IMG/VR virus record: IMGVR_UViG_3300025101_000028
Coordinates: 1-61,787 of that record
Reading direction: 5' to 3' (one strand)
Source: a virus
DNA: 61,787 nt
Under the pieces are notes generated by a model. That model did not search any database and had not been told where the DNA came from. It saw only the letters and a program-made list of their open reading frames with translations. Below are positions 1 to 61,787 of this stretch, piece by piece (the stretch's first letter is position 1; the number at the start of each line of letters is the position of its first letter). A program made the position numbers and the translations under genes.

Positions 1-10
1 TTGACCGACT

Positions 11-316
11 TTAGAATCGGTCGCTACCGTCGAGGTTTGTCACACCTGTTGGAAAACCAACGCACTCAAGTTGTGCATGTGTGAGAGGGAATTGAGAATA
101 GTACTTCTGTTTAAGTCTTTTGATCTCACGTTGTGTGTATGTAAGGTGACGTTGTGCATAGGCCACACGGCTCATCATTTCTTCATATGATAGTGTTCTC
201 GTGTCAACATAATTGATGTTATAGATAAGTTGCTCATACTGGGCAATAAGTTTCTGATAACGTACAACGTCGTTGCAAAGGGATTGAAGTTGTTGCTCAA
301 ATGTGATGTTGTCCAT
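11..316 (-). CDS. hypothetical coiled-coil protein
   Basis: A 101-residue protein that I do not recognise. It is rich in Gln, Tyr and Arg, and residues 1-70 have a helical, heptad-like pattern (LQSLCND, RYQKLIAQYEQLIY, TYTQREIKRLKQK). It lacks a signal peptide and membrane segment. The start follows an AGGAGGT ribosome site by 5 nt. It is the last gene of the window on this strand and has its own promoter with a GGWCA-type operator. Confidence 0.75.
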   Translation of the reverse strand: MDNITFEQQLQSLCNDVVRYQKLIAQYEQLIYNINYVDTRTLSYEEMMSRVAYAQRHLTYTQREIKRLKQKYYSQFPLTHAQLECVGFPTGVTNLDGSDRF

Positions 317-344
317 AAAGACCTCCTGTTGAAGTGATGTTTAT

Positions 345-397
345 AATATAATCCGTTTTCGTTTACTTGTCAAACTCAAAACGGACAGAAATTGACC
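345..397 (-). promoter_or_regulatory. promoter with GGWCA operator
   Basis: On the minus strand TTGACA (368-373), a 17-bp spacer and TATATT (345-350) precede the 11..316 gene. The palindrome GGTCA-N5-TGTCC lies at 383-397, 9 bp upstream of the -35 box. Confidence 0.8.
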
Positions 398-402
398 GTT
401 GG

Positions 403-549
403 TTATTCACCGTTTATGAGCAGACGAATCATTTCATAGTAGAGAATTCCCACTATGGCAAGGCCAAAAGATACAGAACAAAACGACATGATAAGGTGAA
501 AAGTTGGATAGTCTGTATTCTCAAAAAAAGCAAAAATTGAATCGAACAT
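403..549 (-). CDS. small membrane protein
   Basis: 48 residues, with a GGAGG ribosome site 7 nt before the ATG. One hydrophobic segment at about residues 17-38 (FHLIMSFCSVSFGLAIVGIL) predicts a single membrane span with a short acidic N-terminus. Function unknown. Together with the next upstream gene it forms a pair of tiny membrane proteins, each with its own promoter-operator. The stop lies 5 bp before the operator of the downstream promoter. Confidence 0.7.
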   Translation of the reverse strand: MFDSIFAFFENTDYPTFHLIMSFCSVSFGLAIVGILYYEMIRLLINGE

Positions 550-576
550 ATTGTCCTCCGTTGAAGTGATGTTTAT

Positions 577-629
577 AATATAATCTATTTTCGTTTACTT
601 GTCAAATCGTTTTCGGACAGATTTTGACC
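577..629 (-). promoter_or_regulatory. promoter with GGWCA operator
   Basis: TTGACA (600-605), 17-bp spacer and TATATT (577-582) drive the 403..549 gene. The operator GGTCA-N5-TGTCC at 615-629 lies inside the 3' end of the upstream 595..735 gene. Confidence 0.8.
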
Positions 630-735
630 GATATTCTGTTTCTTCCCTGACAAACGGAAATATCAATATGCTATACAGAACAATAGCAAGCCATGATGTT
701 GAAAAGCCTAAAGCAATTATGAGAAGTAAGTCCAT
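595..735 (-). CDS. small membrane protein
   Basis: 46 residues. I chose the ATG at 735 because GGAGG lies 6 nt upstream; a longer reading from 777 would run into the promoter. Residues 2-28 are strongly hydrophobic (LLLIIALGFSTSWLAIVLYS), followed by a charged tail with many Arg and Lys, so one membrane span with a cytoplasmic basic tail is likely. Its last codons overlap the operator and -35 of the next promoter. No family recognised. Confidence 0.7.
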   Translation of the reverse strand: MDLLLIIALGFSTSWLAIVLYSILIFPFVREETEYRSKSVRKRFDK

Positions 736-765
736 TTGAACCTCCAATTTGTTGGTGATGTTAGT

Positions 766-817
766 AATATAACCCATTCAAAACTTCTGTCGACCTCTAA
801 ACGGACAGAAAATGTCC
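766..817 (-). promoter_or_regulatory. promoter with GGWCA operator
   Basis: TCGACA (789-794), 17-bp spacer and TATATT (766-771) drive the 595..735 gene. A perfect palindrome GGACA-N5-TGTCC sits at 803-817, immediately downstream of the tandem CTATAGGG elements. Confidence 0.8.
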
Positions 818-839
818 GAATTTCCCATAGGGAAATGAA

Positions 840-893
840 CCCTATAGAAATGTCAAGTATTTTCAAACCCTATAGAAAAGTCAAGTATTTTTC
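840..893 (-). repeat. tandem TTGACATTTCTATAGGGT element (copy pair A)
   Basis: Two copies of an approximately 24-bp motif, minus-strand form AATACTTGAC(A/T)TTTCTATAGGG, repeat with a 28-bp period. The same double motif, also beside a GGWCA operator, occurs again at about 15,292-15,345. Function unknown. The spacing between TTGACA and TATAGG is only 4 bp, too short for a normal sigma-70 promoter. Confidence 0.7.
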
Positions 894-903
894 CTCAAAA
901 TGA

Positions 904-1009
904 AAAAACCCCGAACCTCACAAAATCCCTTTATTTTATAAGTCTTTTAGACTTATGGGAACCTTCCGAAGTCGGGGTTTTAGATAGCCTAGAGTCGAAC
1001 TGCTCTAGG
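904..1009 (-). ncRNA. structured 3' region or terminator, possible small RNA
   Basis: On the minus strand an isolated hairpin CCTAGAG/CTCTAGG (988-1009) is followed by a long element closed by AAAACCCCGA/TCGGGGTTTT (904-914 with 972-981) and ending in a T run. Inside it lies a second stem, ATAAGTC/GACTTAT (938-944 with 950-956). It follows the stop of the 1023..1265 gene, so termination is the minimum reading. The large branched loop is more than a simple terminator needs. Confidence 0.55.
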
Positions 1010-1022
1010 TGAAACTAGCAAT

Positions 1023-1265
1023 TTATTTCCTCTGTGGTGGTTGGCATACACCATTTTGTATGAGTGCATGTGCGTTACGTCCGTACCAACCTTGCAACGT
1101 CCATGCATGCCCACTGTTGATCAAGTACTGCCAAGCCTGTACTTTTGCTGTGTATGAGTCCACACCGTCGGGGATTTCCACGAATTCCTCTATGATCCCA
1201 CATGCTGTGTAAAGGTCGGTTATGGCGAAAGGGAAAAGATTTTGTTGATTATTTTCGTTAGACAT
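1023..1265 (-). CDS. conserved small phage protein
   Basis: 80 residues, Trp-rich in the second half (AWQYLIN, GHAWTLQGWYGR, AHALIQNGVC). The pattern of an inserted Trp/Gly-rich stretch after a helical segment resembles small conserved phage proteins of unknown role, recognised only by eye. There is no signal or membrane segment. The region upstream has no GGWCA operator; a different 15-bp palindrome (1378-1392) lies there. Its ribosome site is weak (AAAGGAATCGCCC). Confidence 0.7.
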   Translation of the reverse strand: MSNENNQQNLFPFAITDLYTACGIIEEFVEIPDGVDSYTAKVQAWQYLINSGHAWTLQGWYGRNAHALIQNGVCQPPQRK

Positions 1266-1447
1266 GGGCGATTCCTTTGTTGTGGTGCTAGTTATGTGAG
1301 TGATGTGTTAGGTACGTCTATGAGATTATCTGACAAACGTAATGGTTACTTAGATACATACTGTTTACAGGCTTGTATTGTACTGTGTACAAGGTTTTAA
1401 GATAGCCCATAGGGTAGTAGGGTAGGGGGGTAGGCTCTAGGGTGGTA
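1266..1447. other. intergenic region with TTGTAC-TGT-GTACAA palindrome
   Basis: 182 bp without a gene. It contains the perfect 15-bp inverted repeat TTGTACTGTGTACAA at 1378-1392, about 115 bp upstream of the 1023..1265 start, and a G-rich tract on the plus strand near 1,410-1,430. No convincing -35/-10 pair is visible. Confidence 0.5.
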
Positions 1448-1927
1448 TCAGGGTAGTATATCCTTTGGTAGAATGAAGAAATTTTTCGGGTTGTGGTCGG
1501 GGTAAACTATTCGGTGACATTCCCTGTGGAACATATCCTCCGACCATGCTTGTGACCAACGAGCCTCTTTAGGATATGGGTGATTCCCTATCTGAACAAA
1601 GTACAAGTTTGGATAATAAGTTTCAAGTGTTGAATTCTTCATATCTAAAAACCTGTTAGCCACGTTGGGATATTGAGTGTGATAGCCTGTAAGTATGTCG
1701 TCCTTGACATGGACAATAGGTGTGTAAACTACTCTATCTTCAGGATCAACCTTTATGCCTTGATTGTCTAACCAATTTTTAAAGTCACGTTGCCATACAC
1801 CCATTCTCTTATAGACAGTGTTGTCCTTCCACACATAGATAGGGTGGTCTGAGTTATAAGCCATTTGTTGAAAATCAACATGATTTGGGTTAATAGCCAT
1901 ATGATATAAGTTAGATGAAAATTCCAT
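1448..1927 (-). CDS. hypothetical protein
   Basis: 159 residues, rich in aromatic residues, His and Asn (HPIYVWKDNTVYKRMGVW, YYPNLYFVQIGNHPYPKEARW). The start follows AGGAGA by 7 nt. No known motif, signal or membrane span. It has its own promoter-operator and a compact, soluble-protein composition. Function unknown. Confidence 0.75.
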   Translation of the reverse strand: MEFSSNLYHMAINPNHVDFQQMAYNSDHPIYVWKDNTVYKRMGVWQRDFKNWLDNQGIKVDPEDRVVYTPIVHVKDDILTGYHTQYPNVANRFLDMKNSTLETYYPNLYFVQIGNHPYPKEARWSQAWSEDMFHRECHRIVYPDHNPKNFFILPKDILP

Positions 1928-1956
1928 TGTTGTCTCCTGTGTTGTTGTATATAAAT

Positions 1957-2009
1957 ATTATAACCTGTTCTCAATCACTTGTCAAATTCTTATCGGACAA
2001 TTTTTGACC
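1957..2009 (-). promoter_or_regulatory. promoter with GGWCA operator
   Basis: TTGACA (1980-1985), 17 bp and TATAAT (1957-1962) drive the 1448..1927 gene; operator GGTCA-N5-TGTCC at 1995-2009. This is the closest to the sigma-70 consensus in the left block. Confidence 0.85.
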
Positions 2010-2013
2010 GAAT

Positions 2014-2118
2014 TCACTTATTGTCCTCTCTGTCGTCACGACATTTGCATACCGCTTGCTTTGTTACCACTAGGACAAGGCATATTGCAAACATTATTGT
2101 TACTGTTTCCTCTATCAT
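2014..2118 (-). CDS. very small membrane protein
   Basis: 34 residues. Its ATG overlaps the stop of the preceding gene (TAATG), so translation is probably coupled. Residues 4-21 are hydrophobic (ETVTIMFAICLVLVVTK) and the tail is charged with two Cys (CKC). This looks like a single-span peptide of unknown role. The evidence is the coupled start and the clean hydrophobic pattern. Confidence 0.55.
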   Translation of the reverse strand: MIEETVTIMFAICLVLVVTKQAVCKCRDDREDNK

Positions 2119-2315
2119 TATAATCTGTCCTCGTTCACCCATTCGTTTCCTTGCTTGACTTTTATTCCGACAAGTCTCTCGTATGTTCTCGCCTTGTAGC
2201 GAATATGTTGGAATAACTCATTCCTTGTGCCTGTAAACTCTATGTCTCTTTTCTCTCCAGCATAGCGACATATCTTTGTTGATGGTGTGTGTAGTGTGAA
2301 TAAGAATGTTGTCAT
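2118..2315 (-). CDS. hypothetical protein
   Basis: 65 residues, with GGAGG 7 nt before the ATG. Mixed beta/alpha pattern (TTFLFTLHTPSTKICRYAG, then HIRYKARTYERLVGIKV). Not recognised. First gene of a two-gene unit with the 34-residue membrane peptide that overlaps its stop. Confidence 0.7.
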   Translation of the reverse strand: MTTFLFTLHTPSTKICRYAGEKRDIEFTGTRNELFQHIRYKARTYERLVGIKVKQGNEWVNEDRL

Positions 2316-2342
2316 GATGACCTCCGTTTGAATGATGTTTAT

Positions 2343-2385
2343 AATATAACCGATTGATGAAATATTGCAAGGACAAATTATGTCC
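2343..2385 (-). promoter_or_regulatory. promoter with GGWCA operator
   Basis: TTGCAA (2365-2370), 16 bp and TATATT (2343-2348) drive 2118..2315. The operator GGACA-N5-TGTCC (2371-2385) directly abuts the -35 box and contains the stop codon of the 2378..2590 gene. Confidence 0.8.
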
Positions 2386-2590
2386 GTTTTTGTTTTATGT
2401 CCTCTACAAGGATAAGATGATCAATGTTGCATAAAACTCTTTTCTTGTTGGCATGACGACCATTGAGAAACTTTACCCACAGTAAGTCATCTTGATTGCA
2501 TACCCTCCGAGCAATACCGACAACGACACCATAGTCTAACCTACCTCTATTCAAGTCCACTTCCCACGTTACTAAACTTCCTACTTGCAT
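2378..2590 (-). CDS. VGDL-family small protein
   Basis: 70 residues starting MQVGSLVTW, with the family layout: an N-terminal VGSLV strand, then a YGVVVGI strand and a LLWVKFL strand. This suggests a small SH3-like beta barrel by inference only. It overlaps the next upstream family member by 10 nt. Its stop lies within the GGWCA operator of the following promoter. Start chosen at ATG after GAGGAG. Confidence 0.75.
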   Translation of the reverse strand: MQVGSLVTWEVDLNRGRLDYGVVVGIARRVCNQDDLLWVKFLNGRHANKKRVLCNIDHLILVEDIKQKRT

Positions 2591-2757
2591 TTTATCTCCT
2601 CTAAATGATGAAATGGTAGTAAGTAATTCCTACCGTTGATAAGGACATAGTATTGACCACTTCTGTTCTTTGGTTTTATAATAAGCCCGATAGAGCCGTA
2701 ACCAATAAGATAGTTATCGTATCTGTCTATGTATCTGAACAAATCACCTACTTGCAT
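2581..2757 (-). CDS. VGDL-family small protein
   Basis: 58 residues, start at 2757 after GGAGG (the longer frame to 2817 lacks a ribosome site). It begins MQVGDLFRYI, with GLIIKPK and QYYVLING strands, and ends LEEIKCK. That ending is enforced by the ribosome site and start of the next gene, which it overlaps by 10 nt. Confidence 0.75.
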   Translation of the reverse strand: MQVGDLFRYIDRYDNYLIGYGSIGLIIKPKNRSGQYYVLINGRNYLLPFHHLEEIKCK

Positions 2758-2942
2758 ATTGCCTCCAAATGTCCTGACCATGCCGATCCTTTCTGTCCAT
2801 TCGGGAGAAGAACCCAATGACTATTCGCATAGCGACGATCTTCTTCTATATAGACCACCAAAGCACCTTTGTAAAAGTTTGTATTATTGATGTTCAAGTC
2901 CATTCCTAACTTGTAAAGTTTTCCCTGTATCAGTGTCCTCAT
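2748..2942 (-). CDS. divergent VGDL-family protein
   Basis: 64 residues from the ATG at 2942 (GGAGA 5 nt upstream). The N-terminus MRTLIQGKLYKLG is a relaxed version of the family motif; GALVVYIEE and HWVLLPNG follow, and the C-terminus is LEAICK, as in chain members. It overlaps the next gene by 10 nt through the ATGCAAGTAG junction. Confidence 0.7.
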   Translation of the reverse strand: MRTLIQGKLYKLGMDLNINNTNFYKGALVVYIEEDRRYANSHWVLLPNGQKGSAWSGHLEAICK

Positions 2943-2944
2943 AA

Positions 2945-3226
2945 TTATCTCCTGTCCATAACCCAAAATTGATGTTTCGTGGTGGTGTATTGTAGGTATC
3001 CCCACACACCTGTGTTTGGGCATTGTTCTAAACAGAACATTTCCACAAGTGCGTTCTCATATCCGTTGTAAGATTGTAGGTCTGTGACAACATAGAAACG
3101 ATATCCACAAGTGATAAGGTCGCCAATCTCTACGTCGTGAATGGACTTGTTACTTCTCGGTAACTTCGCTATTCTTAATCTCTCATCTATGAGGGCTTGT
3201 TGTTGTGGTGAAAATTGTTGTGTCAT
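2945..3226 (-). CDS. hypothetical protein with VGDL-like domain
   Basis: 93 residues, start at 3226 (AGGAGG upstream). A helical N-terminal extension (QQALIDERLRIAKLPR) precedes VEIGDLITCGYRFYVVTDL, which matches the family core at about residues 32-50. The C-terminus is aromatic (YLQYTTTKHQFWVMD). It heads a four-gene unit running to 2378. Confidence 0.7.
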   Translation of the reverse strand: MTQQFSPQQQALIDERLRIAKLPRSNKSIHDVEIGDLITCGYRFYVVTDLQSYNGYENALVEMFCLEQCPNTGVWGYLQYTTTKHQFWVMDRR

Positions 3227-3257
3227 TGTTGACCTCCTGTGTTTCAATGATGTTTAT

Positions 3258-3309
3258 AATATAACTGATCCACAAAATAATGCAAATGCCAAACGGACAA
3301 TTTTTGACC
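3258..3309 (-). promoter_or_regulatory. promoter with GGWCA operator
   Basis: TTTGCA (3281-3286), 17 bp and TATATT (3258-3263) upstream of 2945..3226; operator GGTCA-N5-TGTCC at 3295-3309. The -35 is weaker than in the other copies. Confidence 0.7.
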
Positions 3310-3372
3310 GAAACGATAAAGGCTCGTATTTCACGTTTTAAGAGCCTAAATCATTATCGTGGTGTCCTTACA

Positions 3373-3813
3373 CTAGATTAACTTGAAAAAGGCACTATCG
3401 CCCTCTAACGTGGTTGGAATAAGGATGTGCGTGATTACCCCACCATATATCAATGCGTCAATCATTTGGCATCTATAGGCACGTTGTTGATCCTCGACAG
3501 GTTTACCTAACTCGCCATAGGCAAGGTTTTTGAGCTTATTACTTCTCCACTGTGAGTTAAATCCCCACTGCATGACCTCTGTTGCAAAGCACTTGTTTCC
3601 ACGATTGTAGACTACTGCGTATTTTTTACCGTTGTATTCGATATGTTCTGCAAGGACAATTTGTTCGGGTTGTGATATTCGTTGCCAACGACCGTCTTTG
3701 TGCGACCATTTGACCTCTGTGGCGATAATCTTTGTACCATCAAAAATTACTTCTTTGTTGTACTTGTACGGTGTACGTGCCTTGAAATGGGTTGCTAATT
3801 TATCGTAACTCAT
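3373..3813 (-). CDS. hypothetical protein
   Basis: 146 residues, with GAGGAGGT upstream. Alternating beta pattern with many Lys, Trp and Tyr (EVKWSHKDGRWQRI, KKYAVVYNRGNKCFATEV), then a helical stretch ending ALIYGGVITHILIP. No known motif. It overlaps the upstream gene by 14 nt, so the two are co-translated in an operon with 4117..4254 and the ATPase. Confidence 0.7.
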   Translation of the reverse strand: MSYDKLATHFKARTPYKYNKEVIFDGTKIIATEVKWSHKDGRWQRISQPEQIVLAEHIEYNGKKYAVVYNRGNKCFATEVMQWGFNSQWRSNKLKNLAYGELGKPVEDQQRAYRCQMIDALIYGGVITHILIPTTLEGDSAFFKLI

Positions 3814-4117
3814 AAGATACCTCCTCTGTATCGTCTATATCGGGTTCGTTTGGTAGTATAACTATTTTCAAGTATCTCTGTGCTGACCTCTCAGACACGA
3901 ACACTTCACCTCTCACTATATCACAAGCACCGTCTTTGAGAGCCTTGTAAATTGAATAGTATTTTCTATCTTCATGTAGGTACTCTGTGACAAAGTACTT
4001 GCCACCGTAGAGTGTGGGTAGTACCCTTGTTTGATGTGCCTTCTGTCGGGCTTTGTCAAAGAATGAGTAACCATTTTCCCTTGACAAGATAATTATATCG
4101 TTGATTGTTTCAAACAT
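3800..4117 (-). CDS. hypothetical protein
   Basis: 105 residues, start overlaps the stop of the preceding gene by one base (TAATG) with AGGAGG before it. Soluble, with a Tyr/Lys-rich centre (GGKYFVTEYLHEDRKYYSIY) and an acidic end (EPDIDDTEEVSYEL). No recognised domain. Confidence 0.7.
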   Translation of the reverse strand: MFETINDIIILSRENGYSFFDKARQKAHQTRVLPTLYGGKYFVTEYLHEDRKYYSIYKALKDGACDIVRGEVFVSERSAQRYLKIVILPNEPDIDDTEEVSYELR

Positions 4118-4254
4118 TATTCCTCCTGTGGTTGTTTTTTATGTTTGTCTTTTCTTGTGTATTTCGATTTATCTCTGTGAGAGCCAGCCTTTCGGTTCTG
4201 TTCGATATGCACTTGATGAATGATGTTTCGTTTCTTAGGGGTTTTTTTAGACAT
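4117..4254 (-). CDS. small highly basic protein
   Basis: 45 residues, almost half Lys, Arg or His (MSKKTPKKRN, HRDKSKYTRKDKHKKQPQ). AGAGGAC lies about 6 nt upstream of the ATG. The charge suggests nucleic-acid binding or an unstructured peptide; this is inference from composition. It sits between the MoxR-like ATPase and the hypothetical genes of the same unit. Confidence 0.6.
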   Translation of the reverse strand: MSKKTPKKRNIIHQVHIEQNRKAGSHRDKSKYTRKDKHKKQPQEE

Positions 4255-4329
4255 TGTTGTGTCCTCTGAATAGAGGTATCCTCAACACTACACTGTGAGA
4301 GAGGACACCGATGAAAAAGAGCAAAGAGA

Positions 4330-5388
4330 TTATTGCCCTGCTGTCAAGATTTTCACTATGAAGTCTTGAACAGAACCTTGTTTGGTCTGTAGACCATGAA
4401 GTTTGGCCACGTTGTGAGTAGCCTCCTCGCCACTGCCCATAGCTTGCCACAGTGTCATAGCAATCTCGGAGGGGAGTGTTGTGAAGTACTCTGCGAGGTT
4501 TTGCAATTGCTTGTCTTTTAACTTCGTGTCAAACGACTTCTTAGCCTTGAATTTCTCGATAAGACTGTTATGGTCGTTAATCTTAAACTTCTTAGTCAAC
4601 TTAACATTACCCTTGTCAAGGATATCTTCGGGAGTGACGACCTTGCAATAGTTTTTAACATAGTCATTGAAAGCCATAGCACCCTCAAAGCCGATAAAAG
4701 AGTGTGACAAGTGATACAAGGTTGTGCCATGTTCGATCTTTCCAACTTGTTGGAGAGTCTGTGACAGACGTTCCCAAGACCTACGACTAGGATAAATCTT
4801 GTTAGGCTCGAATGTATCCTTGTGTTCCAAGTGATTGTGATTGTGGTTGATGAAGTCCCAAATCTGATCTGCGACTTTACCCTCTGCCCAAGCCAACCAA
4901 TCCTCAACAGTAGGCTCTACATCAAAGACAGTGTAACGGTCTAACTCGGCAGGGTCGAATTCGTTGACTTGATACTCTGCACCATGTTGCCCACCGTTGA
5001 CACAAGCGAAGATAAGTGTGTCGGGGTGTAGGCTATGACCAGCAATTTTGCGAGAGTCACACAATTCAAAGATACCTTGTCGGACTTCTAGTGTCGCTCT
5101 GTCTACCTCGTCAAGGAATAGGACAACAGGATTTTTACATGCATTGTCTAACCATTCAGGTGCAAGCCACTGAGTGACGTTGTTGTTTACTTTTGGTAGA
5201 CCAAGCAAGTCACCTTCGGTCATCTGTGAGGCACGACGTTCTACAACAGGTAAGCCACGTTCTTTTGCTATCTGATAGACAACGGTGGATTTACCGATAC
5301 CATGTCTACCACGAAGTAAAACGGGAAACTTGCTATCAAGTACGTGAGGAAGGATATTGTTAATGAGAGTTTTGAAATCAATAGTCAT
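4330..5388 (-). CDS. MoxR-type AAA+ ATPase
   Basis: 352 residues. The Walker A motif is GRHGIGKS (27-34), the Walker B motif is VVLFLDEVDRA (88-98), and the VERRASQMTEGDLLGLP segment (49-65) is typical of MoxR/RavA-like AAA+ proteins. These ring ATPases remodel or load partner proteins and are usually paired with a VWA-domain protein. Here the partner is the 411-residue VWA/metallopeptidase-like protein encoded 0.7 kb upstream. Cytoplasmic. The ATG follows GGAGG and the gene has its own promoter-operator. I am confident of the ATPase class; the substrate is unknown. Confidence 0.9.
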   Translation of the reverse strand: MTIDFKTLINNILPHVLDSKFPVLLRGRHGIGKSTVVYQIAKERGLPVVERRASQMTEGDLLGLPKVNNNVTQWLAPEWLDNACKNPVVLFLDEVDRATLEVRQGIFELCDSRKIAGHSLHPDTLIFACVNGGQHGAEYQVNEFDPAELDRYTVFDVEPTVEDWLAWAEGKVADQIWDFINHNHNHLEHKDTFEPNKIYPSRRSWERLSQTLQQVGKIEHGTTLYHLSHSFIGFEGAMAFNDYVKNYCKVVTPEDILDKGNVKLTKKFKINDHNSLIEKFKAKKSFDTKLKDKQLQNLAEYFTTLPSEIAMTLWQAMGSGEEATHNVAKLHGLQTKQGSVQDFIVKILTAGQ

Positions 5389-5441
5389 GAAAGACCTCCG
5401 AATGATTGAATGAAAAGATTGTTTGAATGTTTAGTGTTTAT

Positions 5442-5485
5442 AATATAATTAGGTTGGAAGAAAAAGTCAAGGACAAAAAATGTCC
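5442..5485 (-). promoter_or_regulatory. promoter with GGWCA operator
   Basis: TTGACT (5465-5470), 17 bp and TATATT (5442-5447) drive the AAA+ ATPase. The perfect palindrome GGACA-N5-TGTCC at 5471-5485 touches the -35 box. Confidence 0.85.
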
Positions 5486-5494
5486 GATTTAGTT

Positions 5495-5698
5495 TTATGT
5501 CGTCTTAAAGCCAATTGTTGGCTTATCCTCTGTTTCTTCACTTGTAGGCTTTGGCATGGGTAGGGGTAGACCACCTAACGCACCTAGCATAGCAAGGGGA
5601 TTGATTGGTGTTCCTGTCGGACTTGTTGTGGATATTAACTTTGCAATCTCAATGATAGCATTGTCAGACAGTGTGATTGTGATTTTGTTGTCGCTCAT
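5495..5698 (-). CDS. hypothetical protein
   Basis: 67 residues, with GGAGG upstream. The N-terminal half has a beta then helix pattern (KITITLSDNAIIEIAKLIS). It is followed by a Gly/Pro/Leu-rich linker (LGALGGLPLPMPKP) and an acidic/Lys tail. Not recognised. It lies between the ATPase and the VWA protein genes and has its own promoter. Confidence 0.7.
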   Translation of the reverse strand: MSDNKITITLSDNAIIEIAKLISTTSPTGTPINPLAMLGALGGLPLPMPKPTSEETEDKPTIGFKTT

Positions 5699-5725
5699 AG
5701 CAACCTCCGTTTGTTTGATATAAGT

Positions 5726-5778
5726 AATATAATTGATTTTGAATTGTTTGTCAAATTAGATTCGGACAATTTATGTCC
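5726..5778 (-). promoter_or_regulatory. promoter with GGWCA operator
   Basis: TTGACA (5749-5754), 17 bp and TATATT (5726-5731) drive 5495..5698. Operator GGACA-N5-TGTCC at 5764-5778 contains the stop codon of the 5771..6055 gene. Confidence 0.85.
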
Positions 5779-6055
5779 GTTTTCGTTTTAACTCTCTGAA
5801 GAAGAAAGCCGTTGGGGGTCTGATATTATCATTCTCTGCTTTGACATTGATCCAATCTACCTTTATGGGGTATTTGTTGCTACGAGAATAGTTTATCTCC
5901 ACGATAAGACCGACCATATCTTTATGGTTACATTCAAGTAACCTATCGTTCTGTTCGGTTGTGAGAGCGTAGGGAGAAATTGCTACCAAGTCACCTACTC
6001 GAAACTTGCCTTGCCTACCCTCATGTTCTCTATATTTCCATTTTTGTGTTGTCAT
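5771..6055 (-). CDS. VGDL-family protein, extended
   Basis: 94 residues from the ATG at 6055 (GGAGGTCAGT upstream). The family core KFRVGDLVAISPY begins at residue 17 after a basic N-terminal extension (QKWKYREHEGRQG). It is followed by MVGLIVEINY and YPIKVDWINV strands. It stands downstream of the VWA gene, with a short inverted repeat (GACTAC-TGT-GTAGTC, 6097-6111) in the gap. Confidence 0.7.
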   Translation of the reverse strand: MTTQKWKYREHEGRQGKFRVGDLVAISPYALTTEQNDRLLECNHKDMVGLIVEINYSRSNKYPIKVDWINVKAENDNIRPPTAFFFRELKRKRT

Positions 6056-6124
6056 ACTGACCTCCGTTAAAAAAAACTTATTGCCCACCCATACCCGACT
6101 ACTGTGTAGTCTCAACCTTTTTTA

Positions 6125-7360
6125 TTATCCCTCTATCGGGATACCGATAACTTTCTCATTGGTAGAGAAGTATGGATTTTTTGCGTGGTAGTCAGAAGTA
6201 AACCATATTCTCTGACATCTACTTGCTACAGGCTTTGGGGCTTCCATGTCGGTCAACACGATATGACCGTCAAAGCCACCGTTATTGTTGACCCATTCTG
6301 TCGGTGCATTAAAGCAAGTACCACCACACAGTACCCTCTCGGTAGCCTTTCTCTGACCTTTCTTCCACACATAGATTTTAGACTCGTCTACACTAGTGTC
6401 GAAAGGTACGACAGTAAACTCTGCAAGTTTGGAAAGCCCATTCAATTCGGAGAAGAAAGCCTGTAGCATAGCATCCGACACTGAGCCACTTTGGTCGATA
6501 GAGATAGCAATTTTTGCTGTTCTGTTGACCTTCTTACCAGCATGAATGTAGGGGAATCGTGGGTTGATTCGTCGCACTGTAGACCTTTTGTTGCTACGTT
6601 GGGAAGTCTTGATGAAGTAACGTAAAACCTTCTTCCAATCGACCTTTGGGGTTATCATGTCAATGATACGTTCTTGCATACTAGCACCTACCGTACCCCA
6701 ACCCTGTCCACGACTTTGGACTTCTTTAACAGCGTCCTCTACTGCTTGTCGCATACGTTCTTTTGCCATTTGTTTGGTGTCCTCGTCTGCCTCACCCCAC
6801 CCACTGTGGTCGTCCATGCTGTCGGGTTCGCCTCCTCCTTGACCTTGACCATCACCGTCGCCCTCACCTTGCTTACCATGTTTGGGGTCGTATGCACCCT
6901 CTTGATTTTGTTGGTCTTGTTGGAGTTTGGAGTAATACCATTCTGCACTTTGCTCTTTTGGATAGGACTCAAAGATACCTCTCGTAGGAATACAACCACC
7001 TTCGGGTAATTCATCCATAAGGAATGAGTTAATAGCCAAGTCTGTGGCGATATTCCACACCTTAGACATACCTTCGGGGGGTAGTCTACCTGTGACATGT
7101 TCAAAAATAATGTGATAGAATTCGTGTTTGAGAACACCTAGTTTTTGCTTATCAGATAGTCTCTCGAAGAATTCGGGATTATAGACCATTTCAAATGTAC
7201 CACTACCCTCATTGAGGCACACACCAGCCGTAGGTATGGCACTAGTCTGTGATTTATTGATACGTCTTGACAATGCTGCAAAGAACGGTTCTGCTTGTAA
7301 CAAGCGATAAGTGTGTAAGTCCAAATCAAACTTTGGTTTTTTGGTTGGTTTATCAGTCAT
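6125..7360 (-). CDS. VWA-domain putative metallopeptidase
   Basis: 411 residues. The N-terminal part carries HEFYHIIFEH, a zinc-peptidase HExxH motif at 79-83 with a further His at 88. The middle (about 165-190) is a Gly/Gln/Asp-rich linker. The C-terminal VWA-like domain has the metal site DQSGSVSD (near 293) and a second acidic motif, VLTDMEAP. This arrangement matches the VWA-like/putative metallopeptidase family commonly paired with MoxR AAA+ proteins, and the ATPase lies just downstream. Proteolysis is not proven. Own promoter-operator. Confidence 0.85.
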   Translation of the reverse strand: MTDKPTKKPKFDLDLHTYRLLQAEPFFAALSRRINKSQTSAIPTAGVCLNEGSGTFEMVYNPEFFERLSDKQKLGVLKHEFYHIIFEHVTGRLPPEGMSKVWNIATDLAINSFLMDELPEGGCIPTRGIFESYPKEQSAEWYYSKLQQDQQNQEGAYDPKHGKQGEGDGDGQGQGGGEPDSMDDHSGWGEADEDTKQMAKERMRQAVEDAVKEVQSRGQGWGTVGASMQERIIDMITPKVDWKKVLRYFIKTSQRSNKRSTVRRINPRFPYIHAGKKVNRTAKIAISIDQSGSVSDAMLQAFFSELNGLSKLAEFTVVPFDTSVDESKIYVWKKGQRKATERVLCGGTCFNAPTEWVNNNGGFDGHIVLTDMEAPKPVASRCQRIWFTSDYHAKNPYFSTNEKVIGIPIEG

Positions 7361-7391
7361 GGATAATCTCCTGTGTTGAAGTGATGTTTAT

Positions 7392-7444
7392 AATATAACT
7401 AGAAATGAAATGATTGTCAAATCGTAAACGGACAATTTTTGTCC
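7392..7444 (-). promoter_or_regulatory. promoter with GGWCA operator
   Basis: TTGACA (7415-7420), 17 bp and TATATT (7392-7397) drive the VWA protein gene. Palindrome GGACA-N5-TGTCC at 7430-7444 lies inside the 3' end of 7417..7794. Confidence 0.85.
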
Positions 7445-7794
7445 AAGTCAATAATTACTGCCTCTGGCTCGTCACGATACCTACTAATAATATCTGTACA
7501 GAATACACGTTGTTCCTGTGACATGTGACTTACAAGCTCTTTGGTTGGTAGCAACCACTGTGGTAAAGGGAACAATCTGCTCGCTATATACTTTGCACTG
7601 TGTAAATACCTAGTGCTACAGATCAATGCACCACATGACATGTGTGTTAGTTTGTAAGTTTTTGAGTGATTATCTTTATAGATTAAAAACGGATAGTGAA
7701 TGTAGTGTACACCGTTGTCGGTTGTCCATTCAAGATTAGTCTTTGTGTACTTATAGTCACCATTTTTACGTTTGAATTTAAGTATACTTCGCAT
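7417..7794 (-). CDS. hypothetical protein
   Basis: 125 residues. Basic N-terminus (MRSILKFKRKNGDYKY), then aromatic beta-like segments and a helical C-terminal part with acidic residues. No known motif. The ATG overlaps the end of the upstream gene by 17 nt. Its 3' end runs through the operator and -35 box of the VWA promoter, showing how compactly the units are packed. Confidence 0.65.
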   Translation of the reverse strand: MRSILKFKRKNGDYKYTKTNLEWTTDNGVHYIHYPFLIYKDNHSKTYKLTHMSCGALICSTRYLHSAKYIASRLFPLPQWLLPTKELVSHMSQEQRVFCTDIISRYRDEPEAVIIDLDKNCPFTI

Positions 7795-7999
7795 AGTTAC
7801 CTCGTAATAGATTGTATTGAAGATTGTTGATATCTCGGACTAACTCCTCAACGTCAATGTTATCTTTTATCTTGAAGATAACTTTGTTGTTGACCTCTCG
7901 TATCCATTCGATGTAATCGGGGGGAATGAGAGTTTGCACTGCGATAGAGTTTTTACTATCGGTGACAATTATTTGTCCTGTCTCTACTAACCTAGCCAT
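7778..7999 (-). CDS. hypothetical protein
   Basis: 73 residues, AAGGA ribosome site 9 nt upstream. Segments IIVTDSKNSIAVQTLIPPDYIEWI and VIFKIKDNIDVEELVRDI suggest a small alpha/beta domain. Not recognised. First gene of a two-gene unit. Confidence 0.65.
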   Translation of the reverse strand: MARLVETGQIIVTDSKNSIAVQTLIPPDYIEWIREVNNKVIFKIKDNIDVEELVRDINNLQYNLLRGNYAKYT

Positions 8000-8047
8000 T
8001 GTGTCAATCCTTACAAAGTAACACAGTAACTAGGTGTTTGATTATGT

Positions 8048-8329
8048 TTATAATATAACTGTTTCAGATTTTTGTGCAACCTCAAAACGGTCAATTTTTG
8101 ACCAAATTCTAAGGTTTGATAAAAAGGTTCGATTGTCACTAATAACTTCAGACAAAGTTTTTCCCTCAATTTTACAAATTTCAGGATACTCGCTTATTAC
8201 CCCCTCTCTATCGGAGGAGTAGATAAGAACATGATAGGAATCGTCTATCACGAGATAACTCCTATCATTACATTCAACAACCACAGCAAAACTACTGCGA
8301 TAATCGTCAATCCATTTTACTATTTGCAT
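8048..8329 (-). CDS. hypothetical protein
   Basis: 93 residues starting MQIVKWIDDYRS. Strands FAVVVECNDRSYLVIDD and YHVLIYSS form a beta-rich N-terminal half. It overlaps the VGDL gene upstream by 10 nt in the usual junction register and reads to the end through the next promoter. The C-terminal 20 residues may therefore be by-products of the operator sequence. Confidence 0.6.
   Translation of the reverse strand: MQIVKWIDDYRSSFAVVVECNDRSYLVIDDSYHVLIYSSDREGVISEYPEICKIEGKTLSEVISDNRTFLSNLRIWSKIDRFEVAQKSETVIL
8052..8103 (-). promoter_or_regulatory. promoter with GGWCA operator
   Basis: TTGCAC (8074-8079), 16 bp and TATATT (8052-8057) drive 7778..7999. Operator GGTCA-N5-TGACC at 8089-8103 lies within the coding end of 8048..8329. 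Confidence 0.75.
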
Positions 8330-8499
8330 ATTATCTCCACACTTAGATGTAAGTCACGATCTACATTAGCCCAACCGAAATTTCTGCCCTCTCTGAGCCA
8401 ATGGACTTTATATTCTTTTTCTCCTCTAAATTCCCTTATGTCGATAACAATGCCGACACCGAAATAGTTTTCGTGATTTACCAATGTTCCTACTCGCAT
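8320..8499 (-). CDS. VGDL-family small protein
   Basis: 59 residues, start at 8499 with TTGGAGGTATT before the ATG. It begins MRVGTLVNHE, has FGVGIVIDI and KVHWLREG strands and ends VEIICK. It overlaps both neighbours by 10 nt. Confidence 0.75.
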   Translation of the reverse strand: MRVGTLVNHENYFGVGIVIDIREFRGEKEYKVHWLREGRNFGWANVDRDLHLSVEIICK

Positions 8500-8648
8500 A
8501 ATACCTCCAAGTTGTGGGAATACCTAGACCATATAGTAAATCTTCTTTGTATAATCCAATGAATACGAACATCATCCCCCCTAGTATGGGTAACAATTCC
8601 CATGCTTTTTGGGAATGACACGTTCCTCACTAAACTACCCACTTTCAT
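8490..8648 (-). CDS. VGDL-family small protein
   Basis: 52 residues, begins MKVGSLVRNV, then MGIVTHTRGDDVRIHW, and ends LEVLCE. The end is dictated by the overlapping ribosome site and start of the downstream gene (10-nt overlap, GCGAGTAG junction variant). The start follows a weak GGAAGTCTG site. Confidence 0.7.
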   Translation of the reverse strand: MKVGSLVRNVSFPKSMGIVTHTRGDDVRIHWIIQRRFTIWSRYSHNLEVLCE

Positions 8649-8871
8649 CAGACTTCCTCACCAAGAATTGATTGCCCTGTATCATACTCGCCCTTGTTTT
8701 AGGAAGATTTAAATAAACTGCCACAGGTTCTATGCCATTGACATGGTGCATAGCACTAACCACCATAGAGCCTTGCTTTAGCACCGATATAACAACGTGG
8801 TAAGACCCGTCCTTGTGCATTATTATATCGTCAATTTGTGGCTCATATCTGAGTATTTCGTTTATGTTCAT
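8635..8871 (-). CDS. possible VGDL relative
   Basis: 78 residues. QIDDIIMHKDGSYHVVISVL near residue 12 resembles the family layout with a changed motif. The rest has beta strands (SMVVSAMHHV, PVAVYLNL) and a basic end. It overlaps the downstream family gene by 14 nt and starts 2 nt from the stop of the next gene. Confidence 0.65.
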   Translation of the reverse strand: MNINEILRYEPQIDDIIMHKDGSYHVVISVLKQGSMVVSAMHHVNGIEPVAVYLNLPKTRASMIQGNQFLVRKSDESG

Positions 8872-8873
8872 AG

Positions 8874-9143
8874 TTACTTCCTTATTTCAAATGCTTTTAT
8901 ATATCCTGTCGGGCATGACACCCACACTACTCGCCAACCCCTACACTGGGGTGGGAGTCGTGGTTGTATCTTTCCTTGTAGACCTTCTTCTATCCATACC
9001 TCTACCACTGTACCACCGTCATCAGACCATTTACGAAACGCAAAGGCATTGTCGGTCAATTCGATAACGATAGGTGTTAGTACCTCTACTAACTGGTCAT
9101 AGGTGAGTTTGTCCTTTGGGTTCCAATTATGTTCATAAGCCAT
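8874..9143 (-). CDS. hypothetical protein
   Basis: 89 residues, GGAGG upstream. Contains a helical segment (YDQLVEVLTPIVIELTDNAFAFRKW) followed by beta-like TVVEVWIEEGLQG and a Pro/Arg/Trp-rich patch (RLPPQCRGWRVVWV). No known family. The ATG overlaps the last base of the preceding gene. Confidence 0.7.
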   Translation of the reverse strand: MAYEHNWNPKDKLTYDQLVEVLTPIVIELTDNAFAFRKWSDDGGTVVEVWIEEGLQGKIQPRLPPQCRGWRVVWVSCPTGYIKAFEIRK

Positions 9144-9391
9144 TATCGACCTCCAATGATAACTTTAGAAATTTTACCCTTGTCAACGACACAAGTGACG
9201 TTGTTGGGAAGATAGACCTTGTTATCTATTGCGTGTTTAAGGTAGTCCATAAAGATTTGATTGGTAAAATTAGCCTTTACAAGCAAAGCATAGAAGTCAT
9301 GAACATCACCCTCCCATGTAGAGGAGGGGTATAATCGTGCAATAAAGTCCATAGCCTCGTCAAGAGCCTCTTTGAAATTATGATATTCCAT
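9143..9391 (-). CDS. hypothetical protein
   Basis: 82 residues from the ATG at 9391 (GGAGGT upstream). The first half is helical and acidic (NFKEALDEAMDFIARL), the second ends with beta-like CVVDKGKISKVIIGG. Not recognised. Same unit as the CCHC protein gene, which it overlaps by 14 nt. Confidence 0.7.
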   Translation of the reverse strand: MEYHNFKEALDEAMDFIARLYPSSTWEGDVHDFYALLVKANFTNQIFMDYLKHAIDNKVYLPNNVTCVVDKGKISKVIIGGR

Positions 9392-10208
9392 AGTCACCTC
9401 CGTAGTTTTCAACAAGTTTTTTGCAGAGTCCCAAGAAGTCAGACATTTGTTCCTTTGACCACTTCTTTAGAGCATAGTTAATGTCCTCTGTGGGTGCTTG
9501 TTCAAACCATTCATCTGGAAATGTGTAGGATGATTGGGCAATGACCTCGATAGCCTCGACATTACCCCAATAGTAGGAATAAGAGAACAAGGCACTAGCC
9601 AAAGCATCTGACTTTGTTTTAATCAGTATCCTAGCATTGATTTTGTTATCGCCATATTCGGGCTTGTAACCAAGCAAAGGAATGAACACTTCTTGTCTCT
9701 TACTATCTTCACCAAGAGCGAACACATTAAGATTTTCGGGCAATTCTGCACCAACAGTACAAAGATGCTCTTTGGTAACGTATGAGCCTGCTTTGTAGTT
9801 ATAACCTCTATCGGTAACTTTAATAAGTGAAGCAGGTGTCAGACCATATTTAATAGCTATTTCAGACCATAAGTGTCTCCACACACGATTGGCTTTGATG
9901 ATAAATTTTTTATCTTTTACCATTTGTGGACAATCCCTACGGTTATGCCCTGTTTCACGACAGTAGCCACACTTTTTGGGCTTTTTAGCAACCTTTGTGC
10001 CTGTCTTTGAAATGCCTTTGCGTTTTTCGATATACTGCACTGCGTAATTGCCCTTGAAGTCACGTTCGTGAATAGGTTTATCTTTGACCTGTTCGTAAAG
10101 AGCGATCATGTCGGGACACTTTACAAGTGTGTGTCCTTGTGTACCACAGAACTTACATGTTGGTGCTGACCGTCCATAGTTTGATTGTTTTCTTGCATTT
10201 ATAGTCAT
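9378..10208 (-). CDS. protein with two CCHC zinc knuckles
   Basis: 276 residues. Two exact Cys-x2-Cys-x4-His-x4-Cys motifs are visible: CKFCGTQGHTLVKC (18-31) and CGYCRETGHNRRDC (80-93). CCHC knuckles of this type bind single-stranded nucleic acid in retroviral and eukaryotic proteins, so RNA or ssDNA binding is the likely role here (inference). The remaining 180 residues are not recognised; they contain alternating beta strands and a helical C-terminus. Cytoplasmic, with its own promoter-operator. Lysine-rich linkers between and around the knuckles support nucleic-acid contact. Confidence 0.85.
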   Translation of the reverse strand: MTINARKQSNYGRSAPTCKFCGTQGHTLVKCPDMIALYEQVKDKPIHERDFKGNYAVQYIEKRKGISKTGTKVAKKPKKCGYCRETGHNRRDCPQMVKDKKFIIKANRVWRHLWSEIAIKYGLTPASLIKVTDRGYNYKAGSYVTKEHLCTVGAELPENLNVFALGEDSKRQEVFIPLLGYKPEYGDNKINARILIKTKSDALASALFSYSYYWGNVEAIEVIAQSSYTFPDEWFEQAPTEDINYALKKWSKEQMSDFLGLCKKLVENYGGDYGIS

Positions 10209-10240
10209 AAAGACCTCCGTTTATTGTTGAATGTAATAGT

Positions 10241-10293
10241 AATATAATTGTTTCTTGTTTGTTTGTCAAATGCGAAACGGTCATTTTTTGTCC
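10241..10293 (-). promoter_or_regulatory. promoter with GGWCA operator
   Basis: TTGACA (10264-10269), 17 bp and TATATT (10241-10246) drive the CCHC protein gene. Operator GGACA-N5-TGACC at 10279-10293 contains the TGA stop of 10281..10490. Confidence 0.85.
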
Positions 10294-10490
10294 GTTTCTA
10301 TTTTTATTAGCATATGAGGTTGGGTTTGTATCCTGTTACCGTTATGTACGTTCTGTATTCTGATATAGCCTTTGAATGAGCCTGTTCTTTCAACACCTTT
10401 GCCCAATACAAGCCAAATCTCATAGCTGTGTGGAGTGTTAAATGCCCTATGTTGCTTTCTATACACCAAGTCACCTGTTTTTATTTGCAT
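10281..10490 (-). CDS. VGDL-family small protein
   Basis: 69 residues, start at 10490 after GGAGG. It begins MQIKTGDLVYRKQH, continues EIWLVLGKG and GYIRIQNV, and ends in a Lys-rich tail. It overlaps its upstream family neighbour by 10 nt. Confidence 0.75.
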   Translation of the reverse strand: MQIKTGDLVYRKQHRAFNTPHSYEIWLVLGKGVERTGSFKGYIRIQNVHNGNRIQTQPHMLIKIETDKK

Positions 10491-10687
10491 AACTCCTCCA
10501 ATCCGATAACGACACCATGACAATAGTGTCCAAAGTCATTACTTTTACCTGTTAATCTTCCCTCTTTGAGCCACTGTACTTTATAGGGAAAAGGGTTCTT
10601 TTCCCTCACTTCGGTAATGATGCCGATCCTGTCTGTTTCGTAGGAAATTGTTACCAAGTCACCTACACTGTGTTTTAGTTTGGACAT
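10481..10687 (-). CDS. VGDL-family small protein
   Basis: 68 residues, start at 10687 after GGAGG. The core HSVGDLVTISYETDRIGIITEV starts at residue 6, with PYKVQWLKEG following. It ends LEELCK, set by the overlapping junction with 10281..10490. Confidence 0.75.
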   Translation of the reverse strand: MSKLKHSVGDLVTISYETDRIGIITEVREKNPFPYKVQWLKEGRLTGKSNDFGHYCHGVVIGLEELCK

Positions 10688-10714
10688 AACGTCCTCCGTT
10701 TGTTTGATAATTGT

Positions 10715-10757
10715 AATATAACTCATTCATCATATTTGTCGAGGACATTTTTTGTCC
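10715..10757 (-). promoter_or_regulatory. promoter with GGWCA operator
   Basis: TCGACA (10737-10742), 16 bp and TATATT (10715-10720) drive 10481..10687. The perfect palindrome GGACA-N5-TGTCC at 10743-10757 is inside the 3' end of 10723..10935. Confidence 0.8.
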
Positions 10758-10935
10758 GTTTTAGAAAGTCGGCTCTCATATTGGCAGCAACCATGTCGTT
10801 GGTTACAATGGTCACACAAGACTTCACACAAGTAAGGTCGTATTTATAATCCTCATTGAGAGGACACCACCAAATATCTGAAATTATCCACATAGTCTGT
10901 GTCACCAAATCCCAACACAAGTCACCTATATTCAT
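10723..10935 (-). CDS. divergent VGDL-family protein
   Basis: 70 residues from the ATG at 10935 (GGAGGACAATT). MNIGDLCWDLVTQTMWIISDIWW keeps the GDL start but the rest is Trp- and Cys-rich. It overlaps the upstream gene by 14 nt; its 3' end carries the operator of the next unit. Confidence 0.65.
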   Translation of the reverse strand: MNIGDLCWDLVTQTMWIISDIWWCPLNEDYKYDLTCVKSCVTIVTNDMVAANMRADFLKRTKNVLDKYDE

Positions 10936-11188
10936 AATTGTCCTCCAGTACACGTTTGAACATGTAGAAGTTTGTGTCTATTCGCCACCAACGATTATTC
11001 TCATAGAAATGATAAATAGCACTGTCGTAGTCACCCTCATCATCTCGAAATGTTTCGGTTGTCTCGTCACAATCGTTCCATGTGACCTCAATACTTATAA
11101 AACCATCCTCTTTACAATAGAAGTGTTCTTTGATTAGACCGATAAAAAGCCCATCAATTGTGTCTGTTTTTATTAGTGTGCCCACCAT
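10922..11188 (-). CDS. VGDL-like acidic protein
   Basis: 88 residues. It begins MVGTLIKTDTIDGLFIGLIKE, similar to the family start, followed by a strongly acidic Asp/Glu/Tyr-rich stretch (NDCDETTETFRDDEGDYD). Acidity of this kind can mimic DNA but no function can be assigned. The ribosome site is weak; a GGGGGACAC lies upstream. Confidence 0.6.
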   Translation of the reverse strand: MVGTLIKTDTIDGLFIGLIKEHFYCKEDGFISIEVTWNDCDETTETFRDDEGDYDSAIYHFYENNRWWRIDTNFYMFKRVLEDNYEYR

Positions 11189-11200
11189 AGTAGTGTCCCC

Positions 11201-11539
11201 CTATTGGTCTGTCTTGCGTTTACTATCACCAGCATTATTGACAGTGACGGTCTTGAATTTGATATCGTTAAGTCCACCCTTACGTTGGTTGTTCCAACCA
11301 CGATTTGCCTCCCACTTCTTCTGATAAGTGTCTGCGTCACTCTCTGAATCGAAGGCTAATATAGAAATACAGGCTTGCTTACTCTCACCTGAGACACAAC
11401 CCCTGTACCTAACGTGTGTCTCTGTGCCTAATTCCTCGACACAATCGGGACACTCATTGATGTACCCCCCCACTCGTTGCTTTTCTGCACTCTGACAATC
11501 GAATTCGTCCTCACAATGTTTGCATGTTCTAGTCATCAT
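11201..11539 (-). CDS. zinc-ribbon-like small protein
   Basis: 112 residues. CKHCEDEFDC near the N-terminus and CPDC at about 34-37 give two Cys pairs spaced like a zinc ribbon. A Gly/Asn/Lys-rich C-terminal half follows (WEANRGWNNQRKGG). Zinc binding is likely; the partner is unknown. GGAGG upstream and its own promoter-operator. Confidence 0.7.
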   Translation of the reverse strand: MMTRTCKHCEDEFDCQSAEKQRVGGYINECPDCVEELGTETHVRYRGCVSGESKQACISILAFDSESDADTYQKKWEANRGWNNQRKGGLNDIKFKTVTVNNAGDSKRKTDQ

Positions 11540-11566
11540 TACCTCCTGTGTTTGAATGATGTTGAT

Positions 11567-11619
11567 AATATAATCTGTTTAATTTTATTTGTCAAATCCA
11601 AAACGGTCAGAATTTGACC
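11567..11619 (-). promoter_or_regulatory. promoter with GGWCA operator
   Basis: TTGACA (11590-11595), 17 bp and TATATT (11567-11572) drive the zinc-ribbon gene. Operator GGTCA-N5-TGACC at 11605-11619 contains the TGA stop of 11607..11849. Confidence 0.85.
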
Positions 11620-11849
11620 ACTTTAATATGACTTCTCCATAGGTCGCCATAGTCGTATTCACATTGGTCATTATCAGACCAAAGAACAGCAAAGGAAGAA
11701 TAATTTTTTTCGTTAGTAGTGTCCTGTCGGAATTCGTGTGCAACAACCACACCCATACAGCCGTAGTCCTGTGATTCCTCTCTGTTCCACATGACCAAAG
11801 AGCCGACTCTGACTAACTGTTCTTCATCAATTAAATCACCTACTTGCAT
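11607..11849 (-). CDS. VGDL-family protein with doubled N-terminal motif
   Basis: 80 residues. It carries the family start twice, MQVGDLIDEEQ and then LVRVGSLVMWNRE, as if two starts had been joined. GCMGVVVAHEF and SFAVLWSDND strands follow, and it ends KVVKF at the operator. This could be a remnant of fusion between adjacent array members. It overlaps the upstream gene by 10 nt. Confidence 0.75.
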   Translation of the reverse strand: MQVGDLIDEEQLVRVGSLVMWNREESQDYGCMGVVVAHEFRQDTTNEKNYSSFAVLWSDNDQCEYDYGDLWRSHIKVVKF

Positions 11850-11998
11850 ACTGCCTCCAATTCATGATCATCATACCAATTGCTTATACAATTATCTATC
11901 CGTATCACATGAAAGTTTATACCGTAACCATCACCATGCTCGTCTATTACAATACCGAAGAAGCCTTTATAATGCTTTACCAAAGAACCTACTCGCAT
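11840..11998 (-). CDS. VGDL-family small protein
   Basis: 52 residues, start at 11998 (GGTGGTGAT ribosome site). MRVGSLVKHYKGFFGIVID is followed by NFHVIRIDN, and the protein ends LEAVCK at the junction with the next gene. 10-nt overlaps on both sides. Confidence 0.75.
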   Translation of the reverse strand: MRVGSLVKHYKGFFGIVIDEHGDGYGINFHVIRIDNCISNWYDDHELEAVCK

Positions 11999-12201
11999 AT
12001 CACCACCTGTTCTGTGATTTCCCAATAACCTCTGTCTATCTCGAACAGGTAGTCCTCTAATTCCTCTAAGGAGGGGTTGTCGGTGCAATACTCTGCGAAC
12101 CACTCTCTGATAATCCTCTCGGCTATTGCATGGGTTTTACATAGATAAACTATGTTATCGTCACCACTGTATCTGATTTGTAATGTTATTATTGTGTCCA
12201 T
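11989..12201 (-). CDS. hypothetical protein
   Basis: 70 residues, GGAGG upstream. Unlike its neighbours it is not a VGDL protein: TIITLQIRYSGDDNIVYLC, then a helix AIAERIIREWFAEY and an acidic C-terminal helix. It ends CE in the usual junction register, overlapping the next gene by 10 nt. This shows the interlocking junction is not limited to one protein family. Confidence 0.7.
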   Translation of the reverse strand: MDTIITLQIRYSGDDNIVYLCKTHAIAERIIREWFAEYCTDNPSLEELEDYLFEIDRGYWEITEQVVICE

Positions 12202-12228
12202 AAGAACCTCCGTTTGTTTGATGTTTAT

Positions 12229-12281
12229 AATATAACTGTTTAGTTTAATTCTGTCAAATGCAAAACGGTCATTTTTTGACC
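12229..12281 (-). promoter_or_regulatory. promoter with GGWCA operator
   Basis: TTGACA (12252-12257), 17 bp and TATATT (12229-12234) drive 11989..12201. Operator GGTCA-N5-TGACC at 12267-12281 contains the TGA stop of 12269..12439. Confidence 0.85.
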
Positions 12282-12439
12282 ACTTCTAAATTGATTTCGT
12301 TCTCTTGATATTCTAACCCACAAAGCCACTTGACAGACCATAGTTTTTTGAAAACAGGATTTTGTTTTACAATCAAGCCAATGCTGTCGTTATCAACGGC
12401 TGTTTCCTTATATTTTACTAAATCACCTACTTTGAACAT
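12269..12439 (-). CDS. VGDL-family small protein
   Basis: 56 residues, start at 12439 after GAGG. MFKVGDLVKYKE, SIGLIVKQ and WSVKWLCG follow the family plan. It ends LEVVKK in the operator and overlaps the next member by 13 nt. Confidence 0.75.
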   Translation of the reverse strand: MFKVGDLVKYKETAVDNDSIGLIVKQNPVFKKLWSVKWLCGLEYQENEINLEVVKK

Positions 12440-12582
12440 AATAACCTCAATTCTGTTATCCACATTTTACCCTCGCCAGTACCGTCTATGTAGTGTACTA
12501 TCCAACAATCGACATTTATCTGTCTTGTGATAACACCTACATCATCACAATAATCTATCACTAAATCACCTACTTTGAACAT
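12427..12582 (-). CDS. VGDL-family small protein
   Basis: 51 residues, start at 12582. MFKVGDLVIDYCDDVGVITRQ, then CWIVHYIDG, ending RLLCSK. The junction here is the TTCAAAGTAG variant, giving 13-nt overlaps on both sides. Confidence 0.75.
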   Translation of the reverse strand: MFKVGDLVIDYCDDVGVITRQINVDCWIVHYIDGTGEGKMWITELRLLCSK

Positions 12583-12749
12583 GTTACTTCCTTCAGAATG
12601 TTAACTGTCTCTGTTCTTGTACCTAGATCAGGCCAATGTACATCTACCCTAGTGTGTCCATTGTAGTCCAGCATTTCATGTACCTTAACGACTACCCCAA
12701 TCCCACAGTGTCGTGGTGATTGGTGTCTTACTAATGTTCCTACTTGCAT
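12570..12749 (-). CDS. VGDL-family small protein
   Basis: 59 residues, start at 12749 after GGAGA. MQVGTLVRHQSPRHCGIGVVVKV, then RVDVHWPDLG, ending VTCSK. It heads a three-gene unit. Confidence 0.75.
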   Translation of the reverse strand: MQVGTLVRHQSPRHCGIGVVVKVHEMLDYNGHTRVDVHWPDLGTRTETVNILKEVTCSK

Positions 12750-12775
12750 GTTGTCTCCATTTGTTTGATGTAGAT

Positions 12776-12828
12776 AATATAACTGTTCCGAGTAACCCTG
12801 TCAAGCCCAAAACGGTCAATTTTTGACC
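12776..12828 (-). promoter_or_regulatory. promoter with GGWCA operator
   Basis: TTGACA (12799-12804), 17 bp and TATATT (12776-12781) drive 12570..12749. Operator GGTCA-N5-TGACC at 12814-12828 contains the TGA stop of 12816..13028. Confidence 0.85.
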
Positions 12829-13028
12829 ACTTCCAATACTTCTTCGGCAAATACGGAATAGACTTGACCTTGCATGTCTCCGTGTATAATTCTAATCCTA
12901 CGAAAGCCCACAGGTCTTTCTCCCCCATAGCCACAATCAGCATACACCACTAGTCCTACAGTATCCTCGTATCCCTTATAAATGCTTTTCCAAACCTTTT
13001 TTATCCTTACTAAATCGCCTACTTGCAC
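12816..13028 (-). CDS. VGDL-family small protein, GTG start
   Basis: 70 residues, the last gene of the ten-gene chain. The start is GTG (13026-13028) in an otherwise standard TGGAGGTATT-GTGCAAGTAGG junction. MQVGDLVRIKKVW is followed by TVGLVVYAD and FRRIRIIHG. It ends in the next operator. Confidence 0.75.
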   Translation of the reverse strand: MQVGDLVRIKKVWKSIYKGYEDTVGLVVYADCGYGGERPVGFRRIRIIHGDMQGQVYSVFAEEVLEVVKN

Positions 13029-13189
13029 AATACCTCCAGTTTTCTAATATCAAATTCAATTCGTTCCCCAGTGTCTGCTATGCTGATTACCACGTTGTAA
13101 GGGTTCCATTTGTCCACAATGATAGCCAGTTTTCCAACTTTACTTTGACTAAATGACTGTCGTATCCTTACCAAATCGCCTACTTGCAT
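13019..13189 (-). CDS. VGDL-family small protein
   Basis: 56 residues, begins MQVGDLVRIRQSF, then KLAIIVDKW and NVVISIADTG, and ends KLEVLCK. 10-nt overlap with both neighbours. Confidence 0.75.
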   Translation of the reverse strand: MQVGDLVRIRQSFSQSKVGKLAIIVDKWNPYNVVISIADTGERIEFDIRKLEVLCK

Positions 13190-13314
13190 AATACCTCCAA
13201 ATGACCTCTGTATACCCACCCAAAGCAACACTTTACCAAGTTTGGTTCTATCTCTATGATAATACCGACTTTGGTATTGGGATATGTTGTCTTTACTAAC
13301 GAACCTACTCGCAT
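13180..13314 (-). CDS. VGDL-family small protein (shortest)
   Basis: 44 residues, the shortest member. MRVGSLVKTT, then KVGIIIEIEP, and a Cys/Trp segment (KCCFGWVYR), ending HLEVLCK. It keeps only the two N-terminal strands and a reduced C-terminal part. 10-nt overlaps on both sides. Confidence 0.7.
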   Translation of the reverse strand: MRVGSLVKTTYPNTKVGIIIEIEPNLVKCCFGWVYRGHLEVLCK

Positions 13315-13478
13315 ACTTCCTCCAAATAATAATCGCTATACCACCCTGTTGATTGGTCTTTGAGCCACAGGATATGCACCCTACCACCTGCTCTGTGTGT
13401 TATTATGCCTAATTTGTACTCGCCACCATTTAGACGTTCTCTTATAGATTGCCACCTTACTAACGAACCTATTCGCAT
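13305..13478 (-). CDS. VGDL-family small protein
   Basis: 57 residues, begins MRIGSLVRWQS, then KLGIITHRAGGRVHILWLKD, ending LEEVCE. The sequence SGDxR/GGRVHILW resembles the 8490..8648 member, suggesting recent duplication. Confidence 0.75.
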   Translation of the reverse strand: MRIGSLVRWQSIRERLNGGEYKLGIITHRAGGRVHILWLKDQSTGWYSDYYLEEVCE

Positions 13479-13663
13479 GTTACCTCCACTAATTGTTTTG
13501 TATGAAAATGCCTTGTTATAGACATGTTTGTTATGGGAGAGATTTGCCACACACCCCCACTCATGTAGTAGGTGATGATGTAGATTTCGGGCATGACCTC
13601 GCTGTTGTATCTGTTAATTGCTCTCACCAGTTTACCTACTTTTAAATTCTTTTTGTTTCTCAT
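13469..13663 (-). CDS. VGDL-family small protein
   Basis: 64 residues, with a basic extension MRNKKN before LKVGKLVRAINRY. It ends VEVTCE at the junction. No strong ribosome site; its ATG overlaps the stop of the upstream gene (ATGA), so it probably depends on coupled translation. Confidence 0.7.
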   Translation of the reverse strand: MRNKKNLKVGKLVRAINRYNSEVMPEIYIITYYMSGGVWQISPITNMSITRHFHTKQLVEVTCE

Positions 13664-13821
13664 AATTTCACAACGTCATAAGTACACTTTGCACATATCT
13701 CACCTGTTTTAATCCAGTAGATAGTGTATGAGTTATAACGCAGATTGTAACGCATTACCATACCTATGTCCTTTCTTTCTAAGTATCCATGTAAATGGAC
13801 TAAATCTCCTGTTCTGAGCAT
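13660..13821 (-). CDS. VGDL-family small protein
   Basis: 53 residues, start at 13821 after AGGAGG. MLRTGDLVHLHGYLE, DIGMVMRYN and SYTIYWIKTG, with CAKC near the end. The stop forms a 4-nt ATGA overlap with the next gene rather than the 10-nt form. Confidence 0.75.
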   Translation of the reverse strand: MLRTGDLVHLHGYLERKDIGMVMRYNLRYNSYTIYWIKTGEICAKCTYDVVKL

Positions 13822-14000
13822 TTTTCCTCCTTTGTGAGTAAATCATCTTCAAATTCAACTGTTTCGTGTGTTCCACCATTATCGAAAAACCACCGAATAC
13901 GGTAGTAGGGATAGCCTACATTGTCCTCAAAGTCAACCTTGACTATTATTCCCATAGTCGCTATCTCCCACTTTGCCCATACTAAATCTCCTACTTGCAT
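13800..14000 (-). CDS. VGDL-family small protein
   Basis: 66 residues, TGGAGGAAGT before the ATG. MQVGDLVWAKWEIATMGIIVKV and YYRIRWFFDNG, then an acidic C-terminal end. It overlaps the next gene by 22 nt and the upstream one by 10 nt. Confidence 0.75.
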   Translation of the reverse strand: MQVGDLVWAKWEIATMGIIVKVDFEDNVGYPYYRIRWFFDNGGTHETVEFEDDLLTKEEKCSEQEI

Positions 14001-14164
14001 ACTTCCTCCACATGTTCGTTATGATAATGGTGTGTTCTCATAGTCTTTACGTTGTAACCTGTAAAGATCCACGATCCATTTGTTTTTAGACAGATCACGA
14101 TATTGCCCATTTGCCAATCGGTGTGCCTATTGTGTGTTATTATATATAAGTGTCCTACTTGCAT
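13991..14164 (-). CDS. VGDL-family small protein
   Basis: 57 residues, TGGAGGTGTT before the ATG. MQVGHLYIITHNRHTD, then GNIVICLKTNGSWIFTGYNV, ending VEEVCK. 10-nt overlaps on both sides. Confidence 0.75.
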   Translation of the reverse strand: MQVGHLYIITHNRHTDWQMGNIVICLKTNGSWIFTGYNVKTMRTHHYHNEHVEEVCK

Positions 14165-14349
14165 AACACCTCCAAATATTCTTCTGTCCACCATGTCGGT
14201 TTATCATCATTAATAAACTGCACTAAAAATGTTAGTTTGCCATAGCCATGACCTTTTTGATCCCAAATCTTTGATCCGACAATAAGACCTAAAGGACGTC
14301 GCTTTGGTAGATAAAAATCTTTTGTTCTTACTAGATCACCTACTTGCAT
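14155..14349 (-). CDS. VGDL-family small protein
   Basis: 64 residues, TGGAGGTACT before the ATG. MQVGDLVRTKDF, PLGLIVGSK and LTFLVQFIND, with WWTEEYLEVLCK at the end. The WWT..LEVLCK end is shared with the neighbouring 14340..14519 member, evidence of close duplication. Confidence 0.75.
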   Translation of the reverse strand: MQVGDLVRTKDFYLPKRRPLGLIVGSKIWDQKGHGYGKLTFLVQFINDDKPTWWTEEYLEVLCK

Positions 14350-14519
14350 AGTACCTCCAAACGACTTCGTGTCCACCAGCTTTTGTGTCCACTAGGGAAT
14401 AGAACCTCATACTTCCAATCGCCATTGTGGTGGACACCTGTGTCTATTATAAGACCAATAGCACCACTTTGACTAGGATGAAATGGGTTGTTTATTTGTA
14501 CTAAATAACCAATTTTCAT
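14340..14519 (-). CDS. VGDL-family small protein, first of chain
   Basis: 59 residues, TGGAGGTGCT before the ATG at 14519. MKIGYLVQINN, AIGLIIDTG and WKYEVLFPSG, ending SWWTRSRLEVLCK. It is the promoter-proximal gene of the ten-gene chain 14519 to 12816. Confidence 0.75.
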   Translation of the reverse strand: MKIGYLVQINNPFHPSQSGAIGLIIDTGVHHNGDWKYEVLFPSGHKSWWTRSRLEVLCK

Positions 14520-14554
14520 AGCACCTCCAAAAATAAATGATAATTATACTTGAC

Positions 14555-14598
14555 AATATAATATAAATGCGTTATAATGTCAAGGACAGAAATTGTCC
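14555..14598 (-). promoter_or_regulatory. promoter with GGWCA operator (drives ten-gene chain)
   Basis: TTGACA (14578-14583), 17 bp and TATATT (14555-14560). The operator GGACA-N5-TGTCC at 14584-14598 touches the -35 box. The TGA of the upstream gene is part of the TTGACA. Confidence 0.85.
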
Positions 14599-14792
14599 GT
14601 TTTCTTAAACCAACGAGTTTCACAATGAACTTTCCTATTACTTCCCACTTGTCTCAAGTAGACACCGTATTTACCGTAGCCACCAATGTCTACGACCAAA
14701 TAAAGTGTGCCGAGTATCGGATGAATTCTCAAACTATTTTTGAGATTACCGACCAACAAGTCTCCGACTTTAACATCTTTTCGTTCAAGCAT
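14580..14792 (-). CDS. VGDL-family small protein
   Basis: 70 residues with a short charged extension MLERKD before VKVGDLLVGN. TLYLVVDIGG and YGVYLRQVGS strands, and WFKKT near the end. GGAGAG upstream of the ATG. It has its own promoter-operator; its 3' end forms the operator of the chain promoter. Confidence 0.75.
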   Translation of the reverse strand: MLERKDVKVGDLLVGNLKNSLRIHPILGTLYLVVDIGGYGKYGVYLRQVGSNRKVHCETRWFKKTDNFCP

Positions 14793-14810
14793 ATCGCTCT
14801 CCTTTTATAT

Positions 14811-14853
14811 AATATAACACATGGGAAAAATAAATCAAGGACAAAAAATGTCC
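14811..14853 (-). promoter_or_regulatory. promoter with GGWCA operator
   Basis: TTGATT (14833-14838), 16 bp and TATATT (14811-14816) drive 14580..14792; perfect palindrome GGACA-N5-TGTCC at 14839-14853. Confidence 0.8.
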
Positions 14854-14857
14854 GTTT

Positions 14858-15028
14858 TTATATTTTTACAAACCAACGTGGTGGCATACGGGAAACCCTT
14901 CCTGTTACTATGTTCTTTACTCTTATAGTCACACCTGATAACTCGCCTATAACAATATAAACGTGCTTGTCTCTCTTATGATTTGTAAAAGTTAATAAGT
15001 CACCGACTTGATAGTTACACATTTTCAT
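14858..15028 (-). CDS. VGDL-family small protein
   Basis: 56 residues, start at 15028 with GAGGTGA upstream. MKMCNYQVGDLLTFTNHK, HVYIVIGEL and VTIRVKNIVTG, ending PPRWFVKI. Stands alone between two promoter-operators. Confidence 0.75.
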   Translation of the reverse strand: MKMCNYQVGDLLTFTNHKRDKHVYIVIGELSGVTIRVKNIVTGRVSRMPPRWFVKI

Positions 15029-15055
15029 TATTCACCTCGTTTGTTGTTCCTTTAT

Positions 15056-15098
15056 ATTATAACATGTTCGAGTAATCAGACAAGGACAAAAAATGACC
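15056..15098 (-). promoter_or_regulatory. promoter with GGWCA operator
   Basis: TTGTCT (15078-15083), 16 bp and TATAAT (15056-15061) drive 14858..15028; operator GGTCA-N5-TGTCC at 15084-15098. Confidence 0.8.
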
Positions 15099-15102
15099 GT
15101 TT

Positions 15103-15480
15103 TCAAACAATTACCAAATATTCCCTGTCGATTCCTAATTGACCAACGTCATGGTATCGTGTGTCACACCATTGGACAATCCAAAAGCCCTTGTGATTTT
15201 TGCTCTCAGCGACAACAAGTCCAAGACCAAGTTGTGGAACTGTTCTGTGTTGGACTAATTGGCCAATGGACATTTTTTGTCCGTTTTCGTACCCTATAGA
15301 AATGTCAAGTATTTTTTTCTCGAACCCTATAGAATTGTCAAGTTTTTGACATGTCAAGGGATTTTTGCTAATTTTATTTGTTTTCCACTTTGTAAACTTC
15401 CAAGCTGGGGACTTTGGTTGTACTGTGTTTAGTCCAGCTCTTTTTAAATACTCTAGTATGCTATCTATTTCTTCTGTCAT
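15103..15480 (-). CDS. possible fused VGDL-type protein
   Basis: 125 residues from the ATG at 15480 (GGAGG 9 nt upstream). The N-terminal part (MTEEIDSILEYLKRAG) is helical. The middle, about residues 42-68, is translated across the second pair of CTATAGGG elements and a GGWCA operator. The C-terminal part beginning MSIGQLVQH is a VGDL-family domain (GLGLVVAESK, WIVQWCD). Either this is a real fusion made by recombination across a promoter, or the C-terminal domain is expressed alone from an ATG inside the operator, which lacks a ribosome site. Confidence 0.55.
   Translation of the reverse strand: MTEEIDSILEYLKRAGLNTVQPKSPAWKFTKWKTNKISKNPLTCQKLDNSIGFEKKILDISIGYENGQKMSIGQLVQHRTVPQLGLGLVVAESKNHKGFWIVQWCDTRYHDVGQLGIDREYLVIV
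15268..15345 (-). repeat. GGWCA operator plus tandem CTATAGGG element (copy pair B)
   Basis: A perfect GGACA-N5-TGTCC palindrome at 15268-15282 is followed by two AATACTTGACATTTCTATAGGGT-type motifs with CCC at 15292 and 15325. It is the same block as at 803-893, but here it lies within an open frame and no -35/-10 pair follows the operator. Confidence 0.7.
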
Positions 15481-15533
15481 TTTGTTTTTTCCTCCAAATA
15501 TAATATAACACAAAATTAACACTTTGTCAAGTA

Positions 15534-15839
15534 TTATCGGGAAAAAAGATATGATTTAGTAACATTAGGATGGTCGTCTATATAATCTTCTATATCACTA
15601 TAGCTAACAATTTTTTTTAATTGATCTAATATCTCTTCCCAATATTCAACAGCAGACATGGTTTGCATAACTCTCTGCCTGTACTCAGAGCTTTCTGCTA
15701 AGCTTGAGTCTTTCACTTCTTCCCACACATCTAGATAATCCCACCAAGCACACATTAATTGTTCATCAATGAACAAATAATAAAGAACAGCTTGTTCTTT
15801 TGTAAGGTTTTGATTGATCGTTGGTTTTTTAAGATCCAT
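15534..15839 (-). CDS. hypothetical helical protein
   Basis: 101 residues from the ATG at 15839. Mainly alpha-helical and acidic, Trp/Tyr-rich (QLMCAWWDYLDVWEEV, SAVEYWEEILDQLKKIV). Not recognised. The start overlaps the end of the upstream gene by 11 nt. Confidence 0.65.
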   Translation of the reverse strand: MDLKKPTINQNLTKEQAVLYYLFIDEQLMCAWWDYLDVWEEVKDSSLAESSEYRQRVMQTMSAVEYWEEILDQLKKIVSYSDIEDYIDDHPNVTKSYLFSR

Positions 15840-16116
15840 CACAATCTTCTTCACTATTAATTTGAAAGAGGTCAGGGGGTAGTAGTGGGGCAGTAGGGTG
15901 GCAGATCTCCACCACACCGTTGTGGATCATTGCATCTAGTGCCTTGCAAGAGACCAATAGGGTAGTACCATCCGTGTAGGTAATCTCGTAGTTTGCTCTC
16001 CATGAAATTATAGGTACCTTGGCATCGAGTTGTCCAACCTCAATTACCTTGGTTATCACACCAATCCTATCATGATCTCTAATCAGAGTTCCAATCTTTA
16101 ATGCGTTCTTTTTCAT
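15829..16116 (-). CDS. VGDL-like protein, extended
   Basis: 95 residues. LKIGTLIRDHDRIGVITKVIEV at residues 6-27 is the family core; PIISWRANYEITYTDG gives the third strand. It has a longer C-terminal half with an acidic end. It lies outside the operator-controlled block and overlaps the protease gene by 38 nt. Confidence 0.65.
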   Translation of the reverse strand: MKKNALKIGTLIRDHDRIGVITKVIEVGQLDAKVPIISWRANYEITYTDGTTLLVSCKALDAMIHNGVVEICHPTAPLLPPDLFQINSEEDCDGS

Positions 16117-16798
16117 GCATTAGAGCCTCTCTAATTGTTTTTCTAGGTAAAACATCTAATCTACTAACCATCACCATTTGTGACATCGGCATCATACTGC
16201 CCTCATAAAAATTTGGAACCAATGGTATCGCTGTGACAATTCCCACAACTCTTCCAGCACTATCAAACACAACGGAACCGGATGAACCTGGCCATGCAAA
16301 TGATTGCATAATAATTTTGCTCTGATTTGAATCTGCAACCCATCCGTGTATGACAACATGACCAAGGTCACCCGGGAACCCGGAGTAGTAGAGCTCTTGT
16401 GCTGTTAGGCTGCTTTGTCTATTTACAAGATAGGGTGATGATGGCGTATTATCAAAATCACCATAAGGTTTTAGTATTGCAACATCTCTATAAAGATCTC
16501 TGTAGATAACTCTACAGGAAACAGTGTTTCCGTTTTGTTCTTGTAGAACATATTCTAAATTAGCATCGACAACATGTGCTGCTGTTATGACAAAAAATTC
16601 ATTATAATAGTGAAATAAGTTCCCTGAGCCGTGTCCTATAGCTTCATCATCCGTCATGACAACAATCTTGACGGATGTGGAGTGTGCTCGATTAATTCCT
16701 ATGTTCCAGCTATTAACTACCTTGCTTACTTCAAATTGAGAAACCTCGTCATCTCCATAATAGAATAGCTTACAGCTTAATAAAAATAACAACCACAT
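16079..16798 (-). CDS. trypsin-like serine protease, probable lipoprotein
   Basis: 239 residues from the ATG at 16798 (GGAGG upstream). The N-terminus MWLLFLLSC has a short hydrophobic stretch ending in a lipobox-like LLSC, so lipid attachment at Cys9 after export is likely. The trypsin-fold catalytic triad is visible: His75 in VITAAHVVD, Asp105 in RDVAILK and Ser173 in GSSGS, with the closing GRVVGIVTA strand. Family members cleave proteins outside the cytoplasm. A phage-encoded envelope protease could act in superinfection exclusion, lysis or virion maturation; the context does not decide. Confidence 0.85.
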   Translation of the reverse strand: MWLLFLLSCKLFYYGDDEVSQFEVSKVVNSWNIGINRAHSTSVKIVVMTDDEAIGHGSGNLFHYYNEFFVITAAHVVDANLEYVLQEQNGNTVSCRVIYRDLYRDVAILKPYGDFDNTPSSPYLVNRQSSLTAQELYYSGFPGDLGHVVIHGWVADSNQSKIIMQSFAWPGSSGSVVFDSAGRVVGIVTAIPLVPNFYEGSMMPMSQMVMVSRLDVLPRKTIREALMHEKERIKDWNSD

Positions 16799-16848
16799 GT
16801 AACTTGTTCCTCCACCTCTCATTAATAAATAGAGAGGAGTATCGGTTA

Positions 16849-17187
16849 TTACTTTGTTTCTCTATTATAATCATCTTGAAGTCTTACAACATCATCTATT
16901 TCAGGTGTTGAAACTTCTATTAGCTTCACATGAGATGAGTTAGGGGCACAGAATCGATGAATTGTCTTAGGTTGTATTCTTAGCGAATCGCCTTTTTCCA
17001 AAATCTGTATGTGTTTGTCTGCTCCTTTGACAATCAAGGTGCCTTCTAGAACATATATAGACTCATCTTTTACTTCGTGGTATTGAAGGGATAATTGGTG
17101 ACCAGCATTTATGTAAAGAATTTTACCTAAGTATTTGTCATTAATAGCCCAACGAATTTCATGTCCCCATGGCTTTTCAACTTTCAT
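16849..17187 (-). CDS. cupin, mannose-6-phosphate isomerase-like
   Basis: 112 residues from the ATG at 17187. MKVEKPWGHEIRW at the start, then GHQLSLQYHEVKDESIYVLEG and IQPKTIHRFCAP give the cupin metal site (His, Glu, His). It matches the C-terminal cupin domain of type II phosphomannose isomerase / mannose-1-phosphate guanylyltransferase. Sugar or sugar-nucleotide isomerisation is likely but the substrate is not certain. Confidence 0.8.
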   Translation of the reverse strand: MKVEKPWGHEIRWAINDKYLGKILYINAGHQLSLQYHEVKDESIYVLEGTLIVKGADKHIQILEKGDSLRIQPKTIHRFCAPNSSHVKLIEVSTPEIDDVVRLQDDYNRETK

Positions 17188-17200
17188 TTGTTCTCCTTTG

Positions 17201-17767
17201 TTAATTCCACAACACATAATCATCTACAATATTAACAGCGTTGTATCCATCAAAGTATTGCAGGTGTTCGTTGTTTGCGGTTGTTATAATTTTTTTATTG
17301 TCTAGCTTTATAAGATTAGCTACTTCATTGTTATTCAAATGATTTAAGTCTTGAAAAATTGTCACATCACTTGGAATAGTTTCATTATAATATAGTTTTA
17401 TTTTTTCGTAATTAAACTCGGATAGTAGTTTAAAACTATTTTTATCTATACTGTTGTTTATAGTTACTAGGGTCGCACTAGCTCTAACAATTGGTTTATC
17501 TGATTTTGTAGATAAGTCATTGATTGTTTTTGTTTTTTTATTTATAATGCCATTATAAGACTCTTCTAGAAGTTCTATATTATTTTTTAAATAATACCAG
17601 ATGAAATATAAATTTTTAATATTAAAATTCAAGTGTATTCTTTCTTTATCTAACAAAAAATACTCAAACAAGCTAAAGTGCGAATAAGGAATCCAAACCT
17701 CGTCATCTTTTAATATATAATTTATTAGTTCCTTGTAGTTCTCTTCAAACTCAACGTCAAATTTCAT
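17201..17767 (-). CDS. hypothetical protein
   Basis: 188 residues from the ATG at 17767, GGGAG 6 nt upstream and overlapping the previous stop (TGATG). Asn-, Lys- and Ile-rich. A helical N-terminal half contains IPYSHFSLFEYFLLDKE, and the C-terminal half alternates strands (IKLYYNETIP, VTIFQDL, KKIITTAN, AVNIVDDYVLW) like a Rossmann-type fold. No catalytic motif recognised. More AT-rich in codons than neighbours. Confidence 0.65.
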   Translation of the reverse strand: MKFDVEFEENYKELINYILKDDEVWIPYSHFSLFEYFLLDKERIHLNFNIKNLYFIWYYLKNNIELLEESYNGIINKKTKTINDLSTKSDKPIVRASATLVTINNSIDKNSFKLLSEFNYEKIKLYYNETIPSDVTIFQDLNHLNNNEVANLIKLDNKKIITTANNEHLQYFDGYNAVNIVDDYVLWN

Positions 17768-18189
17768 CAAGACTCCCATTTTGTTGTTTGTTCTAGCATG
17801 AACTTGTAGCACTCTTTTTGATCTACATCAATGCCTTCTCTAGATAAGAAGTCCAAACCAGTCCTCCAGTGATATAGCAGTGCTTGTATTTTTGTCATCT
17901 CATCAGATGGTCTTGATTGGCCGTTTCCAAAATGGTCATAATGTTCCCAAGCTTCACCAAGAACAGGAATTAATTCTAAAAGAGTCAACCAGTTGGTCTT
18001 TCTCCTTTTGTACATGACATGAGCAATATAAAAGTACTCATCATCAACAACCCAGTTTAACACAATAAAAGTTCTCGGGTGTTTGTTAGTTTTAATAATC
18101 TCACAGCAAAGATGCAAATCTAGTTCTTTTAAAATTCTATTGATTGCTTGTTTTATCTTCCTGCTGTTTGATGTGCTTGATAAAGTCAT
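17767..18189 (-). CDS. hypothetical protein
   Basis: 140 residues if started at the second of two adjacent ATGs (18189), 5 nt from GGAGG; the first ATG (18192) is only 2 nt away. Contains a beta segment (RTFIVLNWVVDDEYFYIAHVMY) and helical regions with Trp and His (HYDHFGNG, ALLYHWRTGLDFL). Not recognised. It overlaps the glutaredoxin gene by 53 nt. Confidence 0.65.
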   Translation of the reverse strand: MTLSSTSNSRKIKQAINRILKELDLHLCCEIIKTNKHPRTFIVLNWVVDDEYFYIAHVMYKRRKTNWLTLLELIPVLGEAWEHYDHFGNGQSRPSDEMTKIQALLYHWRTGLDFLSREGIDVDQKECYKFMLEQTTKWES

Positions 18190-18394
18190 CATATCCTCCA
18201 ATTAGCCTCTCACTACCATCAGTGTTCTCAGTTATAATAGGAACAGTTTTGTGGTCATAAGTTTCTTTTATATGATTAAGAACCCTTTCCTGGTTATCCA
18301 TTGGGTAGTAGTGAAATTCTAGTCCTTTTTCTTGCATAAAGTTTATAGCTCTTAAGCAGAAAATACACCATTTTAGTCCATAAATATTATACAT
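18137..18394 (-). CDS. glutaredoxin-like protein
   Basis: 85 residues with a WCIFC redox pair (Cys10, Cys13), the cis-Pro segment KTVPIIT and the GGYDDF motif near the C-terminus, all typical of glutaredoxins. It probably reduces disulfides in the cytoplasm and may serve as electron donor for the phage ribonucleotide reductase encoded at 48.8-50.7 kb. AAGGAT ribosome site. Confidence 0.85.
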   Translation of the reverse strand: MYNIYGLKWCIFCLRAINFMQEKGLEFHYYPMDNQERVLNHIKETYDHKTVPIITENTDGSERLIGGYDDFIKHIKQQEDKTSNQ

Positions 18395-18396
18395 GC

Positions 18397-18672
18397 TTAT
18401 CCTTTTAGTAATTGTTTTGTGTTTCTATTAATCTTTTCCATAATGTGAGATGGTGAACCTACAACTATTAGCTCTGTAAAGCCGCTAATTGCTGCCATTT
18501 TTACATTTGAAAATTTTATGTTTGGGTCCAGACCAAGATTCAATTTGCCTTCTTTTAAAAGGCCATTATGTTCCATAGATTCGGTAACCATAACTATATG
18601 GTTTGGATTTACTATAGCTTTATTAAGATACCACATTGAATCCACATTCGAGATCGTAATCAGTTCTAACAT
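18397..18672 (-). CDS. hypothetical protein, weakly FlbD-like
   Basis: 91 residues from the ATG at 18672 (AAGGAG upstream). The pattern LITISNVDSMWYLNKAIVNPNHIVMVTES followed by ELIVVGSPSHIMEKI loosely resembles small FlbD-type proteins (strand, linker, strand, V-helix), but this is by eye only. Confidence 0.55.
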   Translation of the reverse strand: MLELITISNVDSMWYLNKAIVNPNHIVMVTESMEHNGLLKEGKLNLGLDPNIKFSNVKMAAISGFTELIVVGSPSHIMEKINRNTKQLLKG

Positions 18673-18907
18673 TTTTAACTCCTTGTTTTTTAAAAACCCA
18701 ACGGGTGTCAACGCAATACTCTCCGTCATTAAAAAGAATAATGCATTCGCTTGAACCAAAGTAGTCTTTAAACACACCTACTTTTGGTTCTTGTGTTATT
18801 GAAAAAGTAAATGGGATGTGCATTTGTCCATCTTCTTCTTCTCTTGTGTACAAGACTCTATAAGATCCTGTTGGCACATGGACCAAATCACCCATCTTGA
18901 ATTTCAT
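18623..18907 (-). CDS. VGDL-like protein
   Basis: 94 residues beginning MKFKMGDLVHVPTGSYRVLYT. It contains long beta segments (IPFTFSITQEPKVGVF, CIILFNDGEYCVDTRWVF). The GDLV start and the DTRWV strand place it near the family, with a longer insert. It overlaps the downstream gene by 50 nt. Confidence 0.65.
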   Translation of the reverse strand: MKFKMGDLVHVPTGSYRVLYTREEEDGQMHIPFTFSITQEPKVGVFKDYFGSSECIILFNDGEYCVDTRWVFKKQGVKNVRTDYDLECGFNVVS

Positions 18908-19184
18908 TTTCTTTCTCCTCTAGTTTGGCTCTTGTGTCTTGAAGGCCGTTAAGAATAAGATAACAATCTTCTAGTATTTGATCGGCCTTTGCTAGTTTGA
19001 CTCTAGCAAAGTGAATGGATTCGATGTTTTTCTTTGGGTCTCCAGTACCAGTGTCTAGTTGGTTCTGAAGGTTGATAATTTCTTGATACGCCATGTCTAG
19101 ATCTATAGCTGCTCTGGACATAATTTCAGCAGTTTCTGATTCCACTTGGTCTAGCTCTACTGTGTATGCAATTTTAACTCTCAT
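18888..19184 (-). CDS. hypothetical coiled-coil protein
   Basis: 98 residues, helical throughout after the first strand (MRVKIAYTVELDQV). Heptad-like stretches (AYQEIINLQNQLD, LAKADQILEDCYLILNGLQDTRAKLEEKENEI) suggest a coiled coil. GGAGG upstream. Function unknown. Confidence 0.65.
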   Translation of the reverse strand: MRVKIAYTVELDQVESETAEIMSRAAIDLDMAYQEIINLQNQLDTGTGDPKKNIESIHFARVKLAKADQILEDCYLILNGLQDTRAKLEEKENEIQDG

Positions 19185-19185
19185 C

Positions 19186-19449
19186 TTAACCTCCTAAGTT
19201 TTGATATAATGTGTTTAAAACTAGAGCAACAAATCCTGTTCCGATTGTCCATATTACTTTTGACATTGAGTCTTTCCAGTTTTCTATTGCCCTAAGTCTT
19301 GCATAAATCCCTTGGTCGGGATTATAAATAGCTTCATTGATTTTTTTTACGTCCTCGTGCATTTCTTCTTGCTTTTCTGCCATTCGTTCTAGATTGTTTT
19401 TCATTTCAATTATAGAAGTTAACAGGTTTTGCATTTGTTCATCAGTCAT
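19186..19449 (-). CDS. coiled-coil protein with C-terminal membrane anchor
   Basis: 87 residues. Residues 1-45 are a heptad-rich helix (MQNLLTSIIEMKNNLERMAEKQEEM). A conserved-looking linker (PDQGIYARLRAIENWKDSMSKV) is followed by one hydrophobic span (VIWTIGTGFVALVLNTLY). The layout resembles XhlA-type lysis accessory proteins, but the endolysin gene lies 4 kb away and the assignment is tentative. Confidence 0.65.
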   Translation of the reverse strand: MTDEQMQNLLTSIIEMKNNLERMAEKQEEMHEDVKKINEAIYNPDQGIYARLRAIENWKDSMSKVIWTIGTGFVALVLNTLYQNLGG

Positions 19450-19460
19450 GTGTTGTTCCT

Positions 19461-21032
19461 TTACATTTTAACCACAGCGTGATTTGTTGTAATTAGTGTT
19501 GAGGCAACAGAAACTGAATTTTGAATTGCAGAGATTGTAACTTTAACGGGATCAATAATGCCTGTCTCGAAGAAGTCTTCTATATTATTTGTCATAAAAT
19601 TATAACCTTCAGTCTTAGATGAACCTTGGACCTTTTGAATAATCAAGTCAGGTGACTCTCCGGCATTCAAAGCCATTTGTTTTAAAGGAGCAGTGCAAGC
19701 ATCAATAACAATTTTAAAGCCAAGTTTTTGCTCTGATGTAACATCCATAACATGAACTTGGTCTGCTATCTTTGCTAAAGCAGAGCCACCACCAGCAATG
19801 ACACCCATCTGTTGTGCGGATTTGACAGCTTCAAGAGCATCTTCAATGCGATGTTTCTTTTCAATCATTTCGATTTCGGTAGACGCACCGACACGAATAA
19901 CAGCCACACCAGAAGCGAGACGCGTAATTCTTTCTTGAATACGTTCGCATTCCTTGAGGTTGTCCGTGTTTTGGATTTCCACTTTAAGAACATCAATCTG
20001 TTTATCAATGGCTTCATAGTCACCTTTACCTCCAACAATAGTTGTCCATAATTTAGAAACAGAAATAGATTTAGATTGACCAAACCAACCTAGCTGGACT
20101 TCTTTGATTTGTTTTCCATCTTCTCTTGTTACAAATGTAGCGCCAATCGATGTGCAAAGGTCACGAAGAATGTTTCTTCTTTCTTCTCCATATCTTGGAG
20201 CCTTGACAGCAGCAACCTTGAGGGTTCCTCTAACTGTGTTCATAATAAGAGCGGCAAGGGCTTGTCCTTCGACCTCGGAGGCTACTATCAATAACGGTCT
20301 AGACTCCCTTGCCACAAGTTCGAGTGTTGGTAGTATTTGTTCTACCTGTTCTATCTTCTCATCAGTAACCAAAATGAGAGGGTTATCATATTCTACTGTT
20401 CCACTTCTTTCATTAGTTATAAAAGCGTTCGCAAGGAAGCCAGAATCAAATCTAAAGCCTTCTATTAAGTCCAAGGTGGTCTTAAGGCTCTTCGCTTCTT
20501 CAATCAACACAGAACCATCCTTGCCTGCGGAATCAACAGCTGTTGCTATAAGAGTTCCAATAGATGAATCATTATTAGCTGAGATGGTTGCGATGTCTTT
20601 TATATCTTCTTGAGAACGAATCTGTCTTGCTTGTTCTTTTAGTGTCTCCACTATCTGTTCGCATGCTTGATCCATTCCTCTCTTTAATTCTGTCGGTGAA
20701 ACACCTGTCGCAATGTATCGTTGAGCACCTCTAATCATTTCTCTTGCAAGGACGGTTGTTGTTGTGGTTCCGTCTCCTGCTTGGTTGGCTGATTGTTCTG
20801 CTGCTTGCTTTACAATCGTTGCTCCAACGTGTTCTAATGGGTCATCTAGCTCAATGAACTTTGCGATGGTTACTCCGTCTTTTGTCACCACAGGCATGTC
20901 TTCATCCTTGTGATATAGAATTACGTTTCTTCCTTTTGGTCCGAGTGTGCTTGCAACGTTATCAGCAAGCGTATCAATTCCTTTTAATAGAGCTTCGGAC
21001 AAAGCACTACCGTTTGAATAAGTTTTTTTCAT
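19461..21032 (-). CDS. groEL: GroEL-type chaperonin
   Basis: 523 residues, close to the usual 540-550. GPKGRNVIL near residue 32, the ATP-binding DGTTTTTVLA at about 85-94 and AGGGSALAKIAD in the C-terminal part are characteristic. The Gly/Met tail of bacterial GroEL is absent; it ends HAVVKM. It folds proteins in the cytoplasm as a double ring, presumably for phage capsid or tail proteins. A GroES-like protein is encoded 25 kb away (46,567-46,854). GGAGG ribosome site and a plain strong promoter. Confidence 0.95.
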   Translation of the reverse strand: MKKTYSNGSALSEALLKGIDTLADNVASTLGPKGRNVILYHKDEDMPVVTKDGVTIAKFIELDDPLEHVGATIVKQAAEQSANQAGDGTTTTTVLAREMIRGAQRYIATGVSPTELKRGMDQACEQIVETLKEQARQIRSQEDIKDIATISANNDSSIGTLIATAVDSAGKDGSVLIEEAKSLKTTLDLIEGFRFDSGFLANAFITNERSGTVEYDNPLILVTDEKIEQVEQILPTLELVARESRPLLIVASEVEGQALAALIMNTVRGTLKVAAVKAPRYGEERRNILRDLCTSIGATFVTREDGKQIKEVQLGWFGQSKSISVSKLWTTIVGGKGDYEAIDKQIDVLKVEIQNTDNLKECERIQERITRLASGVAVIRVGASTEIEMIEKKHRIEDALEAVKSAQQMGVIAGGGSALAKIADQVHVMDVTSEQKLGFKIVIDACTAPLKQMALNAGESPDLIIQKVQGSSKTEGYNFMTNNIEDFFETGIIDPVKVTISAIQNSVSVASTLITTNHAVVKM

Positions 21033-21062
21033 TTGGCCTCCATGTTTTAAACTTATGTATAT

Positions 21063-21091
21063 ATTATAACCGCATTTGGTTTATTTGTCAA
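21063..21091 (-). promoter_or_regulatory. promoter of groEL
   Basis: TTGACA (21086-21091), 17 bp and TATAAT (21063-21068) on the minus strand; no GGWCA operator. The -35 box overlaps the last codons of the 855-residue protein gene. Confidence 0.8.
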
Positions 21092-23648
21092 GTGATTCTT
21101 GCAAAATTTCTAAAATTAATTTATCAAGCTGTTGGATTGATTCGGAAAGTTCGCTGGTTTTTAATTCTTTGTCCTGTTTCATATCAATAATTGCTTTTTG
21201 TAGATCTTTCTGATTATAGTCAACTTGATTGGCGGCAATTAAATCTTTCTCACTTACCCATTTTGTTATGTTATCTCTAAGATTTGTTAATGAACTAAAG
21301 GCTAACTCGACTTGAGCATTTATTTTGTTCATAATTTTTGTTGAAACATCAGAAAATTCTGTTTCCTGTAGGAAGGAAAAGTCAAAATCACAAACGAAAG
21401 CTCCCTTGTTAACTAAAGAGCCCATATCAAATTTTACATCTTTCTTTGTTAATTTTCCTTGGACTGTTGGGTCGTTAGGTTTTACACCTATACTTGGTGC
21501 GATTACTTCATCTGTTGTAGGGTCTTTTGTGATTGGTCCACTGTAAACAATATAAATTTTTACAAATGCTATTTTATCATCCTTTCCAGCTGGTACAACT
21601 TGTCCTGTTTCTGTTAATTTGTGCTTTATTGCAATAACATACTCCATCGGATCTTTAAGATTAGATTGTGCTTGTTCAAATTCTGTTCCATTGATAAGTT
21701 TAGAACTACCAAGCACTTCCTTGTTTCCAACATTGTAAACATAATCAGAACCCCCTAGATCTCCTCCGACTTGTTTTCCACCAGCGATTAAAGCAAGAAA
21801 AGCCTCAAACATAAAACCTTTTGCTCCTGGTTCTTCAGTTTGAAAGAAATTGTCATTTAAGATTTCTAAACCAACAAATTGAGAAAATAAGGTAGAAATG
21901 TCTTTAGATCTATCAAAATCTCCTGTTTCTTTAAGACTTTTATTAACACTTTCAAGAAACTTACTATAATTAATAAGTTTTTGTTTTAAACTTGTATTTG
22001 GATTGCTCCCACCAGCTTTTATCATCATATTTTTTACTTGATCATCTACTCTTGCTGTCCCAGAGGCTTGTGCCGTACCTACTTTCCACCCAGTTGTTGC
22101 GCCTCGTTTTGTTCTAACTTGACGACCAGAGGCATAATATTCTGTTGCTTTGATCAAGTTGCTTAAAAAAGTTAAAACTTCTTTTTTTTCATCTTCTTTA
22201 TCATCAAATCTTGGATCTGCATTTATAAAACTATATGATGATTTTAAGGCTTTTTTTATATCTTCGGGACTTTTAGTTGAGTTTTTAATTAAGGTAAAAA
22301 TATCTTCTGTCTTTAAGGCATATACATCCTCTGTTGATATTTCTTTCAGCAAGTTTTCTTTGATGATACCAAATGACGAGAAAACGTCCCTTAATGTCAT
22401 TGAAACAACGTTTTTACTTTCATCACTGATATTTAAATTATCAACAGACATGTTGGAAAACACATCCTTACTAATGGTATCGGATGTTTCAAGTTCTTTT
22501 ATTTTTAAGCCTGCATCTTTTAGACTAATCGGTTTTAATTTTCCCACAAATAAAGCAGATGCTTTTTCTTTTAAAACATATTTTATAAGCTCATCTTTAT
22601 GAGCATCTTCTATATTTGGTATTTTGTTGTAGTTTGTTTTGTTTAAAAGTGGTACTAAGTAAAAAAAGCTAAGTAATTTTGCTTTTTGTTTAAGATCCTC
22701 GTTGCTAGATGATGTTAAAGTTTTACCTACTGTGTTGAGAAACGTGTTAGCGCTGCTGACGGGACTCGTTAATTTGGACCACCTCTCCCAATTTAGATTA
22801 TTAAAATATGCCTCGTCTGCTTGTAAGAGAAAGTTTAACAGCTTCATAGATATAGAGTCTGTTGTGTCTACCGATGAAAATCTCGCGTTAATACTGTCAG
22901 ATGTAAATTTAATAGTATTCAAAGTCTCTTGATATTGTTTTTTTGCTTGTTGTTTAGCTTTTTTTTGCTTTTGAACTGTTGTGTACGCAGTTTTGGCATC
23001 GTCTACTTTTGGTTTATTTGTTGCGATCCATTTAGTAATTTTCTGAATATTATCACTGGAGTAGCTTTGTAAGACAGCATCCTCTAATTCAGTTAAATTA
23101 AGATTATATGTTTTTGCATTTTGTAATAATTCGTTGTATTCTCCAACTTTTTTGTTAAGAATTTGTTGTTCTCTGGCTTGTGTCTTCGCTTGTTTAGCTC
23201 TTTCATCAGCTAATCTCTTTTCCTCTCTAGCTCTTTGTGCAGCTAATTTTTCCTTTTCAGCTTTTTTTAGTTTTTGTGCAGCTTTAAAACCTGGGGTTTG
23301 TTTCAAATCCTTTGCTGAAATGCCATGCTTTTTCTTATCTAGGCTGCTTATAGCAGTAAAGACATCCGCTTTTCTTGTATTTTTTAAAACATTTTGAGCC
23401 ACTGTTTTAAATTTAGCATCAGTGTCTTTATGAAAAGCTTTATCAAAGTCTTTTATATCTATTTCATCCGTTTCTGGTGCTAACGCTGCAAATTGTTCTA
23501 CACCTTTTTTGTTTTGTGGTTTAAATGCTTTTAGCCCAACACCTAGTCCTGTTGTTAAACTAGGATCATAACTTCCATCGTCTTTTATTGTAATTTTAAA
23601 CTCTTGTAGTAATTCCTCAATCAACTTATCTAAATCATTTATGCTCAC
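21081..23648 (-). CDS. large protein of unknown function
   Basis: 855 residues, GTG start at 23648 after AAGGAGAG. Residues 125-250 are a Lys/Ala/Glu-rich coiled coil (AEKEKLAAQRAREEKRLADERA...). The C-terminal half has a mixed fold including FMFEAFLALIAGGKQVGGDLGGSDYV around 600. Both termini resemble the leader helix of other proteins here (KLIEELLQEF, KLILEILQES). Size and coiled coil fit an internal or tail structural protein, but this is inference. I considered a nuclease because of the GGDLGGSDY segment and leave it open. Confidence 0.7.
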   Translation of the reverse strand: MSINDLDKLIEELLQEFKITIKDDGSYDPSLTTGLGVGLKAFKPQNKKGVEQFAALAPETDEIDIKDFDKAFHKDTDAKFKTVAQNVLKNTRKADVFTAISSLDKKKHGISAKDLKQTPGFKAAQKLKKAEKEKLAAQRAREEKRLADERAKQAKTQAREQQILNKKVGEYNELLQNAKTYNLNLTELEDAVLQSYSSDNIQKITKWIATNKPKVDDAKTAYTTVQKQKKAKQQAKKQYQETLNTIKFTSDSINARFSSVDTTDSISMKLLNFLLQADEAYFNNLNWERWSKLTSPVSSANTFLNTVGKTLTSSSNEDLKQKAKLLSFFYLVPLLNKTNYNKIPNIEDAHKDELIKYVLKEKASALFVGKLKPISLKDAGLKIKELETSDTISKDVFSNMSVDNLNISDESKNVVSMTLRDVFSSFGIIKENLLKEISTEDVYALKTEDIFTLIKNSTKSPEDIKKALKSSYSFINADPRFDDKEDEKKEVLTFLSNLIKATEYYASGRQVRTKRGATTGWKVGTAQASGTARVDDQVKNMMIKAGGSNPNTSLKQKLINYSKFLESVNKSLKETGDFDRSKDISTLFSQFVGLEILNDNFFQTEEPGAKGFMFEAFLALIAGGKQVGGDLGGSDYVYNVGNKEVLGSSKLINGTEFEQAQSNLKDPMEYVIAIKHKLTETGQVVPAGKDDKIAFVKIYIVYSGPITKDPTTDEVIAPSIGVKPNDPTVQGKLTKKDVKFDMGSLVNKGAFVCDFDFSFLQETEFSDVSTKIMNKINAQVELAFSSLTNLRDNITKWVSEKDLIAANQVDYNQKDLQKAIIDMKQDKELKTSELSESIQQLDKLILEILQESLDK

Positions 23649-23649
23649 T

Positions 23650-24531
23650 TTACTCTCCTTGTTTTATGTCTGTAATTAGTTGTTTCAAGTCCAAACCGGC
23701 ACAATCTATTTTGTTCTTCTTTAAATGGAAGTGCGAGATAAAACCTTTGTATTGTCCTCTAACAGCAGGTGCTGATGTTGTTGAGGAGTTTGGCGTTTCC
23801 AAAGGAATCCCTGTTGCTTCGTTAATAGCTTTCATCAAAGCCTTGAGAGCTTCCAATTGTACATCATAGAAGCCCAAAAATGGCTCTAGATAGCTTCCGT
23901 GAACTTTCTTCTCTTTCCACACCGGACGCTCACCAAAACCATTCTTAACGTACCATTTCTGGTGTTTAGGATAATAAGCGTTTGCAATCTCCACACCAAT
24001 AGAATTGGTATTCCACTTTGTTCCACCAGCATGATAAGCTATGTGGTTCATATCAAGAATCTGATAAATAGTTCCATCGTTGTCTATAAGGAAGTGAACC
24101 GACAAGCCTCTGTTCTGAAGCACTCTGAAGCATGATTTGGAACTAAGACATACATCCCAGTGGCATACAAAGTTTGTTGGAGTTCTTTTCTCCACAACTT
24201 TCTTGTAGCCTTTAGTTAGTTTCATCCCACCTTTCATAAAAGGAAGAACAACTTTTGGCCAATCAATATCATAATAATCATTGTTGTATATAATACTGGT
24301 ATTCTTGTGCTCAGGTACTTGTTCCTGTAAAAAAGGAAGAGCCGATTCTCTGTCGGTCCAGACCCTTCGATAGGTTCCAGGTCCACAAAGTCCATCGGCT
24401 TTAAGTCCTATTGATTTTTGATACTTGCGTATCGCTTCGGTAAGTTCCTCATCAAAAGAGGAACACCCGAACCAATCGGGTGTCCATCCTAGTTTTAGTG
24501 CTGAGGACTCATTGTAAAATTCTGCGTCCAT
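23650..24531 (-). CDS. endolysin, N-acetylmuramoyl-L-alanine amidase
   Basis: 293 residues. An N-terminal peptidoglycan-binding domain (IRKYQKSIGLKADGLCGPGTYRRV, about 33-57) precedes an Amidase_2 catalytic domain. Likely zinc ligands lie in VCHWD, AYHAGGT and the SHFHLKKNKIDCAG segment. It cuts the amide between MurNAc and L-Ala in peptidoglycan. There is no signal peptide, so a holin would be needed. The domain order (binding domain first) is common in phages of Gram-negatives. Translationally close to clpP upstream. Confidence 0.9.
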   Translation of the reverse strand: MDAEFYNESSALKLGWTPDWFGCSSFDEELTEAIRKYQKSIGLKADGLCGPGTYRRVWTDRESALPFLQEQVPEHKNTSIIYNNDYYDIDWPKVVLPFMKGGMKLTKGYKKVVEKRTPTNFVCHWDVCLSSKSCFRVLQNRGLSVHFLIDNDGTIYQILDMNHIAYHAGGTKWNTNSIGVEIANAYYPKHQKWYVKNGFGERPVWKEKKVHGSYLEPFLGFYDVQLEALKALMKAINEATGIPLETPNSSTTSAPAVRGQYKGFISHFHLKKNKIDCAGLDLKQLITDIKQGE

Positions 24532-25227
24532 TTAAATAACCTCATCTGCTAATCCATATTCGACAGCTTCCTCCGCAGTTAGATAAACATTGACTTTTTG
24601 ATCAAGCATCTTCTTTAACTGTCTCTTAGTAAGTAGTGTTTCCTTGCATAAAGCGGCTATGTAAGAGTCTTGAATATTTTGAATCTCTTCCATTTCATTA
24701 ACAAGGTTATGAATGGTTCCCATTGAACCAGCAGAGACAGCATGGATCATGACACGACAGTTTCTCATAATTTTACGCTTACCTCTTGTGCCACCGGCAA
24801 GAATAAGAGTTCCAGCAGACATGATCTTTCCCATGCCAATTGTTTCAATGTCACGGTTCTTTTTTGTTAGACGCATCATATCATAGATAGCCATCATATC
24901 ATCAGCAGAGCCACCATAGGTTGACAGATAGAATGTTATATCATCAAGCTCTTCACCTTCTGGAAGTCTTTCCTTTGCTTTATCTACGCGCTTTTTATCT
25001 CCGAGCAATAACAAAGCTGAGACAATATCTGCTGCTCGTTCTTCGTTAACATCACCATACAACATAAATGTTGAAGGCATTTCTTCTTCAGGTGGGCCGC
25101 CCATCATTGCTGCCATAAGTTCTTTCGCTTGCTCCATCTCTTCTTCAGATGGGATGTCCTCTCCTTGTTTCTGTTTATCATCATTGTCGATAATAGTTTT
25201 TTTGGTTTTTTTCTTTGTGAACTTCAT
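24532..25227 (-). CDS. clpP: ClpP-like serine protease
   Basis: 231 residues from the ATG at 25227 (GGAGG upstream). A 50-residue charged extension precedes the ClpP fold (STYGGSADDMMAIYDMMR). The catalytic Ser137 is in GKIMSAGTLILAGG and His162 in VMIHAVS. At the usual place of the catalytic Asp (RDRFLSA in E. coli ClpP) I read VNVYLTA, an apparent Asp-to-Asn change. ClpP-type proteases are used by phages as prohead proteases or for host protein turnover. The acidic assembly-type gene upstream favours head maturation. Confidence 0.85.
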   Translation of the reverse strand: MKFTKKKTKKTIIDNDDKQKQGEDIPSEEEMEQAKELMAAMMGGPPEEEMPSTFMLYGDVNEERAADIVSALLLLGDKKRVDKAKERLPEGEELDDITFYLSTYGGSADDMMAIYDMMRLTKKNRDIETIGMGKIMSAGTLILAGGTRGKRKIMRNCRVMIHAVSAGSMGTIHNLVNEMEEIQNIQDSYIAALCKETLLTKRQLKKMLDQKVNVYLTAEEAVEYGLADEVI

Positions 25228-25255
25228 AAATCCTCCGTTGGTTAGTTCTTTAAAA

Positions 25256-25314
25256 AATAAAGGACAAGTGATTAGCTTGTCCTTATAATATAACACATTT
25301 ATTAATTTTGTCAA
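25256..25314 (-). promoter_or_regulatory. clpP promoter with leader hairpin
   Basis: TTGACA (25309-25314) and TATATT (25287-25292) lie directly before a hairpin AAGGACAAG/CTTGTCCTT (25259-25284), followed by a T-rich run. The hairpin would be the first element of the transcript, so it may be an attenuator, or the terminator of the upstream gene overlapping the promoter. Confidence 0.6.
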
Positions 25315-25324
25315 GTAAAATTAA

Positions 25325-25897
25325 TTACTTTTTTCCTAAAGCCTTCTTTAGACGAGCATCAGCACGTTTTGCTTCTTGAAGTCTTTTAGCAACTCGTTTT
25401 GCAACAAGTTTAACAACTTCTTTTTGAGATGGAACGTAAGAAATTCCACGAAGTGCTTCTTGAAGCATTTCTTCTTCATTTTCTTCACCAGCGTCATCAG
25501 CATCAAGTTCCATAGGTGCATCATCTCCACCCATATCCATATCCATGTCATCTTCACCCATATCCATATCATCACCACCTGCGGCTCCACCAAGAGCATC
25601 AGCGACTTGTTCAATAGTTTTGACTGCTTCCATGAATTGATCTACCAATTCTTCATCCAACTCAACATCGGCATCACCCATGTCTTCATCTTTGTCAAGA
25701 TCCATGTCTTCGTCCTCTTCTTCGTAAAGAGCTTCCATAGGTTCATCGTCTTTCATGTGAGCTTCATCACCATAAGCCTCTTCCATTTTGTCTTCATCAT
25801 CACGAGAATATGATGAGTCCATTTCGTTTAGTGGTTTAATACTAGCCAAGCTCTGGAAACGACGAACTTGGGCTTCAGATAATAATTTTTTGCGCAT
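25325..25897 (-). CDS. acidic scaffold/assembly-type protein
   Basis: 190 residues. N-terminal MRKKLLSEAQVRRFQSLASI is a basic amphipathic leader like those seen in head-associated phage proteins. Residues 30-145 are extremely acidic (repeats of DMDMGGDD type) and the C-terminus is basic and helical (VAKRVAKRLQEAKRADARLKKALGKK). Such charge segregation is typical of scaffolding or prohead core proteins. Position beside the ClpP-like protease supports a head-assembly role; assignment is inference. Confidence 0.7.
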   Translation of the reverse strand: MRKKLLSEAQVRRFQSLASIKPLNEMDSSYSRDDEDKMEEAYGDEAHMKDDEPMEALYEEEDEDMDLDKDEDMGDADVELDEELVDQFMEAVKTIEQVADALGGAAGGDDMDMGEDDMDMDMGGDDAPMELDADDAGEENEEEMLQEALRGISYVPSQKEVVKLVAKRVAKRLQEAKRADARLKKALGKK

Positions 25898-25960
25898 AAC
25901 TTAAAATCTCCTTTAAAATAAATTATTTTTCACTATAAATAGGTCTTAAAAACATAAAAA

Positions 25961-26284
25961 TCACAATTCTGGGTGTTCTTCTGCAATTAAATCAAAGATA
26001 TTCTCAAGTTCATCATCTTTGATACCAAATTTTGCCATCAAATCGTCTGCTTGTTCATCTTCTTGTTTTGTTATTTTGATGTCTCGCTTGCGACCAATGT
26101 TGTTTTCGTTTTTGTATCTTCTGATGAAGCTCATAAGATCTTTATCATTGTCAGACATTCCCGAGACACACGCTCTAAAGAAGTCGGCTTGAGTGATATT
26201 TTCTCTCTCAAGCCTAATTTTAAGTTGTGCATGTCTTATGTCAGTGTCAGTAAATTGAATTTTCTTCTTTTTATGTTCAGACAT
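25961..26284 (-). CDS. small DNA-binding-like protein
   Basis: 107 residues. IQFTDTDIRHAQLKIRLERENITQADFFRACVSGM has the strand-helix-helix pattern of ribbon-helix-helix proteins, followed by an acidic C-terminal helix. Likely a DNA-binding regulator or packaging-related protein; no close family is recognised. It starts 4 nt after the dUTPase stop with a weak ribosome site. Confidence 0.65.
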   Translation of the reverse strand: MSEHKKKKIQFTDTDIRHAQLKIRLERENITQADFFRACVSGMSDNDKDLMSFIRRYKNENNIGRKRDIKITKQEDEQADDLMAKFGIKDDELENIFDLIAEEHPEL

Positions 26285-26287
26285 ATA

Positions 26288-26713
26288 TTAATTAGTACCT
26301 GTTGAACCATATCCACCTTTTCCTCTTTCAGTTTTTGAAAGTTCAAAGGCTTCTTCAAATTCAACTTCGGGATAGGGCATTATAATAATTTGCCCTATTC
26401 TCTCGCCCACTTCGTACACAGGTGAATTGTGTGTATTTATTGCAAACTTAAACATTATTTCTCCACGATAACCAGAGTCAATAACTCCAACAGCGTTTCT
26501 AAGATAATGTGCAGTTCTAGAGATAGAAGAACGTGGGAAAATTAATCCCACATGTCCTTTTGGTATCTCCATGGCCAACCCTGTTCCGTATACATAATTT
26601 CCGTGCTTGTCAAATGTTTGAGACACAGCGTACAAATCCATACCAGCATCACCAGGTTTAGCATACTTTGGAATTGTTGCACCAGCATCAAGTTTCATTA
26701 CTTTTACTTTCAT
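26288..26713 (-). CDS. dut: dUTPase
   Basis: 141 residues, the normal trimeric dUTPase length. All five motifs are visible: PGDAGMDLYA (1), PRSSISR (2), GVIDSGYRGEI (3), GERIGQIIIMP (4) and RGKGGYGSTG (5). It hydrolyses dUTP to dUMP and pyrophosphate, keeping uracil out of phage DNA and supplying dUMP to the phage ThyX. Confidence 0.95.
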   Translation of the reverse strand: MKVKVMKLDAGATIPKYAKPGDAGMDLYAVSQTFDKHGNYVYGTGLAMEIPKGHVGLIFPRSSISRTAHYLRNAVGVIDSGYRGEIMFKFAINTHNSPVYEVGERIGQIIIMPYPEVEFEEAFELSKTERGKGGYGSTGTN

Positions 26714-26879
26714 CTTTCCTCCTTATACCTTCGCGGTGTATATCTATTTTGTTTCCGTTATCAAAAAACTCAACTATGAACGATTTCGGAAACGAACCTT
26801 GAGAAAGTACAAGGCCCAATCTTTTCGAACTATGAGGGTAATATACTAAATCACCTATCTTTATTACATTTACTTTCAT
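26688..26879 (-). CDS. VGDL-like small protein
   Basis: 63 residues beginning MKVNVIKIGDLVYYPHSSKRLGLVLSQG, then FIVEFFDNG. A family member outside the operator block. It ends in a basic tail and overlaps the dUTPase gene by 26 nt. GGAGG upstream. Confidence 0.7.
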   Translation of the reverse strand: MKVNVIKIGDLVYYPHSSKRLGLVLSQGSFPKSFIVEFFDNGNKIDIHREGIRRKDESKSNET

Positions 26880-26969
26880 TTTTCCTCCAATAATAAGTTA
26901 TGTAAGTTCCCACAAGGGGAAGGGATGTCGCCAAGGCGAACAGAGCATTCCATTCGCCATGACAGTTGG

Positions 26970-27167
26970 TTAGATGTTCCATTCCACATCCCTAGTTTTT
27001 AAGAATTCTAGCAAAGGCTCATTGTCTTTAACATTCAGATCGCACTCCTTTAAAGCAAACTCTTGGTAATCAAAAATCAGTTCAATACCATCATTTGTTT
27101 TGTGAATTGCTTGTAAATGGTCCAACCAAACCCAATAAGTTCCATTAACTGCTGTTATTTTAGTCAT
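26970..27167 (-). CDS. hypothetical protein
   Basis: 65 residues. TKITAVNGTYWVWLDHLQAIHKTNDGIELIFDYQEFALKE suggests a small beta sheet, with an acidic C-terminal helix. The ATG overlaps the last base of the upstream stop. The 90 bp downstream to 26,879 contains no supported gene. Confidence 0.65.
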   Translation of the reverse strand: MTKITAVNGTYWVWLDHLQAIHKTNDGIELIFDYQEFALKECDLNVKDNEPLLEFLKTRDVEWNI

Positions 27168-27475
27168 TATTCACCATCCTTTTTAACAATCTTGTTAACT
27201 GTTTGAAAGAGGTCAACAAATTCTGCCAAGTTTACATCATCATCAATCATCCGATAGATCTTCATTGCCATCTTTTGTTGTTTAGCATCAAGCCATTCTT
27301 GTTCTTTATAGTTTTGCTTAAGATCCTTCATTTGATCTTTGAACGGTTGCATAGCCTCGTTCAGTTCTTTAATAGATTTGATAAAGTCAATCATGTGACC
27401 AGCTTCATCTTTATCTACATCGTCATCATCCCATTCGGCAACCATAACGATTTTGTCTTTTACATCATTCCACAT
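27167..27475 (-). CDS. hypothetical acidic helical protein
   Basis: 102 residues, AGGAGG upstream. After a short strand (KIVMVAEWDDDDVDKDEAG) it is helical and charged (FIKSIKELNEAMQPFKDQMKDLKQNYKEQEW). No family recognised. It has its own promoter. Confidence 0.7.
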   Translation of the reverse strand: MWNDVKDKIVMVAEWDDDDVDKDEAGHMIDFIKSIKELNEAMQPFKDQMKDLKQNYKEQEWLDAKQQKMAMKIYRMIDDDVNLAEFVDLFQTVNKIVKKDGE

Positions 27476-27506
27476 ACTTCCTCCTTATTGGTTATTGTGT
27501 ATTTGT

Positions 27507-27537
27507 AATATAACATGCCCTCAACAATTTGTCAAGG
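27507..27537 (-). promoter_or_regulatory. promoter overlapping a hairpin
   Basis: TTGACA (27530-27535), 17 bp and TATATT (27507-27512) drive 27167..27475. The -35 lies in a hairpin CCCTTGACAAATTGTTGAGGG, a weaker example of the terminator-promoter overlap seen at 32.9 and 34.9 kb. Confidence 0.65.
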
Positions 27538-27547
27538 GACTTTTTTT

Positions 27548-28492
27548 TTATTTCCAAGTTTTTATTTTTTTCCAAGTTGCTTTCTTATCTTTAACGTTTT
27601 TAGCTGCTCCTAAATCTAGATGAGCTGCGATTGTGTCTAAATCAAGGTATATTAATTTATTTTGCAGAGCGATTAATCGTTGTTCAAGCTTGTTTAATCT
27701 AACTTTAACAGATGATTTTGGTGCTGTTCGAAGCACAAACTCGGTCAATGGATAAAACAAATCAGACCTTAGCTTTAAAGGAGAGGTTGAGTTGTATGAG
27801 CCACCAAACTTCTTCATCAAGTTAATAACACCAATTGTGATCTCAGACTGTCTAGAACCGGCTTTGGATGTGTTACTGTGCCTAATGCTATCTCTAATGC
27901 CAGAATAAGCATCAGATGCATCTAAATCAGATATTTTTTCTGCTTTATATTCCAAAGCTGTCGTGTCGATCACTCTTTGTACATCTACAGCTGTGGTGTA
28001 GCCTTTATCTTGTGGTAGGTTTAACACAACCGAATGTCTTTCCCAATCTTTTATTGCATGTTTTCCTTTACCTTGGCTTAAAAAGTAAGTAGTTTCATCT
28101 TGTTTAGAATTAAATTTTACCTTATCACATAATATCTCATTTTCTCCCATAGCATAAGCAGCGAGAGTTCTACCTTGACCATCAATAATAAACCACCTGT
28201 TGTCATTTTCATATTGTCTTTGTGCTATCACCACTCTACCAAATTTAATAGAGCAAGGGTTACTTACCATTTGCTTAAGTTTTACGACTCTTGCTGGGTC
28301 AAAAGGGTCCCTTTGTGTTTCCTCATCAATATGCAAAGTTGATATATTAACATAGTCACTTTGCTGTGGGTTAATTCTTTTTGCCCAGTCAAAAGATGCT
28401 TGACTTTTACTGTGTTGTTTTTTTAATTCGTTAAAACAGTCAATAGAAACAACACTATTGCTGAATCTGTTTTTAATTGTAAAAATTGTCAT
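27548..28492 (-). CDS. ParB/DGQHR-like domain protein
   Basis: 314 residues. STLHIDEETQRDP (51-63) and WFIIDGQGRTLAAY (100-113) match the ParB-like N-terminal nuclease fold / DGQHR motif, with Gly in place of the usual His. The C-terminal half is helical and basic. Members bind or process DNA, or regulate DNA modification (DndB, by the DGQHR motif). It is not possible to choose between these here. GGAGG upstream and its own promoter. Confidence 0.75.
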   Translation of the reverse strand: MTIFTIKNRFSNSVVSIDCFNELKKQHSKSQASFDWAKRINPQQSDYVNISTLHIDEETQRDPFDPARVVKLKQMVSNPCSIKFGRVVIAQRQYENDNRWFIIDGQGRTLAAYAMGENEILCDKVKFNSKQDETTYFLSQGKGKHAIKDWERHSVVLNLPQDKGYTTAVDVQRVIDTTALEYKAEKISDLDASDAYSGIRDSIRHSNTSKAGSRQSEITIGVINLMKKFGGSYNSTSPLKLRSDLFYPLTEFVLRTAPKSSVKVRLNKLEQRLIALQNKLIYLDLDTIAAHLDLGAAKNVKDKKATWKKIKTWK

Positions 28493-28522
28493 AAGACCTC
28501 CGTAGTTGATTTTACATTATAT

Positions 28523-28551
28523 AATATATCACACTTTAGTTTTTTTGTCAA
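28523..28551 (-). promoter_or_regulatory. promoter
   Basis: TTGACA (28546-28551), 17 bp and TATATT (28523-28528) drive the ParB/DGQHR-like gene; the -35 overlaps the end of the deaminase gene. Confidence 0.75.
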
Positions 28552-29420
28552 GAAAAAAGTGCTTCTTTTGCCCAAATTTGTGTTTGATTTTGCTGAGGGA
28601 TGGACAAGCCTCCAAAGTGTCTTGCTTGAAAATATTCTTTTCTAGTCCAAGTGTTTGATAATAGCATATTATCACAACATAAAGAAAACCTTATGTGTTG
28701 TCTCATCCATTCTCTGAACGGGTGAAACTCAAACTTTTCAATACAACCTGTATGAATATTAGATGTTGGGCAAGCTTCTATGTGAATCCTTTTTTGTCTT
28801 ACTAGGTCAACCAGTTCTCTATCTGCAAGAACAGACAAGCCGTGTCCAATTCTTTGAGCATGAAGATGCTCAATAGCTATTTTGATCTCACTTGATGGTC
28901 TTCCTTCTCCAGCATGAACAGTTCTGCCAAGACCAATCCTTAATGCTTTGGTAAAGGGACGAGAATAGTCCATAAGACCCCATCTATGCTCTTCCAATGG
29001 TGAACCAGCCAAATCAATCCCAACGACTCTAGGACGCGTTTTTGCGGCTTTAACTAAATCATCTAGAACTTCTGGTGGCTCACCGTACAGACCACAAAGG
29101 ATTAAATTAAACCTTGGTTTTAAACCAGCAACAGCAGCATCAACAACAGATTCTATTTCTCCATTACAATGTAATTGAGGAGCAAATCTAATCTCTGCTC
29201 TACTGGTGCCGAACTTTGTAAGGTCATCACATAGCTCTTCTGTGATTCTTGTGATTCTATCAAGCTCCTGCATAACAGATAGTGTAGTGCTAAACGAAGC
29301 AAGAGCTTTTTGTATTCCCATGTTTGGATAGAATTTAACATCAGGAAGGTTGCCCTCGAATAGTTCCTCAAGAGTTGTGGATCTTATTGAACCATCGAGG
29401 TGAATATGTAAGTCAATCAT
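28548..29420 (-). CDS. adenosine deaminase family protein
   Basis: 290 residues. Zinc-site motifs of the adenosine/AMP deaminase family are present: DLHIHLDGS (start), HAGEG and RIGHG, plus ACPTSN and SLCCDN, where the zinc-binding Asp is kept. CDN replaces the more common SDDP, a variant also known in bacterial members. It probably deaminates adenosine or deoxyadenosine to (deoxy)inosine in nucleotide salvage. It could also remove an adenosine-type signal in defence, but nothing local supports that. GGAGG start, cotranscribed with dnaE. Confidence 0.85.
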   Translation of the reverse strand: MIDLHIHLDGSIRSTTLEELFEGNLPDVKFYPNMGIQKALASFSTTLSVMQELDRITRITEELCDDLTKFGTSRAEIRFAPQLHCNGEIESVVDAAVAGLKPRFNLILCGLYGEPPEVLDDLVKAAKTRPRVVGIDLAGSPLEEHRWGLMDYSRPFTKALRIGLGRTVHAGEGRPSSEIKIAIEHLHAQRIGHGLSVLADRELVDLVRQKRIHIEACPTSNIHTGCIEKFEFHPFREWMRQHIRFSLCCDNMLLSNTWTRKEYFQARHFGGLSIPQQNQTQIWAKEALFS

Positions 29421-29428
29421 TTATCCTC

Positions 29429-32400
29429 CTATATTAAGATTGCCCAAGTTTTGTTTAGAGACCCATAGGTTGAGAAACCCCAGTCTAATGAATGTTTTGG
29501 TCTTAGCATATAAGGTCTGTTAAGTGCAAGAGAGTCAATGTTAGGATCAACGCCCCAACAACGTATCTTAGTTTCAACAGAATTAGAATCAACAACCTTA
29601 ACTGTGTAAAAGAACTTTCCATTCTTTGACTTCTTCTTGACAACTTCGCGAACAATACCCCAACAAAACATCAAATCGGGATCATATTCAGAAATGGGTG
29701 GTACGCCTTTGGAGTCAAGTTTGTCCATAATATGTTGAGACATCACAAGAGATACAGGAAAAATACCTGTTAGATCTGCTAGGAAGCCTATCCTCTCGTC
29801 TTCTGTAAAGGAACCTTCGGGTCGATACTTTTCGATATTATCATCAAACTTCTTACGATTTTTTGGACGATCAACAATAGCAGCAGACCAAAAGTGCTTG
29901 TCACCTGTAAACCGTTCGTCAATCAAATCATTTAATGCACCAGCTCTACAGAGAACATCAAGGGCTTTCTTGTTTAGTTTTGAGTACTTAACATCATCAT
30001 GAAACAATAATTCGTCAATTGTGTTAAATGGGCGATTACATATCACCTGATCAAAAGCAGCATCACCAAAGCCTTTGATACCTGTGAGAGGTGCAATGAG
30101 TACATCCTCACCTTCAATCTTCCAAGTAGACTCAGAATAGTTGATGTTTAGAGGTTTGATTTTGTATCCATGCTGCTTTGCAAGGTTGATTGCTTTCTCC
30201 TTGCGAGACTCAGGCTCTTTGTCCAAGAATGATGCAACCCACTCGGCTTTGTAGTAGGTGCACAACCAAGCGCATTGATAAGAAATAATAGAGTAGGAAA
30301 CAGCGTGAGACTTGTTAAACCCATAACCGGAAAAGTATTCAAAGGTTTGCCATAGTTCTTGGGCAGACCTCTTGTCGATATCCTTTTGTACGCAGCCTCT
30401 GATGAACTTCTTGTGGATTTTGTCTTTAACTTCATGTCCTTTACCTGTTCCTTTCTTTGTTAAGATTTTACGGAGAAGATTTGCTTCATCCATTGTAATG
30501 CCATCTCCAAGCTCATGAGCCAGTCTAGCAATTTGTTCTTGGAAAATAAGGAAACCATAAGTTTCCTCAGTAATATCACGCACCGTATTGTTTAAGTAGT
30601 CAACCTCATCTGGATCTTGCACTGCTTTTATATAAGCCTTGTCAACACCAGCTGATAGAGGACCGGGACGATAGATAGAAGTAATAGCAGAGAGGTCTAC
30701 AATAGATGTAGGTTTAGTTCTCTCTGCTAATTTTTGTACACCACCTTCTGTGAATTGAAAAACTCCGACCCATTGACCATTGTGAAATACATTTTCATAC
30801 ACGGTTTGATCATTGAGATCAATTGTGTCTGGGTGGACATGTTTGTCATAAAAGTCTTTAACATCTGCAAAGGTTGGGCTCTCAATACCATGGTGTCTAC
30901 GAAGTATCTTTGTAATACAATCTTCAATCATACGCAAGGTTGACAAACCAAGTATATCGAACTTAATGAAACCCATAGGTTCTAACTGTCTAACATTTTG
31001 ACCTTCGGACCAAGGAGTTTGTCGGACACCTTTGGATGATATCAAAGGCATGTATCTATCTAGCTGCTCTCCAATAACAACACCACCGGCATGTCTAGAA
31101 CAAGAACGATAGGACCCATGAAGAGCCTGAACGTGCTCTTTGACATGTGGATACTTCTTGAAAAACTTTTGAAGAGATTCGGAAAATTCAATAACTTCAT
31201 CAAAAGTCGGAGTATAAACACCAGCTTTGATGCCATGTTTTTTCTTAGCAGGTGGTGTTGCCTCTGCCATCATTTTACCAGTAACAGAGTTAACCTCCAT
31301 GAAAGGAATCTCATAGAACTTAGATATGTCCTTGATAAGGGAACGAAGCTGCAAAGTGTTCCAATTGGAAATAGGCACAACAGTTGAGCTACCCCATTGA
31401 TCAATCATAATGTCCTTAAGAACCATAGGATCGGATACATCATAATCAATATCAGGATAATCAGTCGCATCTGATCTGAGGAAACGTGAGAATAGAAGGC
31501 CGTACTTAATTGGATCAATTTGAGTGATGCCCAAACAATAAGCAACAAGAGAACCAGCCGCAGAACCACGACCAGGTCCCGATAATTGTACTTCATTTGT
31601 TTTATCCGCGATTGCTTTCATTGTGAGAAAGTATTTTGAAAAACCACGATCCGCAATTACTTGCAACTCATGTTTCAATCGTTTCTCATATAAATAAATA
31701 GGTGATGATGCTCTTCCTTGCTTTTGGGTAAGACCTCTTTTTTGAAGAATAGAGAATAAACCTTTACCAGCAAGTCGTTCAAGGTATTCATCTTCGTTGT
31801 ATCCAGCTGGGACAACAAAGTCGGGAAGCCTTACCGTTGTGTCGGGAAGAAAGTCTTCGCAACGTTCCATAGCAATGTGGTGAGTCACTTCAATAGACTG
31901 GCGAATAAGATCGTCATCATACTGTTGTTCACATTCTTCAGAATATTGTTTGTAAGACTCCCACATTTGTTGTCCGTTCTTTGGATACAATTCGTATTCC
32001 ATTTCTTGAACAGAAGTTGGAAGATTCATATCAAGCCATTCGGGCTTTCCTTTACCAATCCAACCAAGTCGCTTGTATAACTCACGGTCTTTCCAAGCGG
32101 TTGGAGTTGGATAGTGAGAGTCACCAGTGGACACAATTGTCATGTCGTATTCCTTAGCGATTTGAATAATATATTGGTTCAGCTCGTGTTGTTCGGGAAC
32201 TGCATTCCATTGAACTTCAGGATACCAACGGTCACCAAATATAGAAAGCATCTTGTCAGTAACTTCTCTCATAGAATTCAAAACAGCCTCAGAAGACTCC
32301 TCACGGTTCTGCCAGTAGCAACCAGCATAGACACCACCAAGACAAGCAGAAAGTGCAATCACACCCTCTCCATACTTCTGTAATAAAGCATAGTCAATAC

Positions 32401-32875
32401 GTGGTTTGCGATAGTAATAGTCTCCGTGATAAGACTCTGAGACCATCTTGAATATATTGTTAAGACCTGTTTGATTCATAGCAATTAGAACCAAATGGCG
32501 AGTTCGATTGATGTCAGACATTGACTTTCCTTTAGACTCTCCTTCTGCTTCAATGTTGGTGCCAGATCTATCAGCATTAATAGACTTGGCTTTCTTTTTG
32601 TCCTTCTTCAATTCCTCAAGCTGTTCTTTCCATTTGGGAACTGATGGTATAAAGTAAGCCTCAACGCCAAAGATTGGCTTGAAACTCTTACCTTGCTTTT
32701 TCATCTTCTTTGCGTGAAGAACTTGATAAGCAAAGCCGTTCATGTTACCATGATCAGTAAGTGCAAGAGCTTCGCATCCGTTTTCGAATGCGAAGTCCAT
32801 ATGTTCTTGCGGATAGCCAAACCCGTCAAAGGGCGAGCCTACACCGCTATGTGCGTGTAAGTTTACAAATTTCAT
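29429..32875 (-). CDS. dnaE: DNA polymerase III alpha subunit (DnaE type)
   Basis: 1,148 residues, full length for DnaE. An N-terminal PHP domain (VNLHAHSGVGSPFDG, ALTDHGNMNGF) is followed by the family-C palm: GPGRGSAAGSLVAY (433-446), the catalytic PDIDYD (474-479) and the third Asp in FIKFDILGLSTLR. It polymerises DNA as replicase core and would need a clamp and clamp loader, neither of which is seen in this window. Start at ATG 32875 after GGAG. The presence of a second, family-A polymerase 25 kb away is unusual. Confidence 0.95.
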   Translation of the reverse strand: MKFVNLHAHSGVGSPFDGFGYPQEHMDFAFENGCEALALTDHGNMNGFAYQVLHAKKMKKQGKSFKPIFGVEAYFIPSVPKWKEQLEELKKDKKKAKSINADRSGTNIEAEGESKGKSMSDINRTRHLVLIAMNQTGLNNIFKMVSESYHGDYYYRKPRIDYALLQKYGEGVIALSACLGGVYAGCYWQNREESSEAVLNSMREVTDKMLSIFGDRWYPEVQWNAVPEQHELNQYIIQIAKEYDMTIVSTGDSHYPTPTAWKDRELYKRLGWIGKGKPEWLDMNLPTSVQEMEYELYPKNGQQMWESYKQYSEECEQQYDDDLIRQSIEVTHHIAMERCEDFLPDTTVRLPDFVVPAGYNEDEYLERLAGKGLFSILQKRGLTQKQGRASSPIYLYEKRLKHELQVIADRGFSKYFLTMKAIADKTNEVQLSGPGRGSAAGSLVAYCLGITQIDPIKYGLLFSRFLRSDATDYPDIDYDVSDPMVLKDIMIDQWGSSTVVPISNWNTLQLRSLIKDISKFYEIPFMEVNSVTGKMMAEATPPAKKKHGIKAGVYTPTFDEVIEFSESLQKFFKKYPHVKEHVQALHGSYRSCSRHAGGVVIGEQLDRYMPLISSKGVRQTPWSEGQNVRQLEPMGFIKFDILGLSTLRMIEDCITKILRRHHGIESPTFADVKDFYDKHVHPDTIDLNDQTVYENVFHNGQWVGVFQFTEGGVQKLAERTKPTSIVDLSAITSIYRPGPLSAGVDKAYIKAVQDPDEVDYLNNTVRDITEETYGFLIFQEQIARLAHELGDGITMDEANLLRKILTKKGTGKGHEVKDKIHKKFIRGCVQKDIDKRSAQELWQTFEYFSGYGFNKSHAVSYSIISYQCAWLCTYYKAEWVASFLDKEPESRKEKAINLAKQHGYKIKPLNINYSESTWKIEGEDVLIAPLTGIKGFGDAAFDQVICNRPFNTIDELLFHDDVKYSKLNKKALDVLCRAGALNDLIDERFTGDKHFWSAAIVDRPKNRKKFDDNIEKYRPEGSFTEDERIGFLADLTGIFPVSLVMSQHIMDKLDSKGVPPISEYDPDLMFCWGIVREVVKKKSKNGKFFYTVKVVDSNSVETKIRCWGVDPNIDSLALNRPYMLRPKHSLDWGFSTYGSLNKTWAILI

Positions 32876-32905
32876 TATTATCCTCCGAGATATTTTGATG
32901 TATAT

Positions 32906-32942
32906 ATTATAACACAAAACCCCTTGTTTGTCAAGGGGTTTT
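32906..32942 (-). terminator. terminator hairpin fused to dnaE promoter
   Basis: An 11-bp perfect stem AAAACCCCTTG/CAAGGGGTTTT (916-926 with 932-942) follows the methylase stop. Its apex contains TTGACA (32929-32934), which with TATAAT (32906-32911) 17 bp further forms the dnaE promoter. One short sequence ends one transcript and starts the next. Confidence 0.8.
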
Positions 32943-32947
32943 TTATT

Positions 32948-33763
32948 TTATTTCAATACTGCTACAATTTCTTTTACTGGTTTTCTTCCATCTTTTTTGC
33001 AAGAAATGTATCTTGGTGCTTCGATTATATTTATATCAAAGTCTTTATAAAGCTCTAGGGTTTCATTGCAATGTGAGTTCGAGACTATCACTGTGCAGCC
33101 TAGACCATACAGTCTCTTACACTCTGTTATTAGTTCTTTCTGTTCTGTCCATCCAAAGCCTCCGACATATCCGTTAAATTCTTTTTTAGGGTTTTTAGTA
33201 TCAACATAAGGAGGATCTAGATACACCAAATCTCCTTGCTGTGCTATTTGTAGAAAATCTAAATATTCCATGCAAGAAAAATTAATGTCCTTTATTGCTA
33301 TTGAGAAAGCCTTTGCTTCACTTAAAGGCAAAACATCTCCTTTTCTACCGGAGCCAAATGGTACATTTGAAAAACCGCTCTTATTGATTCTAAATAAACC
33401 ATTAAAACAAGTTTTGTTTAAATAAACTGTTCTAGCGGCTTTCTCGAAACGACTAGTGCTTAACCAATCTTTCTCTCTATCTTTGTTCCTTATAATATAA
33501 TAGTTCTCTTTGGACTTGTCTATATTATTAGCAAGGGTGCAAACTTTTTTGTAATCATCTCTAACACATTCAAAGAGATTGATTATTTCTGCATTTAAGT
33601 CATTTAGGAAAACGTCTTTAACGTTCACACCAGAATGTAAATAAGAACCTAGTGAACCGGCAAAAGGCTCTAGATATCTTTTGCAATTAGAATCAAAAAA
33701 AGGTGATATCTTTTGCATCACCTTAGATTTGTTTCCTGCCCATTTTAATATTGTTTTAGTCAT
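32948..33763 (-). CDS. Dam-like N6-adenine DNA methyltransferase
   Basis: 271 residues of the D12 class. KWAGNK (7-12) and FAGSLGSYLH form the SAM-binding motif, FRINKSGFSNVPFG (124-137) is typical, and DPPY (183-186) is the catalytic motif. It transfers a methyl group from SAM to adenine N6, probably at a short palindromic site such as GATC (family knowledge; the target is not proven). It overlaps the gene for a nuclease-like protein by 8 nt, forming a possible restriction-modification unit. Confidence 0.9.
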   Translation of the reverse strand: MTKTILKWAGNKSKVMQKISPFFDSNCKRYLEPFAGSLGSYLHSGVNVKDVFLNDLNAEIINLFECVRDDYKKVCTLANNIDKSKENYYIIRNKDREKDWLSTSRFEKAARTVYLNKTCFNGLFRINKSGFSNVPFGSGRKGDVLPLSEAKAFSIAIKDINFSCMEYLDFLQIAQQGDLVYLDPPYVDTKNPKKEFNGYVGGFGWTEQKELITECKRLYGLGCTVIVSNSHCNETLELYKDFDINIIEAPRYISCKKDGRKPVKEIVAVLK

Positions 33764-34328
33764 TTTTTAGCTCCTCCAATAGTTTAGTTAAATTACTAAT
33801 AGTTGTTACATACAATTTTTTTTCTTGTACAAATTCTCTTATCATGTTGTAGTATATGTGTTGCTTATATTCTTCTTTATTTTTATATATGCCCACAATA
33901 GAACTGCATTCATCAAATGATAACAACTCGTGTTCACCACAAAGTACTAAGATGCAAGCTTTATCATAGTGTTGTAGTTTTGGAAACCAGCCCCAAAGCT
34001 TTTCATTTGCTGTGCCCGACGAATAAAACTGGTAGTTTTTGCACTCTATATACATGTCCAATTCAGGGATATACCCATCCGTATCAAAGTATTGTTTAAT
34101 AACAGTGGATGGCAAGTTTCCTATTCTTTTGCCTTTTGTGTATTTTGGAAATATTGGCTTTATCGTTTCTCTGCACAGTGTTTCTGCGAATTTGCCAGAT
34201 TTGATACCAAATTGTTCCATAATAAGTTTAGCATTTTCTTTGTTCTTTTTTCCTCTTTCTTTGGTGGAGAGGTTAGGATTGTCTAACCTATATCTTTTCA
34301 TTTTATTATAAGCATTAATTATTTTCAT
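33756..34328 (-). CDS. putative PD-(D/E)xK endonuclease
   Basis: 190 residues, GGAGG upstream. The segment TDGYIPELDMYIECKNYQF (about 97-115) has Asp, then Glu-x-Lys (ECK) spaced as in PD-(D/E)xK nucleases, and GTANEKLWGW follows as in many restriction enzymes. Direct overlap with the methylase gene suggests the cutting partner of a type II system. Alternatively it is an unrelated recombination nuclease. Moderate confidence. Confidence 0.7.
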   Translation of the reverse strand: MKIINAYNKMKRYRLDNPNLSTKERGKKNKENAKLIMEQFGIKSGKFAETLCRETIKPIFPKYTKGKRIGNLPSTVIKQYFDTDGYIPELDMYIECKNYQFYSSGTANEKLWGWFPKLQHYDKACILVLCGEHELLSFDECSSIVGIYKNKEEYKQHIYYNMIREFVQEKKLYVTTISNLTKLLEELKND

Positions 34329-34855
34329 TTTTCCTCCAATAGTTTTTTGTTAATAAATAATATTTTTCTATACTCTTTGTGTACTGGTTCGGTGATAAAG
34401 TCTCTTATATCTAACTTTACTTTAGCTTGTTGTGTAGGGTATTTAATTTTTTGCTCATAGCAAGTTTTAAAATTTTCTTTAGTCCATCCTAAAACACTAT
34501 ATTTAGCGTTATTTAAGAGTAAGTGTATCATAGTTCCTAGTTTCATAGTTGCAATATATAGTATTTCACCAGTTGGTATTTTATCAGTTTTACCTTTGCT
34601 TGTTACAACAAACACCATATCAATGTTCTTATCTTCTTGAGTAAGATTATGATACTTACCAATATCAAACCACTGTGTGTTTCCTTGTTTTTTAAATTCT
34701 AACTTTCTTTTGCCTTGTAAAAAGTCATACAAAGGCTTGCTTTCAGGTTTACACTCTAAACCTTCAACTGTGAACACTTTCTTTAGAAGGTATTCTTTAC
34801 CACCTTTTCCGGATAAGTTAGCAAGATTAGCTTGCTTTTCATTAATTTCAATCAT
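34325..34855 (-). CDS. putative restriction-associated protein
   Basis: 176 residues from the ATG at 34855 (GGAGG upstream). GKRKLEFKKQGNTQWFDIGKY contains a Glu-x-Lys core and NIDMVFVVTSKGKTDKI follows, again like a PD-(D/E)xK fold, though weaker. It overlaps the next gene by 4 nt (ATGA). First gene of the three-gene cassette; it may be a second nuclease, a specificity subunit or a control protein. Confidence 0.65.
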   Translation of the reverse strand: MIEINEKQANLANLSGKGGKEYLLKKVFTVEGLECKPESKPLYDFLQGKRKLEFKKQGNTQWFDIGKYHNLTQEDKNIDMVFVVTSKGKTDKIPTGEILYIATMKLGTMIHLLLNNAKYSVLGWTKENFKTCYEQKIKYPTQQAKVKLDIRDFITEPVHKEYRKILFINKKLLEEK

Positions 34856-34877
34856 ATTTCCTCCAATTGTTTTATAT

Positions 34878-34914
34878 ATTGTAACATAAAACCACTTGTT
34901 TGTCAAGTGGTTTT
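34878..34914 (-). terminator. terminator hairpin fused to cassette promoter
   Basis: Stem AAAACCACTTG/CAAGTGGTTTT (888-898 with 904-914) follows the UV endonuclease stop. TTGACA (34901-34906) lies at its apex and, 17 bp on, TACAAT (34878-34883) completes the promoter of the methylase/nuclease cassette. Same design as at 32.9 kb with a different stem sequence. Confidence 0.8.
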
Positions 34915-34921
34915 TGTTAAT

Positions 34922-35854
34922 TTATTGTTCTTGCATTAGTTCACGCATTTTGAATAATGCAAGCTCTTTGTGTTTTGCTTCAAGCATAATGTCCATTGGT
35001 AGACCATAAGTATTGATGGCACGGACATAAGAATCTGAATGTGCTTGTGGTTTTATTTTAGGGTCATTGTGTTCATCAGATCTTGATTCAGAGTAGTGGA
35101 CCACAGGACGCACATCCACAGGCCAAGTAGCAAAAGCCATGTCGAGGGCTTCTCTTTCGGAGAGTCCTCCAGAGTGCAAATCGTGATGATGATAGTCGAA
35201 CACCACAGGGATATCAATACGTTTATAGATATCATTGTATAACTCCTCTGTGGTGTACAACGATGGTTTATCATCGTTTTCGACTGTTAGTCTTGTTCTG
35301 ACGGCTTCTGATAATCTTTGAAAATTCTTGCAAAAGTTATCAAGGGCCATAGGTTTATCATCATAAGCAGCTCCTACATGGATGTTAATTTTAGCATAAG
35401 GTGTTCTAGGTAGACACATTAGGTCAAAGATCTCACCATGAATCTCCAAGTCCCTAATAGTATTTAGTATTACAGATTCTTTTGGACTGGTCAACTTGTT
35501 GAAAGGTCCGGGGTGAGTTGTGACACGGATGTTGTTTTCCGCAGCGAATAAACCAACTTCATATAGAGCTTCAGCAATTGCATCATAGTCTGGTAATTCG
35601 GTTAGTTGATATTCAGAAGCCCAAGGAATGAGATCCGAGGACATTCTGTAGAAGTGAATATTGTTTTCCTTGTTCCACTTCATAATTGTAAGCAAATCTT
35701 TTGAGTTAAGAAGTGCAAGTTCGGAAGCATAAGGCAAACCTTTCTCTTTGAATGTTCGCTTGATCATGCTTCGGTTGGTGGTTATGCGTTGCTTCTTTGG
35801 TCTCTCCGAGAAACCTTTGTTAATGCATGCGTAACCCAAGTTGTAATTAGTCAT
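34922..35854 (-). CDS. uvsE: UV-damage endonuclease (UvdE/UvsE)
   Basis: 310 residues from the ATG at 35854 (GGAGG upstream). NYNLGYACIN at the start, YRMSSDLIPWASEY, RVTTHPGPFNKL, KINIHVGAAY, LTVENDD and VFDYHHHD match the TIM-barrel UV endonuclease family with its metal-binding His and Glu. It nicks DNA 5' of UV photoproducts, starting alternative excision repair. Useful for a phage in sunlit water (inference). Confidence 0.9.
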   Translation of the reverse strand: MTNYNLGYACINKGFSERPKKQRITTNRSMIKRTFKEKGLPYASELALLNSKDLLTIMKWNKENNIHFYRMSSDLIPWASEYQLTELPDYDAIAEALYEVGLFAAENNIRVTTHPGPFNKLTSPKESVILNTIRDLEIHGEIFDLMCLPRTPYAKINIHVGAAYDDKPMALDNFCKNFQRLSEAVRTRLTVENDDKPSLYTTEELYNDIYKRIDIPVVFDYHHHDLHSGGLSEREALDMAFATWPVDVRPVVHYSESRSDEHNDPKIKPQAHSDSYVRAINTYGLPMDIMLEAKHKELALFKMRELMQEQ

Positions 35855-35882
35855 AAATCCTCCGTTATTTATTGATGTTAAT

Positions 35883-35911
35883 AACATAACACGCTTCGAA
35901 AGATTTGTCAA
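35883..35911 (-). promoter_or_regulatory. promoter
   Basis: TTGACA (35906-35911), 17 bp and TATGTT (35883-35888) drive the UV endonuclease gene. Confidence 0.7.
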
Positions 35912-35928
35912 GTATTTTTATTTAATAT

Positions 35929-36480
35929 TTATTTAATTCCGAAACCAGCTTTTGGAAAAACCTTTTTTACTTCTTCATCTGGGTCGAATACACCATGTCT
36001 TACATATTCATTTTGAAGAATAGTTTCATGACTTTTCATAATTTTCTCTCTGGTGTCATAACGATTAAGACCTCTCTCTCGAGCAAAATCATAAATCTCA
36101 CCTATGTCTGGTTCTTCTAAAAACGATGATCCTCTGCCGTCCATAAGAAATTCATAGTGAAGATCATACTCAGGACTATCAAAGTGTTTTCTCATTGGGC
36201 CGTCAATATCAAGTGTTTGCATATTGGCTGGGTTAGCCTCTATATCAAGAGGTTCACCTATAGAATCAGCTAATTCTATTGCTTGACTAAGACCGCCCGG
36301 TGATGAACCGATTGTGGTAAGCTTATCATGAAATTCTGGTCGGTTTATTGGTTGGTCTTCATCACCAAATGCTCTTACAAGCCCAATAGGATACTCTCTT
36401 CGTTTGTCAAAGACTCTTTGGTTCATACTTTTGTATTCTTCCATTATTAATTGTTCAAGTTTTTGCTTTGTTAATTTCAT
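35929..36480 (-). CDS. leader-tagged protein, paralogue 1
   Basis: 183 residues from the ATG at 36480. Residues 1-20 (MKLTKQKLEQLIMEEYKSMN) are the shared amphipathic leader. The body then has RVFDKRRE, AFGDEDQPINRPEFHDKLTT and ELADSIGEPLDI, which closely match the next gene upstream. Probably virion- or head-associated, inferred from the leader. Adjacent duplicate. Confidence 0.7.
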   Translation of the reverse strand: MKLTKQKLEQLIMEEYKSMNQRVFDKRREYPIGLVRAFGDEDQPINRPEFHDKLTTIGSSPGGLSQAIELADSIGEPLDIEANPANMQTLDIDGPMRKHFDSPEYDLHYEFLMDGRGSSFLEEPDIGEIYDFARERGLNRYDTREKIMKSHETILQNEYVRHGVFDPDEEVKKVFPKAGFGIK

Positions 36481-36481
36481 T

Positions 36482-37060
36482 TTATTCTCCGTATTTTTCT
36501 TTATATGTTCGTAGATCAGCACCAAATTGTTTTTCTAGTTGTTTTTTAAATTCTTTATTTCTCACATAGTCTGATTTTGGTGCGTTTACGTTCATGCCCA
36601 TCATCAATTTTCTATAATTGCCCATAATTTTGTCATATGTTTCTTGAGGATCAAGTCCTTTTCTTTCTGCAAACTCAGCCACTTCTCCGATATCTGGTTC
36701 TTCTTCAAATGCACTTGCACCTCCATCCAAAATAAAATCGAAATGAAGCATGTGGTTATCATCAAACTCCTGATCTATGTTTCGTTTGTGTGGTTGTATT
36801 GTTTTCATGTTATTTGGGTCAACCTTTATATCAAGAGGTTCATCCATAGAATCAGCTAAACTTTTTGCTTGATTGAAATCATCACCGGCAAGGGTTGTTA
36901 GTCTGTCATGATATTCTGGTCGGTTTATTGGTTGGTCTTCATCACCAAATGCTCTTACAAGTCCATCTGGATGTTGTTTTCGTTTATCAAAGATTCTTCG
37001 GTTCATACTTTTGTATTCTTCCATTATTAATTGTTCTAGTTTTTGTTTTGTAAGCTTCAT
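36482..37060 (-). CDS. leader-tagged protein, paralogue 2
   Basis: 192 residues. Same leader as its neighbour, and the same blocks (RIFDKRKQ, AFGDEDQPINRPEYHDRLTT, LADSMDEPLDIK, EEPDIGEVAEFAE). It ends in a basic, Lys-rich region. The near-identical DNA around the start of both genes shows a recent tandem duplication. It overlaps the upstream gene stop by 4 nt. Confidence 0.7.
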   Translation of the reverse strand: MKLTKQKLEQLIMEEYKSMNRRIFDKRKQHPDGLVRAFGDEDQPINRPEYHDRLTTLAGDDFNQAKSLADSMDEPLDIKVDPNNMKTIQPHKRNIDQEFDDNHMLHFDFILDGGASAFEEEPDIGEVAEFAERKGLDPQETYDKIMGNYRKLMMGMNVNAPKSDYVRNKEFKKQLEKQFGADLRTYKEKYGE

Positions 37061-37548
37061 TCTTCATACTCCTTAATGTTAATAAGTAGTTTGATAACAG
37101 CTTGTTCAATCTCTCTAGCTGTGATTTCTGGTTTCTTTTTTATTAAAATTGGTGGTTTTTCAATCTCCGTCTTAAATGGTGCGATTGTGCCACGCTCAAC
37201 CTTGGTACCTTTAACTGTTGTTTTTTGTGGAATCTTTTCAATTTTATATCTTTTGTGGATAATTGTCTGTGATACAATCCTAGACTTATCATCATAAAGA
37301 AATATATTGACTTGATAAGTATCTTCTCCTTCGAACACAATTGTGTCGAGGTACCAATAGCCTTTCATCATGGCACACTCTCGATTACCCATGCCTTCAC
37401 AATCAGCCCAATTAATAACCAGCATGTCTTTTTTTCTTGCGTGAAAATCTTTGTCAATAAAAAAATGAACCACAGTTGTTTCCAATTGTGTTTCCATTGG
37501 AGCATAAACTGTAGTGCCAAAAGCCAAATTAAATAAAAACAATAACAT
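37057..37548 (-). CDS. predicted exported protein
   Basis: 163 residues, AAGGAGAG upstream. MLLFLFNLAFGTTVYA looks like a short Sec signal peptide ending in an Ala-x-Ala-like VYA site, without positive charges at the N-terminus. The body is beta-rich with Cys pairs in NWADCEGMGNRECAMM and a Lys/Pro-rich C-terminal part. Periplasmic location is likely; function unknown. Confidence 0.65.
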   Translation of the reverse strand: MLLFLFNLAFGTTVYAPMETQLETTVVHFFIDKDFHARKKDMLVINWADCEGMGNRECAMMKGYWYLDTIVFEGEDTYQVNIFLYDDKSRIVSQTIIHKRYKIEKIPQKTTVKGTKVERGTIAPFKTEIEKPPILIKKKPEITAREIEQAVIKLLINIKEYEE

Positions 37549-37556
37549 AGCTCTCC

Positions 37557-37853
37557 TTAAAACTCTAATTTCATTTTACTTAGCTTAGAAATTAAAATTT
37601 CTTTTTCTGCTTTGTACATGTCTATACTTTGCTTGTGTCTTAATATATTTTTTTCAATGTTCTTGCAAACAAAATTTTTAGACCCTAATCGTATTCCTTG
37701 TTCTAACATGTTGTTTTCTAATTCATGAATGTATTCTTTGGAATTACTTATTCTTCTATCTAATTCTTGAATTTCATTTAAGCAATTGTTATACTCCCAT
37801 TGTGGCGTAACACCACTGTTATCACAAACCTTTTTCCATAAACTGTTAATCAT
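37557..37853 (-). CDS. hypothetical coiled-coil protein
   Basis: 98 residues, AAGGAGAG upstream. Helical throughout with Asn, Lys and Glu (CLNEIQELDRRISNSKEYIHELENNML, KQSIDMYKAEKEILISKLSK). Not recognised. It overlaps the upstream VGDL-like gene by 8 nt. Confidence 0.65.
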   Translation of the reverse strand: MINSLWKKVCDNSGVTPQWEYNNCLNEIQELDRRISNSKEYIHELENNMLEQGIRLGSKNFVCKNIEKNILRHKQSIDMYKAEKEILISKLSKMKLEF

Positions 37854-38175
37854 TACTAACTCTCCTTAAATTCTGTTCGGTAATATACCTATATTTGTTA
37901 TTTTTTTTTGAAATCAATAGCTTGTATTCAATTATGTAATATTGTTCTCTTTCATCAACAGGGTAGTCAACACCATAGTCTTTACATTGATAAAACATAA
38001 CTTCACAAACCAAACCATAGTCCCCTTTCATCTTATACGAAGCAGGGCCATCTTCTGATTTAAAACAAATTTCGACCAAATCTCCAACTTGGAACTTAGG
38101 TCTTCTGTTTTTCGGAAGCTTGTCAACTTTTATTTGGTGAAAGTATTGTTCGACGTCTCCATCCCCCTCTACCAT
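37846..38175 (-). CDS. VGDL-like protein, extended
   Basis: 109 residues. The family core PKFQVGDLVEICFKSED begins near residue 26 and is followed by GDYGLVCEVMFY and YYIIEYKLLIS. The first 25 residues overlap the upstream gene in another frame and have no clear ribosome site, so the true start is uncertain. Confidence 0.6.
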   Translation of the reverse strand: MVEGDGDVEQYFHQIKVDKLPKNRRPKFQVGDLVEICFKSEDGPASYKMKGDYGLVCEVMFYQCKDYGVDYPVDEREQYYIIEYKLLISKKNNKYRYITEQNLRRVSND

Positions 38176-38509
38176 ACATTTTATCTAATTTGGTTTTTGT
38201 TTGTTGTGCCATATTAGACGCAGTATTGATAATTTCATCTAGATAAGGGTCTTTACCCCCATCATAATAAATAGTAAGGAAACCCCATTTCATCTTTACT
38301 TGAACGATGTATCTTCGTTCTTCTATTCCTAGTTGTCTATTTCTGTCAAGAAATGCTTTTGTAACAAAAGCCATAATTTCATCATAATGGCTCTCGGGTG
38401 AATAATCATAGCAATTTCTATAGAGACTGATACATTCTAATTCGTATTCACTGTCTATGTGATGGCACATCTTCTCAGTCCACACATAATCGTTTTTATA
38501 TTTATTCAC
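38123..38509 (-). CDS. hypothetical protein
   Basis: 128 residues, GTG start at 38509 with GGAGA 7 nt upstream. Contains CHHIDSEYELECISLYRNCYDY, then a beta segment (RYIVQVKMKWGFLTIYYDGG) and a basic tail (GRGGWRRRTILSP). No known family; the Tyr/Cys-rich first half may bind metal. Confidence 0.65.
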   Translation of the reverse strand: MNKYKNDYVWTEKMCHHIDSEYELECISLYRNCYDYSPESHYDEIMAFVTKAFLDRNRQLGIEERRYIVQVKMKWGFLTIYYDGGKDPYLDEIINTASNMAQQTKTKLDKMYGRGGWRRRTILSPNKS

Positions 38510-39001
38510 TTTTTCTCCAATTTTTTAAGTTCATTAAACGTTACAAGATGATTTTCAAAACCATCTGTTATTTCATAGTCGTGATAAGAGCAATCTAGGG
38601 GATCACTCGAAAGCACCTCTTTGATAAGCCAAGGTTTATCAAAGTCACAAACACCCCAAAAAGGGTGCCAATTAACCAAGTCTCCAATTTTATAAATAGA
38701 CCTATCTACGATAGTAGACGGATAATGTTTCTGGTATCCGTTTGATACACCAGTCCCAAGTGAATTATAAACACTGTCAAATGCTGGTAATCGCAAATCA
38801 TCGAGGGTGGGGATATTATTACTGCTAGACAGTCCGTTGACCAGTGTCTTATATACACTAGTGTTCCAAGTTTTAAACAGTTCATTTAATCCCCAATCAC
38901 AATCACAAGGGTCACATTCACAATATGGACACTTGCTACTAGCCACAACATTCACATGAGCAGCACTTCTCACAATAATTACATTTTTCACAATTTTTCA
39001 T
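38506..39001 (-). CDS. cysteine-rich VGDL-like protein split by apparent +1 shift
   Basis: With a good ribosome site (AGGAGA) the ATG at 39001 opens a 20-residue frame, MKNCEKCNYCEKCCSCECCG, with 8 Cys, ending at a TAG (38939-38941). The +1 frame continues immediately with SSKCPYCECDPCDCDWG, also Cys-rich, then a VGDL-type domain (YKIGDLVNWHPFWGVCDF) to 38506. The two halves read as one zinc-binding protein joined by a +1 shift at GGC-TAG, or the sequence has one extra base. A GTG at about 38991 could start the second frame alone, but without the first Cys block. Confidence 0.65.
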
Positions 39002-39002
39002 T

Positions 39003-39320
39003 TTATTCTCCTTTTTGAATGAATTTTTTTGCATAATGGAGAACTTCCTTCTCCAACCTTTCTTGATTTTTTTCAAGTTGCTTCAATCTGTCTTCCATTA
39101 ATTTAAATTGAACTTGACGGTCAACAGAAGCTGAGCCGTTTTGGTTGTCCATGTGAGCAACAATTTTTTCTAACGATTTGTTAGCATCGTCCATCTTGTA
39201 TTCCAAGGCTCCAAGTCTCATTTCTGAGTCCCAAATCCACACAAAACAAGGCACAATAATGATAGATAATAATACAGTAAAGCCTTTCCACGCATAATCT
39301 GCGATTTTTGTTTTTTCCAT
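39003..39320 (-). CDS. membrane-anchored coiled-coil protein
   Basis: 105 residues from the ATG at 39320 (GGAGG 9 nt upstream). One N-terminal membrane span (GFTVLLSIIIVPCFVWIW) is followed by a long coiled coil (MDDANKSLEKIVAHM, KLMEDRLKQLEKNQERLEKEVLHYAKK). This N-in layout is like i-spanin or other lysis/structural anchors; no firm assignment. Confidence 0.65.
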   Translation of the reverse strand: MEKTKIADYAWKGFTVLLSIIIVPCFVWIWDSEMRLGALEYKMDDANKSLEKIVAHMDNQNGSASVDRQVQFKLMEDRLKQLEKNQERLEKEVLHYAKKFIQKGE

Positions 39321-39354
39321 GACATAATTCCTCCCTAGTCTGGTTAATAAATAG

Positions 39355-40254
39355 TTACTCGATGTGCCCAGTGCCCACCACTTCCCAAATTTGTAAAGTC
39401 TCCATATAGGAGTTGTTGATACTAGTCTCGACAATATCAGTTTCAAAGCGCTCAATGTGTATTGCGACCAATGACCATGTGGGATAATTAAGATATTGAG
39501 CAGGAATAAACATTGCACCATTGTCTGGTCCAAAGCAAGATACTTGACCCAACAAAGATGATCCATCGGATGAATAAATGCCTAAAGTTATCATCATTCT
39601 GCTGCTTTGCCGAGCAGGTGCCCAAGTTACAGTAAATCCTGTTCTTCGAACAGCGGCTTCAAAAGCATAAGAAGGGTCAACCCAAAGCATTGTGTAAGGC
39701 TCAATATAATCAAACCCCTCAACGGTTGTGAATTGGAACGAGCCTTCACTTGTTTGCACCATGTAATTCGTGTTTCTTTGTAAATGAGACTCCCAAATGC
39801 TTTGAGAGACATAAACACCCGCTCCGCTTTGATAAGCGTCAAATTGGTGATTTTGGCTCGTTATTTGAACAGTTTGTCCAACCTGTATTGGTTGTGTAGA
39901 TGGCACACCTTGATATAAAAACTGTGTGCATTCACCATCAGCTAACATCCAAGAATTCCATGAATCTGAAATGGGTTGGTGCACTTGTAGTTCATACTCA
40001 ACAGTTAGTTCTTGAGTCTCTCCCATACAGGCAGGGCATGCAACTTGTCGAAGATACATTGTTGATAACCCTGTAACTCCTGATCTGTCTTGTTCGGCGA
40101 CTTGATCGGTATCTTGTTCGGTTGATGGTTGACCAACGATAGCAACGGGTTGTCCTGGTTCGCCAACACCAATTGACTGTCCTGTTTCTTCTTCTAGTCT
40201 TTTTATAATTGACACATCTGAATCGCATGCCCACAATAGTAATGATAATAACAT
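39355..40254 (-). CDS. predicted lipoprotein
   Basis: 299 residues. MLLSLLLWACDSD has a short hydrophobic signal and a lipobox-like LWAC; Asp follows the Cys, which in enterobacteria keeps lipoproteins in the inner membrane. A Gln/Glu/Asp-rich linker (about 25-60) leads into a beta-rich C-terminal region with ACPACMGE (a CxxC) and many Thr, Ser and Tyr, like an extracytoplasmic domain. Function unknown. The ATG overlaps the upstream stop (TAATG), with GGAG inside the upstream gene. Confidence 0.7.
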   Translation of the reverse strand: MLLSLLLWACDSDVSIIKRLEEETGQSIGVGEPGQPVAIVGQPSTEQDTDQVAEQDRSGVTGLSTMYLRQVACPACMGETQELTVEYELQVHQPISDSWNSWMLADGECTQFLYQGVPSTQPIQVGQTVQITSQNHQFDAYQSGAGVYVSQSIWESHLQRNTNYMVQTSEGSFQFTTVEGFDYIEPYTMLWVDPSYAFEAAVRRTGFTVTWAPARQSSRMMITLGIYSSDGSSLLGQVSCFGPDNGAMFIPAQYLNYPTWSLVAIHIERFETDIVETSINNSYMETLQIWEVVGTGHIE

Positions 40255-40826
40255 TATAACTCCAAATTAAATAATTGTTTTAAAAATTGTTTTACAAGGT
40301 TTTCCTTGCACTGTTCTGTTTCGCACTCATGAAGTTTCCAAGAATAAGTTTCTTTGTTGTCCTTGATGGTTTTTCTTAATCTTTTAGCCTCTTCTTTCAT
40401 AACGGGTAGCACTTCTGACAAATCTTGTGGCATAATGCCATATTGTTCAGCAATTTGTAGTAGCATAGCCCAGTCTCCACTTTCAAAGGCCGCCGATGCA
40501 GCTTTGAAATCTAATGTGGTGCCTTTATGTTTATCTGGGTGAGTCGCTAAAGCAACTTGTTTAAATAATTTTTGAAATTTTTGTTTTTCTTGTGCTTGCT
40601 CTTCTTTGTTCAATACTAAAATACCGGCTTCATCAAATTCCAAATCTGGAAAAATTGGCTGTGATATAAATTTTGAAACACGACTTTCGTGTTTTTGATT
40701 TAGTTCTGTTAAATCGATATCGTTATTTTGGCACCATTCTCTGTGCCAGATCTCAAAATCTTGATGCGCTATGCTCAAAACTTCTTCTTGATATGATAAC
40801 TCTGATCTTAAAAACTTTAGTTCCAT
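40254..40826 (-). CDS. J-domain protein
   Basis: 190 residues if started at ATG 40826. An upstream ATG at 40865 lies within the -10 box and cannot be used from this promoter. FKQVALATHPDKHKGTT contains the HPDK motif (96-99) of J-domains, with a flanking helix, KKFKKAASAAFE-like (DFKAASAAFESGDW). J-domains stimulate the ATPase of host DnaK, so this protein may redirect the host Hsp70 to a phage substrate. A helical N-terminal 90 residues and a C-terminal helical region probably supply the substrate contact. Confidence 0.75.
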   Translation of the reverse strand: MELKFLRSELSYQEEVLSIAHQDFEIWHREWCQNNDIDLTELNQKHESRVSKFISQPIFPDLEFDEAGILVLNKEEQAQEKQKFQKLFKQVALATHPDKHKGTTLDFKAASAAFESGDWAMLLQIAEQYGIMPQDLSEVLPVMKEEAKRLRKTIKDNKETYSWKLHECETEQCKENLVKQFLKQLFNLEL

Positions 40827-40863
40827 AATGTGCTTTTTGTACCTTTTTATTTTTATACTATTC

Positions 40864-40892
40864 ATTATAACACATTTAATCCATTCTGTCAA
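40864..40892 (-). promoter_or_regulatory. promoter of J-domain gene
   Basis: TTGACA (40887-40892), 17 bp and TATAAT (40864-40869). The -35 box lies in the coding end of the nucleotidyltransferase-like gene. Confidence 0.8.
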
Positions 40893-41778
40893 GTGCGATT
40901 GATCCAAATTCTTTAAACTTCATTAACCATTCCGGTGGTCTGGTTGTTTTTAAAGCTAAATCAGAACATAAATAGTTTCTATATTTCTCCCAAGAAGATA
41001 AATCATAAAATTCATCAATATCTATTTGATTTTCTGCTTCTAAATCCACAAAAACACTTTCTAAGTCAAACCAACGTGCTGAATATCTTTCTTCAATTGG
41101 TAGTTTTTTGTTTGGTAAACCACGGTGGTCTACCTCGTTTGCAAAATGCCCTGTTCCTTTGCGGATTTGTTTTCGGAACCTCACAAATTCATCTTTACCA
41201 AAAGAAAAGCTAGTATGAACACCTTGCTCCGGTGATTGCCCTTTATGTGTGATAAGAAAATTTTTGGTGGAGGAAATTTTTAGGCGGTGCTCTCGTAACA
41301 ACTGGGGGTCAAAGTATCCATAAGGAAACGACACCCAATACTTGTTTGGATAAATCCACTTTGATACTGTAGCTGACACTTTAAATGCTGACAATGCTCC
41401 TTCAATGACCGACCAAGATAAACAATCTCTTCTGAATCTGTTCTTTGGGTGCACTGGTACATAAAAAATAGGAATTCTTTTTTGTTTTGCTGTTGGTTGT
41501 GGGTCTTTTGACCTCCATGCCCAAACAGGATCTTGTACAAAATCACCAATACGATGTCTCACTAGTGGTGCTGTGTCTTCATACAAACAAACCCATATAG
41601 TCTCACAACCTGCCCAAGCACATTCCATAATAGCTGCTTCAATCATTGTGTAGTTAGGAGCTATAGGCATCATGAAATCAGGCCATTCCATGCCAAAGTC
41701 AAGAGGCTGTCCACCACAAGGAACTATTCCTGCAAGGTGGAAAGATGCACCATTAACATTTTTTGTGTCAAATTCCAT
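40876..41778 (-). CDS. putative nucleotidyltransferase-like protein
   Basis: 300 residues, AAGGA upstream. The N-terminal AGIVPCGGQPLDFGMEWPDFMMPIAP and ECAWAGCETIWVCL resemble the sugar-nucleotidyltransferase fold (GG.PLDF... for the nucleotide loop). Such proteins occur in marine myoviruses beside an FAD/Rossmann-like companion, as here (41724..42539). The activity has not been shown for this group as far as I know. Overlap of 55 nt with its companion suggests coordinated expression. Confidence 0.65.
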   Translation of the reverse strand: MEFDTKNVNGASFHLAGIVPCGGQPLDFGMEWPDFMMPIAPNYTMIEAAIMECAWAGCETIWVCLYEDTAPLVRHRIGDFVQDPVWAWRSKDPQPTAKQKRIPIFYVPVHPKNRFRRDCLSWSVIEGALSAFKVSATVSKWIYPNKYWVSFPYGYFDPQLLREHRLKISSTKNFLITHKGQSPEQGVHTSFSFGKDEFVRFRKQIRKGTGHFANEVDHRGLPNKKLPIEERYSARWFDLESVFVDLEAENQIDIDEFYDLSSWEKYRNYLCSDLALKTTRPPEWLMKFKEFGSIALDRMD

Positions 41779-42539
41779 AAATTTGTTCCTTTTTTATCAT
41801 TCCATGACAAGATTTCTTCAATTGATAATTGGTTGTTTTGTTCCTCAAACACTTCTCGATACATATGCTCAATTGATATGGCGTAATGAAGTGTTACACC
41901 TTTTCTATTGTAGCCGTTAGCTCTACCTCTTATGCCCACTTGCTTCATTGTTTGAAGTGTCTTCATTCTTGAGTAGGCTGGTGACCACTCAATATTATTA
42001 AGAAGCCCTTTTTCAACTCTGGAAACGGCACACACATCCTTAACATCAGATCTAGTTCGAGGTCTTGTTGACCGGTGGAATAGGAGAAGGTGACATAGGT
42101 CTTCATCTGGGCTTGGTATTATTTCCCAATCATGTCGCGTACCTGAGTGCACTGCAAACCAATCACAAACCATGAGATAATCTTTAGTTTCTCTGTCAAA
42201 TTCAATAAGTTTGTTGTACTTCACAATCATCTTTTTATTGTCCAGACCAATTATATTGATATGATCTTCGTCTAATCGAAAAGATTGGATGTTGTTGGGA
42301 AACAAGATTAACCCTGCCATTGCTAATAGAAACGAAAGACGATCCCAAGCTTGTGATTTTTTATGTTCGCCACCTTTTTTAAAACCAATAAAAGACAGGT
42401 CCCAATGAGAGGGAACTTTATCAAGAACAAATGGTACGTGTGCGACATCTATTAAGATTGGCAAGTTTTTTTTGTATGCATACAATAAGGCAGTCAACGA
42501 GCCACCAAGAACTAATTCATCAAAATTAAACTCGTTCAC
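41724..42539 (-). CDS. Rossmann-like phage protein
   Basis: 271 residues, GTG start at 42539 with a GGGGGG site upstream. ELVLGGSLTALLYAYKKNLPILI at the N-terminus looks like a dinucleotide-binding beta-alpha-beta, though without the full GxGxxG. The rest alternates helices and strands. Companion of the nucleotidyltransferase-like gene. The function is not known. Confidence 0.65.
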   Translation of the reverse strand: MNEFNFDELVLGGSLTALLYAYKKNLPILIDVAHVPFVLDKVPSHWDLSFIGFKKGGEHKKSQAWDRLSFLLAMAGLILFPNNIQSFRLDEDHINIIGLDNKKMIVKYNKLIEFDRETKDYLMVCDWFAVHSGTRHDWEIIPSPDEDLCHLLLFHRSTRPRTRSDVKDVCAVSRVEKGLLNNIEWSPAYSRMKTLQTMKQVGIRGRANGYNRKGVTLHYAISIEHMYREVFEEQNNQLSIEEILSWNDKKGTNLWNLTQKMLMVHLSTLQE

Positions 42540-43870
42540 TTACCCCCCAATATTTTTACTTTGATCACTTTGTTTTCTTTGAAAAGAGAGCTAACCTTAC
42601 CTTGCTTGATAGCAGTAAGTTCACCAGCATCTTTATCTTTTACCATATCTGTGAACTCGCCTTGTTCATCTAGAAAGCCTGCCATTTCCATTCCCTTGAT
42701 GGATCTATTAATTTTTCTTTCATACTTGTCCAATAAAAATTCAGGTATAGAGTCTGCTACTCTTAAGATATTTATCATGTTACCCGGATAAGCACCCATC
42801 TTTAGAGCCTCTTTGGTTCTGTCTAAGTCTTGATTAAAAGGAGCAGAAAAGTTTTCATTAATTTCTGAGTCTGTCATTTCATCTACTGGTTTTTCATAGG
42901 GGTCCATTCTTTCACTTGAGTTTATGAATGCTTGAAGATAGAAAGGCATCATCAAATTAACTCTTCCAGCAGCTGGTGCTTTGGATATTGCTTTTACATG
43001 AGGTGCGTGACCGTGCTGTCTACCTCTTTCTTCTGATTTTGTTAAGCCATTGAGATAGTTTATAGCGAAGGTGCTACCATCTAAAGATGTAACATTGTTT
43101 TTTTGTTTAAGACCATCTGCTTGGGCAAGGTTGTAGCATGCATCCCAAATATAATCAAATAAAAAATAAGGCTTGTGTTCATCAGGGATATTATTAAATT
43201 CTCTTGACCCTTTGTACATGTGATCTCTGGTTCCTTCGATTCCTTGTGTGTTTGATGTTCCAAATAGAGCACCGCTTCTGAATTTTGCAAACTGTAGTCT
43301 TTTAAAGTCACCAGGGGCTCCCTTTGACATAAAGGATGAAACTAAGGAAGGTTGGGTTTGTGATGAAACATGACTATCGATTCCTTTTTTAACATTCGTA
43401 AAGTCAGAAAAGAAAACATCAATCAATACTTGATAATCTCCTATCGCATCAACAAAAGCATTAGCTCGGGATCTTATCTCCTTCACAACAGTGTCAATAT
43501 TATTGCCGTTTCCTATATGCCACTTACCGTCTCTTTTATAAGTACCTTTGTAAAGATAATAAAGTAAGCTAGTTTCTCTAGGATCTCTAACAGGACCATA
43601 GCTTTTTGTCTCTTTATCGTAATCGTATTCTTCATCATCTTCATCATAGCCGCTATAAGTGTCTATGTATTCGCCCGGATTATCTCTAAACCAAGTGTAG
43701 CGATCTTTATCAATTTCATCTTTTCTGTCAGCGAATGTGTTAACGTCAAGTGTTGGTTTTGTTAACGTAGTGTCTATCAATCTTGCAATAACTATTCTAG
43801 CTTTTTCGATTTGGTCTTGTGTGTAAGTTTGTGTGTTTTCTTTTAGCAACCTTTTAATCTTTATTTTCAT
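42536..43870 (-). CDS. large leader-tagged phage protein
   Basis: 444 residues. MKIKIKRLLKENTQTYTQDQ is a variant of the leader seen in six other proteins, with the LLKEN/LIMEE core. An acidic patch follows (DEDDEEYDYDKE), then a mixed fold. The size and leader fit a head or neck structural protein. AGAGG ribosome site. No known family identified. Confidence 0.65.
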   Translation of the reverse strand: MKIKIKRLLKENTQTYTQDQIEKARIVIARLIDTTLTKPTLDVNTFADRKDEIDKDRYTWFRDNPGEYIDTYSGYDEDDEEYDYDKETKSYGPVRDPRETSLLYYLYKGTYKRDGKWHIGNGNNIDTVVKEIRSRANAFVDAIGDYQVLIDVFFSDFTNVKKGIDSHVSSQTQPSLVSSFMSKGAPGDFKRLQFAKFRSGALFGTSNTQGIEGTRDHMYKGSREFNNIPDEHKPYFLFDYIWDACYNLAQADGLKQKNNVTSLDGSTFAINYLNGLTKSEERGRQHGHAPHVKAISKAPAAGRVNLMMPFYLQAFINSSERMDPYEKPVDEMTDSEINENFSAPFNQDLDRTKEALKMGAYPGNMINILRVADSIPEFLLDKYERKINRSIKGMEMAGFLDEQGEFTDMVKDKDAGELTAIKQGKVSSLFKENKVIKVKILGGK

Positions 43871-44144
43871 CTATTTTTACCTCTAATAAAAAGTTCTCGG
43901 GCATCATTCTAACTAGTTCTTTGCCTACTAAAATGTCATAACACCACCATTCAAAATAAACCAGTTCATGATACGATTCAACAGATTTGTATGAGTATGG
44001 ACCTTTTGCTACTATCCCTAATTCACTTTTAGCTAAAACAACACCAAAGCCTCTAATCTTCACCAGATCACCGATGGAAAAAAGAGGCTTTGTTATTGGT
44101 TTAGTGGATTTCGTCACATGCTTTGCACTTTTTAGGGTGTCCAT
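43854..44144 (-). CDS. VGDL-like protein, extended
   Basis: 96 residues from the ATG at 44144. The family core is PLFSIGDLVKIRGFGVVLAK near residue 22, then a Tyr/Phe/Trp-rich strand (HELVYFEWWCYDILVG) and an acidic end. It has no ribosome site of its own and begins inside the 44101..44244 gene. Confidence 0.6.
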   Translation of the reverse strand: MDTLKSAKHVTKSTKPITKPLFSIGDLVKIRGFGVVLAKSELGIVAKGPYSYKSVESYHELVYFEWWCYDILVGKELVRMMPENFLLEVKIDENKD

Positions 44145-44244
44145 CAAAATAAATTCTTGGCAAGTCTAATCTTTTTACATTTCTACAACTTCCTGCGAAC
44201 AGAAACACCATTGTGTATATTATTAATTGTATTTTTTTATCCAT
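44101..44244 (-). CDS. tiny predicted lipoprotein
   Basis: 47 residues, GGAGG 5 nt before the ATG at 44244. MDKKIQLIIYTMVFLFAGSC has a basic N-region, hydrophobic core and lipobox-like AGSC, then a short tail with CKAC. The gene overlaps its neighbours at both ends (22 nt with 44223..45173, 44 nt with 43854..44144, in different frames). The layout recalls an Rz1-type lipoprotein nested in another gene, but the partner is not a spanin. Confidence 0.6.
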   Translation of the reverse strand: MDKKIQLIIYTMVFLFAGSCRNVKRLDLPRIYFDGHPKKCKACDEIH

Positions 44245-45173
44245 ATTTTCCTCCGTTTTTTGGATTCTTGCAAACCAGTATCTGGTTTTGGTGATTGTAT
44301 TCTTCTAGCCGTTTCTTCAAGATATTCAGATATTTTAAAATCATCACCTTGAGATAATTCAAATTCTTTTAAGATATAGATCCTTTCTTGCTTAGAACCC
44401 ATATGGTATTTTCTAATTACTTTTTTTACAGCTTCCTCACTTTCTTGAACGTATCTTCCATTTCTCTCAACGTATGCGTTCTCTGCGACGTCGTCCAAAA
44501 ACTCATAAATTTTTTGTTGCCACACATCGAATGCAACAGACCAAGAAAGTGGTAAATAGATTTGCCCTTCCTCATTGTAAAGATAAAGTATATTATCAAA
44601 AGGTGGGTTGTAAGGCCAAGCATGCGGGCTGTATAGGTTGTTGTGTAAATTTACAATCTCCTTGGTGTAATACCAATCTTTTTGTTGTTCAACGGTTAAT
44701 CCAGTAGTTGGCAAAACTTCATCTGGTTCTAGTGCTCCGGGATGAACGTAAACCATCTTGGGATTAAGTTGGTACCAGCTACCTTTATATTTCTTTATCA
44801 TCCTTTTCATTGGTATTTTTGGATTATATGTGCCTTTCATCCAGCCATCTTTTATGATACCGTCTGCTAGTTCTGGTGAGTTTGCCGCTTCTACTTCTTT
44901 ATTTCTCCAATTATAATCACCTTTTTTCTTTATTTCATCTTGATATTTTTGTAATTCAGTTCTTGTATCTTTTGGTTTTACATCTTCAGGTGTTACATTT
45001 TTCTTTAATGAAGCCAATGTGGCACCACCAACAAGACCTAGAGCCCCTAATCCTTTTATAAAGTTTCTCCTACTAACAGCCTCGTTTAGTGCTTCAATTC
45101 CAGGATGATATATCCTAGGCAACTCTTCTTTCCTCCAGTTTTCAAATATCTTATCTACTCTTTTATATGACAT
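44223..45173 (-). CDS. leader-tagged protein with Tat-like motif
   Basis: 316 residues from the ATG at 45173 (AGGAGA upstream). An N-terminal 33-residue helical part is followed by SRRNFIK (34-40), the twin-arginine consensus, and a hydrophobic GLGALGLVGGATLASL stretch. The body is rich in Tyr, Lys and Asp and has no known domain. The Tat-like signal is internal, so either the protein starts shorter or the hydrophobic segment serves another purpose. Probably structural or exported; unresolved. Confidence 0.65.
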   Translation of the reverse strand: MSYKRVDKIFENWRKEELPRIYHPGIEALNEAVSRRNFIKGLGALGLVGGATLASLKKNVTPEDVKPKDTRTELQKYQDEIKKKGDYNWRNKEVEAANSPELADGIIKDGWMKGTYNPKIPMKRMIKKYKGSWYQLNPKMVYVHPGALEPDEVLPTTGLTVEQQKDWYYTKEIVNLHNNLYSPHAWPYNPPFDNILYLYNEEGQIYLPLSWSVAFDVWQQKIYEFLDDVAENAYVERNGRYVQESEEAVKKVIRKYHMGSKQERIYILKEFELSQGDDFKISEYLEETARRIQSPKPDTGLQESKKRRKIWIKKYN

Positions 45174-45870
45174 TTCTAATTCTCCTGTATGCATTCACGG
45201 TTTCAGGCCAAAGGTCAGTTGCTATATCCAGACAAGCCTCAGCAACTTTTTGTATTTCCCATTGTGCTCCTTCGTGTGTCCTAAGATCAATAAACTTTAA
45301 AAGATTATTTAAATTTACTGTTCCGTAATACTCTGTGTATAGGTTTTGTGGAAGTATCATTCTTGCTTGTTCTCTACAAACACCAGCATCAAGCATAACC
45401 TGAAAAGTGTCAAGGCAATCTTTGGTTCTATTTTTAAGTAGCTCTGCACAAGTGAGCTTAGAAAGGTTTTTATAAGCTAACGGGTTTCGTAGATCGTCTG
45501 CGTTTGAGGCTTGTCTGTTTGATTCATGTTGTGTTCTGAATTCGCTTGGGAGATAGAACTGGATGTCTTTGTCTGTGTATCTTCTTGAGATTTCATTGTA
45601 TGACCAAGTACGATGTCTGTGGTGTTGAGAACGAACAAACAAAGGCACAACAAACTTGAAAGTAATAACATTGTGCTCGAGAGTTGAAGTATGTTTGTGT
45701 TTAATAAGATAATTGATAAGCTTTCTGTCTCTATCATTAAGCTTATCTTTCTCCACGCCAAACGAGACCCTTGCCGAGTTGACAATAGTAAGATCACTAC
45801 CCATATGTTCAATATAAGACACAAACCCGATACCATCATTGTAAAGGGATACTGTTTTATCATATTCCAT
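45163..45870 (-). CDS. thyX: flavin-dependent thymidylate synthase ThyX
   Basis: 235 residues. The ThyX signature RHRTWSYNEISRRY (85-98) matches RHRxxSxNExSxRY exactly. It converts dUMP to dTMP with FAD, NADPH and methylene-THF, giving phage DNA its thymine. With the dUTPase and ribonucleotide reductase in this window it completes a dTTP pathway. Confidence 0.95.
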   Translation of the reverse strand: MEYDKTVSLYNDGIGFVSYIEHMGSDLTIVNSARVSFGVEKDKLNDRDRKLINYLIKHKHTSTLEHNVITFKFVVPLFVRSQHHRHRTWSYNEISRRYTDKDIQFYLPSEFRTQHESNRQASNADDLRNPLAYKNLSKLTCAELLKNRTKDCLDTFQVMLDAGVCREQARMILPQNLYTEYYGTVNLNNLLKFIDLRTHEGAQWEIQKVAEACLDIATDLWPETVNAYRRIRNVI

Positions 45871-46580
45871 TACCTAGTCCTTTGTAGTTCTAGTAAAACT
45901 TCAATCTGATATCTTAAATTCCTTTTTTCTAATTCTGATTTTGAATTTCTAACTTGTTGTTTCAATGAGCGAATAGACTCAGCAAATGTTGCTTTTGTAC
46001 CACGAACTTTAGTATAATAACCAGTATCATTCATCATTTTATCTAAAGAGTTCCATGGACCTGCCCATGATTTTTTAATTCTATGATCTTCGCCGGGTCC
46101 TGGTGCACCTGTTGGATAGATTGCAATAAAAGGTTCTTGACGTTCTTCACCCGTTGGTTCTACTATTGTCCTAGAATAACCATATGAAAAAGATTCTTGA
46201 TCTGACATAGCACAAGCCTTGTTGGCAACATCAAATAGACTCGTGTCTGTTTTTGGAACGTCAGGCCTAGTCTCATCTTCAAAAACAAGATAAGATTTTT
46301 CAATTTGTGAAACAGATTCTTCGCCTGTTGGCTCTCCTGTTTCTGGGTTCTTTGGTGTTTCTTTATAACCACCTTCAACAACCGTATAAGGGTATCCTGT
46401 TGAATTAAGAAATTCTCTTACCTGTTGGTCTACAGCTCTATTTTGTCTAGCACTTCTTTCACCACGATAAGTGGAGAAAACAGCAAATGTTTTCCCTGCT
46501 CCTATCTTATCTTTGGCTTTTTGAAACGTTGCCATTTCTCTAAGAATCATTTCTCTTAATAATTGTTTAGTCAGTTTCAT
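45870..46580 (-). CDS. leader-tagged protein, DUF3293-like
   Basis: 236 residues, GGAGA upstream. The leader is MKLTKQLLREMILREM. The region FAVFSTYRGERSARQNRAVDQQVREFLNSTG...TVVEGGYKE, followed by KSYLVF and ANKACAMSDQESFSYGY, resembles the DUF3293 layout of small conserved proteins. Function unknown. It overlaps the ThyX start. Confidence 0.6.
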   Translation of the reverse strand: MKLTKQLLREMILREMATFQKAKDKIGAGKTFAVFSTYRGERSARQNRAVDQQVREFLNSTGYPYTVVEGGYKETPKNPETGEPTGEESVSQIEKSYLVFEDETRPDVPKTDTSLFDVANKACAMSDQESFSYGYSRTIVEPTGEERQEPFIAIYPTGAPGPGEDHRIKKSWAGPWNSLDKMMNDTGYYTKVRGTKATFAESIRSLKQQVRNSKSELEKRNLRYQIEVLLELQRTR

Positions 46581-46854
46581 CTTCTAATCTCCCATAGATA
46601 TAATTTTCTAAAACTAAATAGTTCTTTTCACCCTTTATTTCAATTTCAATCAACATTCTACGTTCAACAACAACATGATCACAGACTTCGACAAGAATCT
46701 TGCAGTCCTGTGCTTTGTCAAGAACTTTAACCACCAAGTATGGTGACTCTTGTTTCTTATAATCTTGTGGTAGAGCGATAAGTGACTCTTGTTTTTCTTC
46801 TTCATCATCGACAAGTTCAACAAGAACGTGTCTATTGTAAACGTGTGTAAACAT
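46567..46854 (-). CDS. GroES-like co-chaperonin
   Basis: 95 residues, the usual GroES length, AAGGAGA upstream. NRHVLVELVDDEEEKQESLIALPQDY and YLVVKVLDKAQD recall the GroES barrel with its mobile loop (about 22-36). GDxV and the closing strand YLVLENYIYGRL also fit. Sequence identity is low, so it is a suggestion. With the phage GroEL it could form a complete chamber, as T4 gp31 does with the host chaperonin. Confidence 0.5.
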   Translation of the reverse strand: MFTHVYNRHVLVELVDDEEEKQESLIALPQDYKKQESPYLVVKVLDKAQDCKILVEVCDHVVVERRMLIEIEIKGEKNYLVLENYIYGRLEDETD

Positions 46855-47106
46855 TTATTCTCCTTTTGTGTTTTGTTTTTCTTCTAAATCCGTTTCACAA
46901 TCATCCCACATAGATTTTTTACTTAATGGAATTGCATTTTTGAATATGTTCTCAACACACTCAATGCAGACATCATATAATAAAACATCTCCATCCTTTG
47001 GAGATCCATAGTGATGTGTAATTTCAACAGAGCAGTGATTTTCATTATCGAAAGTTGGAATGACCACTTTTTTGCACAATGCGCAAGTTTGTTTATCTTC
47101 TTCCAT
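46855..47106 (-). CDS. small zinc-binding protein
   Basis: 83 residues from the ATG at 47106 (GGAGG upstream). CALCKKV (8-11) and CIECVEN near residue 49 form a CxxC pair-of-pairs with His residues between. An acidic Glu-rich C-terminus follows. Likely zinc ribbon; role unknown. Confidence 0.7.
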   Translation of the reverse strand: MEEDKQTCALCKKVVIPTFDNENHCSVEITHHYGSPKDGDVLLYDVCIECVENIFKNAIPLSKKSMWDDCETDLEEKQNTKGE

Positions 47107-47192
47107 ACAACCTCCAATAAAATTAAACTTGTCACGCAAAGAAGAGTTGCCACAAGTTCTATTCAACACCATAAGTCGAACAGCATAATTAT

Positions 47193-47221
47193 ATTATAAC
47201 ACATTATCTATTGTTTGTCAA
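47193..47221 (-). promoter_or_regulatory. promoter
   Basis: TTGACA (47216-47221), 17 bp and TATAAT (47193-47198) drive the zinc-binding gene and possibly the GroES-like gene behind it. Confidence 0.8.
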
Positions 47222-47230
47222 ATGTTTTAT

Positions 47231-47857
47231 TTATTTTTTATATGGTTGTAGTTTAAAACCATCAATATGTTTTGCCAATGGTTTGCTTTTGGGGTGCTTT
47301 TCCACTGCGTATTTGTTATAGTAACCTATTGCATCTTGAGGGTTAGAAAATTGTTTTGATAATTTTGGACTAAAAACATTTACACCATTATAGTCTGTTG
47401 GGTAGAAATTTACAAACCAGTCCTCAGACAACATTTTGTCGGTAATACTTCCATCTTCGTCTTGATTAAGGTAGATTTCAATCCAACCTCCTACTGGTGC
47501 ATATGATGGATCTGGACGAAGTTTAGAGTAGTGTTGGAACCGATTTTGATATATATCATGTGCTTCAAACTCCGAATCACCTCTGGGGAGTTTAAGAAAG
47601 ATTGGTTCATCAATCGCATCTGCTAGTTCTGTGGCATGAATTGGATCTTGTCCGTAAAGTGTGACTAATTTCTCATGATTCTTAGGATTATCAATTTGCA
47701 TTCCACGATCACCTGCTGCTTGTATGTATGTGTCTGTGTTTTTGTAGGGCTTCACCATGTCTTCAGCATCTTGTCTGCGTTTGTCAAAAACTCTTCGACT
47801 CATACTTTTGTATTCTTCTGTTATAAATTGTTCTAATTTTTGTTTTGTAAGTTTCAT
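47231..47857 (-). CDS. leader-tagged protein, paralogue 3
   Basis: 208 residues. Leader MKLTKQKLEQFITEEYKSMS, then RRVFDKRRQ, KLVTLYGQDPIHATELADAIDEP, which matches paralogues at 35.9-37.1 kb in the first 90 residues. The remainder differs. ATGA overlap with the upstream leader-tagged gene. Confidence 0.7.
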   Translation of the reverse strand: MKLTKQKLEQFITEEYKSMSRRVFDKRRQDAEDMVKPYKNTDTYIQAAGDRGMQIDNPKNHEKLVTLYGQDPIHATELADAIDEPIFLKLPRGDSEFEAHDIYQNRFQHYSKLRPDPSYAPVGGWIEIYLNQDEDGSITDKMLSEDWFVNFYPTDYNGVNVFSPKLSKQFSNPQDAIGYYNKYAVEKHPKSKPLAKHIDGFKLQPYKK

Positions 47858-48567
47858 TTTTTTAATCTTTTCTCATAATCTAAATCTTTACGAACCGATT
47901 TTCTTATTTTTTCTTTTTTCATTTGTTCGATTTGTTCATCTGTTATTCTAGGAATTTCAGAGGAATCTATGTTAAAAGAACCAAACCGGCGAGAAGGGTG
48001 TGTTGGGTCAAGTTCAGAGTGAAACTGCTTTCTTGGTCCTTTATCACCTACGTACTGTTTCATCATTTCTTCATCTCTAATCATTTCTTGTCCGCGTTGA
48101 CCCATGAACTCGTACCTTTCGTAACGTTCTTTTTCTGATGGGCTCATGTGGATTCTGTGAATGTAAGGCTCGTCTTCAAAACCATCTCTTCCTGGTGCAA
48201 AAGGATCGTTATCTGAGCTATAAATTGCGTCTTGAACGTCTAGTGTGTCCAAAAGTTCTCTGGCTTGGACAAAGCCTTCCTCATCGCTGTTTAGTAAAGT
48301 TTTTAATTTTTCTTTATTTTCAGGTGATAATCTTGGATTTTGATCAATCGCATCATTTAAATCATTGCCTTTATAAAGATACTTACCTTGTCCATATTTT
48401 TGCATTTGTCTTGGGTCATACTCACCAGAAACATATCTTCTACCAGAAACTTTTGGCACGTTTCTAAGCAACGGTGATTTATATTGATCATCGCCATTTG
48501 TTTCATTAAGAACATTTTCTAATTCTTCTTTAATTATTTGTCGTAACTGTTGGTTTGTGATCTTCAT
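47854..48567 (-). CDS. leader-tagged charged protein
   Basis: 237 residues, AGGAGA upstream. Leader MKITNQQLRQIIKEELENVLNE. The body is rich in Asp, Glu, Arg, Tyr and Pro with little hydrophobic core and a basic end (KSVRKDLDYEKRLKK). Possibly a disordered head-internal protein, inferred from leader and composition. Confidence 0.65.
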   Translation of the reverse strand: MKITNQQLRQIIKEELENVLNETNGDDQYKSPLLRNVPKVSGRRYVSGEYDPRQMQKYGQGKYLYKGNDLNDAIDQNPRLSPENKEKLKTLLNSDEEGFVQARELLDTLDVQDAIYSSDNDPFAPGRDGFEDEPYIHRIHMSPSEKERYERYEFMGQRGQEMIRDEEMMKQYVGDKGPRKQFHSELDPTHPSRRFGSFNIDSSEIPRITDEQIEQMKKEKIRKSVRKDLDYEKRLKK

Positions 48568-48582
48568 CTTATTTCTCCTAAT

Positions 48583-48613
48583 AAAAAACCCTATGATAAA
48601 TAGTCATAGGGTT
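48583..48613 (-). terminator. rho-independent terminator
   Basis: Minus-strand AAACCCTATGA/TCATAGGGTTT hairpin followed by a T run, just after the 48639..48824 gene. It separates the RNR unit from the leader-tagged genes. Confidence 0.8.
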
Positions 48614-48638
48614 TGTAAATAACAAGAAAATAGACTTT

Positions 48639-48824
48639 TTACTCTTCGTTTTTCTTAGCTTGAATTTCTTTGCGAAGTTCTTGGAATTGACCTCTGGCTT
48701 CATGAAGAGTCTTTCTGGCACGGACAGCTGCTGCTTTGTAACCATAGGACTTTTCATCCACTTTTTCTATGTCCTCAAGAATGGCTTGAAGTCTTTCAAT
48801 TAATTGTTCTAGTTTTTGTTTCAT
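48639..48824 (-). CDS. small helical protein
   Basis: 61 residues, GGAGA upstream. MKQKLEQLIERLQAILED keeps the KQKLEQLI core of the leader family. A helical, basic C-terminus follows. A coiled coil is likely. It sits between the RNR gene and a terminator. Confidence 0.7.
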   Translation of the reverse strand: MKQKLEQLIERLQAILEDIEKVDEKSYGYKAAAVRARKTLHEARGQFQELRKEIQAKKNEE

Positions 48825-48835
48825 GTTTTCTCCAT

Positions 48836-50692
48836 TTAGTTAATTTCACAAGCACCGCCGGCACACGCCAGTTCGCCTGTAAGGTTAGTGTTGTCATCGA
48901 TTTCGATAACTTTGTCCAAGTCAACTTCTTTTAAAGAAGGCAGTAAGGCTTCATAATCTTCCTTGGTGCAATCTTCAAAAGGAGCTTGTTTGTAAGAGTG
49001 TTCTGAATAGGGTAAGACGGACAAACCATTATAGTTATGTTTGTTATTCCACATCCAGTCTCCAACCTCTTGCCACTCGTCAGGTTTGATAGTAATAGTG
49101 GCCGATACATTATTAGTGTTTTGGCCTTTTCTATGTCCTGTCTTTACCCATTCGAGATGGACTTTCTTTACTCTCTCAAGTAAATCTAATGCTGATTCGT
49201 GCCGCGTAATTGACCCTTCAGGGGCTTTTTGAGGCACAGAGATTACAGCAGTATCGTGAGGTCTAAAATATTCGTCCTCAACTAATTCAGGGTGGTTCAC
49301 CTGAAGGTAAGTGTAAATAGATTCGCCCTTACCTACGCGGATTCTACGTAGATAATAGTCGTTATGCCACGCATGAATTCCAGAACTTGTTCCAAGAGTC
49401 AAGCTTGTTGTTCCTGCTGGTTTTACAGTTGTGCAACGAGAAGCAGGACCTATTCCAATCTGTTTCGCTACTTGTGCATTTAGCTCTTTTACACAGTTTG
49501 CAGCTCTTGGCATATCTAATTCAAGAACTTTTCCGGATGCTATACCGGTCATTGAGACTCCAATTAAATAATCTTTCTCTGTGTTTCTCTTCCAGACAGG
49601 TCGAAGATAATGAAAATCAGTGTAAGCTGCTTGAAGTGTTCCTATGATAGCTGCTGCTTGGGCTCTGTTATCCAATTCATCTTGGTTTTCAACATCAGAG
49701 ACATTGATCTCTGTCAAATTACAAAATTGAAATGGTCTCAGAGAGATTTCGCAACATGGATTACAGCCATAGTCTTTATCATTAGTAAAATAAAAACCAG
49801 GTTCTCCGGCACCAGATGCCTTTACACGCTCCCAAAGCCTTAAAAAAGTCTCTTTGTCAATACGGTGCCTCATTACCACTACAGAATTATTTGCACGTCC
49901 TCTTTGGGGATTCTCCTCCCACCAAGCACCACTTTTGGCTCCAAGCATGGCGTCATCAGTTGCAGAAAATAGCGAAATCAAAGCAGCCCTTCTGATACCG
50001 CCAGCCAATACAGCATCAGCAACATGGCATATAATATCATGAACTTCAAGTGTAGTAAGTTGGTCTCCATTTTCTTTTTGCTCTAGAATCCCTGAGATTT
50101 TCACAAGACACTCTTTTAGTGGTTGTGGTCCGGGTGCTTTACCACCTGATGTTACTAATCTTGCACCCTTTGGGCGAATATCTGAAAAGTCAAAGCGCAA
50201 TTTTGATCCTCCTGTAAAGTATGCCTTCATTAATGCATTGATAGAATCTGACCATCCTTCAATAGAGTCTCCAATAAGAAAACGTCTGGTTCTTTTACCA
50301 GTTGGTTTTTTTATGTTAGGTAGTTTTTCAACATGATGATTTTGAACTGAGTATCCTACGCCAGTTCCACCAAGAAGAAGAAACATTATCTCTCCAAAAA
50401 CTTTCATATGATCAATTGGAGCATAAGCACAGTTAAATATTCTGTTGGGTGATACATCAATAGGTTTGCCACCAAATTGCATGCTTCTCATGGAAGGTAA
50501 CACTTCTTTTCTGTAAACATAACCATAAGCCCAGTTAATTGTTTCTTTTAAACTGGGAAATTTTTTAAAGTGCATTTCTTTATTTCTAGTAACCAATTCG
50601 TTCCAGTTCTCTCTTCTCTCTAGCTCTGGTATGTACCGAGCGTATTTCATGTGGACTGTTATATCCGATAGTATTTTGTTTTCTATAGCCAT
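48836..50692 (-). CDS. nrdJ: adenosylcobalamin-dependent ribonucleoside-triphosphate reductase
   Basis: 618 residues. CNPCCEISLRPFQFCNLTEIN, GGTGVGYSVQ, PAGTTSLTLGTSSGIH and the redox pair at the end (CAGGACEIN) define the monomeric class II RNR. It reduces ribonucleoside triphosphates to deoxy forms using a cobalamin-derived radical, so the host or environment must supply B12. Electrons could come from the phage glutaredoxin. AAGGAGA ribosome site; it precedes the small helical gene. Confidence 0.95.
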   Translation of the reverse strand: MAIENKILSDITVHMKYARYIPELERRENWNELVTRNKEMHFKKFPSLKETINWAYGYVYRKEVLPSMRSMQFGGKPIDVSPNRIFNCAYAPIDHMKVFGEIMFLLLGGTGVGYSVQNHHVEKLPNIKKPTGKRTRRFLIGDSIEGWSDSINALMKAYFTGGSKLRFDFSDIRPKGARLVTSGGKAPGPQPLKECLVKISGILEQKENGDQLTTLEVHDIICHVADAVLAGGIRRAALISLFSATDDAMLGAKSGAWWEENPQRGRANNSVVVMRHRIDKETFLRLWERVKASGAGEPGFYFTNDKDYGCNPCCEISLRPFQFCNLTEINVSDVENQDELDNRAQAAAIIGTLQAAYTDFHYLRPVWKRNTEKDYLIGVSMTGIASGKVLELDMPRAANCVKELNAQVAKQIGIGPASRCTTVKPAGTTSLTLGTSSGIHAWHNDYYLRRIRVGKGESIYTYLQVNHPELVEDEYFRPHDTAVISVPQKAPEGSITRHESALDLLERVKKVHLEWVKTGHRKGQNTNNVSATITIKPDEWQEVGDWMWNNKHNYNGLSVLPYSEHSYKQAPFEDCTKEDYEALLPSLKEVDLDKVIEIDDNTNLTGELACAGGACEIN

Positions 50693-50708
50693 TCTATTCT
50701 CCTTATTG

Positions 50709-52064
50709 TTATTTAGATCCTGATAGTTTTGTGTAATACTTTTGAAGATTTGACAGTTGTTCTTTGGCGTTCAACTGTGGAGGTTCTTCATCACCTCTTC
50801 TTTCTAAGACATCTATTGATACAGTTGACCAATCAACTGCAGCAGGAAAGACCAGTCCATCTGGTCCGTTTCTGTTCTTAGCAATAAATATACGCCCCGA
50901 ATTAGCTTGCTTATCTTGCGGAGTTCTCGATAGTGAAAAAATAAAGTCAGCAACAAAACACTTGTTAAAAGCTTCTGATATGGACTCCATTGTGATAACT
51001 TCAGCATTAAGACCTCCACGGTTTGTTTGAGACGCTGTAATAAAGGCACATTCAAATTCAGTTGCCATACCTCTAAGTTCTTCATAAATACTTTCCAAGT
51101 CGTGCCTCTTTTCTGCTCCATGGGATATTGGTCGAAGCAAATCAGCATAGTCAACAATGACAATATCAGGTAAGATATTTTGCTTTTTTAGCTTCTCTAG
51201 ATGATTCTTTATGGACTTAGTTGAAGCAGACTTGGTTGGGTATTCTTTGATAATTAGTTTGCCTGATACGTCTTGTATCTTTTCTTTTACTAAATCTTTA
51301 GAGTCCATAATATCTCGAAGATCAATTTTGGCAAGACATGAGTCGTACCGAATACCAACAACAGTATCAGCAAGCTCTAAAGTATAATGTACAACCTTCT
51401 TGCCTAGCATTAAAGCTTGTGCTCCAAGATGAACCAGTACCATTGACTTACCAGCACCAGTTGGGGCAATAACAACAGCTAGTTCTTTAGCTCCGATACC
51501 TCCTTTGGTTATTTCGTCTATGCGTTGCCAACCTGTTGTTATTGGCTTACGTGACTTCTTAACGTAACGTTCATCCACATCCATAAACCAATCATGACCA
51601 AAGTTTTGATCATTACCTTTTGACAAAGCTTCGTTGATTATCTTTGTAATTGAGTCATAGTTTCCTTTCTTCACCAAATTTGCAGACTCAAGTATAGCTT
51701 TCTTTAAACATTGTTTCTTGCAAAAGTCAATGGCTTGATCTTTAATATACGCCTTATCGTTGACATCATCTGATTGTATTCTAACTAAAAAGTCCCTTAG
51801 TTGTTTATTGACAGCACCATCATAATTACTATTGCCCTTTTTAATTTCTGTGTGTAAAGTGGCAAAGTGTGGGTGTTGATTATACTTTTCCCTATAATCT
51901 AAAATTATTTCAACAAAAGCTCTAAGATATGAGGAGTCAAAAAATTCCAACTCCAATATCTCTGTTATTTGATCACAAAAAGGTCTATCCTCCATCATTA
52001 ATCTAGCAACGCTTTCTTGAAACTTCTTGCCGTAACCGACAAAAGTGTCTTTATCCTTATTCAT
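50709..52064 (-). CDS. replicative DNA helicase (DnaB/gp41-like)
   Basis: 451 residues. Walker A APTGAGKS (200-207), Walker B DIVIVDYADLL (about 300) and the ASQTNRGG segment with the following RTPQDK match RecA-fold replicative helicases. The N-terminal 150 residues are helical, as in DnaB N-domains. It unwinds DNA at the fork, 5' to 3'. A gp41-like role is favoured by the gp32-like SSB and UvsX nearby. No primase is seen in the window. Confidence 0.9.
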   Translation of the reverse strand: MNKDKDTFVGYGKKFQESVARLMMEDRPFCDQITEILELEFFDSSYLRAFVEIILDYREKYNQHPHFATLHTEIKKGNSNYDGAVNKQLRDFLVRIQSDDVNDKAYIKDQAIDFCKKQCLKKAILESANLVKKGNYDSITKIINEALSKGNDQNFGHDWFMDVDERYVKKSRKPITTGWQRIDEITKGGIGAKELAVVIAPTGAGKSMVLVHLGAQALMLGKKVVHYTLELADTVVGIRYDSCLAKIDLRDIMDSKDLVKEKIQDVSGKLIIKEYPTKSASTKSIKNHLEKLKKQNILPDIVIVDYADLLRPISHGAEKRHDLESIYEELRGMATEFECAFITASQTNRGGLNAEVITMESISEAFNKCFVADFIFSLSRTPQDKQANSGRIFIAKNRNGPDGLVFPAAVDWSTVSIDVLERRGDEEPPQLNAKEQLSNLQKYYTKLSGSK

Positions 52065-52086
52065 ATTATCCTCCGAATGTTTTATA

Positions 52087-52115
52087 AGTATAACCTATTA
52101 TCTCTAAATTGTCAA
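52087..52115 (-). promoter_or_regulatory. promoter of helicase gene
   Basis: TTGACA (52110-52115), 17 bp and TATACT (52087-52092). Confidence 0.75.
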
Positions 52116-53068
52116 GAAATAATTTGTTTAAAGTTTAAAAACAATTTATCTAAATTGATTGTTATCTGTCCGTCGCGCATCAAATACTTTTGAAATTGTA
52201 TTTTATTCCACTCAGGTTCAAAATTATTTAAAGAAAATTCTACTTTTTGTCTCGATGTTCCTGACATTACTGGTTTGTACAGTTGCATGATATCATAATT
52301 ATTTTCTATAAGATCCAATCCAGACAATATATTTTCATGAAGTTTAACCGGTTTGTCCACGTTTCTGCAAAACTCTGCAAGCGATTCAACAGTTTGAACT
52401 TCTTCGTTGCCCATAAAAGGAAAACGATTTTTAATTGTTTTAAGCCCAGCCCGAGGTATGCCTGGTAAGTTATCTGACTTATCTCCTGCAATGGCTCTAG
52501 CAAGGGCAAAATTATTGGGATGAATACCGTGTTCATCCATAAGACTAGACTTATCCACCAGTTTTTTCTGGATTGGTCTGTACAGGTACACTCCATCTCC
52601 GAGCAACTGGAAAAAGTCTCTGTCGCTTGAGACAATATATTTATCCCATTCTCTATATTTATCGTGTCCACAAGCATAAGCGATAATATCATCGGCTTCC
52701 ACATAGTCCACAACGATTTGAATTGTAGGTGTTTCATTTAAGTACTCCACGAGTTTTACATATTGTTCTGCTTTATTAATTTTTTGTTCTGATTCGTTTA
52801 ACTCGACCATACGTCTGTTGAACCTAACAGGTTTTCTTCCAGCCTTATAATCTTTGTTCATTTCTTTGCGTTTAGCGGAACCAGAATGGCCATCCCACGC
52901 AATTATAATCTCGTCCGGTGTAAACATACCACAGACTTTTTGAAGGCTCTTTATAAAGCCTATACAGCCGCCTATTGGATGCCCATCAGGTGCTAGTGCT
53001 GGGTTAACAATATAGTTTCTAAGAAACATATTAAGCCCATCAATTATTAATAATTTTTTATTTTCCAT
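52112..53068 (-). CDS. 5'-3' exonuclease (T4 RNase H / T5 D15 type)
   Basis: 318 residues from the ATG at 53068 (GGAGG upstream). The metal-binding acidic motifs are present: LLIIDGLNM (6-14), VEADD (123-127), SSDRDF (147-152) and GDKSDNLPGI (195-204), and the KRKEMNKDYKAGRKP region fits. It removes RNA primers and flaps during replication. Overlaps by 11 nt a tiny membrane peptide gene. Confidence 0.9.
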   Translation of the reverse strand: MENKKLLIIDGLNMFLRNYIVNPALAPDGHPIGGCIGFIKSLQKVCGMFTPDEIIIAWDGHSGSAKRKEMNKDYKAGRKPVRFNRRMVELNESEQKINKAEQYVKLVEYLNETPTIQIVVDYVEADDIIAYACGHDKYREWDKYIVSSDRDFFQLLGDGVYLYRPIQKKLVDKSSLMDEHGIHPNNFALARAIAGDKSDNLPGIPRAGLKTIKNRFPFMGNEEVQTVESLAEFCRNVDKPVKLHENILSGLDLIENNYDIMQLYKPVMSGTSRQKVEFSLNNFEPEWNKIQFQKYLMRDGQITINLDKLFLNFKQIIS

Positions 53069-53156
53069 TTGGCCTCCAATGAATGGCAATTGAACCAATC
53101 ACTGGGAGGCCTATAAATACGATTGCAAAAGCAATCCATAAGTTTATGTATTCCAT
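53058..53156 (-). CDS. tiny membrane peptide
   Basis: 32 residues, GGAGG 5 nt before the ATG, promoter upstream. A single hydrophobic span (NLWIAFAIVFIGLPVIGSIAI). The stop lies inside the ribosome site/start of the exonuclease. Function unknown; possibly a coupling leader. Confidence 0.6.
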   Translation of the reverse strand: MEYINLWIAFAIVFIGLPVIGSIAIHWRPNGK

Positions 53157-53174
53157 ATTTCCTCCGATAATATT

Positions 53175-53203
53175 ATTATAACACGTTGTGTGTTTTTTGT
53201 CAA
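53175..53203 (-). promoter_or_regulatory. promoter of peptide/exonuclease unit
   Basis: TTGACA (53198-53203), 17 bp and TATAAT (53175-53180). Confidence 0.8.
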
Positions 53204-53211
53204 GTAAGTAA

Positions 53212-53243
53212 ATAAAAAAAACCCCTAACACATGTTAGGGGCC
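53212..53243 (-). terminator. rho-independent terminator after uvsX
   Basis: Minus-strand GGCCCCTAACA/TGTTAGGGG hairpin followed by eight T, located 25 bp past the uvsX stop. A strong, ordinary terminator. Confidence 0.9.
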
Positions 53244-53268
53244 AACAACAGGAGCTTAGTTTTTATGA

Positions 53269-54387
53269 CTAATCATCTATGTCATCTGGTATTATATTAG
53301 AACCAGTTGACTCAAATTTCTTTATTAATTCTTCATCCATAATTTTTATTATTAATTTTTTAAACTTATCATCTTTAAGTTTTTCAGTCCACTCTTTTGA
53401 GCGGAACTTTTGTTCTGTTCCTTTCTCATCTTTAACATAACACCATCCGCCACCAACACGATAGGCTGATGATTGCTTGATTACTTCAAGCCAAGACTCT
53501 TCATCCATGATGCCAATTCTATCACCCCAACGAATTTGAAATACTGCCATTCTATCTTGTGTTCCAAAGCGAGACTTCTTAATCTTTGCTTTCACTTCAG
53601 AGCCAACTCGTCTTCCTGATTCATCAAAAACAAATGAGGCCTTGGATTTACGACCTGTAAGCCAGATTCGAAGAGAACTGAAATATTCAATTGCTTTACC
53701 ACCGGGTGCAATGAAAGGTGTAGTCAGGGCTTCGGCGATGTTACTGGTTATATTTGTCTTAAGTTGGTTGACAAGAACCAAGGTGTGTTGACCATTAGCC
53801 AAAGGGATAGTTAGTTTTGGAAATGCTTTAGAGAAGATCCTTGGTTTAACTGCCATTGATGATTGAGGGTTGAAGTCACCTTCAATGTCTTTATCAGATG
53901 GAGTTGCTGCGATGGAATCCCAAATAAAAACAAATTGTTGTTGATGACCATGTTGATCCATCATATCTTCTATTCCTTTAAGGACTAACTCAACAGAAAC
54001 TGCTTGGACGTAAAGAAAGTCACCGTTCATATCAATCCCAGAGTCTTTTAGAAACTGTGGGTCTATTGCTGATTCTGCGTCAAAATAAACAACATATTTT
54101 CCTTGCTTCTGTGCTTGAACTGCTATTTGAACAGCGAGATAGGACTTGCCTACAGATGACAGACCAGCGATTTCTGATATTTTACCAACAGGAATACCTG
54201 CCATCTTTCCTTTACATATAATTGAGTCGAGCCATCGAGATCCTGTTGGTATCCATTCCTTTACTTCAGTTGGATTCTCTTTTCTAAGATCGTGTGCTGC
54301 TTCGATGCCCATAGACTTGTTCATTGATTTTTTGAGATCTGCTATTGAGATCTTTCCGGCTTTTGCCATGTGTATTATTTTTCCCAT
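53269..54387 (-). CDS. uvsX: UvsX/RecA-type recombinase
   Basis: 372 residues. Walker A GLSSVGKS (75-82), the VVYFDAESA strand with catalytic Glu, and VFIWDSIAATPSD (Walker B) match RecA/UvsX. It pairs homologous DNA and starts recombination-dependent replication, as in T4, working with the gp32-like SSB encoded next. An alternative start at Met7 is possible; the AAGGAT site fits Met1. Confidence 0.9.
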   Translation of the reverse strand: MGKIIHMAKAGKISIADLKKSMNKSMGIEAAHDLRKENPTEVKEWIPTGSRWLDSIICKGKMAGIPVGKISEIAGLSSVGKSYLAVQIAVQAQKQGKYVVYFDAESAIDPQFLKDSGIDMNGDFLYVQAVSVELVLKGIEDMMDQHGHQQQFVFIWDSIAATPSDKDIEGDFNPQSSMAVKPRIFSKAFPKLTIPLANGQHTLVLVNQLKTNITSNIAEALTTPFIAPGGKAIEYFSSLRIWLTGRKSKASFVFDESGRRVGSEVKAKIKKSRFGTQDRMAVFQIRWGDRIGIMDEESWLEVIKQSSAYRVGGGWCYVKDEKGTEQKFRSKEWTEKLKDDKFKKLIIKIMDEELIKKFESTGSNIIPDDIDD

Positions 54388-54475
54388 TGTTATCCTTGTA
54401 GTTGAAAGTGGGAAGCTTTTTATTGTAGGTCAGCTTCCCAAAACCTTTGGTCTTCATTCAGCTCATCTTATGGCT

Positions 54476-54595
54476 CTACTCTTCACTTGTCTCTTCTTCT
54501 ACAACCTCTTCTTGAGGGTTCTCAACTTCTAGTTTTGAAGTATCTTCTTCTTCGTCGCCACATGCGAGAAAAGTTATTAAAAATAAATTAATCAT
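54476..54595 (-). CDS. tiny acidic predicted lipoprotein
   Basis: 39 residues, GGAGA upstream. MINLFLITFLAC is a short signal with lipobox-like FLAC, Gly at +2, followed by an acidic tail (DEEEDTS, VVEEETSEE). Third case of a signal peptide without basic residues. Function unknown; lies between UvsX and SSB. Confidence 0.6.
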   Translation of the reverse strand: MINLFLITFLACGDEEEDTSKLEVENPQEEVVEEETSEE

Positions 54596-54621
54596 TTTGT
54601 CTCCTTTATTTGATTAAAAGT

Positions 54622-54641
54622 GCCCTCATAACGGAGAGGGC
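54622..54641 (-). terminator. weak terminator hairpin
   Basis: GCCCTC/GAGGGC stem on the minus strand just after the SSB stop, followed by ACTTTTAAT. A reduced T run makes it a weak or partial terminator. Confidence 0.5.
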
Positions 54642-54652
54642 AGCCGGCTCTC

Positions 54653-55405
54653 TTAACCTACGAGCTTGTCGAAGGCTGCATCAACAGCATCTTTCTCACC
54701 ACCATACTTGTGTGTTTCGGAGGAACCACCAGTAGAGTCAGAAGAGAGAGCTTCGTTCAAAAGAGCTTGAACGTCGGCTGTTGTTTTGCGATCAAACTGT
54801 GAGCCAATATCAGGAATTGAGTCCAGTAAAGTTTCACAGTCCGCAATGTCATCATCGCAGAGAACAGAGGGACGACGACGAGGTTTAAGGGTGGTCTTAG
54901 GAAAAGAACCAGGAGTTCCGGGTCTATCGTAATTTAATACAATGTCAGTACCAGACTCAACATCTGTGATATCACCATAATCAGGATCTAACACATAACC
55001 AAGAAGGGTTTCGTAAGCTTGCTTTCCGTAAGCCCATATTTTAACACCTTCGGATTCTCTTCCTCGAACCAAAATAGGAGAATAATATCGCTTTCGAACA
55101 AAAAGTTTCTTAGCTTCACGTTTAGCCGTGTCATCATTATTTTCCACACCTTCTTTCCAAAGAGAGGAAGCAAAGTCACAAATTGGACATTCCTCATTAA
55201 AGTTTCTCTTTGGACACATTATACCAGGATTTTTACCAACATTATAATGAAAGTGATATTCTTTAAAAGGGTCACCATCTTTTGTTGGAAGAATTCTGAT
55301 TGTTTGGTCACCTTGTTCAGGTTTCCATTTGGTATCATTAGATTTTTTGTTACCATTCTTTGATGCATTTAATTTTTCTCGCATCGCTTCTAGATTTAGT
55401 GCCAT
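54653..55405 (-). CDS. single-stranded DNA-binding protein (gp32-like)
   Basis: 250 residues. The region QTIRILPTKDGDPFKEYHFHYNVG, then CPKRNFNEECPICDF, gives a His/Cys3 zinc site (His51 or 53, Cys64, Cys73, Cys76) as in T4 gp32. The C-terminal 40 residues are acidic and flexible, as needed for partner contact. It coats ssDNA and organises UvsX and replication proteins. GAG-type ribosome site; 212 bp upstream lack a gene. Confidence 0.9.
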   Translation of the reverse strand: MALNLEAMREKLNASKNGNKKSNDTKWKPEQGDQTIRILPTKDGDPFKEYHFHYNVGKNPGIMCPKRNFNEECPICDFASSLWKEGVENNDDTAKREAKKLFVRKRYYSPILVRGRESEGVKIWAYGKQAYETLLGYVLDPDYGDITDVESGTDIVLNYDRPGTPGSFPKTTLKPRRRPSVLCDDDIADCETLLDSIPDIGSQFDRKTTADVQALLNEALSSDSTGGSSETHKYGGEKDAVDAAFDKLVG

Positions 55406-55617
55406 AATTTTTACTCCTATGTTGTTATTATTGACTTAACTGTCTAAGGCAAAGATACTTTGTATCTCAACCAATGTCGCTTCCATTTACAGTCCTTGTA
55501 ATAGGAAGATAAAGAGGGTCAAGTTTTTTTTCAGGTTGGTTATCTTGACAAACAACACGGAGGAAGTTATTAAAACTTACGTATATTTTTTTTATTTAAA
55601 GTTAGTGTTTAGAGAGA
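55406..55617. other. 212-bp leader region of SSB gene
   Basis: No gene seen. On the minus strand a TTGACC about 130 bp before the ATG could be part of a promoter, but the -10 is poor. A long 5' leader is possible, since T4 gp32 regulates its own translation through its leader; no pseudoknot was demonstrated here. Confidence 0.4.
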
Positions 55618-55881
55618 CTATCCGTTGATAGTTACTTCTTGTCTTGAAAATGAAGGCTTTTCAATTACAGTATTGTGATTAAAAACTCTCCAACCATTTT
55701 GGTCAAGATCAAAAACTACTTCATGCTTTGTATCTAAGTAACGTGGTTTTACTCCAGAACCTCGAAGAGAGCTAGGAACAGCATTTTCTTTCAAGAAGCG
55801 CATTGTTCTTGTAGTTCCATCTTTCTTTGTGAAGCTTCCGGTGTAAACGTTAGCATTGAGTGTGAATTTATTTGTAGACAT
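55618..55881 (-). CDS. hypothetical beta-rich protein
   Basis: 87 residues, AGGAGG upstream. NVYTGSFTKKDGTTRTMRFLKE, then EVVFDLDQNGWRVFNHNTV, suggests an SH3-like barrel unrelated in its start to the VGDL family. Function unknown. Confidence 0.7.
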   Translation of the reverse strand: MSTNKFTLNANVYTGSFTKKDGTTRTMRFLKENAVPSSLRGSGVKPRYLDTKHEVVFDLDQNGWRVFNHNTVIEKPSFSRQEVTING

Positions 55882-55966
55882 ATATCCTCCTAGATTTTGA
55901 TTGTCTTAATTAATTTTTTTTGAGATTTGAATTTCGGTTGAATCTCGAAACAACCATCGTGTTATT

Positions 55967-55995
55967 AGTATAACATGTTCTTAACATTTTGTCAA
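55967..55995 (-). promoter_or_regulatory. proximal promoter of 55618..55881
   Basis: TTGACA (55990-55995), 17 bp and TATACT (55967-55972). Confidence 0.75.
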
Positions 55996-56065
55996 GTATT
56001 TTTTTTATTTTTTTTTCGGCGATGTAAGAGCAAGCTTAATGAAGCTTTTTGTTTTAAGTGTTTAT

Positions 56066-56094
56066 ATTATAACACATTAATTTAAGTTTGTCAA
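56066..56094 (-). promoter_or_regulatory. distal tandem promoter
   Basis: TTGACA (56089-56094), 17 bp and TATAAT (56066-56071), a near-consensus promoter 99 bp upstream of the proximal one. The transcript would begin with an AAGCTT-ATTA-like inverted repeat (AAGCTTCATTAAGCTT, 56024-56047), so it may make a short leader RNA. Confidence 0.7.
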
Positions 56095-56095
56095 G

Positions 56096-56281
56096 TTATT
56101 TTTTTAAAAAAGTTAAAATCTTTTCTGCTTCGCTTTGAATCTGCTCTGTAGTTGGAGCTGTTGTTTTAGTTCCAGTTTGAATTAACATATGGGTTTGTTC
56201 TGTTAAGATTTCTCTTGCCATATGAAAAGCAGTTAAACGAAGATCTCGTTCATTCTTTTTTAATTGTTCTTTTTCACTCAT
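56096..56281 (-). CDS. hypothetical helical protein
   Basis: 61 residues, AGGAGG upstream. Helical with Lys and Glu (EKEQLKKNERDLRLTAFHMAREILTE, then TTEQIQSEAEKILTFLKK). Unrecognised. It has its own promoter. Confidence 0.7.
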   Translation of the reverse strand: MSEKEQLKKNERDLRLTAFHMAREILTEQTHMLIQTGTKTTAPTTEQIQSEAEKILTFLKK

Positions 56282-56310
56282 GTTTACCTCCTTGGTTTGA
56301 ATGTATTTTT

Positions 56311-56338
56311 AATATAACACGTTTTAAAAGTTTGTCAA
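56311..56338 (-). promoter_or_regulatory. promoter
   Basis: TTGACA (56333-56338), 16 bp and TATATT (56311-56316) drive 56096..56281. Confidence 0.7.
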
Positions 56339-56354
56339 GTATTTTTTTTTATTT

Positions 56355-57152
56355 TTATTCTTGAATGTAGTGTGTAAATTTTATAGAATAGAAAAACGAA
56401 CGGTCAGATGCGTTTTCCCAAATTCCAAAAGTTGTTTGTTCTTTTGTTTCTAAATAAGATCTGATTCTTGAAAGAAGTTTGTTATCATTTTCTTTGTCCT
56501 CAGAACTTATACTATAATAATAACATGATTCTGTTATGTTGTCAAGTAAAAAATATAATTTTTCTTGATTTTCTTCAATTTCACCGATTGACACAGTGCA
56601 AATTCTTGATATTTCTTTTGGCTCATGTAGGTTTCCCATAATTGGGTCACTATTTTTGAACCAGTTATAGTTTGCAAGAAAATTAGCAATGGCTGAATTT
56701 ACATTATCGTAGTAAGAGCCAAGAGAGCCTTCGCCCACGATTATTGTTGTCTCTTTATTAGAAACCAGCACTAAAGAGTGTATCATTCCAGACCTTGCAT
56801 ATTCTTGTAGAACATTATAAACAACTCTGTGTTGTTTCTTTTGAGTTGCCGACATGAAAAAAGGATCAGGGACGATGTACATTACTTTAACCTCGCGGTC
56901 TTTGATTTGTTCTAAAATTGCCAAGGTAGCACCAGAAACTCTTGCTGCTCCACAAACAATCAACCAAATGTCTTGGTCTTTTCCAAGTCGTAGCTTATTT
57001 CCTAGTTTAGGGACGCTAGCTTCGTATTCTTCATGCGTTTGACATTCCGGTAACCCTTTGCCGCCGTGTAATTCTATCGTCTTGTGTTTGCCCAAATTTG
57101 AGAGCTTACGACATATGTGGATTCCTGCGTTTCCAAGTCCAATTGTTATCAT
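56355..57152 (-). CDS. tubulin/FtsZ-like protein
   Basis: 265 residues. MITIGLGNAGIHICRKL matches the first nucleotide-binding loop of FtsZ/tubulin (GxGGxGxN). WLIVCGAARVSGATLAILEQI (63-83) stands where the tubulin GGGTGTG loop lies, then VKVMYIVPDPFF (89-100) and SLVLVSNKET (126-135) match the FtsZ S5/S6 strands and their Asn. It is shorter than PhuZ/TubZ (300 or more) and the glycine loop has changed to GAARVSG, so GTP hydrolysis is uncertain. Phage tubulins build filaments that centre or move virions. Strong structural resemblance by eye, moderate certainty. Confidence 0.65.
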   Translation of the reverse strand: MITIGLGNAGIHICRKLSNLGKHKTIELHGGKGLPECQTHEEYEASVPKLGNKLRLGKDQDIWLIVCGAARVSGATLAILEQIKDREVKVMYIVPDPFFMSATQKKQHRVVYNVLQEYARSGMIHSLVLVSNKETTIIVGEGSLGSYYDNVNSAIANFLANYNWFKNSDPIMGNLHEPKEISRICTVSIGEIEENQEKLYFLLDNITESCYYYSISSEDKENDNKLLSRIRSYLETKEQTTFGIWENASDRSFFYSIKFTHYIQE

Positions 57153-57616
57153 TTTAATTCTCCTAATCCAAGTTCCTTCGCTCTGTCAACAATATTCTTT
57201 ACAGAAGTAGGATACCATTTACCTCCCTTGGGGGTAGTGATTTCCTGTGCGTTGAGCCAATCTGCTATTCTCTGTAGTGAAGGTTTTTTACCCTGTGATT
57301 GGATTGACTTTTTAGCTTCTTCAATTTTTTCAATATATTGTTTGGCTGTTTCATCACCTTGCTCTTTACGTGCCTTGTGAGCCTTTTTCCTTACTTTTTT
57401 AAGGTTTGGGTTACCAAGCTTAACACCTCGTTCTTTAGCTCTATTTAATCCTTCTTGAACTAATCTAGAATGATGCAATCCTTTTCCATCTCTTCCATGA
57501 GCTTTCATGTGGCATTGATAACAAAGTGTAATAGTTTTGGTACCACCTTTAGATCTTGGAACAACATGGTGTTCATGTAAGTCTTCTGTTACTCCACATT
57601 CAAAACATTTTTTCAT
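57149..57616 (-). CDS. HNH endonuclease
   Basis: 155 residues. CFECGVTEDLHEHHVVPRSKGG and LCYQCHMKAHG form the HNH site with two Cys pairs. The C-terminal half resembles the DNA-binding end of serine recombinases (SLQRIADWLNAQEITTPKGGKWYPTSVKNI). Probably a free-standing homing-type nuclease inserted next to the polymerase gene (ATGA overlap on both sides), but a role in packaging or recombination is also possible. Confidence 0.85.
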   Translation of the reverse strand: MKKCFECGVTEDLHEHHVVPRSKGGTKTITLCYQCHMKAHGRDGKGLHHSRLVQEGLNRAKERGVKLGNPNLKKVRKKAHKARKEQGDETAKQYIEKIEEAKKSIQSQGKKPSLQRIADWLNAQEITTPKGGKWYPTSVKNIVDRAKELGLGELK

Positions 57617-58824
57617 TTTAATTCTCCAAGGTTTTTTCCAACGTTGATATTGACTTTGAACTTTCCAAGTTTGGTGTTCTCGAAGATCTCAACAATTTCT
57701 TTTATTCTATTCTTCTCATCAAGTGGAACATCAAGAACAATTGAATCATGCACAAGGAATGCTACGTTTGTTTTGAGTCGTTTGCAGTATCTGTGAATAG
57801 CACAGGCTCTGTCAAGGAAATTGTCTGAAGATGTAGATTGGATAAGGTAGTTAAGTGCATGGAAACCATCTGAAGGTATTGTTCTTCCAAACGGAGTAGT
57901 GACAACTCCCTCCTCATAATGTTTCTCCAAGACCTTTGACTTATCATAGTAGTCAGTGTCAACTGCTGTTGAAGTTGGGTTATAGAGCCATGCGAAAATC
58001 TTCTTCTTAGCATCAGCTCGTTCAATAGAATTACTAAAAATGTTAGTTTGATTCCAATCATGGATATCTCCTGTGGGTTGTGGGTGCCCGGACAGGTGTA
58101 GTAGGGTTCTTAACTCGGCACCATTAAAGTCAAGTTCCACGAAGCAATCCCACTTAGGCTCTATAATGTCCTTTAGTGAGGTTTTAAGGTTAAGGATAGG
58201 GAAAGACCCTTGGTTGAGCCCCAAGCGACCAGTAACGGTTCCCCAAGGGTTGTAATCAACAAAAGACTTGCCTTCCCAATGAGACTTAACAAGATACATT
58301 GCTTTTTGATCTGTTTTGGCATGGTTTCTCCATTTACCTTTATTAAATCTTATCTCTTGTCGAGCAATTTCTTTGCACATTATATTGATATTGTGTATTA
58401 AACGATAGTTTTGAGGTTTTGGATTGTTATTAATTGTCCACTCTGTTATTTCATTGAGAAGATTGTAGTAATGTTCAATATCTCTCTCGGGTATAAGGTT
58501 ATAAAAGCAAACATCTGATAGGTTTACTTTGGCAGATATGAAAGACTTAAGGTGTGATTTTATTTTTCTTTCCCTTGCCTCCAGTCTTTCTTTTAAATGT
58601 TCTGGGCAAGCATCTTGAATTGTTTTTCCTTGTGCAATTATTTTGGCTAAGGTGATATCTCGGTCTTGAATCAGTTCTGACCAGTCCCATGTTGCTGTAA
58701 GGCTATCAGGTAAGTCTCTAAGTCTTAGTCTACCATCAGCAAAGTATCCCCTGCATTCTTTTTTGTCGTCAATAACCTGAAACACCTGGGGTTGTTGTGT
58801 TTGTTCCTGTTGAGTTTTGAGCAT
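57613..58824 (-). CDS. minimal family-A DNA polymerase
   Basis: 403 residues, GGAGG upstream. Palm and fingers motifs are present: motif A CFVELDFNGAELR (Asp232), motif B RADAKKKIFAWLY (269-281) and motif C FLVHDSIVLDV, where HDS replaces the usual HDE. VTGRLGLN (197-204) is the TGRL-type segment. No 3'-5' or 5'-3' exonuclease domain is present; the separate exonuclease may complement it. It could fill gaps or be the replicase, and it coexists with DnaE. Confidence 0.85.
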   Translation of the reverse strand: MLKTQQEQTQQPQVFQVIDDKKECRGYFADGRLRLRDLPDSLTATWDWSELIQDRDITLAKIIAQGKTIQDACPEHLKERLEARERKIKSHLKSFISAKVNLSDVCFYNLIPERDIEHYYNLLNEITEWTINNNPKPQNYRLIHNINIMCKEIARQEIRFNKGKWRNHAKTDQKAMYLVKSHWEGKSFVDYNPWGTVTGRLGLNQGSFPILNLKTSLKDIIEPKWDCFVELDFNGAELRTLLHLSGHPQPTGDIHDWNQTNIFSNSIERADAKKKIFAWLYNPTSTAVDTDYYDKSKVLEKHYEEGVVTTPFGRTIPSDGFHALNYLIQSTSSDNFLDRACAIHRYCKRLKTNVAFLVHDSIVLDVPLDEKNRIKEIVEIFENTKLGKFKVNINVGKNLGELK

Positions 58825-60049
58825 TAGAACCTCCGATTTTCTTTTGCTGCGTTTGTCTGAATTTATTTGCTAAATCTTTAAAGCCAAACGGTTGATTTAA
58901 CATAATTCTTTTTGTCACTTCATTAATATAACTCAAAGCTGATTGTTTGTCAAGTATTTTCTCTAAGTTTTTTGTTTGAAAAATAAGAGTTTTTTTATTA
59001 TTCCCTTCTATACCCCATTCTAAACACTTTAATTCTAAATAATATTTTAATTCATCCTCAATAGGATTATCAGTTATTGTTTCTCTTTTATAAAAATGCC
59101 AACTAGTTTTTATACAATTTTCATCAAATACTATTTGGTATTCATTACTATTAACAAATAAGTTATATTTATTCTTTATAATATTATATAATATATTAAT
59201 ATCTTTATTATAACATTTATTAAAATAAATATTAAACAAAGATTGTAAATTCGTACTACTATAGCCGGTAAGATAAGGCTGTATAGAAGGAGATCCATAA
59301 TCAGGAGTTACCACCATAGGGTTGTTAAAATCAAAAACAAGACCAATTTGTTTTATGATATTTTTGTAATATTGAAATTCAGGAGTGCTTATTATTTCAT
59401 TCCATTTTGGAGAATCCTCAGAGTACTTTAAGTTTGATAGGGAAGCGGCACACCCAGAATTATATATTGATGATTTTCTAGAGACCATCCATGTTGAATA
59501 AGTTAAGGGTTGTTTCTTTTTTTGATATGAACAAAAATTAATAAATTGTTTGACAAATGACTCAAAATGTGTTATACTGGTAATGGGAAAATGTTGACCT
59601 AAATTTGTGTCTGTTGGCACAAGAGCGGTGTCAATGAATTCCTGTATTGTTTGTTTTAAGTATTTTGCGTAAGCGTTTTTAGGAGATTCGTATGATCTAT
59701 ACACTGTCAAATTATTTATAAAAGGGTTGTTCGTTGCACAGTTAGCAAAGGAAGCCTTGTCTAATATATTCTTTAAGTCTCGGAGCATGGCATTACACCA
59801 TGGCATGACTCTGTGAAAGCCTTGTATTGCCAATTTAGGATCAAGAGGTACCAGTAGGTCTTCGTTGGGTTCTATGGCATCAAAGTCCATATCAACAACA
59901 CCGTATAAATGATTTTCAGCAAAGTTAAAGTCCTTGGACATCTTTGGACCAAGGGGACCTTCTTTATAAACATCGTTCTTATAATGAGTTCTGTTATAAT
60001 AAGCAACATAAGAGCTTTTGGTTTTGTTTGTTCCGTTGTATGATGTCAT
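58769..60049 (-). CDS. virion-type structural protein
   Basis: 426 residues from the ATG at 60049 (AGGA 10 nt upstream). Rich in Asn, Tyr, Lys and Ser, with a Gly/Asn/Thr-rich tail (GGSNAQNSTGTNTTTPGVSGY). The middle contains helical and beta-rich parts with no known motif. Adjacent to the large partial gene; probably a capsid or tail component. Confidence 0.65.
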   Translation of the reverse strand: MTSYNGTNKTKSSYVAYYNRTHYKNDVYKEGPLGPKMSKDFNFAENHLYGVVDMDFDAIEPNEDLLVPLDPKLAIQGFHRVMPWCNAMLRDLKNILDKASFANCATNNPFINNLTVYRSYESPKNAYAKYLKQTIQEFIDTALVPTDTNLGQHFPITSITHFESFVKQFINFCSYQKKKQPLTYSTWMVSRKSSIYNSGCAASLSNLKYSEDSPKWNEIISTPEFQYYKNIIKQIGLVFDFNNPMVVTPDYGSPSIQPYLTGYSSTNLQSLFNIYFNKCYNKDINILYNIIKNKYNLFVNSNEYQIVFDENCIKTSWHFYKRETITDNPIEDELKYYLELKCLEWGIEGNNKKTLIFQTKNLEKILDKQSALSYINEVTKRIMLNQPFGFKDLANKFRQTQQKKIGGSNAQNSTGTNTTTPGVSGY

Positions 60050-60060
60050 GATGTTGATTC

Positions 60061-61787
60061 CTATAATAATTTTTTGATTTGCCAAGAGCCTTTTTGATCT
60101 TTATATAAAATAAATCGAGTGTTGTCGCCTCTTCCCCACTTCCACTTACCATCTTTCTGTTCTGGAGGACCTTTCTGCTCAAACTGGAAAGTTATATTTT
60201 CCATTTTATATTTTGTATATAAATTTTCACTAGTGTTCGTTTTATCAACAGCGTTGTTTTTACTTATAATTTGTATCAAAGGAACTGTTTGAGGACTTGC
60301 GTCGTGAGAGGCTATATTCCTCTCTCCAACGTTTAATGTCATTATAGTGCCTGGTGTCATTCTGTTATTCAGCCATTTTAAATAATATCCACTACTTTCT
60401 TCTGTGTCTAAATCTATGACTGTTCCAGCTGGTTCTTTTGTTGTAACTACTTTAGTTGTTTGAGTGGCCCCAGATGTTGTATCGGCAGTTCTTGCCTTAT
60501 CCAGCCTTGCTTGAATCTGAGCTTTAGTTAAATTTTGATATATTATTTGGTCATCTAAAGAAGCAAACTCTTTACAAAGCTCGGTTGTATCAGGATTGTC
60601 GATCTTATTACTTCCTTTTCCTCTTCTTGTTATCCCATCATCTAAAGCTGAGCTTACCCATTGGCAATTTAAAGTTGTGGTACCATCATGATCTTTTCCA
60701 TCAAACTTATGATTAGCTGTTATTATAACATAAAGACCGGACATTCCAAGTTTATATCCATTTGATTCTTTATTGTACCAGCGACTGTCATCACCAGTAT
60801 AAGGCTCAACAACTATATATTGTCCCGGAACAAACCATGGTGCCATAGTTTGAAAACTGATATCTACATTGTAAACATTACCTATAGCTAAAAAAGCATC
60901 ATTATTAGACATAAACATTCTTTGTTCCCTCAAATATTTACCTTCTACTTTTTTCCATTTCATAGATTTTACAATTGATTTTTTTGTATCATTGTTTTGT
61001 CCTGCCTTTGTTCTAATTACAGGTATCGTACCATCAAGTTTTACAGTCCCGTTTGGTCCCTCATAAACATCAGATATTTCATCTTTTATGTTTTTGCTAG
61101 TAAAGGTTTGAGTAAAAGCTTGAATAACAACAAAATCAGTTAAAGATTCTTCTGATATATTTAGATTATTGCCGTGTTGTCCGTAAGAAAAAAGAGGAGT
61201 AGCACTAGCCAATTCAGTGTCTTTTATACCATTTTTGTATGGAACTTTGCTTACTTGTTTACTGATAAACTTGTTTCTAATTTCATTATTGCTGCTACCA
61301 TAAATAGCAGTGCGGGTTTTGACAATTCCTGTATTTTTTGTATTTTGACCTTTAAAATAAGATACTCTAAAATGAATCCTGTTTTCCAACTCATCAGAAA
61401 AACAAACTTCTGATATCAGCTGTGTAAACGCTTTTTCAACAATATCTCTAAGAAAAACTCCTATAGGTACATAACTCATTTCTTTGGAATAATATTGGTC
61501 ATTCATAAATTTTGAAAAGTAAGATACTGCAATAGGAATATCTCCAATATTTATTTGTTTCGGAGGTGTGTTGCTTGGAGAGCCTGATTGTTTAAAATTA
61601 AAATCAAAAGTTAAAAATTGAGGTTCAAATCCGGGAAAAAACTCAGTATCAAAATCTGTCTCTATTGTACTGTGAACAGATTTTTGGCTTTTGCTAAAAG
61701 GGTCTTTATAGAACATTTCGGACAAAACCATTATTAAGTCTGAGAGTGTGAAAAAAGTAATTGTTCTTGTTGCTTCGTCCAGATCTT
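60061..61787 (-). CDS. large virion-type protein, partial
   Basis: At least 574 residues; the open frame continues past the window edge with no start near it, so the N-terminus is missing. Contains QINIGDIPIAVSYFSKFM, GNVYNVDISFQTMAPWFVPGQYIVV (near 285) and a Thr/Gln linker, then a beta-rich C-terminal domain. The composition fits a tail, baseplate or neck protein. Function unknown. Confidence 0.65.
   Translation of the reverse strand, partial: DLDEATRTITFFTLSDLIMVLSEMFYKDPFSKSQKSVHSTIETDFDTEFFPGFEPQFLTFDFNFKQSGSPSNTPPKQINIGDIPIAVSYFSKFMNDQYYSKEMSYVPIGVFLRDIVEKAFTQLISEVCFSDELENRIHFRVSYFKGQNTKNTGIVKTRTAIYGSSNNEIRNKFISKQVSKVPYKNGIKDTELASATPLFSYGQHGNNLNISEESLTDFVVIQAFTQTFTSKNIKDEISDVYEGPNGTVKLDGTIPVIRTKAGQNNDTKKSIVKSMKWKKVEGKYLREQRMFMSNNDAFLAIGNVYNVDISFQTMAPWFVPGQYIVVEPYTGDDSRWYNKESNGYKLGMSGLYVIITANHKFDGKDHDGTTTLNCQWVSSALDDGITRRGKGSNKIDNPDTTELCKEFASLDDQIIYQNLTKAQIQARLDKARTADTTSGATQTTKVVTTKEPAGTVIDLDTEESSGYYLKWLNNRMTPGTIMTLNVGERNIASHDASPQTVPLIQIISKNNAVDKTNTSENLYTKYKMENITFQFEQKGPPEQKDGKWKWGRGDNTRFILYKDQKGSWQIKKLL

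Follow-up and report, generated by a model that had tools for sequence, protein, structure and literature searches.

A tandem array of small genes encoding predicted SH3-like barrels in marine T4-like phages, with apparent exchange of single genes at a shared translation joint

Phage genomes abound in small unknown genes gathered in hypervariable zones, whose growth and turnover have for the most part no explanation. The stretch of DNA analysed here in full (the window, 61,787 nucleotides of IMG/VR virus record IMGVR_UViG_3300025101_000028) contains such a zone, in which an earlier note had described about 30 genes between 2.4 and 44 kb as members of one small protein family. Do these genes form a single family, and how do they come to vary?

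The family, its predicted fold and its carriers

Using an iterated profile (E<1e-3) we identified 26 clear family members in the window, all family genes lying on the minus strand (Table 1). Counting weak members gives about 30-35, so the earlier number was fair, although the clear members span 2.4 to 38.2 kb and a gene near 43.9 kb matches weakly (E 0.08). The twelve tandem genes in 2.1 kb, ten of them unbroken, were recovered as described at 12,427-14,519, the ten (12,816-14,519) constituting a single run of overlapping genes, with gene order and operons as called by a simple in-house gene caller. In total the profile retrieved 393 members in 18 contigs and no reversed decoys. In leave-one-out profiles all 26 hand-picked members scored above all 200 of their own shuffles, and 24 of the 26 were still within the top 5 % when the N-terminal motif was cut away. 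With both conserved edges cut and training on other contigs only, the closest relative left out, 21 of the 26 members fell in the top 5 % and 14 above all shuffles. The window holds 19 copies of the DNA pattern GTNGGNGAYYTNGT (≤ 1 mismatch) against 2.16 expected, and none of 100 shuffles gave as many as 19. Retrieval of the members above background confirms, at the level of sequence, that the array proteins form one family, real along its whole length. Its third strand ends in an aromatic residue (W/F/Y), much as the Trp or Phe reported earlier. No Pfam family covers the array family, each matching at most one of 115 members, nor does any PHROG family (phrog_1690 matches two of the 115). KOW profiles gave isolated sub-threshold matches and no curated match among family members, an Rfam scan of 1-20 kb gave no matches, and no description of the family or array was found in the open-access literature searched.

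Table 1 Predicted features in the window (profile E values refer to the family profile)
Feature	Position	Strand	Evidence
Array gene 1, first of ten-gene run, predicted SH3-like barrel	14340..14519	-	E 4e-16; AlphaFold pLDDT 93.7
Array gene 2, unit either exchanged or conserved, flanks 0.57 vs G001	14155..14349	-	E 1e-14
Array gene 3	13991..14164	-	E 6e-9; core by itself not significant
Array gene 4	13800..14000	-	E 1e-10
Array gene 5	13660..13821	-	E 2e-8
Array gene 6, divergent	13469..13663	-	Leave-one-out profile; pLDDT 91.4 (AlphaFold + family alignment); core by itself not significant
Array gene 7, missing from syntenic G001 array	13305..13478	-	E 2e-13; synteny comparison
Array gene 8, missing at syntenic place in G001	13180..13314	-	E 1e-9; synteny comparison
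Array gene 9	13019..13189	-	E 3e-14
Array gene 10, GTG start, end of ten-gene run	12816..13028	-	E 2e-8
Array gene 11, own promoter in front	12570..12749	-	E 6e-12
Array gene 12	12427..12582	-	E 1e-7
Family gene next after 12,427-14,519 region	12269..12439	-	E 2e-13
Family gene	11840..11998	-	Profile
Family gene	11607..11849	-	E 1e-9
Family gene	10481..10687	-	E 5e-11
Family gene	10281..10490	-	E 8e-8
Family gene	8490..8648	-	E 1e-12
Family gene, DNA 95% identical to G001 unit, upstream flank unrelated	8320..8499	-	E 1e-12
Non-family gene with same 10-nt joint, MQIVKW start	8048..8329	-	
Family gene	5771..6055	-	E 4e-6
Family gene	2748..2942	-	E 4e-6
Family gene	2581..2757	-	E 9e-10
Family gene	2378..2590	-	E 1e-6
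Family gene upstream of array	14858..15028	-	E 1e-5
Probable family gene upstream of array	14580..14792	-	E 0.06; leave-one-out profile
Family domain, N-terminus longer	15103..15480	-	E 6e-8
Family gene, isolated	26688..26879	-	E 4e-7
Family gene, isolated	37846..38175	-	E 4e-5
Dyad operator GGACAATTTCTGTCC before promoter of ten-gene run	14584..14598	-	
Sigma70-like promoter TTGACA(T/..)-N17-TATATT of ten-gene run	14555..14583	-	
Dyad operator GGTCAAAAATTGACC	12814..12828	-	
Sigma70-like promoter before gene 11	12776..12804	-	
Joint example TTTGGAGGTACTATGCAAGTAGGTG: Shine-Dalgarno, gene 2 start, gene 1 stop	14335..14359	-	

AlphaFold predicts a five-stranded small SH3-like barrel for both members modelled (pLDDT 93.7 and 91.4, the latter for divergent gene 6), and the best Foldseek matches of these predicted models are SH3-like, KOW, Tudor or PWWP, with PetP, YorP, eS4 KOW, NusG, PWWP and Tudor among the neighbours. 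The models thus support an SH3-like / KOW / Tudor-type barrel as the predicted family fold, and in the family alignment the loops are variable and the core constant. The closest single-domain folds are two small SH3-like barrels, YorP of the B. subtilis phage SPbeta (PDB 2heq) and cyanobacterial PetP (2n5u, 7r0w), matched at Foldseek TMq 0.75-0.81 with 17-26 % identity and E 1e-3 to 6e-3; their sequence match to the array family is not significant, and PetP is a cytochrome b6f subunit. We know of no arrays of either protein. KOW, Tudor and PWWP domains (eS4, uL24, NusG, TDRD, NSD3) share the barrel type in the predicted models, whereas their profile matches are sub-threshold with none at the curated cut-off, and the array family lacks a basic charge trend.

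The earlier note knew of no expansion of this size. It is not peculiar to this phage, but marks a clade of about 190 kb marine T4-like contigs, which carry 7-37 family copies, most of them in a single zone; two MAG-binned contigs do likewise, and the expansion was also found in at least one further lineage. A gp23-type major capsid protein was detected in five of seven virus contigs and in contig G023 (E about 1e-61; the window lay outside this test), and the carriers are T4-type by gp23 wherever the gp23 region is present. In long contigs the array zone is separate from that region; it lies near an amidase and GroEL. Member or consensus queries of phage isolates gave no match at strict cut-offs and weak matches only at E<=10, profile searches of named isolates including Mel-JY01 (RNR 64 % identical) gave no family match, and neither did the plasmids searched. 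A comparable hot spot of gained and lost small unknown genes in a marine T4-like phage is the 'ORFanage' region of cyanophage S-PM2, for which the relevant part of PMC4503421 does not describe a single paralogous family or a shared joint.

The translation joint and associated operator-promoter elements

Exact 10-nt overlaps join 104 of 247 family neighbour pairs, compared with about 0 of 1,505 other pairs (Fisher 6e-99). The Shine-Dalgarno of each following gene, together with its start, encodes the LEVLCK tail of the gene before it, whose stop in the 10-nt version is the TAG within ATGCAAGTAGG; other versions overlap by 4 or 14 nt. C-terminal LE is found in 91 % of proteins overlapped by 10 nt versus 27 % at free ends, and CK in 97 % versus 4 %. 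Because the tail is coded by the signals of the next gene, most of the 'constant edge' is in effect a translation joint, the conserved C-terminal edge being mostly a by-product of gene overlap. The earlier picture of a variable middle with a constant edge therefore stands for the loops and core but not for this edge, a caution that at one gene end the best-conserved 'protein' motif is largely a nucleotide signal. At the other end, the Val3 codon is GTA in 100 % of cases against 25 % genome-wide and is retained even at free starts. The motif GGAGGTNNTATGCAAGTAGG provides a cheap sequence signature for finding more such arrays.

The array zone also appears to have its own operator-promoter class. 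This prediction is supported by 233 dyads and 223 promoter matches, mostly spaced 0, 8-10 or about 20 nt apart (12 % at random) and largely confined to the zone; the single-strand stability of the dyad stem is variable. A late-promoter motif, TATAAATA, did not distinguish zones and was dropped. In repeatedly pairing a dyad with an early-type promoter immediately behind it, these elements resemble the mobile regulatory cassettes known from T4-type phages as PeSLs, for promoter-early-stem-loop (Arbiol et al. 2010, Comeau et al. 2014, as cited in PMC4503421). As far as PeSLs are presented in the relevant part of that article, the PeSL system and the array have in common that small genes of T4-like phages are shuffled at short repeats. 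Unlike a PeSL, the joint at which array genes are exchanged within operons is itself coding, made up of Shine-Dalgarno, overlapping stop and start and the outermost codons at either gene end, and each exchange unit is a single gene from one paralogous family.

Turnover and exchange of single units

We found 14 cases in which single units are at least 85 % identical (85-97 %) between phages while both flanks are at random level. The contigs are metagenome assemblies in which chimeras are possible; the exchanged units however are not 100 % identical. In matched sets, isolated-unit exchange occurred in 9 of 19 family pairs versus 1 of 12 pairs of other small genes (P 0.03), the latter thus moving too but less often here, and per gene in 9/386 versus 1/655 (P 0.001), P values that rest on these 19 and 12 pairs. 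Identity breaks within about 15 nt of the joint in exchanged units, and alignment ends are concentrated there (P 0.03 and 0.02). Most breakpoints lie at gene joints; in two cases the identity on the upstream side runs 50-60 nt further. Phages thus appear to exchange genes one at a time at a short common joint, although the precise breaks could instead reflect selection for intact genes and not a recombination hot spot.

Syntenic arrays differ by gained and lost units, many with every joint at -10, and pS of units falls to 0.14 against about 0.56 for the genome. The diversification proposed earlier is supported to the extent of this fast turnover. Positive selection as its driver was rejected at gene level, pooled dN/dS being 0.13-0.35, usually higher than in neighbouring genes and well under 1. 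We likewise set aside recent tandem duplication as the chief origin of the diversity, none of 6,391 within-genome unit pairs reaching 75 % DNA identity, with two pairs moderately similar (75 % and 71 %). The sequence comparisons suggest that the diversity stems at least partly from whole-gene swapping between phages rather than recent local duplication. Searches of eight contigs gave no match to RT (RVT_1), which led us to reject a diversity-generating retroelement, and none to tyrosine integrase (Phage_integrase) or serine resolvase, which spoke against an integron or resolvase system. The likeness to integrons, whose one-gene cassettes are gained, lost and reordered within an array, ends at this lack of a tyrosine integrase and at a joint that is a translation signal. 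The phage does carry a RecA-like gene.

Alternative readings and a cassette model

Ordinary tandem duplication and divergence, with ends conserved only for translation and folding and with the usual mosaicism of phages in place of any special cassette exchange, has three points in its favour: exact ends can be maintained by selection and nothing else, small genes outside the family move too (the one pair in 12 with two unrelated flanks), and the two moderately similar pairs exist. We regard it as unlikely given the lack of within-genome pairs at ≥ 75 %, the excess of isolated units over other small genes, the breakpoints at the joint and a GTA codon that persists even where the start is free. 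Equally improbable, in our judgement, is that the proteins are regulators binding nucleic acid, ribosome or RNA polymerase, like the KOW domains of NusG, uL24 and eS4, and that they influence transcription or translation instead of targeting many host proteins. The eS4 KOW, NusG and PWWP fold neighbours and the sub-threshold KOW matches favour such a role, but net charge is slightly negative (mean -1.2, median -1), a curated KOW match is absent, and strongly divergent copies, 20-40 to a genome, are hard to square with one common target.

A narrower version of the binder reading, in which the array is a store of anti-defence inhibitors (of restriction, CBASS, Thoeris, CRISPR and others), seems rather doubtful, if somewhat less so. 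Small proteins, a fast-turnover zone and phage-phage exchange fit what is generally known of anti-defence islands, but no known anti-defence gene was identified nearby, and a PADLOC scan gave no match (its models describe defence and not anti-defence proteins). That the genes encode virion or assembly accessories, such as small decoration or internal proteins, is suggested by the nearby amidase and GroEL; it is highly improbable in view of the zone's own predicted sigma70-like promoters with operator and its separation from the gp23 region.

The reading we prefer, and hold as a whole to be probable if far from certain, is a tandem shuffled array of single-gene cassettes encoding probable small binding modules. 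It builds on results supported here (the family and its predicted fold, its occurrence across the clade, the overlap of neighbouring genes, exchange of single cassettes and the pairing of operators with promoters) and adds a putative recombination mechanism, expression timing and set of binding partners. Each cassette would encode a 44-70 residue SH3-like (KOW/Tudor-type) beta-barrel carrying its own loop set, linked to the next by one compact signal, Shine-Dalgarno plus next start plus previous stop, inside the conserved ends of both proteins. Because cassette ends share nearly the same roughly 25 nt, recombination at two joints could add, remove or replace one gene with ribosome binding, start and stop kept; it would be ordinary homologous or annealing recombination, with the RecA-like gene present and no dedicated recombinase. 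Transcription would start from the zone's own sigma70-like promoters, each with a dyad operator in helical phase upstream. Each protein may have a binding partner of its own, most likely among the host or defence proteins that the phage encounters during infection, and shuffling would let phages sample combinations of binders. More tentatively, and with somewhat less than even confidence, we suggest a dedicated shuffling platform in a clade of large oceanic T4-like phages, in which a dual-coding joint would make each small gene an interchangeable cassette, a zone-specific operator would govern the full set, and the cassettes would form a combinatorial repertoire of minimal SH3-like binders passed between phages to match changing hosts or defences.

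One small fold makes up a large share of a hypervariable zone here, and the visible joint accounts for how single genes could swap without breaking translation. With dozens of divergent barrel genes and apparent single-gene swapping, these large uncultured phages therefore seem to keep a constantly reshuffled kit of probable small binders. If the proteins do prove to be binders, the arrays would amount to a natural library of binding proteins of roughly 60 residues and could lead to new host targets.

The tandem family and its predicted fold

Twelve small genes lie in tandem in the window, ten of them in an unbroken run (Table), as the earlier note had described, and their products begin M(Q/K/R/F..)(V/I)G(D/S/T..)LV or a near variant. 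The window contains 19 copies of the nucleotide form of this motif, where 2.16 would be expected and no shuffle gave more than 7. Because the motif had served for the first choice of members, homology was tested with the motif removed. Ranked against shuffled versions of themselves, 24 of 26 members fell in the top 5% in leave-one-out profiles lacking the N-terminal motif, and 21 of the 26 window members passed when both edges were cut off and the profile was trained on other contigs minus the closest relative. An iterated profile retrieved 26 window members and no reversed decoys at E<1e-3, and the proposal of one shared family thus held up to the profile check. Window members share a median pairwise identity of 23%, the most similar pair reaching 40%.

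AlphaFold2 predicted five strands for each of two products, one modelled with 115 family sequences as input (mean pLDDT 93.7) and one chosen as divergent (pLDDT 91.4), the latter built on an alignment of family members and so supporting the fold rather than proving it independently. Foldseek neighbours (PetP, YorP, eS4 KOW, PWWP, Tudor) are all SH3-like, in line with the suggested comparison to SH3, KOW and Tudor folds, and sequence matches below threshold agree with this direction. The top matches in a viral structure library are small uncharacterised phage proteins; small SH3-like phage proteins are already known. Conserved positions lie in beta-1, beta-2, the aromatic residue following beta-3 and beta-5, while length changes fall mostly in loops.

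Coordinates of the array and other features, in the window unless a contig is named
Feature	Position	Strand	Remarks
Dyad copies, about 20	373-15,100	-	sigma70-type promoter follows at 0 or 9 nt; array zone only
AAA ATPase adjoining DUF2201 metallopeptidase/VWA protein	4,330-7,360		strong conservation clade-wide; borders array zone
Non-family gene with the joint	8,048-8,329		
Twelve family genes	12,427-14,519	-	44-70 codons each
Ten-gene run	12,816-14,519	-	each overlaps its neighbour
Units missing at the syntenic place in G001	13,180-13,314; 13,305-13,478		
Modelled gene, divergent	13,469-13,663		
Modelled gene, 115-sequence input	14,340-14,519		
GroEL-like gene	19,461-21,032		name assigned from sequence alone; 97% identical in closest contig, 60-84% in others
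Proteins sharing an N-terminus	35,929-37,060; 45,870-46,580; 47,231-48,567		two in tandem
RecA-like gene	53,269-54,387		
Unit missing from window	G001 10,425-10,586		
Family-domain fusions	G005:185234-185932; G002:88261-88956		~230 residues, family domain C-terminal, in zone

A joint that is also coding sequence

A 10-nt overlap is the most frequent spacing between adjacent family genes (104 of 247 pairs, followed by 4 and 14) and is essentially missing from non-family pairs (about 0 of 1,505; the value of 0.00 was taken as 0 in the test); a few non-family genes have the same joint. At the 10-nt joint, one frame of ATGCAAGTAGG encodes M-Q-V-G and the other ..C-K-stop; the GGAGGT ahead of it provides both the ribosome-binding site and part of the L-E-V codons. 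Genes overlapped by 10 nt carry C-terminal LE in 91% and CK in 97% of cases, against 27% and 4% for genes with a free end. The constant edge that the earlier note had seen in these proteins therefore divides: its C-terminal part tracks the overlap and is for the most part a nucleotide signal, while VGDLV, which isolated members retain, is a structural element as well as a signal. The valine-3 codon is GTA at all 82 of 82 10-nt-overlap starts and still at 82% of free starts, compared with 25% genome-wide.

Distribution and exchange of single cassettes

A search with the joint pattern recovered 26 stretches, spread over slightly more than 20 viral contigs; with the window alignment, 21 contigs proved to hold 2-28 members apiece. 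The iterated profile gave 17-37 members per 186-192 kb contig and 42 in a 112 kb contig, the majority within a single zone about 20-30 kb long; two more contigs of ~192 kb hold 7 and 25. Core genes are common to the window and nearly all carriers, which encode T4-type gp23 wherever the gp23 region is present. The isolates nearest by RNR or gp23, among them Microcystis phage Mel-JY01, Flavobacterium phage immuto, P-HM2 and S-RIM2, gave no family match. Dense arrays also occur in two marine-MAG contigs, L108 (Rhodospirillaceae SAT126) and L109 (Methylococcaceae TMED69), the latter a 305 kb contig with T4-type gp23 that is probably a misbinned large phage. Some L109 joints use another overlap, ATGAAAGTCGGTGA, the previous gene then ending ..ESR-stop. 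Elsewhere in the window, several proteins begin with an N-terminus like MKLTKQKLEQLIMEEYKSM, which looks like a prohead-targeting signal common to otherwise different proteins.

In syntenic arrays of related contigs units are gained or lost between conserved neighbours, often with all joints kept at the 10-nt overlap, as between the window and contig G001 (Table). Among 27 unit pairs of at least 85% DNA identity, a set omitting one same-species contig pair, both 75-nt flanks are at random-sequence level in 14 and one flank in 8; in the clearest case, between contigs G002 and G019, one unit is 96% identical with no similarity outside. Upstream of the units mean identity is about 0.3-0.4; it stands at 0.9 once the start codon is reached and has fallen to background by ~15 nt past the stop. 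Two unrelated flanks were found for 9 of 19 family pairs versus 1 of 12 other small-gene pairs in a matched contig set (P 0.03), or per gene 9/386 versus 1/655 (P 0.001). Some units have a synonymous divergence of 0.14-0.17 against a genome mean of about 0.56, which fits vertical descent poorly. Units of the same genome are never close copies.

Searches of 8 contigs for a reverse transcriptase, tyrosine integrase or resolvase found none and a RecA-like gene is present, from which we infer that cassettes are exchanged at the joints by recombination of the homologous or annealing type. Selection would retain recombination products that still translate, and the data are compatible with either such selection or a recombination hot spot as the source of breaks at joints. 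Positive selection, raised in the earlier note, did not emerge at gene level: pooled dN/dS of orthologous family genes is 0.13-0.35, usually above that of neighbouring genes (0.07-0.18) and clearly below 1, which argues that individual family genes are functional and constrained. Turnover of the array seems to proceed chiefly via gene replacement.

Promoters of the zone and putative function

The array-zone promoter type combines a dyad, GGWCA-N5-TGWCC, with a downstream TTGACA-N17-TATATT. Each of the 20 window dyads lies below 15.3 kb and none accompanies the other window promoters (20.9-58.9 kb); dyads likewise mark the array zone in the ~190 kb contigs and are absent from the sub-clades of contigs G019, G007, L001 and L003. 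Over the contigs, about 233 dyads (466 sightings on two strands) come with 223 promoter matches downstream, compared with 12% at random positions; the spacing is 0 nt in 128, 8-10 nt in 63 and near 20 nt in a few. Steps of about one helical turn suggest a protein-binding site rather than an RNA hairpin alone.

Modular shuffling via repeated regulatory elements (PeSLs) is already known in T4-like phages (cited in PMC4503421); the joint of the window array is coding sequence. The available literature yielded no match for a one-fold array with a coding joint that acts at once as Shine-Dalgarno, start and stop and, apparently, as the place of exchange.

The computation supports the family, its predicted fold, the joint, exchange and own promoters, and we regard the cassette architecture as very probable. 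The proteins have a net charge close to zero or slightly negative, which speaks against a general role in nucleic-acid binding; the fusions in contigs G005 and G002 may hint at function. Architecture and binder role taken together appear moderately probable. With chances that we judge about evenly balanced, the family proteins would be small binders with differing partners, expressed early and directed at host or defence proteins.
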